The notes below the pieces were generated by a model. The model worked only from the letters and a program-made list of their open reading frames with translations, did no database searches and had not been told where the DNA came from. A DNA stretch of 64,000 bases from Oscillatoriales cyanobacterium (GTDB taxonomy: Bacteria > Cyanobacteriota > Cyanobacteriia > Cyanobacteriales > Laspinemataceae), in assembly GCA_011390955.1 (NCBI GenBank), contig JAABRM010000015.1, positions 62,001 to 126,000 on the forward strand, written 5' to 3'. Made by a program: the position numbers and the translations under genes. Of the stretch, positions 1 to 64,000 are shown piece after piece (the first letter of the stretch is position 1; each line of letters starts with the position of its first letter).

Positions 1-2
1 TA

Positions 3-830
3 TTGGCCAATTGGGCACGACGAAATAATCAGCTACAAATTGATAAAATTGACCCGACCCAACCGGATGAATCAATCATCAAAGGTGATCGAGAATCCCT
101 GGAAATTCAAGTAGCCAGAGCCAATTTAGTCCGAGATTTACTTATCGATCCCTTGACCTTAAACCTGGGTTTTGTGGCCTTAGCCTTATTAATTGGTTGG
201 TTAATTTTGCAAGGATTAGTAGGCATAGAGAATATTACTTGGGCAACTAAGGGAGTTAAACTCATGGCTTATGTTCCCTTATTCCCAATGGCTTTAATTG
301 GTGGCTTGATTGTCCAAGTCATTATGGAACGTTTGGGCTTGACTTTTTTAATTATTCGCCCACTCATTGCTAATATTGCTGGAGTGGCATTAGATATCGT
401 GATTGTCACCGCATTGGCATCAATTTCTCTCAAAGTTTTAGGTAGCAATATTGTAGCTTTTCTGATACTTTCCATTGCGGGAATTGCGTGGAATGTTGGG
501 GTATTTTTATTTTTAGGTCCACGTTTGTTACCTTCGTTTTGGTTTGAACGGGGTATTGGGGATATGGGTCAATCAATGGGAGTTACTGCCACGGGGATTT
601 TACTCATGCGGATGGTGGATCCGGAAAATAAGTCTGGGGCTTTCGAGAGTTTTGCCTATAAACAATTGCTATTTGAACCCATTGTTGGCGGAGGATTATT
701 TACAGCCGCTGCCCCGGCTTTGATTAATCAATTTGGCCCTTTATCAGTGTTGTTGTTAACGGGCATGATTCTGATGTTTTGGTTAGTTTTTGGTTTGTGG
801 AATTTTAAACAAACCAGGCAGAATTCTTGA
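3..830 (+). CDS. gltS: Sodium/glutamate symporter, C-terminal part (5' end outside window)
   Basis: The reading frame is open at the left edge, so this is the C-terminal part (275 residues visible) of a longer membrane protein; the visible TTG is unlikely to be the true start. At least six hydrophobic segments are visible. The stretch around residues 183-225 (ERGIGDMGQSMG, then GVTATGILLMRMVDP and KQLLFEPIVGGG) resembles the second conserved half of the GltS/ESS sodium:glutamate symporter family, which imports glutamate with Na+. A perfect palindrome follows four bases after the stop codon and may end transcription. Family assignment is from motif recall, and the exact substrate is inferred. 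Confidence 0.72.
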   Translation: MANWARRNNQLQIDKIDPTQPDESIIKGDRESLEIQVARANLVRDLLIDPLTLNLGFVALALLIGWLILQGLVGIENITWATKGVKLMAYVPLFPMALIGGLIVQVIMERLGLTFLIIRPLIANIAGVALDIVIVTALASISLKVLGSNIVAFLILSIAGIAWNVGVFLFLGPRLLPSFWFERGIGDMGQSMGVTATGILLMRMVDPENKSGAFESFAYKQLLFEPIVGGGLFTAAAPALINQFGPLSVLLLTGMILMFWLVFGLWNFKQTRQNS

Positions 831-833
831 ACT

Positions 834-877
834 AAGAAAGCGGGTTTCTTCTGGGTGGTTCAGAAACCCGCTTTCTT
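834..877 (+). terminator. Palindrome directly after the symporter gene
   Basis: Perfect 16-base arms (834-849 and 862-877) with a 12-base loop. It is a member of the AAGAAACCGGGTTTCTT-type palindrome family that recurs in this window. It starts four bases after the stop codon, so it could act as a terminator, though the U-tract is poor. It could equally be only a dispersed repeat. Confidence 0.5.
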
Positions 878-897
878 CAAATCTCGGCTGCGATACC

Positions 898-966
898 AAG
901 AAACCGGGTTTCTTGGCAAAGTTAATCCGTTACGATGCCAAAATTATCGCAGAAACCCGGTTTCTT
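898..966. repeat. Palindrome of the CCGGGTTTC family, left flank of the Uma2 pair
   Basis: Perfect 16-base arms AAGAAACCGGGTTTCT (898-913) and its complement (951-966), separated by 37 bases. A related element lies at 2489-2553 on the other side of the Uma2 gene pair. Confidence 0.8.
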
Positions 967-1099
967 CACACTCCAGGACGCTGGGCGATTCCGCAAAGCG
1001 GACGAATGGCGCGATCGCTCCTAGCAACTTTTCCGAATACCCACTATAATAAATAATATCAGTGTTAATGCTTGTAGTCAACTAATATACCCAAAACCT

Positions 1100-1759
1100 A
1101 TGACAATTGCTCAAGAAAAACAACCGACAATTCTCCCCGAAAATGTTATAATACCAGGTAGTGATTTATACAGTGATGAACCGCCATTGGAAAGTAACCT
1201 ACATTTGCGGCAAATGATGCTGCTGATTGAATGTTTAGAATGGTTATGGCAAGACCGGAATGATTTTTTTGCTGCCGGAAACCTGACCATTTACTATAGT
1301 CCGAATCAAAAGAAATCAGAAGATTTTAAAGGTCCAGACTTTTTTGTGGTACTGAATACTAAGCCTGACCGAACTCGCAAAAGTTGGGTAGTTTGGCAAG
1401 AAGAGGAAAAATATCCCGATCTGATCGTCGAAATTCTCTCGGACAGTACCGCTAAAACTGATAGAGATTTGAAGAAACAGCTTTATCAAGACACTTTTCG
1501 TACCTCGGATTATTTTTGGTTTGACCCATACAGTTTAGAATTCGCAGGCTTTCATTTAGTTGATGGCAAATATCAGCCCATAGAACCGAATGAGTTGGGT
1601 TATTTATGGAGTGATTCACTCAAGTTATACTTGGGAGTATATGAGGGTAAATTACGCTATTTTACTGCTGAAGGTAAGTTAGTCCCTACCCCAGAAGAAT
1701 TAGCGGCGAAGTTAGCGGCGAAACTGCGGGAATTAAATATTGACCCAGATAGTTTATAA
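1100..1759 (+). CDS. Uma2 family (DUF820) putative PD-(D/E)XK nuclease, copy 1
   Basis: 219 residues, a typical length for the Uma2/DUF820 family that is greatly expanded in filamentous cyanobacteria and has a restriction-endonuclease-like PD-(D/E)XK fold. The core is visible around residues 108-130: PDLIVEILSDSTAKTDRDLK, containing the family's D-x-V-E-I-x-S signature and a downstream lysine-rich helix. The start ATG is followed by the usual TIAQ-type N-terminus. It is nearly identical to the next gene, which starts 17 bases after this stop. Family function is not established; nuclease activity is predicted from the fold only. Confidence 0.85.
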   Translation: MTIAQEKQPTILPENVIIPGSDLYSDEPPLESNLHLRQMMLLIECLEWLWQDRNDFFAAGNLTIYYSPNQKKSEDFKGPDFFVVLNTKPDRTRKSWVVWQEEEKYPDLIVEILSDSTAKTDRDLKKQLYQDTFRTSDYFWFDPYSLEFAGFHLVDGKYQPIEPNELGYLWSDSLKLYLGVYEGKLRYFTAEGKLVPTPEELAAKLAAKLRELNIDPDSL

Positions 1760-1776
1760 TTAGAAGGTAATCAACT

Positions 1777-2436
1777 ATGACAATTGCTCAAGAACGACCA
1801 CCGATAATTATCCCTAAAAATGTTATAATACCAAGGATTGATTTATACAGTGATGAACCGCCCTTGGAAAGTAACCTACATTTGCGGCAAATGATGCTGC
1901 TGATTGAATGTTTAGAATGGTTATGGCAAGACCGGAATGATTTTTTTGCGGCGGGAAACCTGACCATTTACTATAGTCCGAATCAAAAGAAATCAGAATA
2001 TTTTAAAGGCCCAGACTTTTTTGTGGTACTGAATACTAAGCCTGACCGAACTCGCAAAAGTTGGGTAGTTTGGCAAGAAGATGGAAAATATCCCGATCTG
2101 ATCGTGGAAATTCTCTCGGACAGTACCGCTAAAACTGATAGAGATTTGAAGAAACAGCTTTATCAAGACACTTTTCACACCTCGGATTATTTTTGGTTTG
2201 ACCCAAATAGCTTAGAATTCGCAGGCTTTCATTTAGTTGGTGACAAATATCAGCCCATAGAACCTAATGAGTTTGGTTATTTATGGAGTGATTCACTCAA
2301 GTTATACTTGGGAGTATATGAGGGAAAATTACGCTATTTTACTCCCGAATGTAAGTTAGTCCCTACCCCAGAAGAATTAGCGGCGAAGTTAGCGGCGAAA
2401 TTGCGGGAATTAAATATTGACCCAGATACTCTGTGA
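1777..2436 (+). CDS. Uma2 family (DUF820) putative PD-(D/E)XK nuclease, copy 2
   Basis: Tandem duplicate of the preceding gene, with the same length (219 residues). Differences are concentrated in the first 25 residues, with scattered later changes such as EDGK for EEEK before the PDLIVEILSD core. The catalytic-looking core is preserved, so both copies look intact. The 17-base spacer suggests co-transcription. The right side is bounded by a CCGGGTTTC-type palindrome. It is a recent duplication judging by near-identity at the DNA level. Confidence 0.85.
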   Translation: MTIAQERPPIIIPKNVIIPRIDLYSDEPPLESNLHLRQMMLLIECLEWLWQDRNDFFAAGNLTIYYSPNQKKSEYFKGPDFFVVLNTKPDRTRKSWVVWQEDGKYPDLIVEILSDSTAKTDRDLKKQLYQDTFHTSDYFWFDPNSLEFAGFHLVGDKYQPIEPNEFGYLWSDSLKLYLGVYEGKLRYFTPECKLVPTPEELAAKLAAKLRELNIDPDTL

Positions 2437-2488
2437 TTTTTCAGAGGATTAGAGAAGTGATGATAAGATTAGAATTGGCAGGGGAATA

Positions 2489-2553
2489 GAAACCGGGTTT
2501 CTTGAGCGATTTAGCGATACAATCAAGATTTTTGGCAGAAACCCGGTTTCTTT
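2489..2553. repeat. Palindrome of the CCGGGTTTC family, right flank of the Uma2 pair
   Basis: GAAACCGGGTTTCTT at 2489-2503 pairs with AGAAACCCGGTTTCTT near 2537-2552. It lies between two convergent genes (Uma2 copy 2 and the large glycosyltransferase gene) and could double as a bidirectional terminator. It resembles the element at 898-966. Confidence 0.75.
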
Positions 2554-2563
2554 ATGGTTGCGA

Positions 2564-5500
2564 CTATAAAATATCTTCAACTTTGGCTAAAAACCGTTTG
2601 ACTTGTTTTTCCCAAGTCCAATTTTCCATAAACTTGGCAGCTTTTAAGCCTTTTTGTTGGGCTTCTCGACGATTCACATAGACTCTTTCTAGGGCACTAA
2701 TTGCCTCACTGACTTCAGACTCTCCCCAGCCAACTACCCCAGTAAAAAAATGAGGGGTGGGTTGCACTGGACGCTGACGAGATAAGGCATAACAATGGTG
2801 GTCATGGATTAAGTCTAAATGGCCGGTATTCGCCGATAAAATAGTGGGAATTCCACAGGCCATAGTTTCCATTGCTGCGAGGTTTGTTCCCCCTTCACAA
2901 CGACTGGTGAAAATTGCTACATCCGCTTCTCGGAGAATTTGGCCGATTTGATGATTGGGAACTATTCCTAGGTCAATAAATGAATCTGGGGGTAAGCCAT
3001 TGGCGATTAACCATTCCGCAATTTTAATTTGGTTATTTTCCCCAACTTCGGGCAATCCAACTACATTGCCTGCTTGTTCTAAGCCTTGCATATATTGCGG
3101 CCAAAAGTTATGCCATGCAGTGATGAGTAAGGCTTCAGGATGGCGGCGTTGAAATTCTTTAAATGCAGCAATGACAATATCTTGTCCTTTGCGAAATTCT
3201 AGTTTTCCTCCAGAAAAAATTACAAAGCGATCGCCCCATAAGTTTGATTTGGGTGCATGATGAAATATGGTCGGATCGATGCCTTGTTGCACGGTGCAAA
3301 CATGGTTAATTCCGTGATACTTTAATAATTTTTCATTCCAGGTAGAACCAGCAATAATCAGATCGTATTTTTCCGCATTTAGACGCGCTTCTGCGGTCAT
3401 ATTGGTATCTTCTAAGAAAATCACGCCGATATTTTTATTGCCCCTGGGAATATCTAAGCTAGTCAGGTTTTTGCCCAATGCATGAATCACGGGAAAATCA
3501 CAGGCAATTTGTTTCCCAGGATTGCGGGAAATTAATTCTTGCAGTTTTTGATAATTGCTTAATACTGGCTGTAATAATGCCCGATATAAGGGATTTAATT
3601 CCGCTGGATTTATGGCCGGGGGCATTAACAGAACCGGATAAAATCCAGGACTAACGCTGGGAGACTTTAATAATTGTAGGGTGAGATTCATCCCATAAAT
3701 TCCCCAGCCAGTCATTTGACTTAATTGCCAACCAAGCCCTAATCTTAACCGGCTATTAGATGATAGATTCATAGGTGTTAATGATGTAAGATTTGCATAA
3801 ATTGATGATGAATTGTCGGGGCTTTGTTCCGGCGATCGCGCTTCATATTCTTCTGGTAGCCCTCGATCGGCTATTTTTTCATAATTCGGTTGCTGGGCAA
3901 TAAGCTGCGGTAAATTTTTTACCTCTAATTGATAGATATCTGGAGAATTGCGCCCGGTCGTCAGAGTTGCTTGCAGGGCAGCAAAAACTCGCTGAAATAA
4001 CTCATCCCAGTCACCGGATTGTGACAGCCGAAATATTCTCATGGTGGGATACCAAGGACTATCTTGTCTCTCTTGCATCCAGCGCCAATCTTGATGATTT
4101 CCTAATAATAACCAGACGGGTTTACCCATTGCCCCGGCTAAATGCGCGATCGCTGTATCCACCGTGATGACTAAATCTAATTGGTCAACAATAGCAGCAG
4201 TATCCGCAAAATCATTTAACTGACTATCTAAATTTTCAATATGCACCAACTCCCCCCTTTTTAAGGGGGGTTGGGGGGGATCAAACCCTAAAGTTGATAA
4301 ATCCTTAACGCGATCGCCTTTTTGCAGACTATATAACTTAACCTCTGGTAAATTCAGCAACGGTAAAAAATATCTCAACTCACAAGAACGCAACGCATCT
4401 TGTTGATGATTGGGATTCCCTGCCCAAACAATGCCGATGTGAAAATTAGGGTTTAACAGTAGAGAATTACCCCTGTTTTTCTGATTCAACAATAAAGGAG
4501 GATTAACATAAGGAATTGGGGCGGGAATTGTTGCTAAAGTAGTGCCGAAAATATGCGGTAAACTCATTAAAGGACAATGCAGATCGAACTCTGGTAGAGG
4601 TTCTCCTTTAATCGCAATTTGCTGGACACAAGGAACCGTTTCAAATAAGCGGGCTAATGGTTGCGGACATTCAACAATTATCCGTCCTCCCTGTTGAGCA
4701 ACTAAGGCAACATAGCGGATAAATTGAATTTGATCGCCGAATCCTTGCTCGTTATATAATAGGATTGTTTTGCCGTTTAATGGGGTGCCATCCCAAAGCG
4801 GTTGCGGGAAAGAACGGCGCGGAAAATCTGCGGTTGCCCACCGCCATTCATATTCGGCAAAACCCCGTTTTAAGTTGCCGGTAATTAATAAACTAATGCC
4901 TAAATTCCAATGGGCTTCGGCATAATCGGGCTTAATAGCTATGGCTTGTTCATAACAGTTAATTGCCTCAGCTAATTGGTCAATTTTTTTAAAGATATTG
5001 CCTAAGTTGCTGTAAGCTTGGGCAAAGTTGGGCTGATATTTAATCGCTTCTCGGTAATGCCATATTGCCGCTTCTGTCTGACCGGCGTTTTCTAATAATC
5101 GGGCTAAATTATAGTGGGCTTCGGCAAAATTTGGGGATAAATTAATTGCCGATTGGTATTCGGTAATCGCCTCAGCAAATTGGCCGATTTCTTCTAAAGT
5201 TACCGCTAGGTTATGATAAATTGTGGGTAAGGGTAATTCATTGGTATTACCAAATTTAACCGCTTGACGATAATGATCGATCGCTTCTAATAAATTTCCT
5301 TGCTGTTTTAAAGCAACAGCTAAATTATTATGGGTTTTGGCATAATTCGGGTTAATTTCTAATGCTTGACGATAATAAGCGATCGCCTCTGATAAATTCC
5401 CCCCTTGATAAGCACTTACTCCTTGTTTATGCAGGCGATCGCTTTCGGTTTCATCCGCAGACAGAACAGGAATATGCCAATTTTTTAAAGGGGAAGCATT

Positions 5501-7072
5501 GGGACGATTAATTTTCGCTGGTGATTCATCGATTTTTTCCCCAAATACTTCGCCCTTACCAGTCGGATAAATTAAATCTTTTAAAGCCAATTTCACCCGA
5601 TCGAATACTCCCTCCCAGTCTCCCGGTTGAGGTTGGCGAAATAGCCGCATAATTGACGGATACCAAGGGCTATCTACACGATTTAACATCCATCTCCAGT
5701 CTGGGGCAAAAGGCAATAAAACCCAGACAGGTTTACCCATTGCCCCAGCTAAATGGGCCACTGCTGTATCCACTGTAATCACTAAATCTAAGGGCGCGAT
5801 CGCATTTGCCGTATCCGCAAAATCTTTCAACTTACTGCCAATATCTCGGATATTATTAGCCGATAGAAGAGATAATTCTGCCTCGGTGACTTCCTTTTGC
5901 AGACTATATAAATGGATGGGAAGATTCGCCGCTATTTTATAATCCAATAACTGCAAAAAATGCTGGGGCAAACAGGCGCGATAACGACTGCGATCGCCTG
6001 GATAAAAAGGATTACCCGCCCAAACAATACCAATTTTCCAGGGAATTTCTCCTCCCCCTGCCTCTTTCTTGAACAAATGGAAGCTGGTGGGGATATCTTC
6101 CGCATATAAATAAGGAATATCTGCGGGAATAGTTGCCAGAGTCGTCCCCAGAATTCGCGGCAAACTCATCAACGGTGCATAAACATCAAACTCTGGTAAA
6201 GCATGACCTTCAAGAATTAATCGATCCAAATGCAGCAGGGATTCGCATAATCGCAACAAAGGCTTAGGACATTCTAAAATTACTCGTCCGAACTCCCCTA
6301 CCTTTTGTTTGACTAAATCCACATAACGAACAAATTGGATTGTATCCCCAAATCCCTGTTCGCAATGTAATAAAATTCTTTTGCCCAATATGTCTGAACC
6401 ATCCCAAAGGGGTTGGGAAAAATTCCGGGGCGATCGAAAATTTCCGCCCCGCATTTGCCAGCGCCATTCATACTCCGTAAAACCCCGTTGTAAGTCACCA
6501 GCTAATAATAAAGTAAACCCTTGATTCCACCTTGCCCCCAAATGATTGGGATTCAGTTCTAGGGTTTTTTTGTAGCAATCTAATGCCTCTTTTAATTTTC
6601 CTTGGGCTTGCAGCACATTGCCTAAATTATTATAAGTTTCGGGATAATTAGGATTACGGCTTAATGCTTGTTGATAACTGTTAATCGCCCGATCTAGTTC
6701 ACCTAAAGAGGCGAATACATTACCCAGTCCATACCAAGCATCCGCATAATTGGGATTAGCGGTTAAAGCTTGTTGATAATGGGCTTTCGCTGCTTCTAGC
6801 TGGTTTTCTTGCCAGAGAATATTGGCTAAATTGTTATGGAGATAAGGGGCATTTGGTTCAATGGTTAATGCTTGCCGCAACAGGGCGATCGCCTCGATAA
6901 ATTGTTTCTCTTGTTTGAGGGCGATCGCCAAATTATTCAACGCCTCTAAATTACGCGGTTGACAGTCAAGCACCTGACGATAAAATTGGATTGCTTCCTC
7001 CCGTCGTCCCGCTTCATGGTGCGATCGCCCTTGGTTCAATAGTTCGCTAATTTTTTGGAAATCCACAGACAA
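2564..7072 (-). CDS. Giant TPR protein with two GT-B (family 9-like) domains and a C-terminal GT4 domain
   Basis: 1502 residues. Order seen: TPR repeats (about 1-190), a GT-B/family-9-like domain (about 200-510, with EYEWRW, EQGFGDTIQFVRYV and DLVITVDTAVAHLAGAMGKP), a second TPR block (about 545-735), a second copy of the same GT domain (about 740-1035, EQGFGDQIQFIRYV, DLVITVDTAIAHLAGAMGKP), a linker, then a GT4-type glycosyltransferase (about 1100-1500, GGKLEFRKGQD, EGGTNLAAMETMACGIP). The first two thirds are therefore an internal duplication. No signal peptide is seen. Such proteins probably glycosylate protein or surface polymer; the substrate is unknown. In the second GT domain a palindromic repeat is read in frame as DPPQPPLKRGEL (4250-4282). 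It ends next to the Uma2 pair and convergent to it. Confidence 0.85.
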   Translation of the reverse strand: MSVDFQKISELLNQGRSHHEAGRREEAIQFYRQVLDCQPRNLEALNNLAIALKQEKQFIEAIALLRQALTIEPNAPYLHNNLANILWQENQLEAAKAHYQQALTANPNYADAWYGLGNVFASLGELDRAINSYQQALSRNPNYPETYNNLGNVLQAQGKLKEALDCYKKTLELNPNHLGARWNQGFTLLLAGDLQRGFTEYEWRWQMRGGNFRSPRNFSQPLWDGSDILGKRILLHCEQGFGDTIQFVRYVDLVKQKVGEFGRVILECPKPLLRLCESLLHLDRLILEGHALPEFDVYAPLMSLPRILGTTLATIPADIPYLYAEDIPTSFHLFKKEAGGGEIPWKIGIVWAGNPFYPGDRSRYRACLPQHFLQLLDYKIAANLPIHLYSLQKEVTEAELSLLSANNIRDIGSKLKDFADTANAIAPLDLVITVDTAVAHLAGAMGKPVWVLLPFAPDWRWMLNRVDSPWYPSIMRLFRQPQPGDWEGVFDRVKLALKDLIYPTGKGEVFGEKIDESPAKINRPNASPLKNWHIPVLSADETESDRLHKQGVSAYQGGNLSEAIAYYRQALEINPNYAKTHNNLAVALKQQGNLLEAIDHYRQAVKFGNTNELPLPTIYHNLAVTLEEIGQFAEAITEYQSAINLSPNFAEAHYNLARLLENAGQTEAAIWHYREAIKYQPNFAQAYSNLGNIFKKIDQLAEAINCYEQAIAIKPDYAEAHWNLGISLLITGNLKRGFAEYEWRWATADFPRRSFPQPLWDGTPLNGKTILLYNEQGFGDQIQFIRYVALVAQQGGRIIVECPQPLARLFETVPCVQQIAIKGEPLPEFDLHCPLMSLPHIFGTTLATIPAPIPYVNPPLLLNQKNRGNSLLLNPNFHIGIVWAGNPNHQQDALRSCELRYFLPLLNLPEVKLYSLQKGDRVKDLSTLGFDPPQPPLKRGELVHIENLDSQLNDFADTAAIVDQLDLVITVDTAIAHLAGAMGKPVWLLLGNHQDWRWMQERQDSPWYPTMRIFRLSQSGDWDELFQRVFAALQATLTTGRNSPDIYQLEVKNLPQLIAQQPNYEKIADRGLPEEYEARSPEQSPDNSSSIYANLTSLTPMNLSSNSRLRLGLGWQLSQMTGWGIYGMNLTLQLLKSPSVSPGFYPVLLMPPAINPAELNPLYRALLQPVLSNYQKLQELISRNPGKQIACDFPVIHALGKNLTSLDIPRGNKNIGVIFLEDTNMTAEARLNAEKYDLIIAGSTWNEKLLKYHGINHVCTVQQGIDPTIFHHAPKSNLWGDRFVIFSGGKLEFRKGQDIVIAAFKEFQRRHPEALLITAWHNFWPQYMQGLEQAGNVVGLPEVGENNQIKIAEWLIANGLPPDSFIDLGIVPNHQIGQILREADVAIFTSRCEGGTNLAAMETMACGIPTILSANTGHLDLIHDHHCYALSRQRPVQPTPHFFTGVVGWGESEVSEAISALERVYVNRREAQQKGLKAAKFMENWTWEKQVKRFLAKVEDIL
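4250..4282 (-). repeat. CCCCCCTT-AAGGGGGG palindrome translated inside the glycosyltransferase gene
   Basis: One of three copies in this window of an element with a CCCCCCTTnAAGGGGGG stem followed by TTGGGGGGAT (others at 27571-27601 and 36051-36082). Here it lies inside an open reading frame and is translated as the peptide PPQPPLKRG. The first GT domain of the same protein has no such peptide at the equivalent loop, so it looks like an insertion. Confidence 0.85.
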
Positions 7073-7097
7073 TTAACCTTTACTTGTATTAAATTAA

Positions 7098-7145
7098 GAA
7101 TCCATCAAAATTCATCAAGATCCATCAAAATCCATCAAAATCTAT
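7098..7145. repeat. Short tandem repeat (10-base ATCCATCAAA unit)
   Basis: About four imperfect copies of ATCCATCAAA lie between the glycosyltransferase start and the Nudix gene. The last copies encode the final residues (DFDGF) and stop codon of the Nudix protein, so the repeat overlaps the coding end. Confidence 0.7.
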
Positions 7146-7676
7146 CGCCAATTCCTCTTGCAAACAATCGCGAATCACGATATGATGTTGAAAAGCCAAA
7201 TCAGTTTGCAAGGCGGTTGCTAAATCAAACCATTTTACCTCTTCCACCTCCCCCGCTGACACTTGCGGTGACAGTTCCGGTAAACTATCCACCCAAAACA
7301 TCAGGGCAAATAAAAGCGTGACATTTTGTTTTCCTCTGGGGAGACTTTTCACCAAATAAGGGTGCTCAAAACTCCCTTGAAACTTGTCACAGCGATCGCG
7401 AATTTCCAGTAAATTTAGCCCCAACTCTTCATAAGTTTCTCGAATCACCGCCTCCGTTGCGGTTTCATCCCAATCCAGATAGCCCCCAGGAAGACCCCAC
7501 TTACCCACTTCATCGGGTAAATCTGTCCCCCGTTTGCCTAAAGGGACAAAAATGCGCTGTCCCTCATCCCCAGACAGCACAAATAATACCACTGGCAACA
7601 CCGTTACACTGCGGCTAATCCAGTAAACTTTACCATCCTGTTCGATACACCAATTATGACGATTTTTAAACTGCAT
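7125..7676 (-). CDS. Nudix hydrolase
   Basis: 183 residues. A complete Nudix box is visible at about residues 63-86: GGYLDWDE, seven residues, then REtYEELGL, fitting G-x5-E-x7-REUXEEXGU. The two glutamates of REXXEE bind the catalytic metal. These enzymes hydrolyse nucleoside diphosphates linked to another group; the substrate here cannot be told. Its stop codon is formed within a short tandem repeat. It lies 52 bases upstream of the large glycosyltransferase gene on the same strand and could be co-transcribed. Confidence 0.9.
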
Positions 7677-7698
7677 GACTGATATTTACTCCATATTT

Positions 7699-7840
7699 GT
7701 GGTTGGTTGTTGGTTGTTAGTTATTTGTTGTTAGTTATTTGTTGTTAGTTGTTTGTTGTTTGTTGTTTGTTGTTGGTTGTTAGTTGTTTGTTGTTTGTTG
7801 TTGGTTGTTTGTTGTTTGTTGTTAGTTGTTTGTTGGCAGC
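7699..7840. repeat. Heptamer repeat array, GT-rich arm
   Basis: Tandem variants of TTGTTGG/TTGTTAG/TTGTTTG, period seven. It is the left arm of a composite spacer; complementary CA-rich copies follow at about 7919-7944 and 8168-8225. Confidence 0.85.
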
Positions 7841-7950
7841 CATTGGTTATAGGTTACAGGTCATTTGTCATAAGTTAAACAAGACAAACATTAAGTAACA
7901 GATAACCGAAAACAAGTAACCAACAACAAATAACCAACAAACAACTTGCC

Positions 7951-8067
7951 AGGGAAGAGGGAACGGGGAACGGGGAACGGGGAACGGGGAACAGGGGGAA
8001 GCCGCCGTCGTGTAGGGTGTAGGGTGTAGGGTTCGAGAGGGTGTGGGGTGTAGGGTGTAGGGTGTAG
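7951..8067. repeat. Two further heptamer arrays (GGGGAAC and GTGTAGG units)
   Basis: About five GGGGAAC-type units (about 7958-7998) are followed by about seven GTAGGGT-type units (about 8011-8067). Both have period seven but no sequence relation to the TTGTTGG family around them. Confidence 0.8.
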
Positions 8068-8077
8068 GGAAGAGGGA

Positions 8078-8226
8078 ATAATTGATAATTGATAATTAAC
8101 AATTGATAATTGATAATTTTGTTTAATTGTCAATTGTCAATTGTTAATTGTTAATTGTTAATTATTCCCCACACCCAACAACCAACAACCAACAACCAAC
8201 CAACAACAACCAACAACCAACAAATA
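8078..8226. repeat. AATTGAT/ATCAATT inverted heptamers followed by CCAACAA array
   Basis: ATTGATA-type heptamers (about 8080-8118) are followed by their near-complement TCAATTG/TTAATTG (about 8126-8165), then CCAACAA units to 8225. This would fold as a long hairpin in RNA. No coding signal was seen in the 7677-8558 spacer; ORFs here are only translated repeats. Confidence 0.8.
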
Positions 8227-8384
8227 ATTAATTTATCCACTCTATAAGCAGAACTTCCTGATTTTCTCACGGTTGCGCTAAACTACAAATGTTAGTCCCT
8301 CAGCAGCATTTCGTTATTTGTTATTTGCTATTTGTTATTTGTTGTTCGGGGAGTTTTCCTCTAAGCAGCAGATAACAACTAAAT

Positions 8385-8492
8385 TACAGCTTGTTCACTA
8401 ATCGCTTAACACATTGCCCTCACCCTAAATCTCTCTCCCAAAAAGGGAGAGGGATTTAGAAGACCAATCGGATTATTTCTGAACAGGCTATA
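8385..8492. repeat. Nested palindromic element upstream of the CHAT gene
   Basis: Outer imperfect arms TACAGCTTGTTCACTAA (8385-8401) and TTATTTCTGAACAGGCTATA (8473-8492) enclose a second palindrome: CCCTCACCCTAAATCTCTCTCCC near 8417, then a GGGAGAGGGATTTA complement. The outer arms match the compact palindrome at 19300-19349, so this looks like one repeat inserted into another. Confidence 0.65.
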
Positions 8493-8558
8493 ATTACAAA
8501 TAACTTAAGCATAAACAAGAAGAAAAATCATCTTAGGAACAATCACTTTAGAAACAAT

Positions 8559-11222
8559 ATGAAACCTACTTCACTTGGGATTTTATTGGCCACCATTTCT
8601 TTAGGCTTAAACATAGGAATCCATCAATCTTTAGCCAGAGAATCGATGCACAATTCGACTAGAGAAACTTTTAGAGAAAATTTTCAGACCTCTTTCAACG
8701 GTTCACTGGAAGCAGAAGCCCAAGCTGAAGCTTTATATCAACAAGGAAATTTCCCCCAAACCATTGAACTTTTAGAAAATTTAGCCAATCAATATGCAGC
8801 CCAAAAAGACGCTCTGAATCAAGGCAGAATTTTCCGCAATCTCAGCTTAGTTTATCTAGACAATGGCCAATTTAATCAAGCGGAAAACTCAATTAACCAG
8901 AGTTTAGAAATTATTTGTCAAAATATCAATTGTGAAGCTGCTGTTAGTCCCGCGAAGGTGGGCAGAAATGCTCATAGAGAATTCATCCAAATTCTGGCTC
9001 AAGCCTTAGAGGTGAAGGGCAAAATAGAATACAATTCGGGAAATGCCGAAGATGCCCAAGAAACTTGGAAAAAAACCGTTAATCTGTATGACAGCCTTGG
9101 CGATATTCAAAATTCGATTCGCACCAAAGTTTCCCAAGTCCAAGCGTTGCGATCGCTCGGACTTTATCGGACGGCATTGGAAAACTTAATGGCAATGGAG
9201 CAAGTGTTAGCGGAACAACCGGATAACTTAATCAAAGCCCAAGCCCTGCAAAGTTTAGGCGAAGGACTCAGAGTAGTGAGAAAATTACCTGAATCCACAA
9301 AAATATTAGAACAAAGTTTGGCGATCGCCCAAAAAAAAGCCAATCCAGACATAATTTCTGGAGTGCTAATCAGCCTGGGAAATAACGCCGAATTTCTCCA
9401 AGATGATGACGCTGCATTAAAATTTTATCAACAAGCGAGTCAAAGCTCTGATAACCCCAGTGCGATCGTAGAATCCGATCTACATCAAATGCGGGTATTA
9501 CTGCGCCAAGAAAACCAAAATTTATCGGTAATTAAATTTTTAAAAGATCATATTAAAAATAACTTAGAAATTTTGCCATATTCTCAACAAAAAAATTATG
9601 CCAGAATAAATCTTGCTTTACAGTTAATTAACCTGAAAAATCATCATATTGTCAATCAAGAAGAAATATTCATAACCTTACCGGAAATTGCTCAATTATT
9701 AGCGGATTCTGTTAAAGAATCTCGGCAATTAGGAGATCGAAGAGGCGAAGCTTATGCCCTAGGATACTTGGGAAATTTATATGAACAAAATGAGCAATGG
9801 GAAGACGCCATAACCGCCACCAGAGAAGCTTTACTCATTGCTCAAGCAATTAATGCCGATGATATTGCCTATCAATGGCAATGGCAAACAGGACGAATTC
9901 TTAAGGCTCAAGGAGATCGGGAAAAAGCGATCGTCTCCTATCAAGCTTCGGTCAAAACGTTGCAATCTTTACGCGGCGATTTAGTCGCTATGAGTTCCGA
10001 CGCTCAATTCTCATTTCAAGAAACCGTCGAACCTGTTTACCGAGAAATGGTCAGCTTATTATTGCCAGCCAATCAAGAAGCCAAACAGTCTGATTTAATC
10101 ATGGCGCGTGAAGCGATTGAAGCCTTACAACTTGCCGAACTGGATGACTTCTTTCAAGATGCTTGTTTAGATACAAAATCTGTCCAAATTGACCAAGTAG
10201 ACCCAACCGCTGCGGTATTTTATCCGATTATTTTGCGCGATCGCCTAGAAGTGATTGTCACCATTCCCGGACAACCCTTACGCCGTCACAGCACCCCAAT
10301 TGCCCAAGAAGAAGTCGAAGACACCCTCCTAGAAATGCGGAACGCCCTCACCGCCCCTTGGCGGCGGCGCAGCGTCCGTTCCTTTCTGCCCTTCTCCGAG
10401 CAAGTCTATGACTGGTTAATTCGGCCATTTGAAGCCGACCTTGCTGCCCACAAAGTCGAAACTCTAGTCTTTGTCTTAGATGGTGCCTTGCGTAGTAGCC
10501 CGATCGCCGCCCTTTATGACGGAGAAAAATATCTCGCGGAAAAATACAACATTGGCCTCACTCCGGGTCTACAACTTCTCCCCCCCAGCCCGATGGCCCA
10601 ACAAGAGATCCAAGCCCTTACCGCCGGACTCACCGAAGCCCGTCAAGGATTTCCTGCCCTGCCTGGGGTCGGCATAGAATTTGACCGGATTCAGCAAAAA
10701 ATCAACACCAAGAAACTCCTGAACGAATCCTTCACCGAACCTAGTTTTAGAACCCTCTTCCAAGAACTGCAATTTCCCATCGTTCACTTTGGCACTCATG
10801 GGGAATTTTCCTCCAACGCCGAAGACACCTTTATCCTCACCTGGGACGATCGCATCAACGCCAACGAACTAGACAATCTTTTGCGCTTAGAAGAACGCCA
10901 AGGGGCAGCCGTGGAGCTACTCATTCTCAGTGCTTGTCAAACCGCCGTCGGTGACAAACGAGCCGCCCTCGGACTCGCAGGGGTTGCCGTCCGTGCCGGA
11001 GCCCGCAGCACCATGGCCTCTCTTTGGTATGTCAGCGACGAAGCCACCGCCGAACTAATGAGTCAATTTTATCAAGAACTCGTCACCACAAATCCCACAG
11101 TAGGCCGCCGCCAAACCAAAGCCGAAGCCCTGAGTTATGCCCAACGAGCCATGATTCAAAACCCAGAATTTTCTCATCCATACTACTGGGCGGCTTTTGT
11201 CTTGGTGGGAAATTGGTTGTAG
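8559..11222 (+). CDS. TPR-repeat CHAT domain protein (putative caspase-like protease)
   Basis: 887 residues. An N-terminal hydrophobic stretch (residues 6-25) looks like a signal peptide or anchor. Residues about 50-470 carry TPR-like helical repeats (for example AEALYQQGNFPQTIELL). The C-terminal CHAT domain (about 590-887) has the separase/caspase-like dyad: His747 in HFGTHGEF and Cys793 in LSACQTA. It ends in PYYWAAFVLVGNW, typical of the family. Cyanobacterial CHAT-TPR proteins are widespread; the natural substrate is unknown. The upstream 880 bases contain only repeats, and the next gene encodes a surface SLH protein. Confident on domains, not on role. Confidence 0.9.
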   Translation: MKPTSLGILLATISLGLNIGIHQSLARESMHNSTRETFRENFQTSFNGSLEAEAQAEALYQQGNFPQTIELLENLANQYAAQKDALNQGRIFRNLSLVYLDNGQFNQAENSINQSLEIICQNINCEAAVSPAKVGRNAHREFIQILAQALEVKGKIEYNSGNAEDAQETWKKTVNLYDSLGDIQNSIRTKVSQVQALRSLGLYRTALENLMAMEQVLAEQPDNLIKAQALQSLGEGLRVVRKLPESTKILEQSLAIAQKKANPDIISGVLISLGNNAEFLQDDDAALKFYQQASQSSDNPSAIVESDLHQMRVLLRQENQNLSVIKFLKDHIKNNLEILPYSQQKNYARINLALQLINLKNHHIVNQEEIFITLPEIAQLLADSVKESRQLGDRRGEAYALGYLGNLYEQNEQWEDAITATREALLIAQAINADDIAYQWQWQTGRILKAQGDREKAIVSYQASVKTLQSLRGDLVAMSSDAQFSFQETVEPVYREMVSLLLPANQEAKQSDLIMAREAIEALQLAELDDFFQDACLDTKSVQIDQVDPTAAVFYPIILRDRLEVIVTIPGQPLRRHSTPIAQEEVEDTLLEMRNALTAPWRRRSVRSFLPFSEQVYDWLIRPFEADLAAHKVETLVFVLDGALRSSPIAALYDGEKYLAEKYNIGLTPGLQLLPPSPMAQQEIQALTAGLTEARQGFPALPGVGIEFDRIQQKINTKKLLNESFTEPSFRTLFQELQFPIVHFGTHGEFSSNAEDTFILTWDDRINANELDNLLRLEERQGAAVELLILSACQTAVGDKRAALGLAGVAVRAGARSTMASLWYVSDEATAELMSQFYQELVTTNPTVGRRQTKAEALSYAQRAMIQNPEFSHPYYWAAFVLVGNWL

Positions 11223-11420
11223 GCTAAATTAACAAGTTTAAAATCTGCCCCTGCCCTAAGCAGCGGTTAGGCTAAGGAACAAGTTGAGGTTTCTGGCTGT
11301 GCCAAAAAGCCGGGGATCTAAGCGCAAACTTAAAATTGTGGGTTGGGTTTCTTGGACGGTGGACCCAACCTGCACGATTAATACACGATTAGACTGAGTT
11401 CATTCACTTAAAACAAGACC

Positions 11421-12635
11421 ATGAAAATTAAGAGTGGTACTACTGGCATTGCTAAAGTCGCTGCCGCAACCTTTTTAACCCTAGCGGTAGCGCTTCCGGG
11501 CTTCGCCCAATCGATTTTTGGCAAAAGAGAAGTCGATCAAAATGACTTCATTGCCGCAGCCCAGCCTCGTGCTGGTGGCAATTACAATCTAGTCATCATA
11601 GAACAGCAGTCAACCGCGAGAAGTTGCTGGACCGAAAGCGGTTCTAGCCCAGTCACCGTGGACTTACTGCTGCTCACTTTTAACTTTACGGGCATTTGCG
11701 GACGCAGTTTAGACAGTAACGGCTACTCCATTAGAATGGCTGATAACGACCTGGGAATCGATTACAGCCTCCGAGCCGTACAAAGAGGCAGTGAAGTTTA
11801 TTTAATAGGAGTGCCCCGTGTTTCCAGCCAACCAGAAGTGGTCATTGGCAGAACTTATGGCCTTTCCAGTCAACCGATGAAAATTGTCCTGAATTCCGGT
11901 TGGCGTTTTACCAAAAGAACTTACGAAAGCACCACCCTCGGTCACGTCTATGTCACCAACGACCAAACCCTAGCGGCTGTGGCTGGTAGCACGCCAACTC
12001 CGACGCCGACGCCGACGCCGACGCCGACTCCTACCCCCGGATTCGCTGATGTCACTGGGGATATTTATGCCCAAGAAATTACCCAGGCGATCGGTGAAGG
12101 ATTTATTTCCGGGTTTCCAGACAATACTTTCAGACCGCGAGAAACCCTGACTCGCGAACAAGTGATTTCAATGGTGGTCGAAGCCTTACAAAAGATTCCC
12201 GGAACCAATATTTCAGTTCCCGCTCAAGCTTCGGTCAGACCTTATCCAGATGTGGTGCCTACCCGTTGGAGTGCGGCAAAAATTCAATTTGCTCGCGATA
12301 ACAATATTATTACCGGCTATCCCGATGGCACATTTCAGCCCGGTCAACCTGTGACCCGCGCCGAACTGATGGCAATTTTGCGACGGGCCGCCGAGTTCGC
12401 CAAATCTCGCAAAGGAGCAAGCGTCACCTTAACTTCTACCCGAACCGCCACCAGATTTGCCGATACGTCGGGACATTGGGCTTCGGCTTTGATTGGCCAA
12501 ATGTCTTCTTATTGTGAAGTGGCTTCACCGTTGAATGAAACCGGCAGTTCATTTTTCCCGAACAGTTCCGCCCAACGCAACTATGCGGCAGCGGCAACTT
12601 TACGCATGATGAATTGTGTGAAAACCGGGAATTAA
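11421..12635 (+). CDS. DUF3747 and SLH domain surface protein
   Basis: 404 residues. Signal peptide at the N-terminus (hydrophobic core, then ALPGFAQS). Residues about 30-185 match the cyanobacterial DUF3747 domain (IFGKREVDQNDFIA, CGRS..DSNGYSIRMA). A Pro-Thr repeat linker (PTPTPTP) at about 192-206 is followed by SLH repeats: FADVTGDIYAQEITQAIGEG, then FPDNTFRPRETLTREQ and YPDGTFQPGQPVTRAE. SLH domains anchor proteins to the cell wall or secondary polymers. It is located at the envelope. The upstream spacer (11223-11420) holds no array. A single-gene transcription unit is likely. Confidence 0.9.
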   Translation: MKIKSGTTGIAKVAAATFLTLAVALPGFAQSIFGKREVDQNDFIAAAQPRAGGNYNLVIIEQQSTARSCWTESGSSPVTVDLLLLTFNFTGICGRSLDSNGYSIRMADNDLGIDYSLRAVQRGSEVYLIGVPRVSSQPEVVIGRTYGLSSQPMKIVLNSGWRFTKRTYESTTLGHVYVTNDQTLAAVAGSTPTPTPTPTPTPTPTPGFADVTGDIYAQEITQAIGEGFISGFPDNTFRPRETLTREQVISMVVEALQKIPGTNISVPAQASVRPYPDVVPTRWSAAKIQFARDNNIITGYPDGTFQPGQPVTRAELMAILRRAAEFAKSRKGASVTLTSTRTATRFADTSGHWASALIGQMSSYCEVASPLNETGSSFFPNSSAQRNYAAAATLRMMNCVKTGN

Positions 12636-12641
12636 TTGATT

Positions 12642-13028
12642 TGTTATTTGTTGGTTGTTGGTTGTTGGTTGTTGGTTGTTAAGTAGACGGGCAGAAATAA
12701 ATGCACCACAGACCCAATGAGAAAAAAACTGTCATTCCCGCCGATGGCGGCCTTCGCGGGGGTAAACTCCGACGGGAATCCACAGCCTATCGGCGGGGAA
12801 AGAAAAGTGCAATTAATTATGTTCACCTACTTAGTTGATTGTTGTTGGTTGTTGGTTGTTGGTTGTTGGTTGTTGTTAGTTGTTAGTTGTTGATTGTTGA
12901 TTGTTGATTGTTGATTGTTGATTGTTTTTACTGTTAGCCCTTTACCAACAACTAACAACCACCAACCACCAACTAACAACAACCAACCACCAACTAACAA
13001 CAAATAACAACCAACCAACAACAAATAA
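12642..13028. repeat. Heptamer repeat module, GT arm then CA arm
   Basis: GGTTGTT units at 12648-12680 and 12836-12930 (with TTGATTG variants) are followed by CAACTAACAACCAAC-type units at 12947-13028. Between the two GT blocks is a unique piece with an ATTCCCGCCGATGG...CCTATCGGCGGGG partial palindrome (about 12733-12800). The spacer is otherwise non-coding. Confidence 0.85.
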
Positions 13029-13313
13029 CTATTTTGCCTGTTGACGCGCTTGTTTAATCATGGCAATTAAGGTTTGATGCGCGTCTTCCGAGTCTTGGAG
13101 AACATGACCGAATTTAATTTGAATTGGCACAGTTTCTCCGTTGACTTCCGCCACTAAGTCCATGCTTTCCGGTACAATAGAATTCATGGTGGCGGCAGTG
13201 GCGGCGGGTAAGTTGCCAAAGGCTTGAGCGTAGATTAAAACTGCATCCGCATGGTCTTCGTTCATGTGTTTGCAGATGCGATCGCTCACGGTTTTGGTAA
13301 TCGGATCGGCCAT
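13029..13313 (-). CDS. DUF2470 domain protein
   Basis: 94 residues, matching the short stand-alone DUF2470 proteins of cyanobacteria. The signature HMNEDHADAVLIYAQ near residues 17-31 is related to the C-terminal domain of HugZ/pyridoxamine-oxidase-like haem-binding proteins. AAGGA precedes the ATG by a suitable distance. A haem- or tetrapyrrole-related role is likely from family knowledge but not shown here. The 3' end abuts a heptamer repeat module directly. Confidence 0.85.
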   Translation of the reverse strand: MADPITKTVSDRICKHMNEDHADAVLIYAQAFGNLPAATAATMNSIVPESMDLVAEVNGETVPIQIKFGHVLQDSEDAHQTLIAMIKQARQQAK

Positions 13314-13409
13314 ACTTTACTTTCCTTACATTACGGGCAGAGAGTTACTTGTTTATTCTATCAATATTTGGGACGAAAATTCCTGGAAGCAACCGTTAAA
13401 AAACAACTT

Positions 13410-13535
13410 TTAAGAAAATTTCCCAATCAGCGCATTCAACAACTGCCAAGAAGAATAGCCAATAAAGCTGACCAGAAAAATAAACAGACTGATACTTAAA
13501 AGCGATCGCAATTTTGACAAAAAATCTTGGTTCAT
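13410..13535 (-). CDS. Possible small single-span membrane protein (41 residues)
   Basis: A 41-codon frame starts with ATG at 13535 preceded by a strong ribosome site (GGAGGAG, about eight bases upstream). Its predicted peptide begins MNQDFLSKLRSLL and has one hydrophobic segment (about residues 13-29, LSISLFIFLVSFIGYSSW). It lies upstream of the DUF2470 gene on the same strand (about 97-base gap). I do not recognise the family. The strong ribosome site plus a coherent transmembrane segment make it more than a random frame. Confidence 0.5.
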   Translation of the reverse strand: MNQDFLSKLRSLLSISLFIFLVSFIGYSSWQLLNALIGKFS

Positions 13536-13590
13536 GTCTTTTCTCCTCCGTAATATGATATTATGTGTTATTGGTTATTCATTATTTATG

Positions 13591-13732
13591 ATACCATTTC
13601 CAAAAATTTATGCAACAATATTTATATTGTAGGGTAGGCAAAAATTCACCATTATATATGGTATGGTGGGTAAATTTTTTTGCCCACCATACGAATATTA
13701 TAGACTGTTGGATGAATTTTTGTAAATGGTAT
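13591..13732. mobile_element. MITE-like element with 27-base terminal inverted repeats
   Basis: Left end ATACCATTTCCAAAAATTTA... (13591-13617) and right end ...TTTTTGTAAATGGTAT (13706-13732) are inverted repeats with three mismatches. The interior is itself palindromic (GTAGGGTAGGCAAAAATTCACC against GGTGGGTAAATTTTTTTGCCCACC) and non-coding. About 142 bases with no transposase, so a non-autonomous element. A solo copy of the same end is at 52540-52566. Confidence 0.75.
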
Positions 13733-13791
13733 TAGCCAGTAACTATCAAAGATAAATTAATCATTACCATTAATTACCAGCTTTTACTGAC

Positions 13792-13918
13792 CAACAACAA
13801 ACAACAAACAACAAACAACAAACAACAAACAACAAACAACAAACAACAAACAACAAACAACAAACAACAAACAACAAACAACAAACAACAAACAACAAAC
13901 AACAAACAACAAACAACT
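13792..13918. repeat. Near-perfect (CAACAAA)n array
   Basis: About 18 head-to-tail copies of the single heptamer CAACAAA, almost without variation, ending at the stop of the MAPEG gene. It is the most homogeneous array in the window. It has no GT-rich partner arm. Confidence 0.95.
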
Positions 13919-13927
13919 AATAACTAA

Positions 13928-14326
13928 TTATTGAAAACTGGACACCGCAGTCATCACAGTTCCGAACAAAGACCCGCCCAGCAACGCCATTGTAGCCAGG
14001 GAAGCCATACCGAAACCCACAAAGCGTTTTTCCGGGGCTTGATAATAACCCCAAGCATACAAAATTCGGCCAAGAATCCAAACTGCCCCAATTGATGCGG
14101 CCCAAATCTCGTTAATAAACAGAGAAAATATCCACAAAGCGGGTAAAAATACAATCAATTGTTCCAGGGTATTTTGCTGCACTCTGACTACGCACTCAAA
14201 CTCTGGACTTCCAGACATAGCCGGTGGTTTTACCCCATACTTGGCTCTGGCTCTGCCCACATTGATTGTCACCACGAAATACATTAATAAAGCCAGAACC
14301 GTGACTAAACTAGGCCAAGGATACAT
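13928..14326 (-). CDS. MAPEG family membrane protein
   Basis: 132 residues from the ATG at 14326, chosen because TTGGAG precedes it at good spacing and family members start near (M)xxPWPSLVT; the frame could extend 12 codons upstream. Four hydrophobic segments and the motif RVQQNTLEQLIVFLPALW (about residues 49-66) identify the MAPEG family (membrane-associated proteins in eicosanoid and glutathione metabolism), with conserved RxxxN and E residues. Probably a membrane glutathione-transferase-like protein; substrate unknown. It ends in the (CAACAAA)n array. Confidence 0.88.
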   Translation of the reverse strand: MYPWPSLVTVLALLMYFVVTINVGRARAKYGVKPPAMSGSPEFECVVRVQQNTLEQLIVFLPALWIFSLFINEIWAASIGAVWILGRILYAWGYYQAPEKRFVGFGMASLATMALLGGSLFGTVMTAVSSFQ

Positions 14327-14504
14327 AAAATTTCTCCAAAAAATCAGTGAATTCATTGGCATAACTAGCCAATTATTAGCTAATTAATCTTAGCATAAAT
14401 TTAGCGGAAAAATGTCCCAAATAATCTAAAAATTAGATATTTTTTTAGATTATTTTTGTTTAAATGCTATAATTATAACCGTAAAATTATAATTTTTCAA
14501 GTCA

Positions 14505-15617
14505 ATGTCACAGTCTAGACCCGTTTTATCAATTTTTGTCACGAATCATGGTTTTGGTCATGCGGTGCGAGCGGCATCGGTGGCCGCCGCAATTCAAAAG
14601 TTAAATCCAGAAATTGTGCTGATTCTGGTGACAACGGCGCCCCGTTGGTTGCTGGAAAGTTATATTCCGGGGGATTTTATTGTGCGTCCTCGGGCTTTTG
14701 ATGTGGGGGTGATTCAAAGTGATAGTGTTAACATGGATTTAGGGGCAACGCTGCAAAAATTACAAGAAATTCGCCAAAAACAAAATTATTTAATTGCTTC
14801 AGAAATCGATTTTCTCCGGCTGAATCGGGTGGGGTTAATTTTGGCCGATATTCCCCCTTTAGTGGCGCCGTTGGCTAAAGCTGCCGGAATTCCCTGTTGG
14901 ATGATGGGCAATTTTGGCTGGGATTTTATTTATCGTCCTTGGGGCGGTGAATTTGTGGCGATGGCTGATTGGATTGGCGAATGTTTTAGTCAGTGCGATC
15001 GCCTATTTCGTTTACCTCTCCATGAACCAATGAGCGCTTTTCCCCAAATCGCTGAAGTGGGATTAACTGGGGGCGATCCCCACTACTCTACCGCCGAAAT
15101 TCGGGAAAAATTTGCCTTAACCGCCCCCAAAGAAAAAACAATTTTACTGACCTTTGGTGGCTTGGGATTGCAGGGGATTCCTTATAAAAATTTAAGCCAG
15201 TTTTCCGATTGGCAATTTATCACTTTTGACCCACAAGCCCCGAATTTAGCTAATTTGCTAAAAGTCAGCGGTCATCAATATCGCCCGGTGGATTTAATGC
15301 CCGTTTGTGGGCGGGTGATTTCTAAACCGGGATATAGTACCTTTGCGGAAGCTTTACGCTTAGAAGTGCCCCTAGTTTCTTTGTTGCGAGAAGGTTTTGC
15401 CGAGTCACCATTACTGATTTCCGGTATCAAAAACTACGGTTTCCACCAAATTATTACCCAAGCAGACTTTTTTGAGAGTGAGTGGGAATTTTTGCGTCAA
15501 GACCCCGAACCACCGAAAACATCTAATGTTCTGGCTAAAGATGGATCGCAGGCGATCGCCCAGGCAGTTGTGGACTATTTCCAGAAAGGTGAAGCGAAAA
15601 ACCCTGAATTGACCTAA
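14505..15617 (+). CDS. GT-B fold glycosyltransferase-like protein
   Basis: 370 residues. The N-terminus FVTNHGFGHAVRAASVA (about residues 11-27) and the C-terminal nucleotide-sugar region GYSTFAEALRLEVPLVSLLREGFAE (about 277-300) resemble UDP-glycosyltransferase/MurG-like GT-B proteins and the glycosyltransferase-like half of arabinokinase-type proteins. No membrane segment was seen. It is divergent from the MAPEG gene and 117 bases upstream of the large sensor kinase/cyclase gene on the same strand. Acceptor and donor are unknown. Confidence 0.75.
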   Translation: MSQSRPVLSIFVTNHGFGHAVRAASVAAAIQKLNPEIVLILVTTAPRWLLESYIPGDFIVRPRAFDVGVIQSDSVNMDLGATLQKLQEIRQKQNYLIASEIDFLRLNRVGLILADIPPLVAPLAKAAGIPCWMMGNFGWDFIYRPWGGEFVAMADWIGECFSQCDRLFRLPLHEPMSAFPQIAEVGLTGGDPHYSTAEIREKFALTAPKEKTILLTFGGLGLQGIPYKNLSQFSDWQFITFDPQAPNLANLLKVSGHQYRPVDLMPVCGRVISKPGYSTFAEALRLEVPLVSLLREGFAESPLLISGIKNYGFHQIITQADFFESEWEFLRQDPEPPKTSNVLAKDGSQAIAQAVVDYFQKGEAKNPELT

Positions 15618-15734
15618 GCATTTCCCGCCTATTTTTTAGTCCGGTTTTATTTAATTGCAGAAAATGGGTATAATCTTTGATAGATTATAATTAAAAAATC
15701 TCGGTAAACCTCCGTAAATTTCAAGGTTGCATCT

Positions 15735-18700
15735 ATGGCTTTTTTAATGGGTCGCCAGCGCCAACTATTTTTGAGCATTTGTGCTTTTTTTGCCACCGTG
15801 CTCCTGGTATTACTCTGGGGAGGAATGGGCGATCGCCTCTGGGCAAACCCCACCAATCAAAACCAGGCTATACCCTTAACCCAAGGATGGAAGTATCGTT
15901 GGGGTGACTCTCCCTTGAATGATGCGGGGGTGCCCATTTGGACGCTAAAAAATGGCGATGTGTCTCCCGAAGAGTGGCAGCCATTGCCGCTAAAGCAAAA
16001 AATTCCTAAACCGCCGAATGTGGAAACCGTCTGGGTGCGAGTTCCTTTGCCGGACAATGTTTGGCGGTATGCCAGTATTTATCTGCGAGGATTGCCTTAT
16101 CAAGCGGATATTTATTTAGGGTCGAAATTACTGGCTAAAGACTTTATCCCGATGTCAGCCTTACGAGAATTTAAGTTTGATAACTATCAATATAAACTGC
16201 CAATATTATTGCTACATTACTTAAAAAATAAAACTTTATTTTTTAGGCTGAATGTTGCCAACACTCAATCCATAACCATCGCTAATTATGATGAAATTTT
16301 AATCGGAACTCCATCACAGATTTTAGAAGATTTGCTAAGGAAAGATATTGATAATTTAGTTTTAGGCTTTTTTCTCCTTGCTGTGGGTATTTTTGCCCTG
16401 TTTATTCTCGCTAAAAATAAAAGCCACCAAGAATATTTACCGTTTGGGTTTGCAGCGATCGCGATCGCCTTGCAACTGCTAGTTTATACAGAAACCATTT
16501 TTTTACTAATAAAGTTGCCGATCTTATTATATAAGATTCGCAGCCTTAGCTTATACGCTATTCCGGTATTTTTCTATGATTTTTACGAACATATTTTTGG
16601 TGCAGGGTACAAAAAAGTCATTAAGAAACTATGGCAAATTCATGCTGTATTTGGCGTTGGTGCATTCGGGTTAGAAGCTTTGAATCTGGTGGACGGATTT
16701 CTGCTGAGAAAAGTTTTTTATGTTTTGGCTTTAGTCGGATTGTCGGTTTTGATCGTTCATGTGATTAACTCCTCCGTCAAAGGCGATCGCGACTGCCGAC
16801 TATTTAACGTCGGATTTACAATTTTATTGCTTTGTGCCGTTCACGATATTTTCCGGGATGCGGAAGGTTGGTATATCATCAACTATACCTTATACCCCTG
16901 GGGAATGTTTATGTTTATTGGCTGCTTGGGATTGATTTTAGAATCGCGATTTTCCCAAGCTAACCAGCAACTAAAAACCTATTCCAAACAATTAGAAGCA
17001 CAAAATTTAGAATTACAAAAACTAGATCGGTTAAAAGATGAATTTTTAGCCAATACTTCCCACGAACTGCGTACCCCCCTGAATGGGATTATTGGTCTGG
17101 CTGAATCCATGATTGATGGCGCCACAGGTGCGGTCACAGATGTTCAGGCATCGAACCTGTCCATGATTGCCTCTAGTGGTCGTAGACTCTCGCAATTAGT
17201 CAACGACCTGCTGGACTTTTCTGAACTAAAACACCGGCAACTAAAACTGCAAATTAAGCCCGTAGGACTCCCCGGAATTATTGATTTAATTTTGCAAATT
17301 TGCCAACCGCTGATTCAAACAAAATCCCTGCAACTGATTAACCAGATTAGTCGGGATTTGCCACCGATTCAAGCGGATGAAAATCGCTTACAACAGATTC
17401 TCTATAATTTAATCGGCAATGCCATTAAGTTTACGGAAAGTGGGGTGGTAGAAGTTTCCGCAAAAATTATCCCAGAAACCAGTGAATTATCTAGTAAATC
17501 ATCTCCGGGAAATCCTCAACTGGCTATTACGGTTGCTGATACAGGAATTGGCATTCCTGAAGATAAGTTAAGCATAATTTTTCAAGACTTTGAACAAGCA
17601 GATGGATCTACTGCCCGAAAATATGGCGGAACCGGGTTAGGGTTAGCGGTGACAAAACAACTCGTAGAACTCCACGGCGGTCAAATTTGGGTAGAATCTA
17701 CGGTTGGAGTGGGTTCGCGCTTTACGTTTACCTTGCCTATCAGTAAAGCAGAAGCAACCACAACCGGAAAAGATATTCCTCTATTTCGGGAAAAATTAGA
17801 AAATATTTCTAAAAGTTTACCTTGGGTAGAACGGCTGGTAGACCATTCAGGGCAATCCAATTTAATGGACTCTAATTTATTAGATCGGGTGGTGGATTTA
17901 GAACAGTTTCCCGAAGCAACTTTTCAAAATCAGCATTTTCAGATTTTAATTGTCGATGATGAACCCGTGAATTTACAGGTTTTAGTGAATCAACTCTCGG
18001 TGCAAAATTATAAGGTGGTGCGGGCTTCTAGTGGCGCCGAAGCTTTAGATTTGATTGAACAAGGGTTTAAGCCTGATTTGGTTTTATTGGATGTGATGAT
18101 GCCCGGAATGACCGGGTATGAGGTTTGTCAACAATTGCGGCAAAAATTTCCGGCTGCGGAGTTGCCGGTGGTGATGTTAACCGCTAAAAATCAAGTGTCT
18201 GATTTGGTGATTGGCTTGGAATCTGGGGCAAATGATTATTTAACTAAGCCGATTTTCAAGAATGAACTATTGGCCAGAATTAAAACCCATTTGCGCTTGG
18301 CAAAAATCAATATTGCTTATGGTCGGTTTGTGCCTTATGAGTTTTTGCAATTTCTAGAACGGGAAAGCATTATTGATGTGCAATTGGGCGACCAAGTACA
18401 GAAAGAGATGACAATTTTATTTTCTGATATTCGGGCATTTACTACGTTGTCAGAACACATGACTCCGAAGGAAAATTTTGATTTTATTAATGATTATTTG
18501 CAGCGCGTTGGGCCGGTGATTCGCGATCGCCACGGGTTTATTGATAAGTATATTGGCGATGCGGTGATGGCCCTGTTTCCCCAAACCGCTGATGATGCCC
18601 TACAAGCAGCGATCGCCATGTTGGAACAAGTGGCCAAATTTAACCAGGAAAAACAAGCGCAAGGTCAAGAGGCGATCGCGATCGGCGTGGGCTTACATAC

Positions 18701-19178
18701 GGGCACCCTGATGCTGGGAACCATTGGCGAATCACAACGGATGGAAAGTACCGTGATTTCTGATGCGGTTAACTTAGCTTCACGGTTGGAAAGTTTAACC
18801 AAACTTTACGGCGCCTCGATTTTAATCAGCGAGGAAACTTGGAAAAATTTGCAAACTCCGGCCTTATATAAATGCCGATTTTTGGGGCAAGTGCAAGTCA
18901 AAGGCAAAAAACATCCCGTGGGGGTGGTAGAAATTTTTGATGGCGATCGCCCGGAAATTAAACAGCTAAAAGAAGAAACCAAAATTGACTTTGCCGAAGG
19001 GTTATCCTTGTATGAGCAAAAACAGTTTAAATCCGCGAAAAAAATCTTCCAAGATATCTTAACTCGAAATCCGGCGGATCGAGCCGCTCAATTTTATATT
19101 AGCCAATGTGAGAAAATGTCTCAAATCAAGCAGATTCCTAATGAATGGACTGGGGTGATTATTTTGGATGAGAAATAA
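15735..19178 (+). CDS. Hybrid sensor: 7TM histidine kinase, receiver and class III adenylyl cyclase
   Basis: 1147 residues. Order: signal/anchor (12-30); extracytoplasmic domain (about 35-205) resembling 7TMR-DISM extracellular domains; about seven membrane spans (210-400); coiled coil (400-430); HisKA with His443 in SHELRTPL; HATPase (NLIGNAIKF, DTGIGIP, GGTGLGLAV); receiver with phospho-acceptor Asp786 (LLDVMMPG); class III cyclase with metal-binding Asp898 (FSDIRAF) and Asp942 (KYIGDAVM). The Lys before IGD and the Asp of ISDAVNLASR are the adenine-specifying pair, so cAMP is the predicted product. A short TPR-like tail follows. It couples an external signal through His-Asp relay to cAMP synthesis. 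The gene ends convergent to phaC. Confidence 0.9.
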   Translation: MAFLMGRQRQLFLSICAFFATVLLVLLWGGMGDRLWANPTNQNQAIPLTQGWKYRWGDSPLNDAGVPIWTLKNGDVSPEEWQPLPLKQKIPKPPNVETVWVRVPLPDNVWRYASIYLRGLPYQADIYLGSKLLAKDFIPMSALREFKFDNYQYKLPILLLHYLKNKTLFFRLNVANTQSITIANYDEILIGTPSQILEDLLRKDIDNLVLGFFLLAVGIFALFILAKNKSHQEYLPFGFAAIAIALQLLVYTETIFLLIKLPILLYKIRSLSLYAIPVFFYDFYEHIFGAGYKKVIKKLWQIHAVFGVGAFGLEALNLVDGFLLRKVFYVLALVGLSVLIVHVINSSVKGDRDCRLFNVGFTILLLCAVHDIFRDAEGWYIINYTLYPWGMFMFIGCLGLILESRFSQANQQLKTYSKQLEAQNLELQKLDRLKDEFLANTSHELRTPLNGIIGLAESMIDGATGAVTDVQASNLSMIASSGRRLSQLVNDLLDFSELKHRQLKLQIKPVGLPGIIDLILQICQPLIQTKSLQLINQISRDLPPIQADENRLQQILYNLIGNAIKFTESGVVEVSAKIIPETSELSSKSSPGNPQLAITVADTGIGIPEDKLSIIFQDFEQADGSTARKYGGTGLGLAVTKQLVELHGGQIWVESTVGVGSRFTFTLPISKAEATTTGKDIPLFREKLENISKSLPWVERLVDHSGQSNLMDSNLLDRVVDLEQFPEATFQNQHFQILIVDDEPVNLQVLVNQLSVQNYKVVRASSGAEALDLIEQGFKPDLVLLDVMMPGMTGYEVCQQLRQKFPAAELPVVMLTAKNQVSDLVIGLESGANDYLTKPIFKNELLARIKTHLRLAKINIAYGRFVPYEFLQFLERESIIDVQLGDQVQKEMTILFSDIRAFTTLSEHMTPKENFDFINDYLQRVGPVIRDRHGFIDKYIGDAVMALFPQTADDALQAAIAMLEQVAKFNQEKQAQGQEAIAIGVGLHTGTLMLGTIGESQRMESTVISDAVNLASRLESLTKLYGASILISEETWKNLQTPALYKCRFLGQVQVKGKKHPVGVVEIFDGDRPEIKQLKEETKIDFAEGLSLYEQKQFKSAKKIFQDILTRNPADRAAQFYISQCEKMSQIKQIPNEWTGVIILDEK

Positions 19179-19183
19179 TTTTG

Positions 19184-19262
19184 TTGATAGTTGATGGTTG
19201 ATGGTTGATGGTTGTTGGTTGATGGTTGGTTGTTGTTGGTTGATGGTTGGTTGATGGTTGTT
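19184..19262. repeat. GT-rich heptamer array (TTGATGG/TTGTTGG)
   Basis: About eleven units of GGTTGATGGTTGTT type just after the cyclase gene. No CA-rich partner lies beside it; the next element is the palindrome at 19300-19349. Confidence 0.85.
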
Positions 19263-19299
19263 TGGTCACTTTCGTCCGTACCAGTCAACCGTTAACAAA

Positions 19300-19349
19300 T
19301 ACAGCTTGTTCAGAAATAATCCGATCTGCTTATTTCTGAACAAGCTGTA
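19300..19349. terminator. Perfect 20-base palindrome between convergent genes
   Basis: Arms 19300-19319 and 19330-19349 are exact complements (TACAGCTTGTTCAGAAATAA) with a 10-base loop. It sits between the stops of the cyclase gene and phaC, so it may stop transcription from both sides, although no strong U-tract follows. It is related to the split element at 8385-8492, so it is also a dispersed repeat. Confidence 0.6.
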
Positions 19350-19360
19350 ACTGAAAACAA

Positions 19361-20470
19361 CTAACTAAAAACGGTGTCTACGCGGCGGGCTTTCAGCCAA
19401 TCAGCAATAATTGGCGGTAAATCATGTTGAACTTTGCCACTGACATACATCCCAATATGTCCTACGGGGAAAGACTTGGCGGTATAATCTTCGCTGCCGA
19501 TATATTTTTCTAGGGCAATGGAAGATGCGGGGGGAACTAAGTGATCTTTTTCCGCATAGATATTTAACACGGGCATTCTAATGTTGCCCAAATCTACACG
19601 CTCCTCGCCAATTTTCACTTCGTTTTTAATTAGCTTATTCTGTTGGTAGAAATCCTTCATAAATTGGCGATAAGCTTCTCCCGCTTGATCCGGACTATCG
19701 AAAATCCATTTTTCCATCCGCATAAAGTTGAGCAGCTTATTTTTATCGGCCATTACTTTAGGAAAGTCCAGATATTTATCAATGCTTAATTGCCAGGGTT
19801 TCAGCATGACGAATTCTAAATTCAGGAAATCTCCGGGCATATTTCCTAACGCTTTCACCAATAAGTCTATATCGAGTGCATCAGCACCCATTGTCCCACC
19901 ACCCCAAAGGTTTAGCAGTCCATCTACATGAAAATCAATGGGAGTTACGGTTGTCACCAGATTTTTGACTTTATCGGGATGTATGGCACTGTAACAGACG
20001 CTAAATGTTCCCCCTTGGCAAATTCCTAATAGGTTAATTTTGTCTAACTTGTGGCGATCGCGCAACACATCCACGCAATTATCAATGTAACCATTAATAT
20101 AGTCATCCAAGGTTAGCCAGCGATCGGCGCGAGTCGGATATCCCCAATCAATCAGATAAATATCCAGCCCCAATTTCAGTAAATTTTGCACCAACGACCG
20201 ACCCTCTTGTAAATCCACCATATAGGGACGGTTCACCAGGGCATAAACCAACAAAACGGGAATCTCCAACGGATTTTCTACCAGAGGTTTAAAATGATAA
20301 AGGATCAGTTTATCTTCCCGATAGACTTCTTCTTTTTCCGAAAACCCAATCTGAATATCTTCTTCTCGGAGGTTCTTTAAATTTTCCAGTCCTGCCAAAA
20401 TGTTACTGGTCGTTTCCGTATATTCGTGCATAGCATCTTCTAAGCGAAGTTGCGTCAAGAATGGTAGCAT
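19361..20470 (-). CDS. phaC: Class III polyhydroxyalkanoate synthase, PhaC subunit
   Basis: 369 residues from the ATG at 20470; the frame opens eight codons earlier with TTG, but the ATG fits the family N-terminus (MLPFLTQLRLEDA). It polymerises (R)-3-hydroxybutyryl-CoA into PHB at granule surfaces together with PhaE. The lipase-like box GICQGG has the nucleophile Cys151, close to Cys149 of the Allochromatium class III enzyme. Downstream EKDHLVPP (Asp) and VGHIGMYVSG (His) complete the Cys-Asp-His triad. Length is typical for class III. It is the last gene of phaA-phaB-phaE-phaC, separated from phaE by a heptamer module. Confidence 0.96.
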   Translation of the reverse strand: MLPFLTQLRLEDAMHEYTETTSNILAGLENLKNLREEDIQIGFSEKEEVYREDKLILYHFKPLVENPLEIPVLLVYALVNRPYMVDLQEGRSLVQNLLKLGLDIYLIDWGYPTRADRWLTLDDYINGYIDNCVDVLRDRHKLDKINLLGICQGGTFSVCYSAIHPDKVKNLVTTVTPIDFHVDGLLNLWGGGTMGADALDIDLLVKALGNMPGDFLNLEFVMLKPWQLSIDKYLDFPKVMADKNKLLNFMRMEKWIFDSPDQAGEAYRQFMKDFYQQNKLIKNEVKIGEERVDLGNIRMPVLNIYAEKDHLVPPASSIALEKYIGSEDYTAKSFPVGHIGMYVSGKVQHDLPPIIADWLKARRVDTVFS

Positions 20471-20510
20471 AGTTTTTTCCGTCTTTTTCGACAAAAATCA
20501 ACAATATTTT

Positions 20511-20695
20511 TTATTTGTTAATTGTTGTTTGTTGTTTGTTGATTGTTGATTGTTATTTGTTGTTTGTTGTTTGTTGTTTGTTATTCGATATTTGTTATTA
20601 AATATTTTTCCAACAACTAACAACCAGCAACCAACAACAATAGAATCCCTACCCAACAACCAACAACCAACAACCAACAACCAACAACAATTAAC
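20511..20695. repeat. Heptamer module between phaE and phaC (GT arm then CA arm)
   Basis: GT-rich TTGTTTG/TTGATTG units (20511-20600) are followed by CCAACAA-type units (20611-20695). The arms are complementary and would pair in the pha transcript. Confidence 0.85.
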
Positions 20696-21662
20696 TCAGT
20701 TGTTTCTTGAGAGCTTTGATTTCTTTTTTCAGTTCATAAATGCTCTGATGAATTTCATCAACTTCGCTCCGAATTGGCGCATTCAGCATTTTCATATTCA
20801 GTTCCATTAACTCTTGCTGATAAACTCGGTAAGCATTGAGGGCGTTGATAAAATTACCCCGCAGTTTCAGGTTATCTTCTGACTTAAAGGCTTCGGCAAA
20901 TACATCGTCAGCTACTTGACTCCAAAGCCCTTGGAAGTCTCGCCAATTTTCGACTTTTTGCCCTTTTTCGGCTAAAGCCACTAATTTTTTCATCAAGGCA
21001 TCAAAAGAGCGAATCTGAACATCACTAATGACTACTTGATAATCCAAATTGGCTTTATAAAGTTTTGTCCAAGCATCAAAGCCATCCATCAGTTTTGCAC
21101 TCAGTTCTCGGTTTTGCCCCAAACCAGGAGCCTTGACAAAACCGCCCAAACTACGCTGATATAAATCCCAGTAAAGGTTATTTAATTCCAGCAAACCGCT
21201 GGTATCCCCTAGGCCCACTTTGCTCCAAGGTTCTAAGGATAAGCCTAAAGGAGTGCCCCAAAGTTGGCTGAAAGTTTGCATTTCTTTCATGTAAAGTTGC
21301 CATAACTGAGCCGTATCTTGGCTAGTTTTCATGGCCGACATGGGGAAATTGCCAAATTGTTGGCGCAGTTGCTCATTGTAACTATTAAGAATAGATTGCC
21401 AGTCACCGCCAGATTCAACTTTGGGTAACATATCTTTCCACGCGCTGGCGGATAGTTCGAGAAATCGCACGAATAAATCCCGGTTGTTCATAAACCGTTC
21501 GGTGGCGGTTTTGACTTCTGGTTTAGCGGCAGATACTTGTTCCGGGGTGGGGACAGCAGCCATTACGTCAAACCAGCTTTTCCACATTTGGGTTCCCATT
21601 TCGGTCCAGGTGTTGACCATTTTTGTGGCCATGTCTGTCCATTGAGCCGTTTCTTTATCCAT
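20691..21662 (-). CDS. phaE: Class III PHA synthase, PhaE subunit
   Basis: 323 residues from the ATG at 21662, which has GAGG eight bases upstream; the frame extends five codons further to a TTG. PhaE forms the active heteromer with PhaC. Family features: Trp-rich N-terminus (TWTEMGTQMWKSWFDVM), a central helical region with WQLYMKEMQ, and a C-terminal heptad-rich coiled coil (EIHQSIYELKKEIKALKKQL) common in PhaE/PhaR-type proteins. The gene stop runs into the heptamer module preceding phaC. Order and strand match co-transcription with the other pha genes. Confidence 0.93.
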   Translation of the reverse strand: MDKETAQWTDMATKMVNTWTEMGTQMWKSWFDVMAAVPTPEQVSAAKPEVKTATERFMNNRDLFVRFLELSASAWKDMLPKVESGGDWQSILNSYNEQLRQQFGNFPMSAMKTSQDTAQLWQLYMKEMQTFSQLWGTPLGLSLEPWSKVGLGDTSGLLELNNLYWDLYQRSLGGFVKAPGLGQNRELSAKLMDGFDAWTKLYKANLDYQVVISDVQIRSFDALMKKLVALAEKGQKVENWRDFQGLWSQVADDVFAEAFKSEDNLKLRGNFINALNAYRVYQQELMELNMKMLNAPIRSEVDEIHQSIYELKKEIKALKKQLS

Positions 21663-21670
21663 TGTTTTTT

Positions 21671-21771
21671 TCCTCAATTTGTTATTCGTCGTTTGTTATT
21701 AGTTATTGGTTATTTATTGGTTATTGGCTGACATAATCACGAATAACCAATAACCAATAAATAATAACAAT
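21671..21771. repeat. Heptamer module between phaB and phaE
   Basis: GT-rich TTATTGG units (about 21678-21727) are followed by complementary CCAATAA units (about 21743-21771). It is shorter and more degenerate than the other pha spacers. Confidence 0.75.
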
Positions 21772-21774
21772 TTA

Positions 21775-22524
21775 TTAAGTGTGGTGAGCGCCGTTGACTC
21801 GGAGCACTTGACCGCTGATGTAGCTGCTGGCGACCGGCGAGAGTAAGAAGGCTACCGCCCAGGCGATTTCTTCTGGTTCGCCGAAACGACCGAAGGGAAT
21901 TTCAGCGGTAATTTTTTCTTTTACTTTGTCGGGAATTTTGGCGGTCATTTCGGTGTTGATGAATCCAGGGGCGATCGCATTAGCGCGGATTTGGAAGCGA
22001 GCCCCTTCAAAGGCCAAAGATTTCATCATGCCAATCACTGCGGCTTTGGTGGCGGAGTAGTTGGTTTGGCCAAAGTTGCCCCGATCGCCGGAAATGGAAC
22101 TAATAGCAACGACGGAACCACCTTCTTTCGGGCCTTCTTTTTTCGGGTCGTTGCGATCGCGCATTTTAATAAAGAAAGGCTGGATGGTATTTTTTACCCC
22201 TTTGAGGTTGACATCGATCACCTTATCCCAATCGTCTTCGGTCAGCTTATGAAATAAGTTATCGCGGGTAATCCCTGCATTCGCCACCACCCCATACACC
22301 GGGCCGAGTTCCGCTTCAATTTTTTCCGCAGCGGCTTCCATATCCGCTAACTTAGTCACATCCGCTTTCATGGCCAGTCCGCCTGCCGGGGCTGCCCCAT
22401 CGATCACGTCCAGGCAAGCCACTTTCGCCCCTAAGTCGGTCAGCACTTTGGCGATCGTCGCCCCAATTCCTCTGGCACCACCTGTCACGACGACGACTTT
22501 ACCTTCTAATCCGAGAGATAACAT
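21775..22524 (-). CDS. phaB: Acetoacetyl-CoA reductase
   Basis: 249 residues, a classical short-chain dehydrogenase. Cofactor motif TGGARGIG at about residues 14-21, NAG at about 88-90, and catalytic Ser-Tyr-Lys (ISSISG, then NYSATKAAV). It makes (R)-3-hydroxybutyryl-CoA from acetoacetyl-CoA with NADPH, the second step of PHB synthesis. The position between phaA and phaE on the same strand supports phaB rather than the related fabG. GGAGC lies upstream of the ATG. Confidence 0.93.
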   Translation of the reverse strand: MLSLGLEGKVVVVTGGARGIGATIAKVLTDLGAKVACLDVIDGAAPAGGLAMKADVTKLADMEAAAEKIEAELGPVYGVVANAGITRDNLFHKLTEDDWDKVIDVNLKGVKNTIQPFFIKMRDRNDPKKEGPKEGGSVVAISSISGDRGNFGQTNYSATKAAVIGMMKSLAFEGARFQIRANAIAPGFINTEMTAKIPDKVKEKITAEIPFGRFGEPEEIAWAVAFLLSPVASSYISGQVLRVNGAHHT

Positions 22525-22544
22525 AATTTTTGCTCCTTTTTAGA

Positions 22545-22760
22545 TTGTTATTGGTTGTTGGTTGTTGGTTGTTTGTTGGTGGTTGTTTGTTGTTTGTTGG
22601 TGGTTGTTTGTTGATGGTTGTTTGTTGTTTGTTGATGGTTCATCCCCGATTGGCGGATTCAGGGGGGATCTTCCTTGAATAACCAATAACCAATAACCAA
22701 CAACCATCAACTAATAACCAATAACCAATAACCAACAACCATCAACTAATAACTAATAAC
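22545..22760. repeat. Heptamer module between phaA and phaB
   Basis: GT-rich GGTTGTT/GGTTGTTTGTTGATGG units (22545-22641), a unique core (about 22642-22675), then CA-rich CCAATAACCAACAACCATCAAC units to 22760. Arms are complementary, giving a predicted hairpin of more than 80 base pairs with mismatches. Confidence 0.85.
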
Positions 22761-22761
22761 C

Positions 22762-23952
22762 TTAAACCAATTCCACAGCGATCGCAGTTCCGCCGCCGGT
22801 GCCATGACAGATCGCTGCAAGACCCAGTTGTCCGCCTTCTTGTTGCAGGGCATTCACCAGGGTGACAATGATCCGGGCACCGGATGCGCCAATGGGGTGT
22901 CCGATCGCGATCGCGCCACCATAGATATTTTGTTTGTCGCGGGAAACGTTGAGATCCCGTTCCAGCAGCAGACTATTCAGGGCAAAAGCTTCATTATTTT
23001 CAATCAAGTCAAAATCCGCGATCGACTTGCCCAACTTAGCCAATAATTTCTTAGTGGCATGGACTGGATATTCGGGGAAACGCCAAGTTTCACCCCCAGC
23101 GATACTGCTGCCGAGGATCTTGGCAATAGGTTTCAGACCATATCGATCCACCGCCGCTTGAGACGCCACCACTAAAGCCGCTGCCCCATCAGAAATTTGA
23201 CTACTATTTCCAGCGGTCAAAACTCCCTCTTTATCAAAAGCGGGACGGAGTTTGCCCAGACTTTCTACGGTAGTACCGGGGCGAATCCCTTCATCCGCTG
23301 CAATAATTTCCGGGCCTTTTTTACCCTTAATCTCAACTGGGGCAATTTCCTGATTAAATTTGCCGCTGTTGGTCGCTGCTTCAGCCCGTTGTTGAGACAA
23401 GGCAGCAATTTCATCAAGCTGTGCGCGAGTCACCCCGCGATCGGCACAGAGGCGATCGACCTGATTGCCCATACCTTCCTGGGCGGTCGTATCATATAGA
23501 CCGTCATTCAGTAACAAGTCTGTTAGCTGTTCCGGTGCGCCCAATAAGAACTTATATCCCCAGCGAGCCCGGTGGGAGAGGAAAAACCCGGTTTGGGACA
23601 TGGATTCCATCCCCCCGGCTAACACCAGGTTCGCTTCTCCAGCGCGAATCGCGGTGACAGCGTTCATTACACTGAGCATCCCCGAAGAACAGACCATATT
23701 CACCGCATACCCATCAACGGTATCGGGAATTCCCGCCTTAAATGCGGCTTGACGGGGTAATAACTGTCCATGTCCCGCCTGTAGGACATTACCAAAGATA
23801 TATAAATCTAAATTTTCCGCTGCCACTCCCCCTGCTGCTAATGCGGCTTTCATCGCGTGGGCGCCTAGTTCAGCCGGGGAAAAACCGGATAGACCGCCTC
23901 CGAAGCGACCGATCGGGGTTCGTTTTGCGGAAACAATATAGGCTTCGTTCAT
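22762..23952 (-). CDS. phaA: Acetyl-CoA acetyltransferase (beta-ketothiolase)
   Basis: 396 residues, typical thiolase length. Acyl-accepting Cys88 (NMVCSSGML), His352 (AIGHPIGASG) and Cys382 (CHGTGGG) form the expected active site. It condenses two acetyl-CoA to acetoacetyl-CoA. It is the first gene of the pha operon; the order phaA-phaB-phaE-phaC puts the whole acetyl-CoA-to-PHB pathway on one strand. A 75-codon frame at 23975-24202 just upstream is not convincing as a gene. Confidence 0.95.
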   Translation of the reverse strand: MNEAYIVSAKRTPIGRFGGGLSGFSPAELGAHAMKAALAAGGVAAENLDLYIFGNVLQAGHGQLLPRQAAFKAGIPDTVDGYAVNMVCSSGMLSVMNAVTAIRAGEANLVLAGGMESMSQTGFFLSHRARWGYKFLLGAPEQLTDLLLNDGLYDTTAQEGMGNQVDRLCADRGVTRAQLDEIAALSQQRAEAATNSGKFNQEIAPVEIKGKKGPEIIAADEGIRPGTTVESLGKLRPAFDKEGVLTAGNSSQISDGAAALVVASQAAVDRYGLKPIAKILGSSIAGGETWRFPEYPVHATKKLLAKLGKSIADFDLIENNEAFALNSLLLERDLNVSRDKQNIYGGAIAIGHPIGASGARIIVTLVNALQQEGGQLGLAAICHGTGGGTAIAVELV

Positions 23953-25542
23953 AAATCCTCGCCGTGGTAAAATGCTAAGTTTCCTTACTCTGTTTAGAGT
24001 CAGGATGATGATTAAATTGAAAGTCCTGATTCGGGTTAATTTTTGTTAACTTTTTGGAATAATTTTCGCTTTTTCCCAGTTTTCCTTCAATAATATTTTG
24101 GGTTTTACATTGGAGCAACTCTTTGGCTTCAAAAATGAGTAAATTAGACTGCTTCTCCTCCGTTATCTTACTGTTTTCGTCAGCTTTTACCCATAAATAC
24201 ATTTGATCTAACCCAGACAGGTTTTTATGTGATTTCGGAGAGTGAACACATTTGACGAACTTAGTTTAACAAACTTTTTGCAAATTCGTTAAATTTTTAC
24301 TTTTTTTTAATATCTTTACGGAACCGCCCATAGCTTCAAGCATTTTCGTGGATTTATGGCTTCCATATTACCATGTCTGTTGAGAAATGCTTTGATTTTT
24401 GTTTATCAAGTTTTGTTAAGTTTTTTAATTATTTTTTAAGTTTTGCAACAAAAGAAATTAGCCGAGGAGAAAATCTATCGACCCAGGGGACTAATAAAGT
24501 TTCAGGATTGTTTCACTCACGGGTGCGATCGCCTCGGAGTCCGCCTTGAATCCCTCGATAGATCGGCAAAAATTGAGCTTTCCCGGCGCGAGGGGGCAAA
24601 AATTACTCTATGTAGTTTTTATTTAGGCTTTATTTTGTCTCTATTTAGTCTCTACTTAGTCTCTACTAGGCTGAAGCGATCGGGATATCTAAGCACCAAG
24701 ACAAAAATAATTGCATCCCTTCGTCTAGTCGGTGCAAGGGTTTCAGCGAATCAGGATGTGCAATTTATTTAGCATGACTGCTTATATATAGCAGGGTATA
24801 TAGCAGGGTATATCCCCCCTGGTGGTTGGGCAAATAATTGCTTTGATGACCGATTTAGTAGACTGCTTGCATAATTATGAAAACATCCTGCCAATCGCCA
24901 TTAAAAATAGAGTAGACTTAAACTTATGCAAGATGTATCAATGATTACAATTATTTTATACCGATCCTGTTTTGCTGGTTAGATTAAGAAATATAAACCG
25001 GATCGATCCTGACTAAATCTCTATTGTCCAGAGATTTTAGTGATGAAAGTTTGACAAAAAAACTTACCGGGTTGACAAACTAGACAGACAATGGTTTTAT
25101 CAGGTAGAAAAGCGTCCAAAACATTGGCGAAATTGCCAAAAAATGATGACATAACACCGTCAAGCCAACTAACTTTTCTGGAAATTTGTAATATTTTTTA
25201 ATATAAAATTTCCCAAAGTGATGTACAATACTAATTATCAGTAAAGGACAAGTAAATATCTTAGGACAACCTATCAAACCGCAGCGGGATAGTATATCCC
25301 CAATGAATCATCAACCCTAGGAATATCGGCAGGCTCTGCTCTCAAAGTCAAATCAGCGATTCCCTTTGGAACGCTTCGCGATCGCTTCACTGTTTCGTCA
25401 ATCACCAGCTAAATATCCTGAGAGAGTAAAACTCAAATGCTGGGAGCAGGGGGTTCTTTGTACCTAATTTGCCAAAGAATCAAAAATTGAGCATAATCGC
25501 CAGAAATATCCGACATTTTTTTTATCTGTAATAACAGTATTG
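23953..25542. other. Long stretch with no convincing gene between phaA and the pckA region
   Basis: About 1.6 kb. Frames at 23975-24202 (-), 24443-24772 (+) and 25080-25277 (-) lack recognisable domains and good ribosome sites, so I do not call them. It contains TTTAGTCTCTAC/TATTTAGTCTC short repeats near 24630-24670 and TATATAGCAGGG repeats near 24783-24812. It should hold the promoters of the pha operon (reverse) and pckA (forward), but I could not identify specific boxes. Confidence 0.6.
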
Positions 25543-25722
25543 ATGGACAATGAATTCAGCGATGTAAATAGGCAGATCCTTGTTAAAGGGCTTGAAACTG
25601 TCATAAGATTTTGCAACCAGTTGAAAATGCATCAGGTTTTCCAAACTTATGCTTACATCTCAATTGCTGGGTTAAACAGCGATCCAGTCAGCATAGAAGT
25701 GAGCGTAAATCCGGCCAAGTGA
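25543..25722 (+). CDS. Hypothetical 59-residue protein upstream of pckA
   Basis: ATG at 25543; the frame could use the TTG one codon earlier. The peptide is amphipathic without a membrane segment (ETVIRFCNQLKMHQVFQTYAY in the middle, ending SIEVSVNPAK). It ends 69 bases before pckA and on the same strand. I do not recognise it. Balanced composition makes it plausible, but no strong ribosome site is seen. Confidence 0.4.
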   Translation: MDNEFSDVNRQILVKGLETVIRFCNQLKMHQVFQTYAYISIAGLNSDPVSIEVSVNPAK

Positions 25723-25791
25723 CCCAATTAACCGGAAATTGAACTCGCGGATAATTGAGCAAAATTAATCTCTACGAATGAGGAACATATT

Positions 25792-27549
25792 ATGAGTAGT
25801 CAAAATGACACACCAGTCGCAACCAAATCCCCCGAAAAATCAGACAGCAACGATGGAAATATCTATCAGAATGTATCCGCATCATCAGTGATTTTAAAGA
25901 CCTTAGCGGTTCGAGAATCAGAAATATTAAGTGATGGCAAAGCAGGTAGTTCGGCAAATGCCAGCAAAACTTATGGACTAGAATCTTTACAACTGAAAAA
26001 TCTGGGCAATGTTTATCGAAATTTATCGGTTGCCAAACTGACTGAACACGCCCTAGCCCGTGGCGAAGGTGTTTTAGCGGAGAATGGGGCGTTATGTATC
26101 AAAACTGGCAAATATACCGGGCGTTCTCCAGATGACAAGTTCATTGTTGATGAGTCTTCTTGTCACGACGAAGTAGACTGGGGCAAAACCAATGTACCCA
26201 TCACCGAGAAAAACTTTAATCGCCTCTATCGAAGAGTGATTTCCTACGTTCAAGGTCGTGACCTTTATCTCTTTGACGGCTACGTTGGGGCCGATCCTAA
26301 ATACCGTTTTGGGGTGAGAATTATCACCGAACACGCCGCCCAAAACTTATTTGCCCATCAACTATTTATTCGCCCCACCGCCGAAGAACTCAGCACTCAT
26401 CAAGCAGATTTTACCGTGATTGCCGTTCCTGGTTTACATGGAGATCCTGAAGTTGATGATGGGATTAATTCTGAAGCGTTTATCGTGGTTCATTTCGCCA
26501 AGAAATTAGTCATCATTGGTGGTTCTAAATATGCCGGAGAAATCAAGAAATCTATCTTTGGCATGATGAATTACTTTATGACTAAGCGGGATGTGCTGCC
26601 GATGCACTGTTCGGCGAATATGGATGAAAACGGCAAAACCGCTCTATTTTTTGGTCTATCCGGTACGGGTAAAACCACTCTGTCCGCTGACCCAAATCGT
26701 AAGCTGATTGGCGACGATGAACATGGTTGGTCGGCGGAAGGGATCTTTAACTTTGAGGGCGGTTGCTACGCCAAAACGATTCGCCTATCCCGAGAAAATG
26801 AGCCGCAAATTTGGGACGCAATTCGCTTTGGGGCGATCGTGGAAAATGTGATTCTCCATGCAGAGACTCGGATGCCTGATTATGATAGCGATCGCCTGAC
26901 GGAAAATACTCGTGCCGGTTATCCTCTGGAGTTTATTCCCAATGCGGTGATTCCTAGTGTCGGTGGTCATCCAGATGCGGTGATTTTCCTCACCGCTGAT
27001 GCCTTTGGGGTGCTGCCCCCGATCGCCAAGCTGACTTCCGAACAAGCGATGTACTATTTTATCTCCGGGTACACCAGCAAATTAGCGGGGACAGAACGCG
27101 GTATTACTGAACCCCAAGCGACATTTTCTGCCTGTTTTGGCAAACCATTCCTGCCCTTATCTGCCACCGCTTATGCTCAAATGCTGGGCAAACGGCTGGC
27201 CGAACAAACTCACGACGTGGGAGTTTACCTAGTGAATACCGGCTGGTCTGGTGGCCCCTATGGAGTGGGCAAACGGATTGCCATTAAACATACCCGGGCG
27301 ATGATCTCTGCCGCCCTGGATGGGTCACTGAAAAATGTTAAATTCCATCCGCACCCGATTTTCAATATCTTAGTGCCGGAATCGGTTCCTGGCGTTCCTG
27401 ACAGTATGCTCGATCCCAAGAATACCTGGAGCGATCGCGAAGCTTATGACCAACAAGCCAAGAAATTGGCCGGTCTCTTTGTGAAAAACTTTACCCGCTA
27501 CCCAGAAGCAGCCCCAGAAATTGTTGCCGCTGGCCCCAATGTCGATTAG
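25792..27549 (+). CDS. pckA: Phosphoenolpyruvate carboxykinase (ATP)
   Basis: 585 residues. It interconverts oxaloacetate plus ATP with PEP, CO2 and ADP. The kinase-type P-loop GLSGTGKTTLSADP starts near residue 288, followed by the metal site GDDEHGW and by ENVILHAET and TRAGYPLEFI, all typical of ATP-type PEPCK. About 60 residues precede the usual enzyme start and are Ser/Asn/Lys-rich (GNIYQNVSASS), a possible regulatory extension. GAGGAAC lies before the ATG. It is followed by gap1, pointing to a gluconeogenic or anaplerotic module. Confidence 0.96.
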   Translation: MSSQNDTPVATKSPEKSDSNDGNIYQNVSASSVILKTLAVRESEILSDGKAGSSANASKTYGLESLQLKNLGNVYRNLSVAKLTEHALARGEGVLAENGALCIKTGKYTGRSPDDKFIVDESSCHDEVDWGKTNVPITEKNFNRLYRRVISYVQGRDLYLFDGYVGADPKYRFGVRIITEHAAQNLFAHQLFIRPTAEELSTHQADFTVIAVPGLHGDPEVDDGINSEAFIVVHFAKKLVIIGGSKYAGEIKKSIFGMMNYFMTKRDVLPMHCSANMDENGKTALFFGLSGTGKTTLSADPNRKLIGDDEHGWSAEGIFNFEGGCYAKTIRLSRENEPQIWDAIRFGAIVENVILHAETRMPDYDSDRLTENTRAGYPLEFIPNAVIPSVGGHPDAVIFLTADAFGVLPPIAKLTSEQAMYYFISGYTSKLAGTERGITEPQATFSACFGKPFLPLSATAYAQMLGKRLAEQTHDVGVYLVNTGWSGGPYGVGKRIAIKHTRAMISAALDGSLKNVKFHPHPIFNILVPESVPGVPDSMLDPKNTWSDREAYDQQAKKLAGLFVKNFTRYPEAAPEIVAAGPNVD

Positions 27550-27570
27550 ACCTCTTGCAAAATTCCTAAA

Positions 27571-27601
27571 AGCCCCCCTTAAAAAGGGGGGTTGGGGGGA
27601 T
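27571..27601 (+). terminator. CCCCCCTT-AAGGGGGG palindrome after pckA
   Basis: Stem CCCCCCTT (27573-27580), short A-rich loop, AAGGGGGG, then TTGGGGGGAT. It lies 21 bases past the pckA stop and may contribute to termination. It is also a copy of the dispersed element seen at 4250 and 36051. Confidence 0.55.
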
Positions 27602-27659
27602 AGAAATATTTATTTTGCAAAAGATCTATTAAGAGAAAATGAGTTTGAGTGATTAGATC

Positions 27660-27695
27660 AAATCCCCAGAGTTACAGAAAACCCTGGGGATTTTC
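27660..27695 (+). terminator. Rho-independent-like terminator between pckA and gap1
   Basis: AAATCCCCAG pairs with CTGGGGATTT across a 13-16 base loop, followed by TTTCC. It is upstream of gap1 by about 190 bases, so pckA and gap1 are probably separate transcripts. Confidence 0.6.
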
Positions 27696-27884
27696 CGCCG
27701 AGTAATCGCAAATCCGGTTGTCAAAACCCGTTTATAAAGCCAAAAACTTTCTAAAGACCCAAACTCAGCACAAATCTACTCTAAAGCTTGACGGGAATTA
27801 GATTTCAGCCCGCGATCGAGCCCTAAACCCCCTGAAAGACTCGTTGTATTGTTAATTCTGTGGACTCACAGGAGTTTTGGATAA

Positions 27885-28916
<1,032 letters not shown>

Positions 28917-28940
28917 TCCTTTCGTTTCTTCTGCATTAAG

Positions 28941-28973
28941 AAGCCCGGTTTGCTAACAAACCGGGCTTTTTCC
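28941..28973 (+). terminator. Rho-independent terminator of gap1
   Basis: Stem AAGCCCGGTTTG / CAAACCGGGCTT with a four-base loop, followed by TTTTCCC, 25 bases after the gap1 stop. This is the clearest intrinsic terminator in the window. Confidence 0.9.
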
Positions 28974-29002
28974 CATCCTTACAGCGGTTTTCTTTCTTAC
29001 TG

Positions 29003-29102
29003 AACCACGGTAGTAGGGCGAAGCATTCCGGCAGGTAGGTTAATCTTTTAAGCAATAATTTATCTGCCGGAATGCTTCGCCCCTACAGGTATTTGTGGTT
29101 TA
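29003..29102. repeat. Long imperfect palindrome (GTAGGGCGAAGCATTCCGGCAG)
   Basis: Arms at 29013-29034 and 29064-29086 are complementary with one bulge, extended outward by ACCAC/GTGGT pairing. It is about 100 bases, non-coding, of the GCGAAGCATTCCGGC palindrome type dispersed in cyanobacterial genomes. Lies between gap1 and the CPCC gene. Confidence 0.75.
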
Positions 29103-29205
29103 CTAAACAGAAAATTGCTGTAAGCCTGCCCCCGTGAACACGGGGGCAGCCCCCCGCTTTAGAGAAAAGAGATGCATAGAAGAGAGAAAAGAGAATTTTC
29201 CTCTT

Positions 29206-29276
29206 TCCTCCTCTGCTCCTCTGCTCCTCTGCTCCTCTGCTCCCCCGCTCCCCCGCTCCCCGGTCGGTGAGCGAAG
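29206..29276. repeat. CTCCTCTG octamer array
   Basis: About four copies of CTCCTCTG grade into CTCCCCCG units just upstream of the CPCC gene. The complement of this type recurs at 61255-61345. The open frame running through it is a translated repeat, so the downstream gene was started later. Confidence 0.8.
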
Positions 29277-29310
29277 CCGAACCGCCGCTCCTCCGCTCCC
29301 CTGCCTCCTC

Positions 29311-29997
29311 ATGGATCAAAACCTCTATCCCTGTCCTTGCTGTGGCTATCACACTTTAACGGCACAGCCACCAGAAACTTATTTAATTTGTCCGATTTGT
29401 TGTTGGGAAGATGATGGAAATATCTGCGGGTTATTTGGCGATCGCATTAGTCAGTCTAATCAAGTTTCTTTACGACAAGCCCAACGAAACTTTATGGAAT
29501 TTGGGGCTTGCGAAGCCGAATGGTTAGACTGGGTGCGATCGCCTACCCCTGAAGATTTTCGAGATCCAAATTGGCAACCCCTAGATATTATTATTGACCA
29601 GCGGCGAACTGCCCTGATTTCTAAAATTACTTTAGCCTTTCAAAACACCCAACTGGAAAAAGGAATTACCATCCATCAAGCCAGGGCATTAGATGACTAT
29701 GAAGACCCGGAACTAGCCCGCCAAATTGATGCTCATCTCCCCTGGCAGGAAATCCCAGATAAGTGGCTGGAGAATTTCTCGGATGTTTTTGCTTTTATGG
29801 ATGGCAAAGGCTTTCGCTATTATATCCCAGCTTATATGATTTGGTGCTTGAAATATGCACAGGTTGATAGTAACTCTTACTGGAGTACGGTTGAATATTT
29901 GAAAAAGCCTTATCGCGACCAGTTTGATTTTTTTAGTAACGAGCAAATTACTGTCATTACAGAATTTCTTGACCTGACACAAGCATTTATTTCCTAA
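29311..29997 (+). CDS. CPCC Cys-rich domain fused to a DUF6714-like domain
   Basis: 228 residues from the ATG at 29311; the frame extends upstream only through the CTCCTCTG repeat. The N-terminus has the paired metal-binding-like motifs PCPCCGY and CPICCWEDD (CPCC family, probably zinc-binding). Residues about 120-228 (DDYEDPELARQID, YYIPAYMIWCLKYA) resemble the DUF6714 family. Function is unknown for both. The fusion of two usually separate small domains is noteworthy. It is convergent with the next gene. Confidence 0.75.
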   Translation: MDQNLYPCPCCGYHTLTAQPPETYLICPICCWEDDGNICGLFGDRISQSNQVSLRQAQRNFMEFGACEAEWLDWVRSPTPEDFRDPNWQPLDIIIDQRRTALISKITLAFQNTQLEKGITIHQARALDDYEDPELARQIDAHLPWQEIPDKWLENFSDVFAFMDGKGFRYYIPAYMIWCLKYAQVDSNSYWSTVEYLKKPYRDQFDFFSNEQITVITEFLDLTQAFIS

Positions 29998-30021
29998 CAA
30001 ATTAGGTTGCCTTTTTATCAG

Positions 30022-30456
30022 TTATAATAATCCCGCTGCTTGACTAATTGCGGCGGCTAATTTATGCGGTCGATCGGTGCCAATGAGAAAATGTTTGCCC
30101 GATCGCCGGGTAATTTCTACCGCATCTAAGCCGGATACGTTAAACATCCAACCTTTGGGGGTTAACCGAATACCCCAACCGTAATACCAAGGATAACGAA
30201 TAGTTTCCACTGCGGTAATTTCTGCTAAATCAAACTGTTTGCGAATCAACCCAATCCCAAACCAGCAATAAATTTTAGTTTGATTAATTTCTACGGTCAA
30301 AGTGCCAAATAAAATGATCGTCAATATCAGCAGCAATGCCGTGAATCCAGCAATTAAAAGAAAACCATTAAATACTAAGAAAATAATCATGGGGACAATC
30401 AAAGCCGCCCCGATTAAAATCATCGTGCCAATTTGAGTATGTTTATAATTGTTCAT
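30022..30456 (-). CDS. Small membrane protein with PH-like (bPH) domain
   Basis: 144 residues. Two hydrophobic segments at about 10-31 and 34-52 are followed by a soluble part with FDLAEITAVETIRYPWYYGWGIRLTPKGW and a C-terminal helix, a layout seen in bacterial PH-like proteins. The function is not known. A heptamer module precedes the start. Confidence 0.6.
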   Translation of the reverse strand: MNNYKHTQIGTMILIGAALIVPMIIFLVFNGFLLIAGFTALLLILTIILFGTLTVEINQTKIYCWFGIGLIRKQFDLAEITAVETIRYPWYYGWGIRLTPKGWMFNVSGLDAVEITRRSGKHFLIGTDRPHKLAAAISQAAGLL

Positions 30457-30470
30457 ATTTTTACTCCTTT

Positions 30471-30562
30471 TTATTTTTTATTGGTTATTTGTTCTTTGTC
30501 CTTGGTTATGGCAGAACCAACAACGAATAACCAATAACCAATAACCAAAACAAATAACCAAT
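30471..30562. repeat. Heptamer module (GT arm then CA arm)
   Basis: TTATTGGTTATTTGTTC-type GT units (30477-30512) are followed by CCAATAACCAATAACCA units (30516-30560). It lies between two same-strand genes. Confidence 0.75.
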
Positions 30563-30597
30563 GAATGCGGTTAACCCTGGATGAGAATATGCTAAAT

Positions 30598-32982
30598 TTA
30601 ATCCTGCTGCCGCCGCCGAACATGATAGGTGGGAAATGTGCCATAACCTTTGGCAAGGGGAATTTGTCCCACATAATCGCAGGTAAAATCTGTGACTCCT
30701 TCCGAGGAAGTCATGGCGGCAAATTCTTGACTGGAGTAAACTTTTCCGGGGGGAGAAATGGGTTCAATTCTGGCGGCATGAGAAACATGAGAGCCAATAT
30801 AATTAATTCGTCCGGTAATCGGATCGATGAGTCGGTAAACTGGGCCTGAATGTAAGGCAATGCGTAAATTTAAATCTTTGGGTAGGTGTTTTTCTTCCCA
30901 GTTGGTATTGGTGACAAATTCACAGAGTTCTAGGGCAAATAATCCGGCGTCGCGGACGGTATTAAAGACAAAATATAGTCCATCGCCCCAGGTGTTTTTC
31001 ATTACGGGGGCATGAGGCGATCGCTTCATCAAATCGGCGACGGCACCGAGGAAATTTTGCAAAAATGGTAACATTCTATCCTCGGTTAATCGGGAAAATT
31101 GCACCACGTCGGCAAATAACAAAGCCACGATTTGCCGTTCACAAGATGTCGGCTTCGTGTGCAGAGAGTCTGAAATCCGTTTGGCGATCGACCATTCATA
31201 AATCCCCGGCTGTTTCAAAGCCAGGGATATATTCGGGGCGGTGACAGTGGTGGGATCTATTGCAGTTTCATAAGATGACAAAATCGCTGTTAAATCAATC
31301 ACCTCTACTTGATAACCCCATTTTTCCCAGTCTTGAACTACACTGCCAGTCCCTCCAACTCCTCCGGGTTTGCCATCCCATACTGCCAAGGGTACTAAGT
31401 CAGTTTCTAGCTGTTCCGATCGCATTTTAGCTAACCCATGAAGCAGCCGGTTAGCATATTCATAAACCACGTTGCCATGTTCTAAACATTGGTGCGAAGG
31501 CACGATTACTTCTGTGGCTTGTTCCATTACCCGATGGAAGCGTTTTACCCAATTGCTCCCAGGAATAATATCCACTGATTCTTTAATAAATTGTTCTCGT
31601 TCGTAGGGCAAAACTACATGGGCTTCACCTCCTAATTCTAGGATCGCTTCTAGAAATAAAATATCGGCCCCGCAAGCGGCAGAAGCATAACCCAAACGAG
31701 CGTCTAATTTTTGGAGGCGATCGCGAATAGCTTGATAAACTTCGGTTTCTAATTCTAGGGGAAATCTGGGAGATGAGCGATCGGGTTGGTCAATCATGTG
31801 TCCTGTAAATACCGCCACGCGAGGAATGGGGAATAAGTCCCGCATAGTTGCCGATGGCCACCCGGTTTCTGAATGTTTTAATAATAAAGTAGCATTGCGT
31901 CGAGTAGAACTTAAATCCCCAAAGCGTTTTTCCCCTAACTGAATCGCTCTGGCATACCATTCTTTTGCTTCGGCAAATTGCTGTAAAATTAGGCAACTTT
32001 CGCCTAAAGTTGCCATTAACCAATAATCATCGCTGGTTCTTGGCTGCAACGGTTTTAACTGCCCTAAACAGCGATCGCGCACCTCTTCTGCCAGGGCGAA
32101 CGCCTCTTTTTTGTCCCCCATTAACATAGCCATTGTTGCAGCGTTAATTCCTGGATAATAACTATCACTACGCTGATAGGCTTCTTTATAACGTTTTGCC
32201 GCTAATTTTAACTGTTCTTGTTTCTCTTCTGGATCTGTTGCCTGGAGCCATAAATCTTTATGAGTCCGGGCCAAAAGACTAATGGTTTCTTCATCTTCAT
32301 GGCCTGATTCTAGCAATTTTAAGAGCATAGAATTAGCCCGATGAGTGGCACCGCTACGCGCCAAAGCTAAAGCCATTAATTGCTGTAAACGAATATCATT
32401 AGGCCATTTTTCTAACCCTTCAGCAATCACATCATAAGCCATTAAAGGCTCACCTAAACGGAGGATTGAATCCCCCAAAACTCGATAAATATCCGGGCTT
32501 TTCGGATGGAGATGAATAGTTTCTCGTTTGATTTGCAGTAAAGAAACTAAATTTAAACCTGAAGATTTTTTTAAACTTTCTAAAATCGGCACTAAATTTG
32601 CCGTCGGATCGCCGTTATTTTCATTCTGATTGGGAAACCAATTTTGATAGGCTGATAAATTCGTGGCATTTCCTTCAATCCGATAGCCTAACGCCAAAAA
32701 AGTTTTAATCGCACCTAATGCGGTGCGGCGATCGTATTCTTTCTCCGATTCCGGCAAATCTTCATAAGGAACTAAACAGGGATGTTCTTTTTTGACATCA
32801 TCCCGTTTTTCCCCATATTTCCACCCATCAGCTAATCGCTGCTGTGACCAAAGTTCGTGGGTGTTTTTCGCTAACAACTCCGTGAGTGTTAGGTGTTCTG
32901 CGGTCAGAATCACCTTTTCCGTGTCTATGGGTTTTGGTTGATAATTCAAGATATTTTTCTCCTTGGCAAAAAAATATTGCAT
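30598..32982 (-). CDS. TRAFs-binding/TPR protein with SLOG-like domain and class III cyclase domain
   Basis: 794 residues from the ATG at 32982; AAGGAG followed nine bases later by TTG at 32949 suggests the real start may be residue 12. N-terminal half (about 100-390): helical TPR-like region of the TRAFs-binding (DUF4071) type. Middle (about 395-560): FTGHMIDQPDR, AACGADILFLEAIL and VVLPYEREQF resemble SLOG-type nucleotide-binding Rossmann domains. C-terminus (about 614-794): class III nucleotidyl cyclase with both metal aspartates (FADVVQFS, WGDGLYFVF). The usual adenine-specifying Lys and Asp are replaced (N-T-W-G-D; Y-I-G-S-H-V-S-H-A-A-R), and the transition-state Asn position is Ser, so activity and product are uncertain. 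Confidence 0.75.
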   Translation of the reverse strand: MQYFFAKEKNILNYQPKPIDTEKVILTAEHLTLTELLAKNTHELWSQQRLADGWKYGEKRDDVKKEHPCLVPYEDLPESEKEYDRRTALGAIKTFLALGYRIEGNATNLSAYQNWFPNQNENNGDPTANLVPILESLKKSSGLNLVSLLQIKRETIHLHPKSPDIYRVLGDSILRLGEPLMAYDVIAEGLEKWPNDIRLQQLMALALARSGATHRANSMLLKLLESGHEDEETISLLARTHKDLWLQATDPEEKQEQLKLAAKRYKEAYQRSDSYYPGINAATMAMLMGDKKEAFALAEEVRDRCLGQLKPLQPRTSDDYWLMATLGESCLILQQFAEAKEWYARAIQLGEKRFGDLSSTRRNATLLLKHSETGWPSATMRDLFPIPRVAVFTGHMIDQPDRSSPRFPLELETEVYQAIRDRLQKLDARLGYASAACGADILFLEAILELGGEAHVVLPYEREQFIKESVDIIPGSNWVKRFHRVMEQATEVIVPSHQCLEHGNVVYEYANRLLHGLAKMRSEQLETDLVPLAVWDGKPGGVGGTGSVVQDWEKWGYQVEVIDLTAILSSYETAIDPTTVTAPNISLALKQPGIYEWSIAKRISDSLHTKPTSCERQIVALLFADVVQFSRLTEDRMLPFLQNFLGAVADLMKRSPHAPVMKNTWGDGLYFVFNTVRDAGLFALELCEFVTNTNWEEKHLPKDLNLRIALHSGPVYRLIDPITGRINYIGSHVSHAARIEPISPPGKVYSSQEFAAMTSSEGVTDFTCDYVGQIPLAKGYGTFPTYHVRRRQQD

Positions 32983-33245
32983 CGAATCCGATCGCTTTGT
33001 GGTAAAGTATTGGTAAAATATCTGTTGATATTATATCTATTTTTAGATTTATGGTGGCGCTGTCCTCCGGGATGCTTCAAGATTTCCCGTAACCATGTTT
33101 AATATAGGCAATATAGCCGTGAATTTATAACATTTTTGCCGGTTAGCTATCCCGGTGCTGGCCAAAATATTTAGCCGAAAAATTGTTATTTGCTCAAAAT
33201 TTACCTACAATTTTAATCAAACAAATAGATTTCGGAGCATCAGGA

Positions 33246-34244
33246 ATGAAACTCTCTAGTAAAAATCTGGAAACTCGCCTGGACACCCTCTATGATGCCA
33301 TCATAGTCGGTGGCGGTATGGGGGGAATTTCTGCCGCCATTTATCTTGCCCGCTATGGTCTGAAATGCCTGGTGGTGGAAAAAGGCAAAGGGCGATCTTT
33401 TTGGATGCAGGATCTGCGTAACTATGTCGGACTGGATCCCCATACCCCTGGGCGGGATATTTTAAAGGATGGCACCGAACAAGCGATCGCCTGGGGTGCG
33501 GATCATCTCCGGGGCTATGTAGAATCCGCGATCGATGAAGGGGAAACCTTTGCCGTCCGAGTGAAAGTGGGCAAAAAAGATTCTACAGGTTCGGTGTTTC
33601 GCAGCAAATATTTAATCGCCGCTTCGGGAATTATCGATGTGCTGCCCCAACTAGATGATATGCAAAATGTCTATGATTATGCAGGCTACACCCTCCATGT
33701 TTGTATGATTTGTGACGGCTTTGATATGTGGGATCAAAAAGCGGTGTTAATTGCCGGGACCGAAGGGCAAATTAATGCCGCATTTGTCCTCAACTGGTTT
33801 ACTCCTTATATATCTGTGCTCACTCATGGTCTGTGCTCGGTCAGTGATGCCATGAAACAGAAACTCGCGGATCATGGCTATCCCCTCTATGAAGCAGCGA
33901 TCGCTCGCTTTTTAGGCGAAAACCATCAACTCAGTGGCGTCGAACTGGTTGATGGCACCATTGTAGAAGCCACCACAGGTTTAGTCAGCATGGGTTCGAT
34001 TTACCACAACCAATACCTCAAAGGAATTCCAGGACTAGAGTGGGACGGCGAAAACTTAATCGCCAACAATATGGCCCAAACCAGTCATCCGCGCATTTTT
34101 GCTTTAGGGGATCTCAAACAAGGACTCAATCAAGTCTCGATCGCCGTCGCGGATGGCACTTTAGCCGCTACGCAAATCTGGCGCAACATTCGGCGGGCTT
34201 CTCCCCCGCGTAAATGGGAAGAAAACTTATTAGTCACTCGTTAA
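33246..34244 (+). CDS. Thioredoxin-reductase-like flavoprotein (possible DDOR)
   Basis: 332 residues from the ATG at 33246, preceded by GGAGCATCAGGA; the frame extends 21 codons upstream without support. FAD-binding GGGMGGISAAIYLARYG is near residues 20-36, a redox CxxC (CMICDG) lies near residue 157, and a C-terminal FAD motif FALGDLKQG near 291. The central NADPH site of ordinary thioredoxin reductases (GGGxSAxE and HRRxxxR) is missing: the equivalent is AGTEGQINAAF. This fits the atypical cyanobacterial reductases (DDOR or DTR types, of which Synechocystis Slr0600 is an example I recall) that do not use NADPH directly. Substrate unknown. Confidence 0.8.
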   Translation: MKLSSKNLETRLDTLYDAIIVGGGMGGISAAIYLARYGLKCLVVEKGKGRSFWMQDLRNYVGLDPHTPGRDILKDGTEQAIAWGADHLRGYVESAIDEGETFAVRVKVGKKDSTGSVFRSKYLIAASGIIDVLPQLDDMQNVYDYAGYTLHVCMICDGFDMWDQKAVLIAGTEGQINAAFVLNWFTPYISVLTHGLCSVSDAMKQKLADHGYPLYEAAIARFLGENHQLSGVELVDGTIVEATTGLVSMGSIYHNQYLKGIPGLEWDGENLIANNMAQTSHPRIFALGDLKQGLNQVSIAVADGTLAATQIWRNIRRASPPRKWEENLLVTR

Positions 34245-34526
34245 TTGTTGTTGGTTGTTGGTTATTTGTTGTTGGTTATTTGTTGTTGGTTATTTGTTGT
34301 TAGTTATTTGTTGTTAGTTATTTGTTGTTAGTTATTGGTTGGTCGTTATTAAAGGGAACGCTCAACCAACAATCAACAACCAACAATCAACAATCAACAA
34401 CCAACAACCAACAATCAACAACCAACAATCAACAACCAACAACCAACAACCAACAATCAACAACCAACAATCAACAATCAACAACCAACAATCAACAATC
34501 AACAATCAACAATCAACAAATCATAA
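34236..34526. repeat. Largest heptamer hairpin module
   Basis: TTGTTGG/TTATTTG/TTGTTAG units (34243-34345) are followed by about 22 CCAACAA/TCAACAA units (34367-34520). It begins right after the flavoprotein stop. A long imperfect hairpin is expected in RNA. Confidence 0.9.
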
Positions 34527-34529
34527 ATA

Positions 34530-34557
34530 AACCCCCCTGCCAATGCAGGGGGGTTTT
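34530..34557 (-). terminator. Terminator hairpin at chlP 3' end
   Basis: ACCCCCCTGC / GCAGGGGGGT stem with a four-base loop CAAT and T-runs on both sides, 38 bases beyond the chlP stop. It is symmetrical and could serve both converging transcripts. Confidence 0.85.
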
Positions 34558-34594
34558 GTGAAATCATTATGATTCCAAAAGAGTGGGCTATTTT

Positions 34595-35815
34595 CTATGG
34601 GGCTAAAGCATTTCCACGGAGTAAGCTGCCAATGGTCTTGGCAGTAATCTTTAGCTGCACCAAAGGATTCGCGGGAACCACCGTTTTGTAGAGATAGCTA
34701 TCAAAGGTGAGTTTCTGGACATCCATATCCGCGCACATTTCCACGAAAGCCTCGCGGGTAGCGTCGGAACGGTAAAACACTCGTTGCAGAATATCCAGCA
34801 CCAAGTAGGTCATGCCATACTGTTTATCCCACTTTTTCAGATAACCTTTCAGGTCATCTTCCGTAGGAATCCGTTGACCACCATTGGAAGCTTCCACAAT
34901 GGTTTCCGCACACATCCGGGCTGATTTGGCGGCAAAGTAAATCCCTTCACCAGAAGACTTGGTGACGGTTCCTGCGGCATCACCGACCAGGGCAACCCGA
35001 CCGACCACCCGACGGGGACGGGGATGTTCCGGGATGGGGTGTGCTTCTACTTTAATAATTTCGCCGCCTTCGAGACGTTTGGCAGCGCGAGCCCGAATTC
35101 CGGCCTGGAGTTGTTTAATTTTGGCTTGGTTGACTTTCATGGTGCCGGTTCCCACGGCCACATGGTCATATTTGGGGAATACCCAAGCGTAGAAGTCTGG
35201 GGAAACATCGTTGCCCACATACATTTCCGCTAGGTCATGGTAGTAGGCCATTTTATCTTCCGGCAGCCGAATGCGTTCTTGGAAAGCGATCGCATAATTA
35301 TAGTCACCGGCATCAATGGCTTTAGCCACGCGGGAGTTTGCCCCATCTGCACCAATCACCAAATCCACTGACAGGGTTTTTTGGACTCCAGTAGTGCTGC
35401 CATCAGAATGATCGGCATAGTGGAGAACATAGGGACTGGTATTATTCGTGGGAATTTCCAGCTTATGAACGGTGCCGTTGATTACCGTCGTACCCAACTT
35501 GGCAGCGCGATCGCGCAGGAACCCATCCAGGATTTCCCGACGGCACATCCCAATATATTCATCTTGTTTAATTAAGTGCAGATCCACTTCAATATTAGAT
35601 GGCGAAATCATCTTCATATTTCTGACTCGCCGATCCACAATTTCCGGGGGCAGTTCAAACTCACTGACCATACACAGGGGAATCGCACCGCCACATGGTT
35701 TGGCATTGTCTAGCTTGCGCTCAAAGAGGTAAGTTTGAATTCCTGCTTTCACCAATGTTTCCGCAGCGGAAGATCCTGCGGGACCCCCTCCAACAACAGC
35801 AACCCGTAGTGCCAA
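34595..35815 (-). CDS. chlP: Geranylgeranyl diphosphate/chlorophyll reductase
   Basis: 406 residues. It reduces the geranylgeranyl group to phytyl for chlorophyll a and tocopherol. The FAD-binding GGGPAGSSAAETL is at 9-21, the second FAD motif VALVGDAAGTVTKSSGEGIYFA lies in the C-terminal third, and PCGGAIP near residue 40 is a ChlP hallmark. Length is typical. Essential photosynthetic housekeeping gene, which supports a cyanobacterial host. A single-gene unit with a clear terminator. Confidence 0.96.
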   Translation of the reverse strand: MALRVAVVGGGPAGSSAAETLVKAGIQTYLFERKLDNAKPCGGAIPLCMVSEFELPPEIVDRRVRNMKMISPSNIEVDLHLIKQDEYIGMCRREILDGFLRDRAAKLGTTVINGTVHKLEIPTNNTSPYVLHYADHSDGSTTGVQKTLSVDLVIGADGANSRVAKAIDAGDYNYAIAFQERIRLPEDKMAYYHDLAEMYVGNDVSPDFYAWVFPKYDHVAVGTGTMKVNQAKIKQLQAGIRARAAKRLEGGEIIKVEAHPIPEHPRPRRVVGRVALVGDAAGTVTKSSGEGIYFAAKSARMCAETIVEASNGGQRIPTEDDLKGYLKKWDKQYGMTYLVLDILQRVFYRSDATREAFVEMCADMDVQKLTFDSYLYKTVVPANPLVQLKITAKTIGSLLRGNALAP

Positions 35816-36050
35816 AACTTTTCTCCCAAATTTTTTTCAATAATCTTTTGCGATCGTACCACGAACTGTGGAGTCGGATAATTCTCTCTTGAGGAATTTC
35901 AATGAAATGCAACAGACTTTAACATTTCTACATAAATCAACAAAATACTTGATGATTATCCTTAGAATTACCCATAGAATCAGGGGTCAAGGGTTCTCAT
36001 GTTTTCTCGTTTTTCCCCAACTAACCCCCGCACGGCGATCGCAAATAAAA

Positions 36051-36082
36051 AGCCCCCCTTAAGAAGGGGGGTTGGGGGGATC
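36051..36082. repeat. Third copy of the CCCCCCTT-AAGGGGGG palindrome
   Basis: AGCCCCCCTTAAGAAGGGGG, then GTTGGGGGGATC, nearly identical to 27571-27601. It is in the spacer upstream of chlP (35816-36211), which otherwise shows only the hairpin at 36131. Confidence 0.85.
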
Positions 36083-36130
36083 TTCTACGGTATGAAAGCC
36101 AGAATTGTCTATTGTGTAAATAATCACAAA

Positions 36131-36166
36131 GAACCGACTAATTTTTTGACAAATTAGTCGGTTTTT
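36131..36166. terminator. Hairpin downstream of tRNA-Pro
   Basis: AACCGACTAATTT pairs with AAATTAGTCGGTT around a six-base loop, followed by TTTT on the + strand and a weaker T-run on the - strand. It lies about 45 bases past the tRNA 3' end, so it may end the tRNA transcript. Confidence 0.7.
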
Positions 36167-36211
36167 TGATTTATTTTTATCCCATGAAACATGGTTCAGG
36201 GTTTTGTCAAA

Positions 36212-36285
<74 letters not shown>

Positions 36286-36345
36286 TCTTGCCTGTATCAT
36301 AATAGCACATTATTTTTTCCTGGCAAGGGTTTTTTTAAGTTTTTT

Positions 36346-36711
36346 TCAAAAAGTTTTCAGAACTTGTGCTGCTTGCAGAATTTCTGGAACAACGGCCTCT
36401 GGCCATAAGGCTTCACAGCGGCGCCCGGTATTGAAGATCGCCTGCAAATTATAAGCATGGGGATAGCCTTCTACTTGCATCCAGAGTAAATCCGTCTCCG
36501 CTTCACAGGCAATTTTTTCTGAGTCCATCAACTCATCAGCCATCAAAGTCATGTTTTGGGCCAATTGGATCAGCAAGCGACAAAAATCATCTAATTCCGC
36601 CTGAGTCAGTTCGATCGCCCAGTCTTCCGTCCCAACTAAGCCTTGATATTCCGGGGCATCTGGATCCCAGCCAATGCGCCAGCCAGGGCCACTTTTGAGT
36701 AATTTTGCCAT
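36346..36711 (-). CDS. DUF1818 family protein
   Basis: 121 residues, the usual length for this cyanobacteria/plastid-associated family. Recognised by the N-terminus LLKSGPGWRIGWDP and the central ELTQAELDDFCRLLIQL. Function unknown. It lies 108 bases downstream of rpoZ on the same strand; an rpoZ-DUF1818 pair is, as I recall, common in cyanobacteria, so the two are probably co-transcribed. Confidence 0.88.
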   Translation of the reverse strand: MAKLLKSGPGWRIGWDPDAPEYQGLVGTEDWAIELTQAELDDFCRLLIQLAQNMTLMADELMDSEKIACEAETDLLWMQVEGYPHAYNLQAIFNTGRRCEALWPEAVVPEILQAAQVLKTF

Positions 36712-36819
36712 TGTTTGTTTGTCAATCAGTCAGCAGAGGCAGAGTCGGGAAAGGCAGAGTCGGGAGAGTCTGGGGCGATCGGGCGATCGCGGTTCGGTTA
36801 ATTGAGATTTCGCCCGCAC

Positions 36820-37047
36820 TTAGTCAGCGAGAATTTCTGGTTGATTCAATTCTTCCCACATTTCAATCACCGCTTGGATCACGGGTTTCATCGTGGGTTC
36901 GTCCATATTATCAAAATCTTCTTGACGCCGACGTTTTGCCCGGTTAGCCACTTGGACGGTAATGCGGTAACGATTAGACGCTTTGCTAATGAGTTCTTCG
37001 GATTGACGCATCAGTTGGTTATTCTGCGAAGAATGACGGTTATACAT
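36820..37047 (-). CDS. rpoZ: RNA polymerase omega subunit, cyanobacterial type
   Basis: 75 residues. The core [18 protein letters not shown] (about residues 25-42) and the following [11 protein letters not shown] with final NQPEI are diagnostic of cyanobacterial RpoZ. Omega assists assembly and sigma usage of RNA polymerase. It is upstream of DUF1818. The 750-base region behind its promoter is repeat-containing and mostly non-coding. Confidence 0.93.
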
Positions 37048-37484
37048 ATTACTGACGATTGATGGGGATAATTTTGGTGCAATTTGTCAATAGAACTGGA
37101 TCCAGGTCGTAGACTGAACAAAAGCCCAGGCAGGAACCGGATAGATCCCCTAAATTTGACTAAATTTTAAATTTAGGTAAGTCCTGACAAATTGAAGCTT
37201 TATTTTAACGGGCACTCAGGAATCCGGAAAATCTCTGTTTAGGTCAGAGACAATCCAGAATCTCAACCTTTTGGGTAAGCCTGTCTGCACGTCTATATTT
37301 ATTATAGAGCACTTTTCTGAGTTATAAAGTACAAAAAAACCTGTCATTCCCGCGCCCGCTAGAATCCAGAAAACCTCTGTAATTCAATAAAAACCGCTAT
37401 ATTCCCTAATGGTTTATTTTTCTAGATTTATGTCAGTTGAATTTTTTAAACTCCCTAATATTGATAATTTTATAAATCAAACAA
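37048..37484. other. Non-coding spacer upstream of rpoZ
   Basis: AT-rich DNA with no convincing gene. A CATTCCCGCGCCCGCTAGAATCC fragment near 37343-37366 resembles part of the piece in the 12733-12800 repeat. It must hold the rpoZ promoter; no clear boxes could be assigned. Confidence 0.5.
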
Positions 37485-37589
37485 TCAGCTAACTGGTGTG
37501 GCACTCAAAAGCACCCACAACCACGCTAATCCGCTGATTATTCCTACAAAACATAAATATTTAATTAGGATAACAATTATTTTTTTCAT
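37485..37589 (-). CDS. Possible 34-residue membrane peptide
   Basis: ATG at 37589; the peptide starts MKKIIVILIKYLC, has one hydrophobic span (FVGIISGLAWLWVLLS) and ends TPVS. The ribosome site is weak (AAAAAAG). Small one-span proteins are common in cyanobacterial photosystems, but I cannot match this one to a known subunit. Could be chance in AT-rich DNA. Confidence 0.3.
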   Translation of the reverse strand: MKKIIVILIKYLCFVGIISGLAWLWVLLSATPVS

Positions 37590-37699
37590 CTTTTTTGACT
37601 TCTGAATAATTATCATTATTTTAGAACAATTTTAAATATGCTAAACTACTTAAACTTATATATTATATATTCATTTTAATTAAAATTAATACAATTGTC

Positions 37700-37724
37700 T
37701 AGGGGCGCAAGCATTGCGCCCCTA
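37700..37724. repeat. Palindrome TAGGGGCGCAA-GCA-TTGCGCCCCTA
   Basis: Perfect 11-base arms with a three-base loop. One of two adjacent copies of a GGGGCGCAAG-type palindrome downstream of the LCP gene. Confidence 0.85.
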
Positions 37725-37745
37725 CCATATTTGTTGATTTGCTTT

Positions 37746-37768
37746 AGGGGCGCAAGGCTTGCGCCCCT
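37746..37768 (-). terminator. Second GGGGCGCAAG palindrome, next to the LCP gene end
   Basis: Arms AGGGGCGCAAG / CTTGCGCCCCT with a one-base centre, 37 bases past the LCP stop codon. Its position suits a terminator for the reverse-strand gene, but it is also a repeat. Confidence 0.5.
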
Positions 37769-37804
37769 GATGTATTTTATCAATTACAATTGAAATATTT
37801 ACAT

Positions 37805-39091
37805 TTAATCTTCTCTGTCAATCGTAAATTTACTATTTACATCTAACCCCACTCTAATGGTAATATCAGAATTAATATCCCCGATTGAACTAAGCTCAAC
37901 TTTTCCCACCGTTAATAAATTTCTCAGCCATTCTGCTTCTTGGATATTGCCTTGTTGGGCGATAATTTGGGTTGGTCTTTGAGCGATCGCCCAAGGTTCG
38001 ACTTGATAAACATTTTTAAATCCTTGGGATTTTAAATAATCTGCTAATTGTTCACTATTTCTGGGATTTTTAGTTGCATCTTGGATGGCAATTTTAATGG
38101 TTTTAGGAATCGGGGGATTTTCCCGAATATTTCTGGGTTTATCCTCAAAATTTTCTTGAATAATTTGCTGCTGAATTCCCGGATCGACCAGCCAATCGCT
38201 ACTATCATCGCTGGTTGAATCACTAAATTTACCTGGCAACAACAGCATTTTTAATTGCGGCGGATTACTTTGCACCATAAAATTCACTAAAGTGAACAGT
38301 TCTTCAGTGGTCAGGTTAGTGTCAATGTACTGTTGGCAGACGGAAATTATTTGAGGTAAAGCGGTGATTAAGGCTGGATTAGAAATACGTTGACGCAAAG
38401 CGGCTAATAACGATTGTTGTCTTTGAATTCGACTAATATCCCCCAATTCATCATTTCTAAATCGGGCAAATTGAATGGCTTGATTGCCATTGAGAGTTTG
38501 CCAACCGGGAGATAAGTTAATGGTTAATTGGCCGGTGATATCTGTGTATGACATGGGCGACGGAACCAGGATTTCTACCCCTCCGAGTAAATCGACTAAT
38601 TCCGTTAACGCGGTGGTGTGAATTCTCACATAGCGATCGATGGGAATATAGTTAAAATTGAGACTAACAACTCGTGCCGCTAATGCCGCTCCCCCGATCG
38701 CATTTGCTTGATTAATTTTCCCTTTGCCGTATTTAGGAATATGCACTGGAGTATCGCGAGGAATCCATAACAAATTAATCGCGGAGTTAGTCGGATCGAA
38801 TCTAACTAGAATCATGGTATCACTACGACCGTTCAAGCGATCGGCGGCCTGTAATTCCTCTCGCGCTAAATCTGGAATCACCGGATCGATTCCCATCAGC
38901 AAAATAGTGACTGGTCGAGAGAGTTGGTAATGCTTAAATCCTGGAGTTAATTCATTTTTGGGATAAAAATAAGATTCTAAGGGCAGTGGGGGAAAATTTG
39001 GCCGCAGTAAAGCGGCAACCCCACCAAGTGTGGCGCCGATGGTGGTGATGAGCAAACCCGTAAAGCCCCAGGAGATTAGCCGTGCTACCAT
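37805..39091 (-). CDS. LytR-CpsA-Psr (LCP) family protein with LytR_C domain
   Basis: 428 residues. One N-terminal membrane anchor (about 7-29). LCP domain at about 60-240 with RPVTILLMGID, RSDTMILVRFDP, WIPRDTPVHIPKYGKGKINQ and the FARFRNDELGDISRIQRQQ signature. C-terminal LytR_C domain at about 335-428. LCP enzymes transfer undecaprenyl-linked glycopolymers to the cell wall or other acceptors, so it may attach surface polysaccharide; the manC gene is divergent and a polysaccharide locus starts 4.5 kb away. Confidence 0.92.
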   Translation of the reverse strand: MVARLISWGFTGLLITTIGATLGGVAALLRPNFPPLPLESYFYPKNELTPGFKHYQLSRPVTILLMGIDPVIPDLAREELQAADRLNGRSDTMILVRFDPTNSAINLLWIPRDTPVHIPKYGKGKINQANAIGGAALAARVVSLNFNYIPIDRYVRIHTTALTELVDLLGGVEILVPSPMSYTDITGQLTINLSPGWQTLNGNQAIQFARFRNDELGDISRIQRQQSLLAALRQRISNPALITALPQIISVCQQYIDTNLTTEELFTLVNFMVQSNPPQLKMLLLPGKFSDSTSDDSSDWLVDPGIQQQIIQENFEDKPRNIRENPPIPKTIKIAIQDATKNPRNSEQLADYLKSQGFKNVYQVEPWAIAQRPTQIIAQQGNIQEAEWLRNLLTVGKVELSSIGDINSDITIRVGLDVNSKFTIDRED

Positions 39092-39177
39092 CTCAATGCA
39101 TGATTTCGGAGGAATGAGTATTTTTCTGGGATCCGCGAAGTGGCGGCGATCGCCTATTATGTATGACCGCAGGCGTT

Positions 39178-39312
39178 AATGGCCTATTTTAATGGTCTAT
39201 TTTCATGGTCTATGATGATGGTCTATTTTAATGGTCTATTTTAATGGTCTATTTTAATGGCCTATTTTTAATGGTCTATGATGATCGTCTATTTTAATCG
39301 TCTATGATGATA
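39178..39312. repeat. 13-base tandem repeat (TTTTAATGGTCTA)
   Basis: About nine units of TTTTAATGGTCTA with variants GATGATGGTCTA and CATGGTCTA, between the divergent LCP and manC promoters. Period 13, unlike the heptamers elsewhere. The rest of the 39092-39437 spacer shows nothing recognisable. Confidence 0.85.
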
Positions 39313-39437
39313 GCCGATGTCGATCGCCTGTTAAAGAGTAGCAAAAATATTATCTCGGTGTATCTATAGCCATAATCAAGCGATCGCTCAAGGATCGCAT
39401 CTAAGCATAAACTAAAATAAGCAGACCAAATATAATT

Positions 39438-40502
39438 ATGAACCACACAGTAATGATACCTGTGATTCTGGCGGGGGGAAAAGGGGAACGCTTCTGGCCC
39501 CTCAGCCGCCAGCAACGACCGAAGCAGTTTTTAAGCTTAGATGGCAGTGGCCGATCGCTGTTACAAGCTACCGCCGATCGCCTATTAAATATTAGTGGCG
39601 GTTGGCAAAATTTATGGGTAGTCTCGCGGGGTGATTTAATCGACGCTTTGCGAGAACAGTTGCCGGACTTGCCACCGGAAAATTTACTCCTAGAACCGGA
39701 AGGACGGGACACCGCCCCAGCAGTGGCTTGGAGTACCTGGGAAATTGTCCAACGTTATGGGGAAGATGCGGCGATCGGGTTTTTCCCCGCCGACCATTGG
39801 ATTGACAAACCAGAAGTTTTTGAGCAAACTTTAACCGCTGCCAGTGAGTTAGCCAAAGAAAAACGGGCGATCGTCACCTTGGGGGTCAAACCGGGTTATG
39901 CCGCCACGGGCTACGGCTATATTGAACAAGGGGAAGCCGTAGGGGAATTTGGTGGGTTGCCCGCTTACCAAGTTAGCCGGTTTACAGAAAAACCCGATCT
40001 CGCCACCGCTGAGGAATTTTTAGCCACGGGTCGGTTTAGCTGGAATAGTGGGATGTTTATTTTCCGAGGAGGCGTGGTTCTCGACGAACTCAGGCAATAT
40101 GCCCCGGAAATTGTCAACCCGATCGCCGAGAAAGGGGTGGCTGGCTATGGGCAAGTTCCCAAGAAAAGTATTGACTACGCCCTGATGGAAAAGACCAAAT
40201 TGGCTTATGTCTTACCCGTAGATTTTGGTTGGGATGATTTGGGGGACTGGAATGCGATCGCCCGCTTACTTCAAGGGGACAAACCCAACGTAGAACTCGC
40301 CCAACATTTAGGACTCGACACCACCGGGACTTTATTCTATGCCACAGGGGAGGACGATCTAATTGTCACCATTGGACTAGAAGACATGGTGGTAGTCCGC
40401 GATGGTAAAGTCACCCTAATCGTCAAAAAAGACCGCACCCAAGAAATCAAGCAAGTTCTGAAAAAACTGCAAGACCATCCTAAATTTAGTCAAGAATGTT
40501 AA
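39438..40502 (+). CDS. manC: Mannose-1-phosphate guanylyltransferase
   Basis: 354 residues. It makes GDP-mannose from mannose-1-phosphate and GTP, a sugar donor for surface polysaccharide. The pyrophosphorylase signature LAGGKGERFWPLSR with RPKQFL is at about 11-31; FFPADHW and the FTEKP motif follow. The enzyme is monofunctional: the isomerase/cupin half usual in bifunctional ManC/AlgA proteins is encoded by the next separate gene after a heptamer module. Confidence 0.93.
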   Translation: MNHTVMIPVILAGGKGERFWPLSRQQRPKQFLSLDGSGRSLLQATADRLLNISGGWQNLWVVSRGDLIDALREQLPDLPPENLLLEPEGRDTAPAVAWSTWEIVQRYGEDAAIGFFPADHWIDKPEVFEQTLTAASELAKEKRAIVTLGVKPGYAATGYGYIEQGEAVGEFGGLPAYQVSRFTEKPDLATAEEFLATGRFSWNSGMFIFRGGVVLDELRQYAPEIVNPIAEKGVAGYGQVPKKSIDYALMEKTKLAYVLPVDFGWDDLGDWNAIARLLQGDKPNVELAQHLGLDTTGTLFYATGEDDLIVTIGLEDMVVVRDGKVTLIVKKDRTQEIKQVLKKLQDHPKFSQEC

Positions 40503-40699
40503 TGGTTGTTGGTTGTTGGTTGTTGGTTGTTGGTTGATTGTTATTTGTTGATTGTTATTTGTTCTTTGTTCTTTGTTCATTGTTCTTTGTTCAACAACCA
40601 ACCAACAACCAACAACAACCAACAAACAACCAACAACAACCAACCAAGAACCAAGAACCAACAACCAACAACCAACAACCAACAACCAATAACTAACAA
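40503..40699. repeat. Heptamer module between manC and the cupin gene
   Basis: GGTTGTT units (40503-40585, with TTGTTCTTTGTTC variants) are followed by CAACAACCAACAAC units (40592-40699). Complementary arms, as in the pha operon spacers. Confidence 0.88.
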
Positions 40700-40717
40700 A
40701 AATTATCGGAGAAAATA

Positions 40718-41125
40718 ATGAGCAACGAAATCAAAGAAAGTCAACAAGATCCCATCCCCACCACCCAAGCAGCAGAAGGAGAAACCGAGTCTAAATATTG
40801 GGGTGCAGTTACAGTCTTAGAAACCGGATCCCGTTATCGGATTAGTCGGGTAGAAGTCAAACCCGGACATCGGATGATGACCCAAGTTCACTATCATCGC
40901 AGTGAACATTGGATCGTAGTTTCTGGTACAGCCAAAGTGGTTTGTAACAATCAAGAAACCCTGGTTATGCCCAACCAGTCCACCTATGTTCCCTCTTGTA
41001 CCCCCCACCATGTAGAAAATCCGGGCGTCATTCCCCTGGTAATGATTGAAGTCCAAAATGGTGACTATTTAGGGGATGATGACACCGTTCGCTTATCGGA
41101 CGAAGAAGCAGTAACCTGGAAATAG
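40718..41125 (+). CDS. Mannose-6-phosphate isomerase type II-like cupin
   Basis: 135 residues. A single cupin matching the C-terminal half of bifunctional mannose-1-phosphate guanylyltransferase/mannose-6-phosphate isomerase: YRISRVEVKPGHRMM, then the metal-binding HYHRSEHW and a late PHHVENPG histidine pair. Preceded by GGAGAAAATA. With manC it would supply mannose-6-phosphate interconversion and GDP-mannose. An N-terminal Gln/Thr-rich tail of about 25 residues is extra. Confidence 0.88.
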   Translation: MSNEIKESQQDPIPTTQAAEGETESKYWGAVTVLETGSRYRISRVEVKPGHRMMTQVHYHRSEHWIVVSGTAKVVCNNQETLVMPNQSTYVPSCTPHHVENPGVIPLVMIEVQNGDYLGDDDTVRLSDEEAVTWK

Positions 41126-41133
41126 GATGATTC

Positions 41134-41172
41134 AAAAACCGGGTTTTTTATCAGAAAAAAAACCCGGTTTTT
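41134..41172 (+). terminator. Terminator-like palindrome after the cupin gene
   Basis: AAAAACCGGGTTTTTT and AAAAAACCCGGTTTTT arms, eight bases past the stop codon and followed by T-rich DNA. It shares the CCGGGTTT core with the palindromes near the Uma2 genes. Confidence 0.75.
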
Positions 41173-41218
41173 ATGTTTTTTTATGTTTTTACCGTAGGGT
41201 GGGCTTTTGCCCACCCTA

Positions 41219-41340
41219 CAATCAACAACCAACAATCAACAACCAACAACCAACCAACAACCAACAACAACCAACAACCAACAACCAACAACCAACAACT
41301 AACAACCAACAACAACCAACAACCAACCAACAACCAAAAT
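41219..41340. repeat. CA-rich heptamer array upstream of the UbiB gene
   Basis: About 15 CCAACAA/TCAACAA units running to within five bases of the UbiB start codon. It has no GT-rich partner. Confidence 0.88.
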
Positions 41341-41344
41341 TACT

Positions 41345-42994
41345 ATGTTTTCCAGTATTGCCAAAGCCAGTGTCAGACAAAAAGAAATTTTTGAAGTAGT
41401 CCTGCGTAATGGCTGGGATTATATGTGGAGTTTGCTGACTGGTGGCAAACCGGACGAACCCAAATTACCCACTCCAGCAGTATTGCGAAATATCTTAATC
41501 GAACTTGGGCCGGTCTATGTCAAATTAGGACAACTTTTAAGCACTCGTCCCGACCTGTTACCCCAAGCTTATATTGAAGAGTTAACCGCATTGCAAGCGG
41601 ATGTTCCCCCGGTCGCTTGGGTACAAGTGGAAGCATTGCTACAAGAACAAATGGGCGGTTTATTTCGGGATAAATTTCGCACCTTTGACTCTAGACCTGT
41701 GGCTGCCGGATCGATCGCCCAAACCCATCGCGCAACGTTGCCCAATGGTCGAGAAGTGGCGGTAAAAGTGCAACGTCCGGGCATCGATGAAATCGTCAAT
41801 CAAGATATTGCCTTGATTAAATCTTTAGCGGAATTAGCGGATTTAACCGATTTAGGAGAAACCTATAATTTTCGGGGATTAGCGGCAGAATTTATCACCT
41901 CTTTAAACGACGAGTTAGACTTTTCTCAAGAAGCCAGTTATACCGATCGCTTACGGCGGAATTTAGCCAAAAGTCGTTGGTTTGACGCCAAAGAATTGGT
42001 GATTCCAGAGATTGTTTGGGAACTGACCACCCAAAAAGTTTTGGTGATGGAATGGTTGGATGGTAAGCCAATTTTAACCTGGGATTTTCAGTTGCCCAAT
42101 GGCAATGAAGACCAAGCCACAAAAAAGGCGATCGCCACCTTATTAACCCGCGTATTCTTTCAACAAATTTGTCTGGATGGCTTCTTTCATGCCGATCCCC
42201 ACCCAGGCAACTTATTTTATCTCACCGATGGTCGCGTGGCTTTATTAGACTGTGGTATGATTGGCCGTCTTGACCCCGTAACCCAGAAAGTTTTAATTGA
42301 ATTACTCCTAGCAATGGTCAACTTAGATGCCCAACGCTGTGCCCAATTAACCTTAGAACTTTCTCCCTCAGCCATTAGTATTAACTTAGCCCGCTTAGAA
42401 ACAGACTATGACCGACTATTGCGAAAATATTACAATCTGAATCTATCAGAAATAAGCTTTGGTGAGTTATTTTATGAAGTGTTAGAAGCTGCCCGCAGTA
42501 ACCAAGTCCGTTTACCGGCAAACTTGGGCTTATGTGCTAAAACTTTAGCCAATTTAGAAGGGGTTGCCCGTACCCTAGATCCGGAATATAATATTTCCGA
42601 ACAAATTAAACCCTTAATGACCGATTTATTTAGTCGGCAACTGATTGGAGAAGCCCCAATTCCTGCCCTACTCAGAACCGCCTTAGACCTAAAAAGTTTA
42701 TCCCTACAATCACCTCGACAGGTCGAAATGTTATTAGATCGCATTACCTCAGAAAGGCTGCGCTGGAATTTGCGGATCCAAGAATTAGATGACCTGCGCC
42801 GTAGTATTGATGATTCTGCGAACCGTCTGTCTTTTAGTATTTTGGTCGGTTCTTTAATTATGGGCGCCGCGATTATTTCTTCCCAAGAACCGATCGCCCA
42901 AGTTTATTGGGTCAGTGAGGCATTATTTGCAACGGCCAGCTTATTAGGTTTATGGTTAATTATCAGTATTCTGCGATCGGGAAAATTACGTTAA
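41345..42994 (+). CDS. ABC1/UbiB family atypical kinase
   Basis: 549 residues. The KxGQ motif (YVKLGQLLSTRPDLLP, about residues 58-73), Ala-rich loop AAGSIAQTHRA, catalytic VAVKVQRPG and metal-binding region DGFFHADPHPGN with LLDCGMIG are present; two C-terminal membrane spans follow (about 500-545). UbiB-family proteins support prenylquinone biosynthesis or lipid transport; cyanobacteria carry several paralogues, so I do not assign a symbol. The start ATG is five bases after a heptamer array, leaving little room for a normal ribosome site. Confidence 0.92.
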   Translation: MFSSIAKASVRQKEIFEVVLRNGWDYMWSLLTGGKPDEPKLPTPAVLRNILIELGPVYVKLGQLLSTRPDLLPQAYIEELTALQADVPPVAWVQVEALLQEQMGGLFRDKFRTFDSRPVAAGSIAQTHRATLPNGREVAVKVQRPGIDEIVNQDIALIKSLAELADLTDLGETYNFRGLAAEFITSLNDELDFSQEASYTDRLRRNLAKSRWFDAKELVIPEIVWELTTQKVLVMEWLDGKPILTWDFQLPNGNEDQATKKAIATLLTRVFFQQICLDGFFHADPHPGNLFYLTDGRVALLDCGMIGRLDPVTQKVLIELLLAMVNLDAQRCAQLTLELSPSAISINLARLETDYDRLLRKYYNLNLSEISFGELFYEVLEAARSNQVRLPANLGLCAKTLANLEGVARTLDPEYNISEQIKPLMTDLFSRQLIGEAPIPALLRTALDLKSLSLQSPRQVEMLLDRITSERLRWNLRIQELDDLRRSIDDSANRLSFSILVGSLIMGAAIISSQEPIAQVYWVSEALFATASLLGLWLIISILRSGKLR

Positions 42995-43583
42995 AGATTT
43001 TGTAAATTTTTGTGATTTGTTGACAATTTACTTGACATTTTGCTTGATTTTTGCCAAGGGGAAAAGCCAATATTCCCCTGGGATTTTCCTCTCCCCAATG
43101 ATAATCAAGTCCCCCGAAATATCGGATGCGATCGCCTGTTAGTGGAGACGATATCGCCAACCGCAGTAAAATTTACAAAATCTTTAGAATACATCAAAGA
43201 TTGTAAAGTTTTATTAAAGTTATAAAAGATCGGCCAAAAACAAATATAATAGATTTCAATTGCTGGCATTGGCATATTGGCTAAAAATATGCTAAACCAT
43301 CATATCGATGGCCAAAATAAACAAGTTAGATTAGGCAATGCCTACCTAAAGAAATCCAGAGTAGCTTGCGCCCGGTGCTGAATAAGAATCAGCGCAAAAA
43401 ATAGTTGTTTGCCAGCTAAATGCGATCGTAGCATAATGTTACCAATAGTAACAATCCAATGTGTTGATCTAAAATCATAAAAACTATATTATGATTTAGA
43501 TAAACCTCAACCAAAAATCAAACAACCAGACCAGCAGCAACTAAAACTATCTAAAGCTTCGGGAGAAAACCATACCAACGGAT
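42995..43583. other. Spacer upstream of the polysaccharide locus
   Basis: About 590 bases with no recognisable gene. Scattered HIP1-related GCGATCG sites occur, plus an AAATCATAAAAACTATATTATGATTT inverted repeat near 43468-43497, close to the likely promoter of the first glycosyltransferase gene. Confidence 0.5.
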
Positions 43584-44789
43584 ATGACCATCGCTTACTT
43601 AATCAATCAATATCCCAAGGTCAGTCACAGCTTCATCCGACGTGAAATCGCCGGACTCGAAGCTAACGGCATTCCCGTGGCTCGTTTTTCCATCCGCACT
43701 TGTGCCCCAGAACTGGTTGACGAAGCTGATAAACAAGAGTTAGAAAAAACCCAAGCTATTTTAGGAATTGGTATTGCTGGATTGCTATTTGCTTTACTTC
43801 GTGTAGCCATTACCAAACCAGTTCCTTTCCTCAAAGCTTTGAGTCTAACGATTAAAGTTGGCTGGAAATCAGAACGAGGTATCTTGCGTAATTTCGCTTA
43901 CCTAGCGGAAGCTTGCGTTCTCCTCGGTTGGTGTTCCAAATCAGCAATTACCCACATTCATGCCCACTTTGGCACAAATTCCACCACTGTGGCAATGTTA
44001 TGTGAAGTGCTCGGCGGCCCACCTTATAGTTTCACCGTTCATGGACCAGAAGAATTTGACAAAGTGGAAGCGATCGCCTTGTCAGAAAAAATCAACCGGG
44101 CTGCATTTGTGGTCGCGGTAAGTTCCTTTGGCAAAAGTCAACTCTGCCGCTGGTGTAATTATGAACATTGGTCAAAAATCCATGTGATTCACTGTGGGGT
44201 AGACGAGACATTTTTAACCCAGACCCATGTCCCTGTGCCCAATGAACCGCGCTTAGTTTGTGTCGGCAGACTGGGCGAACAGAAAGGACATTTGCTACTT
44301 TTAGAAGCAGTCCGCCAGTTAGCCACTGAAGGATTAAAATTTAAGCTAATATTGGTGGGCGATGGCCCATTGCGGGAAAACATCGAGGCAGAAATTGCCA
44401 AATCTAATCTCCATGATTATATTGAGATTACCGGCTGGGCGAGTAGCACCGAAGTGCGCCAACAAATGTTGGCCTCAAGAGCCCTAGTCTTACCCAGTTT
44501 TGCCGAAGGTTTGCCCGTGGTAATCATGGAAGCATTAGCCCTGGGTCGTCCAGCGATCGGCACTTATGTGGCAGGAATACCGGAATTGGTCGAACCCGGT
44601 GTTTGCGGTTGGTTGGTGCCTGCGGGTTCCCTCGAACCCCTCACGGCAGCAATGCGATCGGCATTAACCAGCCCTGTAGAAAACCTGGAAACGATGGGTA
44701 AAATAGGGTGCGATCGGGTAGCGAGTCAGCACAATGCCCTCACCGAGGCCAAAAAATTAGCTGCCCTGTTTCACAAGTACAGCGCCTAA
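43584..44789 (+). CDS. Glycosyltransferase family 4
   Basis: 401 residues. The N-terminus IAYLINQYPKVSHSFIRREI is typical of colanic-acid-type (WcaL-like) GT4 enzymes; HAHFGTNSTTVA, FTVHGPEEFD and the donor site RLGEQKGHLLLLEAV plus FAEGLPVVIMEALALGRP (the E-x7-E motif) are visible. First gene of the polysaccharide locus on the + strand, 40 bases before the flippase gene. Linkage and sugar unknown. Confidence 0.9.
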   Translation: MTIAYLINQYPKVSHSFIRREIAGLEANGIPVARFSIRTCAPELVDEADKQELEKTQAILGIGIAGLLFALLRVAITKPVPFLKALSLTIKVGWKSERGILRNFAYLAEACVLLGWCSKSAITHIHAHFGTNSTTVAMLCEVLGGPPYSFTVHGPEEFDKVEAIALSEKINRAAFVVAVSSFGKSQLCRWCNYEHWSKIHVIHCGVDETFLTQTHVPVPNEPRLVCVGRLGEQKGHLLLLEAVRQLATEGLKFKLILVGDGPLRENIEAEIAKSNLHDYIEITGWASSTEVRQQMLASRALVLPSFAEGLPVVIMEALALGRPAIGTYVAGIPELVEPGVCGWLVPAGSLEPLTAAMRSALTSPVENLETMGKIGCDRVASQHNALTEAKKLAALFHKYSA

Positions 44790-44829
44790 TTAACTCACCA
44801 TCCCAGCATTCACACCACTAGGAACCCTA

Positions 44830-46221
44830 ATGCCTGAAACGGAACCGCAAAACCAGCCCACACAAGCAGAAACCCAGCAAGGTTCATCTTTAAAAAAGAA
44901 AGCGATTCGGGGGGCAGCTTGGACTTTATTTGGCTATGGTGGCAGTCAATCCCTGCGCTTAGTCAGCAACCTGATCTTAACTCGCCTGCTGGTTCCAGAA
45001 GTTTTTGGCCTCATGGCTTTGGTTCAAACCTTTCAAGCAGGTATATCTCTATTTTCAGACATTGGCATCCGTCCCAGCATCATCCAAAATAAGCGCGGTG
45101 ACGACCCGATTTTTCTGAACACGGCTTGGACATTGCAGGTAATTCGTGGTTTTTGGATTTGGTTTGGTTGTACCGTAATCGCTTGGCCGGTTTCCAGGTT
45201 CTATGACGATCCTAGGTTCCTTTGGCTGCTCCCCATCGTTGCCCTGAATTCAATTTTCCAGGGTTTTCAGTCCACTGCCCTAGCCACCCTCAACCGGAAA
45301 ATGGCAATTGGTAAGCTGACCATATTTGAGTTTCAGAACCAAATTGTCGGCCTGACAGTGATGATTGTTTTAGCTTGGTTTAATCGCTCAATTTGGGCGA
45401 TCGTCGGGGGAATGCTGGTGAGTGGATTTCTTAAAATGTTGTGGAGTTATCGCTTAGTTCCAGATCATGGCAATTGGTTTGCCTGGGACAAAGAATCCCT
45501 CAAAGAACTGATATCTTTCGGCAAGTGGATATTTGTATCTACCGCCCTGACATTTTTGGCAATGCAGGCAGACCGACTAATTCTGGGCAAATTATTTTCA
45601 TTTGAGATGTTGGGGGTTTATACCATTGCTTTCACTTTTGCGGATATTCCCAAACAAATCCTCGGCAGGCTTTCCGGTCAGGTTATTTTTCCGATGTTTT
45701 CGCAGCAGAAAGATATTCCTCGCCAGATCCTGAGAGAAAAAATTCTCAAAAAACGTTGGATGATTCTGGTTGCACTCGCATTGGGCTTGACTTTTCTAAT
45801 TTGCTTTGGCGATCTAATTGTATATATTTTATACGATCGAAGATACGATGCAGCCGGTTGGATACTACCAATCCTGGCTTTAGGGATTTGGCCACTGGTG
45901 CTGTGCCAGACAATTGAAAAAGCACTTTACGCTTTTGGCAAACCTTTTTATTCAGCTTTTGGTTACTTTTTCAAGTTTGTTTATATGTTGATTGCATTAC
46001 CCCTAGGTTTTTCCCTGATGGGCGTTATGGGATCTGTAATTGTTGTAGCTCTAAATGATATTCCGTTCTATGTGTTAGTAATGTACGGTCTGTGGAGAGA
46101 AAAGCTCACTGTTATCCATCAGGATATTCATGCTACGGTATTACTAATTGGACTAATCGCTGTTATTTTGATATGCCGGTACAATTTAGGTTTTGGGTTA
46201 CCAATTGATGGTATTTTATGA
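44830..46221 (+). CDS. Polysaccharide flippase (Wzx/MOP family)
   Basis: 463 residues with about 12 hydrophobic segments. The N-terminal KKKAIRGAAWTLFGYGGSQSLRLVSNLILTR-like region (about 21-52) and TRLLVPEVFGLMALVQTF identify the oligosaccharide flippase branch of the MOP superfamily. It would move lipid-linked repeat units across the cytoplasmic membrane. Between GT4 and the polymerase-like gene, matching a Wzx/Wzy-dependent locus. Confidence 0.88.
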   Translation: MPETEPQNQPTQAETQQGSSLKKKAIRGAAWTLFGYGGSQSLRLVSNLILTRLLVPEVFGLMALVQTFQAGISLFSDIGIRPSIIQNKRGDDPIFLNTAWTLQVIRGFWIWFGCTVIAWPVSRFYDDPRFLWLLPIVALNSIFQGFQSTALATLNRKMAIGKLTIFEFQNQIVGLTVMIVLAWFNRSIWAIVGGMLVSGFLKMLWSYRLVPDHGNWFAWDKESLKELISFGKWIFVSTALTFLAMQADRLILGKLFSFEMLGVYTIAFTFADIPKQILGRLSGQVIFPMFSQQKDIPRQILREKILKKRWMILVALALGLTFLICFGDLIVYILYDRRYDAAGWILPILALGIWPLVLCQTIEKALYAFGKPFYSAFGYFFKFVYMLIALPLGFSLMGVMGSVIVVALNDIPFYVLVMYGLWREKLTVIHQDIHATVLLIGLIAVILICRYNLGFGLPIDGIL

Positions 46222-46344
46222 AAAAAATAAGTTAATTAATACACTTAACCCAAGGATGTTTAAACTAAGGATTGATAAAGGTAAATCCTACAGTAGTTTT
46301 AATGTGATTTCGCAATTTTGGATAATCTTCACTGCTTCTAATCC

Positions 46345-47799
46345 ATGACTCCTCAAGCCCAACTGGCGATGATCGCTTGGTTGCCGATTGTCTTCTACTT
46401 TTTTACCCGCTATCCACCTCGGACGGCGGTGATGGTTAGCTTCCTCGGTGGATTGATGTTCCTGCCACAACGGGGGGCCGGGTTTTCTCTCCCCGTAATA
46501 CCCGACTATAAGGGAATGGCCGCCACTTGCTATGGCATTCTGTTGGCTCTGGCTGTCTATGATTCTGAACGGTTTAGTTCTTTGAAACTGGGCTGGACAG
46601 ATATCCCAATGCTGATTTGGTGCATTTCTTCTTTTTTGGCCTCAATGAGTAATGGTTTGGGGGCTTACGATGGCTTTAACGAAAGTCTCACCACAACAGT
46701 CACCTGGGGATTGCCCTATTTTCTGGGGCGATTATATTTCACTAATTTGGATACCCTAAAGGAATTGGCGATCGGCATTCTTAAGGGCTGCCTGATCTAT
46801 GTTCCCCTCTGCATTTGGGAAGGTCGCATGAGTCCCAACTTGCACTTGATGGTTTACGGCTACTGGGCTCATTCATCTGGCCTCCTTCAATCCATCCGTT
46901 ATGGTGGATATAGACCGAATGTATTTATGGCACACGGTCTGATGGTGGGGCATTGGGTGATGACTGGTACATTGATCGGCATTTGGCTGTGGCAAGCTGG
47001 GGCGATCAAGGAAGTATGGGGAAAGCCCATGAACATCCTGGTCTGGGTGATGCTGTTTACCGTGGTCTGGAACCGATCCACAGGTGCCTATGGCTTGATG
47101 GTTTTGAGTTTAGTAATCTTATTTATAGCCAAGCATTTGCGGACATCTTTACCTGTGTTACTGATTATCTTTGGATTATCTTATTACTTATACGCAGGAG
47201 TCACGGGAACATTTGCCGGGGATGAGATTGTTCATTGGATATCGGAGAATATTAATCCAGAACGAGCTCAGTCCCTGGAATTTAGATTTAATAACGAAGA
47301 ACTACTTGCAGAAAAAGCACGGGACAGAATAATCTTTGGCTGGGGAGGCTGGGGCCGCAACCGCGTGTATGATTATGACTGGAAGGGAGACCTGGTTGAT
47401 ATTTCCGTCACAGATAGTATGTGGATTATCGCTTTTGGTACTCGTGGAGTCGTCGGTTTAGCCAGTGTCACTGCATCCCTCCTATTGCCTGCGGCGGTCT
47501 TTTGTTTTCATTATCCAGCCAGCACCTGGCTGAAGCCCAGGGTGGCTCCAGCCGCCTCAATGGCAGTGAGCGTCGTACTATTTATGTTTGACTCGGTTTT
47601 GAATAATATGTTTAATCCCATATTTCCCCTGATTAGTGGCGGGCTATCTGCTTTGGTACTGAAACCCCCCGAACCACTCAATCCGAAAAAGAAGCGCAAC
47701 CAGGGGTCATCAGTGGCCGTCACTTCCAAGGTGCAAAGCCGACCAAACCAACAAAGAAGGTTATCTCGCAGGCGATCGGTCCAGCATAACCGTAGATAA
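46345..47799 (+). CDS. O-antigen polymerase/ligase-like membrane protein (Wzy-type)
   Basis: 484 residues with about ten hydrophobic segments and a large outward loop at about 295-360 (WISENINPERAQSLEFR, then DRIIFGWGGWGRNR), the layout of Wzy/WaaL proteins. The C-terminus is a basic tail (NQQRRLSRRRSVQHNRR). The neighbour of the flippase supports a polymerase role. Polymerase and ligase cannot be separated from sequence alone. Confidence 0.78.
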   Translation: MTPQAQLAMIAWLPIVFYFFTRYPPRTAVMVSFLGGLMFLPQRGAGFSLPVIPDYKGMAATCYGILLALAVYDSERFSSLKLGWTDIPMLIWCISSFLASMSNGLGAYDGFNESLTTTVTWGLPYFLGRLYFTNLDTLKELAIGILKGCLIYVPLCIWEGRMSPNLHLMVYGYWAHSSGLLQSIRYGGYRPNVFMAHGLMVGHWVMTGTLIGIWLWQAGAIKEVWGKPMNILVWVMLFTVVWNRSTGAYGLMVLSLVILFIAKHLRTSLPVLLIIFGLSYYLYAGVTGTFAGDEIVHWISENINPERAQSLEFRFNNEELLAEKARDRIIFGWGGWGRNRVYDYDWKGDLVDISVTDSMWIIAFGTRGVVGLASVTASLLLPAAVFCFHYPASTWLKPRVAPAASMAVSVVLFMFDSVLNNMFNPIFPLISGGLSALVLKPPEPLNPKKKRNQGSSVAVTSKVQSRPNQQRRLSRRRSVQHNRR

Positions 47800-47841
47800 A
47801 CATAAAACCTTTGATGTCGTTTATATGAGAGTTAAATTTTT

Positions 47842-48798
47842 ATGTCCTCAGATTCATCTTTAATTAATCAACCTATTTTTCTAGTTGGTGCGGAACGTTC
47901 AGGGACGACAGTATTGCGGCTAATGCTAGATCACCATCCACAGATTGCGTGGTGCAATGAGTTTGAATATGCCGTCGATCGCGTTTCTGAAACGGGAGAA
48001 TGGCCAAATCTCCATCAATATTATGATTGGTTAGCAGATCATCGCATATTTTTGGCCACGGGTTTTGAGATCGATCGCGCCTTGACCTACCCTCAACTGG
48101 TCAATAGTTTTTTAGTTCAAAAGCGCGATCGCGAAAACAAACCGATCGTCGGTGCCACAGTTCATCGTCATTTCGATAGATTACTACGCATCTGGCCTGA
48201 TGCCCGATTTATTCATCTGCTTCGGGATGGCAGAGATGTGGCCAATTCCTGTATCGTCATGGGCTGGGCGGGTAATTTGTGGACTGGTGTTGAACGTTGG
48301 ATCGAAGCTGAATGTTTGTGGGAAAATCTCAGCGATCGGGTTCCCGCCGAACGGAGAGTTGAGATCACCTATGAAAATCTAATTTCAGAACCCGTGAAGA
48401 CGCTGACTGACCTGTGTGATTTTATTGGGGTGCCTTATAACGAAGCAATGCTGAGTTATAGTGACAAAACTACCTACGATTTGCCCGATCCGAAATTTAC
48501 TCAGCAGTGGCGACGCAAATTTTCTGATGCTCAGATTCAGTTGGTGGAATCAAGGATTGCAAATATGCTGAAGGATCGGGGCTATGAACTGAGTGGTTTA
48601 CCCATAATTAATATTAGTTCCCTGACCCAGAAACGACTGAGATTACAAGACTGGTGGTATCGTTGGAATTTTCGACTTCAGCGCTATGGCCTGCCCCTGT
48701 TTGTTTCAGATTATCTATCACGAAATCTTGGGATTGTGTCATGGCAGAAACAAGTCAGACAGGAAATTATTGCCATAGAAAAACGCCACATTAAATAG
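47842..48798 (+). CDS. Sulfotransferase family protein 1
   Basis: 318 residues. The 5'-phosphosulfate loop FLVGAERSGTTVLRLMLDHHP is near residues 11-31, and the 3'-phosphate site ARFIHLLRDGRDVANSC near 117-133. It transfers sulfate from PAPS, most likely to a sugar of the exported polymer given the neighbours. CDFIGVPYNEAM near residue 191 and a basic C-terminus are typical. Forty-two bases after the polymerase gene. Confidence 0.88.
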   Translation: MSSDSSLINQPIFLVGAERSGTTVLRLMLDHHPQIAWCNEFEYAVDRVSETGEWPNLHQYYDWLADHRIFLATGFEIDRALTYPQLVNSFLVQKRDRENKPIVGATVHRHFDRLLRIWPDARFIHLLRDGRDVANSCIVMGWAGNLWTGVERWIEAECLWENLSDRVPAERRVEITYENLISEPVKTLTDLCDFIGVPYNEAMLSYSDKTTYDLPDPKFTQQWRRKFSDAQIQLVESRIANMLKDRGYELSGLPIINISSLTQKRLRLQDWWYRWNFRLQRYGLPLFVSDYLSRNLGIVSWQKQVRQEIIAIEKRHIK

Positions 48799-48887
48799 CA
48801 TTGTTCCCAGGGCGATAGAACTTATCATCTGTCATTGTTTTTTGCCTTTTTTGTCGATTATGCTCAACTTTAACTCTATAAATACTC

Positions 48888-49853
48888 ATGCGCCTTGCTA
48901 TAGTCATCGTTAACTATCGCACCCCCAACCTGACGATCGACTGTTTAGCTTCACTGCAAACTGAAGTCGAAGTCGGGCAACATTCTGTTGTTGTTGTAGA
49001 CAATGCCTCTGGGGATAATTCCGTAGAGCAAATTCAGCAGGCAATTACGGCAAATAACTGGAGTGAATGGGTAAAGGTTGTACCCTCACCAGTTAATGGC
49101 GGTTTTTCCGCTGGCAACAATTTGGGCATTAAAGCTGTCACCGCAGATGCTTATCTGTTATTAAATAGTGACACGATTGTCCGACCAGGCGCGATCGCCT
49201 CTCTAATCAAAGCAATGGAAACTCATCCCCAAGCGGGTCTAATTAGTCCGCGCCTAGAATGGCCGGATGCTACTCCCCAAATTAGCTGTTTTCGATATCG
49301 TTCCCCTGTCAGTGAACTGATTGCTTCTGCCGCAACTGGGCCAATTACTCAACTGCTGAATAGTTATGATGTCCCCATTCCTGTATCCGATGAAGCGATC
49401 TTCCCAGAATGGACTAGCTTTGCCTGCGTCCTGATCCGACGGGAGGTGATTGACCAAATTGGCTTGATGGATGAAGGGTATTTTATGTATTTCGATGATA
49501 TTGATTATTGTCGCATGGCCAGGAATGCGGGCTGGAAAATTCTCCATTGGCCGGAAGCCAGAGTCGTTCACCTCCGGGGCGGCAGTAGCCCGGTGAAAGC
49601 GGCAATGGCTGCCCGTAAACGGCCAAAAGCCTACCTCTACGCTTCTAGAACTCGTTACTTCACCAAATTCTATGGCTATACTGGACTTTGGATGGCCAAC
49701 CTGCTTTGGTTAGCGGGTCGGAGTATCTCACTGGTGCGCGAGGTGGTGGGCAACAAACAGCCACATACCTGCGAGTCTGAATCTACTGATATTTGGATCA
49801 ACTGGCGCAACCCGATGAAACCGCCGGTACTACCTGGGAGTGAAAATACATGA
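48888..49853 (+). CDS. Glycosyltransferase family 2 (rhamnosyltransferase-like)
   Basis: 321 residues. GT-A fold: IVIVNYRTPNLTIDCLASL at the N-terminus, VVDNASGDNSV, metal-binding LLLNSDTIVRPGA, then the late EGYFMYFDDIDYCRMARNAGW that is typical of rhamnosyltransferase-type GT2. The stop codon overlaps the next gene start (ATGA), so the two are translationally coupled. Acceptor unknown. Confidence 0.9.
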   Translation: MRLAIVIVNYRTPNLTIDCLASLQTEVEVGQHSVVVVDNASGDNSVEQIQQAITANNWSEWVKVVPSPVNGGFSAGNNLGIKAVTADAYLLLNSDTIVRPGAIASLIKAMETHPQAGLISPRLEWPDATPQISCFRYRSPVSELIASAATGPITQLLNSYDVPIPVSDEAIFPEWTSFACVLIRREVIDQIGLMDEGYFMYFDDIDYCRMARNAGWKILHWPEARVVHLRGGSSPVKAAMAARKRPKAYLYASRTRYFTKFYGYTGLWMANLLWLAGRSISLVREVVGNKQPHTCESESTDIWINWRNPMKPPVLPGSENT

Positions 49854-50740
49854 GTAATTGTCCTGACTTTATCATCATCGGCGCGATGAAATGCGCCACC
49901 AGTAGCCTACACGAGCAACTCGCTTTGCAGCCGGGCATTTTTATGACCGAGTTGAAAGAACCCAATTTTTTCAGTAATGATGAGCAATATAACCGGGGAA
50001 TGGAATGGTATCTATCTCATTTCGCGCCAGCCAAACCCGACGATATCTGCGGCGAATCTAGTACCCACTATACAAAGTTACCTACTTATCCCCAAACCAT
50101 CGATCGCCTTCTCCAGCATTTTCCTAATGTCAAGCTGATTTATGTGATGCGCCATCCCATCGATCGCCTGGTTTCACAATATATTCACGAGTGGACTGAA
50201 AAAGTAATTTCTGTAGGTATTAATCAGGCAGTTAATGAGTATCCAGAATTGATTGCTTACAGCCAGTACAGTATGCAGCTAAAGCCATATTTTGACACCT
50301 TTGGTCAAGAGCGAGTGCTGCCGGTCTTTTTTGAAAGAATGATCGCCCATCCCCAGCAAGAATTAGAACGAGTTTGTCGGTTTATTGGTTACGAGGGAAA
50401 ACCGGTCTGGGATGATGAATTGAACGCCCAAAATGTATCCACAGAAAGAATGCGTCAAAGTGGGTGGCGTGATTTCTTGGTTGAAGCACCAGGACTCAAG
50501 CAGCTTCGCCGCTGGTTCATCCCCAAAAGCTTCCGCACTTGGGTGAGAAGTTTATGGATGATGAAAAAGAAACCAGAGCTAGAACCCCAACAGATAGAAA
50601 AATTGCAGGCTATTTTTGATGAAGATTTGGCAACACTCGGTTCTTGGTTGGGGATTTCCCTCTCTTGTAAAAATTTAAAAGCGGTGGTGAAACATGATCC
50701 AAGAGATTGGGTTGCGCTACCAAAACAGGAGGCGAAATGA
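49850..50740 (+). CDS. Sulfotransferase family protein 2
   Basis: 296 residues, of the heparan N-deacetylase/N-sulfotransferase-like group. 5'-PSB loop IIIGAMKCATSSLHEQLA near 9-26, LKEPNFFS, CGESSTHYTKLP, and 3' site LIYVMRHPIDRLVSQY near 99-114. Start and stop overlap both neighbours by ATGA, so it is in the middle of a tightly coupled trio (GT2, sulfotransferase, acetyltransferase). Confidence 0.9.
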   Translation: MSNCPDFIIIGAMKCATSSLHEQLALQPGIFMTELKEPNFFSNDEQYNRGMEWYLSHFAPAKPDDICGESSTHYTKLPTYPQTIDRLLQHFPNVKLIYVMRHPIDRLVSQYIHEWTEKVISVGINQAVNEYPELIAYSQYSMQLKPYFDTFGQERVLPVFFERMIAHPQQELERVCRFIGYEGKPVWDDELNAQNVSTERMRQSGWRDFLVEAPGLKQLRRWFIPKSFRTWVRSLWMMKKKPELEPQQIEKLQAIFDEDLATLGSWLGISLSCKNLKAVVKHDPRDWVALPKQEAK

Positions 50741-51264
50741 ACAAATCAACCACGAATCTGGAATCAGAGACAGTTCGACAAATTTCGGCTACGGAACCCG
50801 ACTGGGAGCGGGAAAAACTTACTTGTTGGTGGGATCCCAGCCGCCAATTGCTTAAATCGATCCGGGGATATCAAAAGTGGCACGATCGCGGCGATCTATT
50901 GGGAAGCTTGGTTTCTGCGCTTAAAGTCATTGAATATCGTTTTTGGACGGTTGTCACGGCCACGGATATTCCCCTGAACTGGCGATTTTCCGGGGGTTTA
51001 AGACTACCGCATCCGACTGGTGTAGTGATTCACCCCAGCGTGGAGATCGGACCAAATTGCATGATTTTTCAGCAGGTGACAATTACTAAAGGGGTGAAAA
51101 TTGGCGGTCATGTGGATATTGGCGCGGGGGCAAAAATTCTCGGTCCTGTCACCATTGGAAACTATGCTAAAATTGGGGCAAATGCTGTGGTGCTTTGCGA
51201 TGTGCCTGAAGGGGCAACAGCGGTTGGGGTGCCAGCAAAAATTATAAATTACACTATTTCTTAA
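50737..51264 (+). CDS. Hexapeptide-repeat O-acetyltransferase (CysE-like)
   Basis: 175 residues from the ATG at 50737, which has AGGAGG seven bases upstream and overlaps the preceding stop. C-terminal left-handed beta-helix repeats: TGVVIHPSVEIGPNC, GVKIGGHVDIGAGAKI, GPVTIGNYAKIGANA, ending GVPAKII. It resembles serine acetyltransferase family members found in polysaccharide loci, lacking a full CysE N-terminal domain, so it may acetylate a sugar rather than serine. The alternative is O-acetylserine synthesis. Confidence 0.85.
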   Translation: MNKSTTNLESETVRQISATEPDWEREKLTCWWDPSRQLLKSIRGYQKWHDRGDLLGSLVSALKVIEYRFWTVVTATDIPLNWRFSGGLRLPHPTGVVIHPSVEIGPNCMIFQQVTITKGVKIGGHVDIGAGAKILGPVTIGNYAKIGANAVVLCDVPEGATAVGVPAKIINYTIS

Positions 51265-51391
51265 AATTAGTTCATAAAAGTTAAATAACATCGATGAAAA
51301 AAATCTGAAAAAACTAAGGATATAATTTATCCATCCTTGAAATGACAAAATTGCAATTAATCAAACTACTACAGATAAATAGAGGCGGTTG

Positions 51392-52276
51392 ATGGTAAAC
51401 AAGCGAATTCCTAATTTATTTATTGTCGGATCAATGAAATCGGGAACGACTTCTCTCCACAATTACTTAGACACTCATCCCAATATTTTTATGAGCCAAA
51501 AGCCGAAGGAAACGCAATATTTCGTGGAAGAACTGAATTGGTCTAAGGGTGAAGATTGGTATTTAAGCCTGTTTGATGCAGCAGGCAGTAATGTTACAAT
51601 TATTGGTGAATCATCAACCGATTACACCAAACTGCCTCTTTACCAAGGTGTTGTTCAACGCATTGCTGATTTCAACCCAGAAGCCCGGATTATCTACATC
51701 ATGCGGGATCCGGTAGAACGTAGTATTAGCAACTACTGGTGGCAAGTACAATATTCCGCTGAAGGTCGTGATCTGCTGACAGTGATGAAAAAAGTTAAAG
51801 ATATCACAGATATCAGCTACTATGCCATGCAAATCAAACCATACATCGAGACGTTTGGTCGAGAACAGGTCATGGCATTAACCCTAGAGGAACTCAAGAC
51901 TGCGCCTATTAAAACTCTGAAAAACTTGTTTGATTGGCTGGGGGTTGATTCCTCTTTTGTTCCGCCTAGCTTAGAAGAACGCTATAATGTTTCTCCAAAA
52001 GCCGTTCCCACAGTTAGAGGTTCCCGGATAATTTCTCAACTGCGCGGGACTCCTGTGTGGGATTGGCTTAAGCAATCAATTCCACAATCGACAAAACAAA
52101 AGTTAATGAAAATACTTTCTCGACCTGTTGACCGTGACGAAAGTTATGTAGAAGCAACGATTGAGTATCTACGACCGATTCAGCAAAAACAGACTGAAGA
52201 ACTCTGTCAGTTACTTGGTCGTGACTTTCCTGAATGGAAAACTTTATATGGCACTAAGAGTTTTTCCCAAATTTAA
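51392..52276 (+). CDS. Sulfotransferase family protein 3
   Basis: 294 residues from the ATG at 51392 (GAGG upstream). LFIVGSMKSGTTSLHNYLDTH near 9-29 is the PAPS loop, KETQYFVEE and GESSTDYTKLP follow, and the 3'-phosphate site is IYIMRDPVERSISNYW. Similar in plan to sulfotransferase 2 but clearly diverged. The C-terminal ELCQLLGRDFPEW is the family's usual end. Likely acts on the same polymer at another position. Confidence 0.9.
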   Translation: MVNKRIPNLFIVGSMKSGTTSLHNYLDTHPNIFMSQKPKETQYFVEELNWSKGEDWYLSLFDAAGSNVTIIGESSTDYTKLPLYQGVVQRIADFNPEARIIYIMRDPVERSISNYWWQVQYSAEGRDLLTVMKKVKDITDISYYAMQIKPYIETFGREQVMALTLEELKTAPIKTLKNLFDWLGVDSSFVPPSLEERYNVSPKAVPTVRGSRIISQLRGTPVWDWLKQSIPQSTKQKLMKILSRPVDRDESYVEATIEYLRPIQQKQTEELCQLLGRDFPEWKTLYGTKSFSQI

Positions 52277-52481
52277 AAATTCTAATCATTAAGTTAGGCC
52301 AAAAATATTTCTCTTGTGCTAATTTCAATAGGATCGAGATTTTGTTTTTTAGAGAATAATAGCTATTTTAGCGGATAAAATCGGAAAACAAAATCAATAA
52401 ATCAAGATATTTATGAAATATTTGGCCAAACAAGATATATTGTTTTTGAACCATGAATAATTCAGTGAAAAACATCAATAA
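52277..52481. other. Non-coding spacer before the sulfotransferase remnant
   Basis: AT-rich, no open frame of note and no recognisable signals. Confidence 0.5.
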
Positions 52482-52688
52482 AGCATCGAGCGAATGTGTG
52501 ACTTTGTTGGGGTAAATCGATTTACAGAAACTTCAACTAATACCATTTACAAAAATTCATACAACATTAGGGTCGCTTCGGCTTGCGCTCATGCATTGGG
52601 GCGACCACAGGGGGAAAAACTTGTCCCAGATATTGCTGAACTTGAAAAACTTTTGGGGTGGGATTGTTTAACCTGGGTAACTGATTGA
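52482..52688 (+). pseudogene. Sulfotransferase C-terminal remnant
   Basis: A 69-codon open frame right after a stop codon. It reads SIERMCDFVGVNRFTETSTN, like the region after the 3'-phosphate site of sulfotransferases, then a stretch that matches a MITE end (52540-52566) plus palindromic DNA, then KLVPDIAELEKLLGWDCLTW, like the family C-terminus. Two short sulfotransferase pieces thus flank inserted repeat DNA. The N-terminal two thirds are absent. Probably a dead gene; a short expressed peptide cannot be excluded. Confidence 0.65.
52540..52566. mobile_element. Solo copy of the 13591-13732 MITE end
   Basis: ATACCATTTACAAAAATTCA and six further bases match the inverted ends of the MITE-like element at 13591-13732 (closest to its right end). 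No partner end is seen nearby. It lies inside the sulfotransferase remnant. Confidence 0.65.
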
Positions 52689-52709
52689 GGATCAAAAATA
52701 AACCAAAAA

Positions 52710-53735
52710 ATGAAAAAACAATCTTCTGTGGTTGTCAGTACGCCTTTTACTAACAACAACTGGAAATGGTTTGCTCCTTCGTTTGATGACAAACAAATTC
52801 ACTGGAGTTTTTACTGCGAGAAACCCCAGGGATTCATAGAAAAGTATATCCGCCAGCCCAATCTGGCAATGATCCGTACTTGCCGAGAGGCAGTCAAGGC
52901 TACTCAAAAAAATCATGTTGACTTGCTTTTTACTCACGACCCGCGAGTTTCCTTCTGGTGTGCTTTTTTTGCGGAAAGGTTAGGGGTAAAAACAGAGCAT
53001 ATTGCTTATTCCTTTAACTTTCCCGATCTGCCTCGTGGTCTTAAGCGCCGTTGGATGACCTCGGCGTTCAAAAATATCAGTCGGTTCATTGTCTATTCCA
53101 CGATGGAAAAGCAGCTATACCACGACTATTTTGGGATCCCATTAGAGCGGATTGATGTTGTGCTATGGAGTGTCGGAACACCAGAAGTATCTCCGCAAGA
53201 ACCCTTGGAATCAGGGGATTATATTTGTGCGATTGGTGGTAATGCCCGAGACTACCAGACATTGATGGCGGCAATGGAAAAACTGCCGGATATTCCCTTG
53301 GTGCTTGTAGCCAGACCCCATAATCTCAAGAATCTGAATATTCCATCTAATGTCAAAGTTTTGGTGAATATTCCCAAACCTCATGCAATGAATATTATCA
53401 AGCACTCTCGGTTTATGGTACTCCCATTGACGGGTTCGGAAGTTCCCTGTGGTCATGTTACTTTGGTGGCGGCCATGCATCTGGGGAAAGGGTTTATTAT
53501 TACTAATTCCAGTGGAGTGAGCGATTATGTTTTCCATGACCATAATGCCGTCACTTGTGAAGCCTTTTCAGCGGATGCTTTGGCTGATGCAATTAGCAGT
53601 CTCTGGAAAAATCCCGATAAATGTCAGCAGCTTGGCGAAAATGGCTTGAAATTTGCCCAAGAACACTGTTCAGAGGCATCGGCTCGTGAACATTTACGCA
53701 ATTTATTGGTAGAAAGAAAGTTATTATTGGATTGA
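52710..53735 (+). CDS. GT-B glycosyltransferase (family 4-like)
   Basis: 341 residues. The N-terminal half has VDLLFTHDPRVSFWCAFFAE and GLKRRWMTSAFKNISRFIVYS; the C-terminal half has YICAIGGNARDYQTLMAAM and VPCGHVTLVAAMHLGKGFIIT, in the place of the GT4 donor-binding region, and KCQQLGENGLKFAQE. A divergent GT4-like enzyme; the canonical E-x7-E is altered. On the + strand with the rest of the locus and followed by a hairpin terminator. Confidence 0.78.
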   Translation: MKKQSSVVVSTPFTNNNWKWFAPSFDDKQIHWSFYCEKPQGFIEKYIRQPNLAMIRTCREAVKATQKNHVDLLFTHDPRVSFWCAFFAERLGVKTEHIAYSFNFPDLPRGLKRRWMTSAFKNISRFIVYSTMEKQLYHDYFGIPLERIDVVLWSVGTPEVSPQEPLESGDYICAIGGNARDYQTLMAAMEKLPDIPLVLVARPHNLKNLNIPSNVKVLVNIPKPHAMNIIKHSRFMVLPLTGSEVPCGHVTLVAAMHLGKGFIITNSSGVSDYVFHDHNAVTCEAFSADALADAISSLWKNPDKCQQLGENGLKFAQEHCSEASAREHLRNLLVERKLLLD

Positions 53736-53739
53736 TGAA

Positions 53740-53784
53740 AAATTAGCTCTGGGGAGCAATTTGCTGGAATAGAGCTAATTTTAC
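53740..53784 (+). terminator. Terminator-like hairpin
   Basis: AAATTAGCTCT (53740-53750) pairs with AGAGCTAATTT (53771-53781), followed by TACTG, five bases after the glycosyltransferase stop. The T-run is short. Confidence 0.65.
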
Positions 53785-53850
53785 TGTCGATAAGGGCTTG
53801 CTGGTGAGGGCGCTTTCCGATGAAACTAAACTGATTTATGGTTCAACGCA

Positions 53851-53901
53851 ACGGTGACAGCTAGGAGAAATATTTGAAGACTCCTAGCTGTTGGCAACCG
53901 T
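53851..53901. repeat. Hairpin between glycosyltransferase and glycoside hydrolase-like gene
   Basis: ACAGCTAGGAG / CTCCTAGCTGT arms with a 13-base loop, extended by ACGGT/ACCGT. It may be a second terminator or an untranslated RNA structure upstream of the next gene. Nothing else is seen in 53785-54042. Confidence 0.6.
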
Positions 53902-54042
53902 CAATTTTGAATAGTGACTATGGGTTTAAAAGAGCATTACACATCTCCACAAATTAGATATCAAGCCTCGCTCGATCTGGAGTGACAGTCAATTATTGGA
54001 GATGTCTATTAAAAATTATTGATGGTTTTATAATAGTAATTA

Positions 54043-55803
54043 ATGAAAATAATATTTGGGCAAAATTTAAGAAAAATAGCTGAGATTATTCCCGGAGTAA
54101 TGTTTTTATTCTTCGGGTTACTCAGTTTCGTGTTAATTTCTTCATGGATATCCAAAAATATCATAAATACCTCCCATAATACTACCAATTTATCTCAAAT
54201 AGATAGTCCGCCAATGGCTATATCTCAGGCCAGAGGATCTAATCAGTTAGCTGTGGGGACTAACCTTAACCGAATTGCAGATTGGTCAACGCAAATGCCA
54301 TTTATCGATGCTTTCAAATCCTCTAGGAAATGGATTACTCAATGTCAAGCTAAAGAACCAGGATGTAGTGGGGCTTGGGGTACTCAAGAATTCGATAAAT
54401 TAGATTTAGATGAATATGGGTGGGTGAAATCTTTACCAAAGCCAGAAGATCCTCCGGAATATACTCGTGTTGGGACATTGCTATTTACAGGTGTCGAACG
54501 GTATCCGACAGGAAAGTATGTGGTGCTTTATGAGGGAGAAGGGAAGATAGAATACAAGTTTGATGCTCGTAAAGATGAAACCGTCTCGGTTCCAGGCAGA
54601 GATGTAATTGATGTGACTCGATCGAAAAAAGGGATCTATCTCATTATTACGGAGACAGATCCTCGGAGAACGGGCAATTATATTCGCAATATCCGCGTGC
54701 TTCCGGCAGATTATGAAGCAACCTACACAACGGAATTATTTAATCCTAAATTTTTAGCAAAAATTAACCAGTTTAAAGCTCTGCGGTTTATGGACTGGAT
54801 GAAGACAAATAATTCTGAGCAAAAAGAATGGAGAAACAGACCGACAGTAAACAAGGCATCCTACGCATACGGTGGTGGCGCTCCCATAGAAATTATGGTA
54901 GAACTGACCAATCGTCTCCAGGTCGATCCGTGGTTCAATATGCCACATCAGGCAACGGATGAATATTTGACTAATTTTGCTCGTTTGGTGAAGGAAACAG
55001 TAGATCCAAATTTAACGATTTATGTGGAATATTCTAATGAGGTGTGGAATCCTCAGTTTAAACAGTTTCACTGGGTGAGAGATAATGGCCCGATTCCAGG
55101 AGGGAAAACATCATTTCAGCCATTAGGGGTTCGCACCTCTCAAATGTGCGATATTTGGAAGGGTGTGTTTGGCAAGGAAAGTCACCGAGTTAAGTGTGTG
55201 ATGGGGACTCAAACAGCTAATCCTTGGGTCGCTGGTCAAGTGCTGAATTGCGATCGCTGGTCAGAAGCTCCTTGCTACGAACATGGAATTGATGCTCTGG
55301 CAATTACCGGATATTTTAGTGGCAGACTAGGGAAGCGCGAACATGAACAGACGATCATGGGTTGGCTGAACGATCCAACCATTGATGAATTTGCGATGGC
55401 AATGACTCAATTGAAGGATGGCACTGTATTGGCAACGGAGGGGGACAATACGTCAGATTTATTGGAGCGGTTTACTAAATATTCAGAAATAGCTAGGGAA
55501 AAAGGGTTAGAATTAGTTGTTTATGAAGGGGGGAGTCATGTGGTTGGCATCAGAGGAGTAGAAAATAATCAGAAAATTACAGAATTTTTTATAGAGTTGC
55601 ATCGTAGACCAGAGTTTTACGATCGCTACATGGAAATGCTAAATGCATGGAAAAATACCCCAGGAAACCGGACTTTGTTTATGCACTTTTCAGATATCGG
55701 TCGTCCGAGTAAATGGGGCAGTTGGGGGGCTTTGGAATCTGTTTACCAACAAAGTTCGCCGCGATCCGATGCGCTGATGGATTTTATCCAGCAAAATAAT
55801 TGA
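54043..55803 (+). CDS. Membrane-anchored glycoside hydrolase-like protein
   Basis: 586 residues. One N-terminal membrane span (about 15-37) suggests an extracytoplasmic enzyme. Residues about 70-230 form a beta-rich domain; about 235-580 look like a clan-A TIM barrel: FMDWMKTNN, then IYVEYSNEVWN with candidate acid/base Glu333, and ELVVYEGGSH with candidate nucleophile Glu495. I cannot assign a numbered family; similar proteins are often annotated as cellulose-binding or hypothetical. In this locus it could trim or release the exported polysaccharide. Confidence 0.65.
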   Translation: MKIIFGQNLRKIAEIIPGVMFLFFGLLSFVLISSWISKNIINTSHNTTNLSQIDSPPMAISQARGSNQLAVGTNLNRIADWSTQMPFIDAFKSSRKWITQCQAKEPGCSGAWGTQEFDKLDLDEYGWVKSLPKPEDPPEYTRVGTLLFTGVERYPTGKYVVLYEGEGKIEYKFDARKDETVSVPGRDVIDVTRSKKGIYLIITETDPRRTGNYIRNIRVLPADYEATYTTELFNPKFLAKINQFKALRFMDWMKTNNSEQKEWRNRPTVNKASYAYGGGAPIEIMVELTNRLQVDPWFNMPHQATDEYLTNFARLVKETVDPNLTIYVEYSNEVWNPQFKQFHWVRDNGPIPGGKTSFQPLGVRTSQMCDIWKGVFGKESHRVKCVMGTQTANPWVAGQVLNCDRWSEAPCYEHGIDALAITGYFSGRLGKREHEQTIMGWLNDPTIDEFAMAMTQLKDGTVLATEGDNTSDLLERFTKYSEIAREKGLELVVYEGGSHVVGIRGVENNQKITEFFIELHRRPEFYDRYMEMLNAWKNTPGNRTLFMHFSDIGRPSKWGSWGALESVYQQSSPRSDALMDFIQQNN

Positions 55804-55843
55804 AAGGGGGAAAATTGGAGAACTGGCGAACAGGAGGTAAGCA

Positions 55844-56041
55844 GTGAACAAAGTCGGATTATTGGCCATTGGCCGGAATGAAGGCGATCGCCTACGCCAA
55901 TGCTTAGTTTCAGTCATTGGCAGAGTAAATACCTTGGTCTATGTGGATTAGGGTTCTACTGATAACAGCCTAGAAATGGCTCGTTGCCTGGGGGTAGAGG
56001 TCGTAGAACTTGACCTATCTATCCCCTTTACTGCTGTTAGC
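55844..56041 (+). pseudogene. Truncated 5' copy of the GT2 gene at 58909
   Basis: GTG at 55844 with AGGAGG upstream opens a frame reading VNKVGLLAIGRNEGDRLRQC, matching the GT2 protein at 58909-59979. About 50 bases are identical; then the copy diverges, acquires an in-frame TAG (VYVD-stop where the intact gene has VYVDSGS) and loses similarity after PFTA near 56036. So it is a dead fragment that keeps the original ribosome site and start. Confidence 0.85.
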
Positions 56042-56116
56042 AAAAATTTTTCAGGAACCCATATATTTGTTATCCAAAGCCCCCAAAGCATTTTTGAACG
56101 GGAAATTGGGAAAATT

Positions 56117-57265
56117 TCAAGAGATATTCAACTTTTCCAACAATAAGGCTCGACGCTTGGCGGCAACTTTGTCCCAGGTAAATTCTTGTGCTCTCTGGCA
56201 AGCTGATGTGCCATATTGAGTTCGCAAATCAGAGGAATCAACCAACTTTCTTAGGGACTCTACCCAAGCATCCTCATCGTAAGGATCGAGAATTATCCCA
56301 TCAATCCCATCTCGCACAATGCCACCAGACCCCATCGGTGATGTGAGAATGGGCAAACCATGAGCCATTGCTTCATACATCACCAGTGGACTGCCTTCCT
56401 CTAGACTGGGAAAGGCAAAAATGTCGGCTTCGCGATAGGCATAAGCGTAATTTTTACTACTGTAGCCAATATGAACAACGTCAGGACGGGATAAAAGGTC
56501 ACCACAAGTTTCGGCAATGGCCGGTTCCATGTGGCCGAACAGGATCAGACGTCCCTGGATGCCCGATCTCTTCCAAGCACGCAAGAGCAAGTGAACCCCT
56601 TTTCTCACACAAATGGTTCCCAGAAACAGCACTTTTACAGTATTGTCCGATGATTTTTCCGCTGATATTGTAGTGGCAAACCTCTTTGGATCCCAGCCAT
56701 AGCTAGTTAGGATCAGCTTACTGTCTGGAACTCCCGCATCTTGAAATGATTTCTTAACTTCTGGACTTGGACAAAAGATGAAATCTGCTAGGTCTGATGC
56801 AATTTTTTCTTTACGAATTTTTTCTTGAGTAGGAATCCGTGAATTTTCCAGAGAAATTCCTAAATTTTGGTAAGCTTTATCCATGATATGCTTACTATAA
56901 CCAGTATAGGTGTTAATCCTTTCTAGTACAATGGGTTTGTCTTTTTGTTTGATTTTGTTCAAACTTTCTAGAGAAATTTCTGGCCATAAATAAGCAACAT
57001 CAAAATTTTTAATGTCCTGTAAAAATCTTTTTTCTGTGATACTATTTGTCAAATCTTTAGAGTGGAAGAATCGATAATAGAATTTTTGGAGTATTGGCGG
57101 TATCGCCTCTACCATATTGGATATCCTACAGCCAGGGTCACAGCTAGAAAATACCATTCGAGTCTGAATGTCAGTGTTCTGCCATTCTTGGCACAATGAA
57201 AATAAGGCATGACTTGCGCCTCTATTGGTACAGTGAATGGGATATACAGAACCGATCTTAAGCAT
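56117..57265 (-). CDS. Glycosyltransferase family 4
   Basis: 382 residues. Donor-binding half: ILTSYGWDPKRFATT, VLFLGTICVRKGVHLLLRAWK and FPSLEEGSPLVMYEAMAHGLP with the E-x7-E motif. N-terminal SVYPIHCTNRGASHALFSL. On the reverse strand with the epimerase gene (41-base gap), inside a segment flanked by direct repeats of a GT2 gene. Composition is more AT-rich than the left part of the locus, in keeping with separate acquisition. Confidence 0.9.
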   Translation of the reverse strand: MLKIGSVYPIHCTNRGASHALFSLCQEWQNTDIQTRMVFSSCDPGCRISNMVEAIPPILQKFYYRFFHSKDLTNSITEKRFLQDIKNFDVAYLWPEISLESLNKIKQKDKPIVLERINTYTGYSKHIMDKAYQNLGISLENSRIPTQEKIRKEKIASDLADFIFCPSPEVKKSFQDAGVPDSKLILTSYGWDPKRFATTISAEKSSDNTVKVLFLGTICVRKGVHLLLRAWKRSGIQGRLILFGHMEPAIAETCGDLLSRPDVVHIGYSSKNYAYAYREADIFAFPSLEEGSPLVMYEAMAHGLPILTSPMGSGGIVRDGIDGIILDPYDEDAWVESLRKLVDSSDLRTQYGTSACQRAQEFTWDKVAAKRRALLLEKLNIS

Positions 57266-57306
57266 ACTAAAAAATACCTTATTGAGATAAAAAAATTTTT
57301 TTTATG

Positions 57307-58224
57307 TTATACAATATGATTCCAGGTTTTTACTAAACCATCTTTTAATTTTACTTTGGGTTGCCAGCCATATATCTCATACGCTAACTGATTTGACAAA
57401 ATGTTAGTTTTGACATCTCCTGGTCTTTCAGGAATATACGTTTTATGTATTTTTATTCCAGAAATATCTTCGATAGCGGTTACAATTTCCATCACACTAT
57501 AGCCAACTCCAGAGGAAATGTTGACAATAGAACTTCCTGATTTTTTTGCAGCGATTAACAAAGCCTCAATCACATCATCAATATAGATATAATCTCGAAT
57601 TGCGTCTCCTTTGCCATAAATTTTTATGTTTCGATTATAGTAAGCACACCCCATAGCTACTGCAATAATTCCTTGGATGCCCAAAAGTTTTTGTCCAGGA
57701 CCGAATGGATTGGAAATTCGCATAACGTTGACATCAATTTCCCTAGATCGGGCATAAAAGTTAAGGTAGTTTTCAATCGTTAATTTACTTTGACCATACG
57801 CTGATTTCGGGACAAGGGGATGATCTTCAGAAATAGGAATTTTTTTAGGCTCCCCATAAATTGTTCCACCGGAAGAAGCATAAACAATTTTTTTTACTCC
57901 ATTGGCAAGGCATATTTCCACCAATCGAATAGTTGGAATCAAATTAGAAAATACATCGTAAACACTACTTTCAATGGTCATACTGGGAAAAGTCGTGGAT
58001 ATCAGATGAAACACTGTATCAATTCCTTGCATTGCTGTTCGCAGTGCTACATCATCCATGAAGTCTCCATAGACAATATCAAGATTGTCTAAGATATCTT
58101 CTATGTTCCTAATGGAGGAACTGGATCGAGTGAAAATTCTCGTGTTTTCACCGCGAGCCACTAATGCTCGTGCCAAATTTCCTCCAATAAATCCGGATCC
58201 TCCTAGAATCAGATACTTTGCCAT
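57307..58224 (-). CDS. NAD-dependent epimerase/dehydratase (UDP-glucose 4-epimerase-like)
   Basis: 305 residues, extended short-chain dehydrogenase. NAD motif GGSGFIGGNLARALV at 8-22, catalytic SSGG near 116, YGQSK (Tyr-x3-Lys) near 142, and the RISNPFGPGQ that typifies sugar-nucleotide epimerases. It supplies a nucleotide sugar, possibly UDP-galactose or a relative, for the polymer. Pairs with the reverse-strand GT4 gene. Confidence 0.88.
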   Translation of the reverse strand: MAKYLILGGSGFIGGNLARALVARGENTRIFTRSSSSIRNIEDILDNLDIVYGDFMDDVALRTAMQGIDTVFHLISTTFPSMTIESSVYDVFSNLIPTIRLVEICLANGVKKIVYASSGGTIYGEPKKIPISEDHPLVPKSAYGQSKLTIENYLNFYARSREIDVNVMRISNPFGPGQKLLGIQGIIAVAMGCAYYNRNIKIYGKGDAIRDYIYIDDVIEALLIAAKKSGSSIVNISSGVGYSVMEIVTAIEDISGIKIHKTYIPERPGDVKTNILSNQLAYEIYGWQPKVKLKDGLVKTWNHIV

Positions 58225-58908
58225 TACTAAACTCCAATATGCTATCGAATATACTGGCTAAATAAAAATATTATTAAGCGATTTAAACCATATCTAACTG
58301 TTTTTATTGACAAGAATTATTTTTTTATTAATAAATCAAAATCTAAAATTTTACTTTTCATTTGTTCTATAGAAGCATTTATTTTTTAGTTATATTGAAC
58401 AAAATTTATTTGCCTTTTAAATGAGATTAAGATCGAAAAAATATTTTTTCGCTTATTATATATCGATCGGCTATAAGATTTTTTTTTATTTTTTTATTTT
58501 TTTTTATTTTCTGATTATTTATCAATTAGCCTCCAAACAACTTTAATTGCGATCTTGGTGTCCTATCAGGTTAAACAACTTTAATCAATATGCCAAAAAT
58601 TTCTATATAATCAGTAAATCCCTATTAGATTAGTTTATATCATTATTTTTTTAATTAACTTAATTAAAACTAATTAATCGATCGGATGTTAGCTCAGTTA
58701 TATCACTAATTGGTTATATAAATATTTGTTTTTATAATTCGCATTTTTGTACTACCCAATCATAGTCTAGTTTATTAATGTATAAGGTTTATATTATAGC
58801 TTAAGCAATAATATTTTCAGGAAAATAAATTTTAAGTTCAAGGTATCATAATTTTTTTGAGAATATTTAATACGCTATTTAATCCACTCCCAATGATTGT
58901 ATAGTTAA
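58225..58908. other. Very AT-rich spacer
   Basis: About 680 bases with long T- and A-runs (for example around 58480-58515) and no convincing gene; markedly more AT-rich than neighbouring genes. It separates the reverse-strand epimerase gene from the forward GT2 gene and forms the right part of the putative inserted cassette. Confidence 0.65.
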
Positions 58909-59979
58909 TTGTATGTGTTACTTCTGAAAAAATCAAGTGCTGAACAATTGGAAGGAAAATTAAATCAAGTCGGATTGGTGGCCATTGGCCGGAATGAAGG
59001 CGATCGCCTACGCCAATGCTTAGTTTCAGCGATCGGCGTGGTAGATACTGTGGTCTATGTGGATTCGGGATCCAGCGATCGCAGCGTGGAAATGGCTCGT
59101 TCCCTGGGGGCAGAGGTAGTAGAACTTGACCTATCGATTCCCTTTACTGCCGCTCGTGCCAGGAACGCTGGATTTGAGCATTTGCTCAAAGTAGCTCCAG
59201 ACACCAAATATGTTCAATTTGTGGATGGAGACTGCGAGATAGTACCGGGGTGGCTGGAGAAAGCCGCAGGGGAACTCGATGCTAGACCTGATGTGGCCTT
59301 AGTTTGCGGTCGCAGGCGCGAACGCTTTCCCGAACTCTCTATATATAATAAGATGTGCGACATCGAGTGGGACACCCCAGTTGGCGAAACCAAATATTGT
59401 GGTGGGGATACCATGATGCGGGTGGCAGCCTTCCAAGAAGTCGAGGGTTTTAATCCCACTTTGATTGCGGGAGAAGAACCAGAACTCTGCGTCCGCTTGC
59501 GGCAGAAAGGTTGGAAAATTTTCCGTCTGGATGCAGAAATGACCCTGCATGATGCCCAAATGACTGCTTTCGGTCAGTGGTGGAAGCGAACTATGCGGTC
59601 TGGTCATGCGTATGCGGAAGGAGCCTGGTTACATGGTCAACCTCCAGAACGCCATTGGGTCAAAGAAAGCCGCAGTATTTGGGTTTGGGGGTTAATTTTA
59701 CCAATACTGGCATTGGGAATTGCATGGCCATCCCACGGATTTTCCTTGTTGTTATTGGCGGGCTACCCGATTAGTACCTATCGGACTTATCGTTATTATA
59801 TGCAGGCTCAGGGTTTGGCCTCGAAGGACGCCGCCCTTTATGCGGTGTTTTGCACTCTGGGTAAATTTCCCCAGGTACGGGGTCAGATGCAGTTTCACTT
59901 CAACCGATTATTAGGACGCCGCCGGTATTTGATTGAATATAAGACCAGCACCCCGGTAGAACCAGCCAGTACCCAGTAA
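58909..59979 (+). CDS. Glycosyltransferase family 2, membrane-associated
   Basis: Up to 356 residues; a stop codon at 58906 means the start must be TTG 58909, GTG 58915 or TTG 58948, and none has a clear ribosome site. VAIGRNEGDRLRQCLVSAIG, YVDSGSSDRS and the metal-binding FVDGDCEIVPGW show a GT2 fold; two membrane spans near 260-300 follow EPELCVRLRQKGWKI. A homologous truncated copy at 55844 has the good start (GTG with AGGAGG) that this copy lacks. Probably still functional if initiation occurs. Confidence 0.85.
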   Translation: MYVLLLKKSSAEQLEGKLNQVGLVAIGRNEGDRLRQCLVSAIGVVDTVVYVDSGSSDRSVEMARSLGAEVVELDLSIPFTAARARNAGFEHLLKVAPDTKYVQFVDGDCEIVPGWLEKAAGELDARPDVALVCGRRRERFPELSIYNKMCDIEWDTPVGETKYCGGDTMMRVAAFQEVEGFNPTLIAGEEPELCVRLRQKGWKIFRLDAEMTLHDAQMTAFGQWWKRTMRSGHAYAEGAWLHGQPPERHWVKESRSIWVWGLILPILALGIAWPSHGFSLLLLAGYPISTYRTYRYYMQAQGLASKDAALYAVFCTLGKFPQVRGQMQFHFNRLLGRRRYLIEYKTSTPVEPASTQ

Positions 59980-60004
59980 AATTTCCGATTGATTTGATCA
60001 TTCA

Positions 60005-61225
60005 TCAATCCGGCGAATCAAGGGTATCCCGTTCGGTGCGGACCCACTTGGTTTGCGGCTTGAACAGAAAAGCCAGATACAGGGGAATTTTCCAAAGTAA
60101 GTACAACGGAACCGCTAATAAGGTGAGGGCGGGTAAGCTTTCTCGGCCAAATTTCGCCCAAGCTACCAGAATTGAAAGGAATATGAGCAGCCCTTGGATG
60201 CCGAAAATTATTGCCGGTAGCCCTGATCCGCCCAAGGTCGTGGCTAATAAGGCCGCGATCGCCCCTCCGACCCAAATCATTACCAAAAATGAGAGGGGCG
60301 GGACGCACAACTCTAGGGCTAAGGCGAATAAATCTAACCGTTTTTGGGTTAAAGCGGCTGTGAGCATTTGGGGAACTTGGGCTAACAAAGTTTGTAAATA
60401 TCCATGTTCCCAGCGGGTTCTTTGGCTTTTTGCTGCTTCCTGCTGTTGGGGCAAAATTCCGGTGACATTGGCATCGCCACAAAATCGAGGTGCATATCCC
60501 GCGATCGCCAAATCTAGACCCAGTTGTAAATCTTCCACAATATTACCGGAAGCCAGGGAAGCTCGGCTAATCACCGACCAAGGAAAAGCCATCCCCGTCC
60601 CGGTTAGCAAACAAGGCAAACCCAGGCGGTTTAAGCCCCTCGGTCGAACTAAATTTTTGACCATAAATGCCAAGGCAGAAACGGCATCTCTGGGACTGGG
60701 TTTGGGTGGCTGTTCCATCAAGTAGAGGGCTTGAACTGGTCGATTTTCTGCTATTGCTAAACGGGCAATGCGATCGATACTATCTGGGTGACAAATACAG
60801 TCAGCGTCAACCAGGACAACCACCTCTGGTGGTTCCTTTTCAATAAACTTTAAACCATAGTCTAAGGCATAGCCTTTGCCTCTACGTTCCGAGTCTTGGC
60901 GATCGATCGCCGTTGCCCCTAATTCGCGAGCAATTTTGGCAGTTTCATCGCTACAATTATCCGCAATAACCACTAATTTGTCATCGTTTCTTAACTGCGG
61001 CAGCAAGGTTTTTAGGGTTTGACTAATCACCGATGCTTCATTGTGGGCTGGCATCAAAATTGCTACTGTTGGTCTATATGTCTCATCATTTTTGCCGACT
61101 TTTTTATTAGTTAAAATAGCGGCAAAACATTCGATCGACAGCACAGTAATGGGAATAAAAAGTATGGCTGCGATGATTGATAGAACAATTTCTACTACAG
61201 GCATGATTAACTGATTTATTAACAT
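60005..61225 (-). CDS. Membrane glycosyltransferase family 2 (processive type)
   Basis: 406 residues from the ATG at 61225; the upstream open frame runs through a GAGGAGCGGAG repeat and is discarded. An N-terminal span (about 5-30), then the GT2 core: ILMPAHNEASVISQTL, VLVDADCICHPDS, EDLQLGLDLAIAGYA and the QRTRWEHGY (Q-x-x-R-W) motif of cellulose/hyaluronan-synthase-like enzymes. Three to four C-terminal spans follow. Probably adds sugars to or builds an exported glycan. Convergent with the GT2 gene at 58909. Confidence 0.88.
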   Translation of the reverse strand: MLINQLIMPVVEIVLSIIAAILFIPITVLSIECFAAILTNKKVGKNDETYRPTVAILMPAHNEASVISQTLKTLLPQLRNDDKLVVIADNCSDETAKIARELGATAIDRQDSERRGKGYALDYGLKFIEKEPPEVVVLVDADCICHPDSIDRIARLAIAENRPVQALYLMEQPPKPSPRDAVSALAFMVKNLVRPRGLNRLGLPCLLTGTGMAFPWSVISRASLASGNIVEDLQLGLDLAIAGYAPRFCGDANVTGILPQQQEAAKSQRTRWEHGYLQTLLAQVPQMLTAALTQKRLDLFALALELCVPPLSFLVMIWVGGAIAALLATTLGGSGLPAIIFGIQGLLIFLSILVAWAKFGRESLPALTLLAVPLYLLWKIPLYLAFLFKPQTKWVRTERDTLDSPD

Positions 61226-61252
61226 ATTTTTTGTTTGAGTAAAGCTACCGGA

Positions 61253-61347
61253 TAGAGGATAGAGGAGAGAGGGGGCAGAGGAGCGGGGGGGGCAGAGGAG
61301 CGGAGGGGCAGAGGAGCGGAGAGGCAGAGGAGCGGAGGGGCAGAGGA
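61253..61347. repeat. GCAGAGGAGCGGAGGG 16-base array
   Basis: About five tandem copies with small variations upstream of the membrane GT2 gene. Complementary in type to the CTCCTCTG array at 29206-29276. Confidence 0.85.
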
Positions 61348-61412
61348 GATCAATTATCAATTATCAATTATCAATTATCAATTATCAATTATCAATTATC
61401 AATTATCAATTG
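61348..61412. repeat. (CAATTAT)n heptamer array
   Basis: About nine near-perfect copies of CAATTAT ending just before the adhesin stop region. Period seven, related to the ATTGATA array at 8080-8118. Confidence 0.9.
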
Positions 61413-61423
61413 TATTTCCTGAC

Positions 61424-64000
61424 CTAGGGATGAAAATTTTGGCCACATTCAACTGGATTAATTCTAATGGGATTTGGGCGATTCGCGTTCGCGATCCGCT
61501 TTGCGGCATCGCCAATTAATTCTACCTTGCCATTAGCCGTAATGACCCACCCGGTTGCTTCGATGATTTCATCAGGGCGATTGGCGGAAGGAGTCCGGGT
61601 TGCGGACGAAGGGGAAAAACTTGCCGGTTCATTGTCTCCGATTAAAGAAATATCTCGCCAATCCTGCCAGACAGTGGTGCTGCGGATGACTGAAGTGGGA
61701 TCCGGTGGTAAACCCCCCCGTCCGGTGACAGTAAAAGAATTGCCTTGGTTAGCCGCACATCCGGTGATAATTTGTTGGGTAGGATCGGTGATATTTTCTG
61801 GTAATTTAATCAGCCCGTAAGTCGGATCTACATCAGGGTTATTAATAGTAATAGTGCCAGAAAGTCCAAATTCAGAACTAGCGGTAATATCACTTTCTGG
61901 TGTCAGTTGTTCGCGCAACTGAATGCCAAACATTCCCTGAGTATTAAGAGTGATATTTCCCCCTGCCCCCCGTTGGGCATTGGCGGTAATATCGCTATTT
62001 TCTAATGACACTAAAGTCTGGGTATTGATGGTCATATTGCCACCATTTCCTAGGTTGCCTGCGGTGGTACTAATTAAACTCTGGTGCTTTTGAATTATTT
62101 CCTGAGTTTGTAACTGAATATTTCCCCCTTCCCCAGAGGCAGTTTTAGCAATAATCACCCCTTCACGATCCAAAAAAATCGAATTAGCCGCGATCGCTAA
62201 ATTTCCCGCATTTCCTACTCCTTGATTATCCACCGTCACCGCAGCGCCACTCTCAATTTGCAATCGTCCGGTGGCGATCGTTAAATCCCCGGCATCCCCA
62301 GAAGCCGCAATACCACTGCTGCTGATCAAAGCACTGGGAAATTGATCGTTGCGATTAAAAAAGAAATCAACACCATCGGCACTCACCGGGGCAGCACCAC
62401 TTAAGGTCACGGATTCAGTGGCATTCACGATTAAACTACCTCCGTTACCTCGGTCAAACGTACCCGCTGTAATTTGTCCCCCATCGCGCAGAACCAATCG
62501 CTGAGTATTCACAATCAAATTGCCCGCATCTCCTGCCCCTGCCGTATCCACAAATAACACAGAGGGAAAGCGAAATTCATCGGGAGTCGTGCCAATTATT
62601 TCCACCGATTCAAACGCATTCACCGTCAAATTTCCCCCAGGGGCAGGACTAAATGTACCCGCGCCAATTTGTGCCCCATTTCTCACAATTAATCGTCCGG
62701 TATTTACCGTCACATTTCCACTGCTTCCCGCATCCACATCTCTTAATGATGCTTCGGTTCCGGCAAAAGAAGGACTACTGTTAGCAAATACTCCCGGAAA
62801 TACAAAAAAAGAATTCGTCTGTTTACCGGCTATTTCAATTAATTCAGCCGCATTTAAATTAATATCTCCTGCTTTGCCAATTCCGCGAGTCGTCGTTTCA
62901 ATCACCCCGCCTTGGGAAGAAATTGTACCAGTATTCACGGTAATAGTTCCGCCGTTGCCTTCGCCAAAATCACGCCCCCTGGTGTAGGATGCAATTGCTG
63001 AATCATTTAGTTGCAAGAATTGGGCAGCATTTACTAAAATATTGCCACCGTTACCCATACCTTCGGTCATCGTAGTCACAGTCGCCCCATTTTCCATGCG
63101 TAAACTTTGAGTAGAAATGGTTAAATTTCCCGCATTTCCATTCCCAAAACTCAGAGCAAATAAACCACTACTGATATCCGAGGGCTGGGAAACTCGATCT
63201 TTGACATCGACTCGTTCTAAAAATTCCACTGGGGCTGCCCCACGGAGTTGAATTGATTCAGTGGCATTAACTGTTAAATTTCCCGCGTTTCCATCGGCAA
63301 AAGTCGAGGAAGAAATTACAGCCCCCACTTGGAGGTCTAGCAAATCTGCTGCAATGGTAATGCCCTGACCGGGATTATTTCCCAGGGTATCTGCGGTGAT
63401 GCGAGTATTATTTTCTAGACTGACATTTCTGCCAATGATTTGAATGCTACCGCCGCCATTTCCACTGGTATCTACGGCAGCTAATTTTGACAAATTAATA
63501 TTATTTCTGACTGATAATAAATCGGTATTTAAAAATGAGGCAGTTAGCAGAGAAGTTGCTCTATTTGTGGTTAAAGCACTATTTTCTAATGATAATAAAA
63601 AAATATTTCCCTCCGGTGCAGTTACATAACCGCCATCCAGGGAAATATTTCCGCCAATTAAGCCTAATTTTTGACCCGGTTGTACTTGCAATCCCACCAG
63701 TTTTCCTGTATCATCGGTAAATCGGGATTGGTTGACGATCGATCCCGGATTGGCTCCCATTTGTAACCCAATCGGTGTATTAAGCGTCAAGATTGGGGGT
63801 TGATTTGGGTTTTTGGCACTAAAAATATTGCCATCATTAAATAAAACGCTATCGGCGGTGGTGGCAAAAAAAGAACCTCCAATATTTAAGCGGGCATTGG
63901 GACCAAAAATGATGCCATTGGGGTTGATTAATAATAAGTTGGCTGTGCCATTCGATCTTAAGATGCCATCAATATTAGAAATTTGACCACCAGTGATGCG
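61424..64000 (-). CDS. Filamentous haemagglutinin-like adhesin, two-partner secretion type (5' end outside window)
   Basis: The frame is open to the right edge, so 858 C-terminal residues are visible; the TTG at 63790 is internal. The rightmost part reads INPNGIIFGPNARLNIGGSF, the haemagglutination-activity (TPS) domain motif. Then come many beta-helix-like repeats rich in Gly/Asn (GNGGxIxVNAxE pattern) and a Cys-containing C-terminal segment. It is secreted through a TpsB partner not seen here. Expected at the cell surface in adhesion or filament contact. Confidence 0.9.
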   Translation of the reverse strand, partial: RITGGQISNIDGILRSNGTANLLLINPNGIIFGPNARLNIGGSFFATTADSVLFNDGNIFSAKNPNQPPILTLNTPIGLQMGANPGSIVNQSRFTDDTGKLVGLQVQPGQKLGLIGGNISLDGGYVTAPEGNIFLLSLENSALTTNRATSLLTASFLNTDLLSVRNNINLSKLAAVDTSGNGGGSIQIIGRNVSLENNTRITADTLGNNPGQGITIAADLLDLQVGAVISSSTFADGNAGNLTVNATESIQLRGAAPVEFLERVDVKDRVSQPSDISSGLFALSFGNGNAGNLTISTQSLRMENGATVTTMTEGMGNGGNILVNAAQFLQLNDSAIASYTRGRDFGEGNGGTITVNTGTISSQGGVIETTTRGIGKAGDINLNAAELIEIAGKQTNSFFVFPGVFANSSPSFAGTEASLRDVDAGSSGNVTVNTGRLIVRNGAQIGAGTFSPAPGGNLTVNAFESVEIIGTTPDEFRFPSVLFVDTAGAGDAGNLIVNTQRLVLRDGGQITAGTFDRGNGGSLIVNATESVTLSGAAPVSADGVDFFFNRNDQFPSALISSSGIAASGDAGDLTIATGRLQIESGAAVTVDNQGVGNAGNLAIAANSIFLDREGVIIAKTASGEGGNIQLQTQEIIQKHQSLISTTAGNLGNGGNMTINTQTLVSLENSDITANAQRGAGGNITLNTQGMFGIQLREQLTPESDITASSEFGLSGTITINNPDVDPTYGLIKLPENITDPTQQIITGCAANQGNSFTVTGRGGLPPDPTSVIRSTTVWQDWRDISLIGDNEPASFSPSSATRTPSANRPDEIIEATGWVITANGKVELIGDAAKRIANANRPNPIRINPVECGQNFHP

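Follow-up and report, generated by a model that had tools for sequence, protein, structure and literature searches.

Gene content of the locus

The window analyzed here is a 64-kb stretch of DNA, bases 62,001–126,000 of contig C83 (139,912 bp), from an assembly of 7.12 Mb in 113 contigs, which its relatives and its genes identify as cyanobacterial. Its right-hand part carries a group of glycosyltransferase, flippase, polymerase, and sulfotransferase genes, many of which are homologous to genes of the xss cluster on plasmid pSYSM of Synechocystis sp. PCC 6803, which makes the sulfated exopolysaccharide synechan (PMC8205485). All pSYSM xss proteins were compared with the window by tblastn and global alignment. 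The features of the locus, with window coordinates, strand, identity to the Xss protein, and supporting evidence, are as follows.

39438–41125, plus: ManC-type mannose-1-phosphate guanylyltransferase and mannose-6-phosphate-isomerase cupin (PF00483/PF22640, PF01050)
43584–44789, plus: GT4 glycosyltransferase, XssI homolog, 60.8% (Pfam, tblastn, global alignment)
44830–46221, plus: Wzx flippase, XssH homolog, 59.2% (PF13440, tblastn/global alignment)
46345–47799, plus: Wzy-type polymerase, XssF homolog, 60.9% (weak PF04932, alignment to XssF)
47842–48798, plus: sulfotransferase ST1, XssE homolog, 58.2% (PF13469, 121.5 bits; tyrosyl-protein sulfotransferase relatives in the PDB)
48888–49853, plus: GT2 glycosyltransferase, XssB homolog, 64.0% (Pfam, alignment)
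49850–50740, plus: sulfotransferase ST2, XssA homolog, 67.8% (PF00685, 78.8 bits; PDB 3rnl and heparan sulfate sulfotransferase relatives)
50737–51264, plus: CysE/EpsC-like hexapeptide transferase, putative O-acetyltransferase, no xss counterpart (PF00132)
51389–52276, plus: third sulfotransferase ST3, about 35% to XssA, no synechan counterpart (PF13469/PF00685, PDB relatives)
About 52479–52690, plus: possible remnant (weak) of an XssA/ST3-type sulfotransferase C terminus, 64 codons (family HMM)
52710–53735, plus: GT4-like glycosyltransferase, no xss counterpart (PF00534)
54043–55803, plus: membrane-anchored glycoside hydrolase (GH)–like protein, clan GH-A by predicted fold (AlphaFold model, fold matches, co-occurrence)
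55844–56056, plus: decayed 5' fragment of a second xssM-type GT2 gene with an in-frame TAG (comparison with xssM)
56117–57265, minus: GT4 glycosyltransferase (Pfam)
57307–58224, minus: NAD-dependent sugar epimerase/dehydratase, GalE-like (PF01370)
58909–59979, plus: GT2 glycosyltransferase, XssM homolog, 60.8% (Pfam, alignment)
60005–61360, minus: GT2 membrane glycosyltransferase, XssO homolog, 48.5% (alignment)

A sequence-only reading of this DNA had proposed a sulfated exopolysaccharide locus between 43584 and 59979. The open reading frames that it named are present, and Pfam supports its GT4, Wzx, GT2, and hexapeptide transferase assignments and adds a second GT4; the two ATGA overlaps that it reported are exact, at 49850 and 50737. 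Its placement of the genes on one strand holds from the first GT4 gene to the GH-like gene and again for the GT2 gene at 58909–59979, but the genes at 56117–57265 and 57307–58224 lie on the opposite strand. The locus also reaches beyond 59979, as far as the xssO homolog. Adjoining that gene, a large opposite-strand open reading frame (61424–64000) leaves the window; by eye only, it has the look of a filamentous-hemagglutinin-type exoprotein. On the other side, the genes at 39438–41125 would provide GDP-mannose near the locus, to which we infer a functional link.

Orthology to the synechan cluster

Synechan bears sulfate and has mannose among its sugars. Blooms of Synechocystis form only if xssA, B, F, H, K, M, N, and P are functional, and mutation of these genes suppresses EPS (PMC8205485). 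The window holds homologs of eight Xss proteins (XssI, H, F, E, B, A, M, and O) at 48–68% global identity, six of them collinear with the synechan cluster (I-H-F-E-B-A here, against xssI-H-(G)-F-E-(C)-B-A in the reference). The XssH and XssF orthologs align over nearly their full length. When the polymerase and ST1 were searched against plasmids by tblastn, pSYSM was recovered at 63% and 58% identity, respectively. With ST1 matched to XssE and ST2 to XssA, the likeness to synechan guessed at in the sequence-only reading turns into a statement of orthology.

The two systems share, as orthologs, a GT4 enzyme, Wzx, Wzy, two sulfotransferases, and three GT2 enzymes. The present locus has in addition ST3, the hexapeptide transferase, a second GT4 enzyme, the GH-A–like protein, and the opposite-strand GT4 and epimerase genes; tblastn finds no homolog of the GH-like protein on pSYSM. 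Judged by these gene sets, the locus is orthologous to a known type and enlarges on it, with a new component that is real but putative.

The remainder of the xss set is missing from the locus. Nothing in the 64-kb window matches XssC, G, J, K, L, N, P, or Q, and homologs of xssC, G, K, N, P, and Q, as well as a dedicated xssR/S pair, are found neither there nor in the 13.9 kb downstream; the cluster, taken as the window and this downstream stretch, is therefore without the PCP (XssK), the priming transferase (XssP), and XssN. The only XssR and XssS matches in the window fall on a sensor kinase at 15735–19178, distant from the locus. These absences mean that both the repeat unit and its regulation must differ from those of synechan. 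As far as gene content goes, the pathway is an xss system whose genes are scattered and whose regulation is its own; its repeat unit is probably other than that of synechan.

Control of the cluster by XssQ was considered and rejected. Neither an XssQ/R/S module nor an XssQ box upstream of cluster genes is found at the locus. The XssQ box, AAGTTNNAC, occurs 11 times in the window, which is the frequency expected by chance; two of the boxes lie inside the locus, both within the xssM copies and none in front of cluster genes.

Sulfotransferases and other putative decoration

All three sulfotransferases described as intact score above the Pfam cut-off (PF13469/PF00685), and their assignment as PAPS-dependent enzymes stands, in that sequence searches return true PAPS sulfotransferases as their PDB relatives. 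For ST2 and ST3, these relatives include the solved sulfotransferase 3rnl (E = 6e-26 and 7e-25) as well as heparan sulfate sulfotransferases; for ST1, they include tyrosyl-protein sulfotransferases and the sulfotransferase domains of polyketide synthases. The PAPS-loop and 3'-phosphate motifs align with XssE and XssA. For ST3, the ATG at 51392 is a likelier start than the TTG at 51389. The hexapeptide transferase is nearest to EpsC/CysE, below cut-off, and recurs in related loci. Together, ST3 and this acetyltransferase-like protein suggest more decoration of the polymer, which would be sulfated and may be acetylated.

Decayed and possibly decayed sequences within the locus

The sequence-only reading also listed a decayed sulfotransferase, which we retain as a possible one. 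The segment at 52479–52690 is matched by nothing in blastx and phmmer searches against all fetched open reading frames or in a Pfam scan, but an XssA-type family HMM gives it 3.6 bits and ranks it above 1000 shuffles of itself (best of 1001). The clear pseudogene in the interval is not a sulfotransferase but the truncated, TAG-interrupted xssM copy at 55844–56056. This copy and the xssM homolog at 58909–59979 flank the two opposite-strand genes, as if the gene had been duplicated locally and other DNA inserted between its two copies.

Such features could be taken as signs that the locus as a whole is decaying and that its polymer is no longer made: one xssM copy is broken, there is the weak sulfotransferase remnant, and opposite-strand genes occupy 56117–58224. 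The core genes, however, are all open, of normal length, and with conserved motifs, and an intact xssM is among them, which makes general decay very unlikely.

Pathway components encoded elsewhere in the genome

Wza, Wzc, and an initiating transferase had been predicted to lie outside the window, and the genome does encode candidates for them: three OPX/Wza genes, one Wzz/PCP gene that passes its Pfam cut-off, and five priming-transferase genes. The single Wzz/PCP gene, whose product is 31% identical to XssK, sits near an OPX gene on contig C61. The five priming transferases have homology to XssP and are spread over contigs C60, C62, C46, C50, and C40; those on C60, C62, and C46 are the best candidates for the priming step. 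Homologs of XssN are encoded on C18 (65%) and C3 (60%). XssQ homologs (36–37%) occur only on C5 and C106, and the stretches read on these two contigs contain no XssR/XssS homologs beside them.

The lack of OPX and PCP genes in the locus, with initiating and export genes elsewhere, leaves room for a different product, such as an O-antigen–like LPS chain or a capsule, in place of a free sulfated exopolysaccharide. In the same direction, the sole Pfam match of the Wzy-type protein, below cut-off, is to the O-antigen ligase family PF04932. Against this reading, the protein is 60.9% identical to XssF, without which Synechocystis forms no blooms and its EPS is suppressed (PMC8205485), and in the synechan system, as in the present genome, OPX is encoded outside the cluster. 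We consider another surface glycan improbable, although less so than decay of the locus, and retain a sulfated exopolysaccharide as the likely product.

A predicted clan GH-A protein

The product of 54043–55803 has 586 residues and one long N-terminal hydrophobic helix, a likely anchor. Neither single nor profile searches connect it to Pfam, to NCBIfam (searched with the window member), or to the sequences in the PDB. A profile built from 73 relatives also retrieves nothing from the PDB, and Pfam recognizes none of these relatives. Its AlphaFold model (mean pLDDT 91) is a TIM barrel whose first strand is separated from the remainder by a beta-rich insertion (residues ~128–221). Foldseek returns GH10 and other GH-A enzymes, with GH10 prominent, and VIA-align gives Z scores of ~20–26 over ~270–310 residues to GH51, GH79, GH39, and GH10 chains, GH51 ranking first by Z. 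The protein is hence placed in clan GH-A by its predicted fold. No single named GH family is assigned, since the fold matches are scattered across several GH-A families; the protein may belong to an existing CAZy family.

Two glutamates never vary across the 73 aligned sequences, which share 34–62% identity: E333 (in SNEVWN), directly after the β4 strand (326–330), and E495 (in YEGG), within the β7 strand (490–498). In the model, they are predicted to sit where clan GH-A keeps its acid/base and nucleophile. The invariance of both catalytic positions argues against an alternative in which the protein binds or scaffolds the polymer, or acts as a transglycosidase that attaches it to another surface glycan, without being a hydrolase. 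In favor of such a role, we found no tested member of the family, a fold comparison gives a clan and not an activity, and the beta-rich insertion is an added feature of the barrel. We regard this alternative as rather unlikely, yet as the most credible of those discussed here. The clan GH-A model, taken with the linkage to the polymerase described below, makes a trimming enzyme dedicated to the polymer more likely.

A degenerate-pattern scan of named genomes located at least 587 stretches encoding relatives. The best 80 of these are mostly cyanobacterial, with others from Anaerolineae, Acidobacteria, and several proteobacterial groups. The domain is also seen in proteins of 1000–1800 residues or in tandem arrays (loci L113, L124, L116, L142, and L158), with four copies in Waterburya (L116); the family thus extends beyond the anchored single-domain form.

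Linkage of the GH-like gene to the XssF-type polymerase

Among 149 genomes of the order, the GH-like protein is encoded in 39 and an XssF-type polymerase in 42, with both in 35. The polymerase is thus present in 35 of 39 genomes with the GH-like gene compared with 7 of 110 without it (Fisher p ~ 1e-22, odds ratio 129, phylogeny ignored), and both genes occur in 15 families. A phylum-wide sample, which overlaps the first, gives 13 of 15 and 9 of 277, respectively. The two genes lie within 30 kb of each other in 20 genomes, often as neighbors, and in nine are separated by less than 1.3 kb; in the other 15 of the 35, they are not within 30 kb or are on other contigs. One further observation is that in another genome (G134, contig C27, 8878–10509), an XssF-type polymerase gene and a GH-like gene have decayed side by side; contig C9 of that genome still carries another GH-like copy.

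Across the neighborhoods one set of genes recurs, I-H-(G)-F-GH-(E)-B-(A)-M, with an order that changes from one to the next. A detectable sulfotransferase is present in only 8 of the 17 GH-plus-Wzy neighborhoods read, which indicates that the GH-like gene tracks the polymerase and not sulfation. Sulfation looks like an optional decoration of the XssF-type pathway.

Proposed pathway and comparison with known systems

Homology to a pathway tested by mutants makes a sulfated polymer produced via Wzx/Wzy the most likely output of the locus. We propose that this is a synechan-type Wzx/Wzy locus for a sulfated polymer that the GH-A enzyme processes (probability about 0.8). A priming transferase encoded elsewhere would start a lipid-linked repeat unit, which the XssI, B, M, and O homologs and the extra glycosyltransferases would extend. 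Sulfation by the XssA and XssE orthologs and ST3 would take place in the cytoplasm with PAPS as donor, possibly along with O-acetylation, before the XssH homolog flips the unit and the XssF homolog polymerizes it. Export could proceed via the PCP/OPX pair on C61. The GH-A enzyme, held by its one helix at the inner membrane and facing the periplasm, may trim, release, or edit the polymer, much as PslG acts on Psl. The scheme is built on the observed homologies and gene order, the predicted GH fold with its conserved glutamates, and the polymerase–GH linkage; its chemistry (sulfation, acetylation, and hydrolysis), its export partners, and the sequence of its steps are inferred.

PslG, encoded in the psl locus of Pseudomonas aeruginosa, is an inner-membrane GH whose hydrolytic activity contributes to Psl biosynthesis (PMC6813494). 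In both cases, a membrane-associated glycosidase or glycosidase-like protein is encoded with an EPS pathway; the family described here differs in having no sequence match to solved structures or to a Pfam model, and it keeps an N-terminal helix as its likely anchor. PslG is not among the fold matches listed, which does not count against the likeness. The closest precedent found for a sulfotransferase and a glycosidase in one Wzx/Wzy cluster is wps-1 of Actinoplanes missouriensis, with Wzx/Wzy, two sulfotransferases, and a GH26 glycosidase (PMC13390465). Its host is an actinomycete, however, and its glycosidase is assigned to GH26; the likeness lies in the gene content as described for wps-1.

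Within the searchable literature, the synechan pathway is the sole one of this kind for a sulfated polysaccharide that has been worked out with both mutants and chemistry. Its core is now seen to be widespread, and the variant here combines more sulfotransferases with a conserved glycosidase-like partner of the polymerase. A wider reading, to which we give even odds, is that the GH-A–like protein represents an unnamed glycosidase family and a standard but overlooked processing enzyme of the cyanobacterial XssF-type pathway, lost from or never on the synechan plasmid. If this partner does trim the polymer, it would provide a means to influence both how long the chains of sulfated EPS grow and how they are released, as well as an enzyme with which to cut such polymers.

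Diverged xss-type sets with sulfotransferases are also found on Rhodobacterales plasmids (L181, L182, L183, L187, and L188), at ~25–36% identity. A plasmid of Jannaschia sp. W003 carries I, H, N, E, F, B, A, M, and P types, a further xss-type set is on Rhodovulum sp. P5, and the sets on a Rhodobacter sp. CZR27 plasmid and on pTB2 of Roseobacter denitrificans are accompanied by homologs of the GH-like protein. In common with the present system, these sets have XssI/H/F/B/M/P-type genes and sulfotransferases, but they differ in having an XrtD exosortase (on all four plasmids) and VPLPA-CTERM genes, and in carrying the GH-like domain within longer "calcium-binding" or hypothetical proteins. A literature search found no paper joining the terms roseobacter, sulfotransferase, exosortase, plasmid, and polysaccharide. 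Sulfated polysaccharides among bacteria have been stated to be exclusive to cyanobacteria (PMC8205485, PMC13390465). The plasmid sets suggest sulfated EPS outside cyanobacteria, which the wider reading above would then predict, and those of marine Rhodobacterales make the statement directly testable.

Elsewhere in the window, two adjacent open reading frames of equal length (1100–1759 and 1777–2436, 219 codons) have a 9-base motif in common at the same offset and are probably a tandem duplication.
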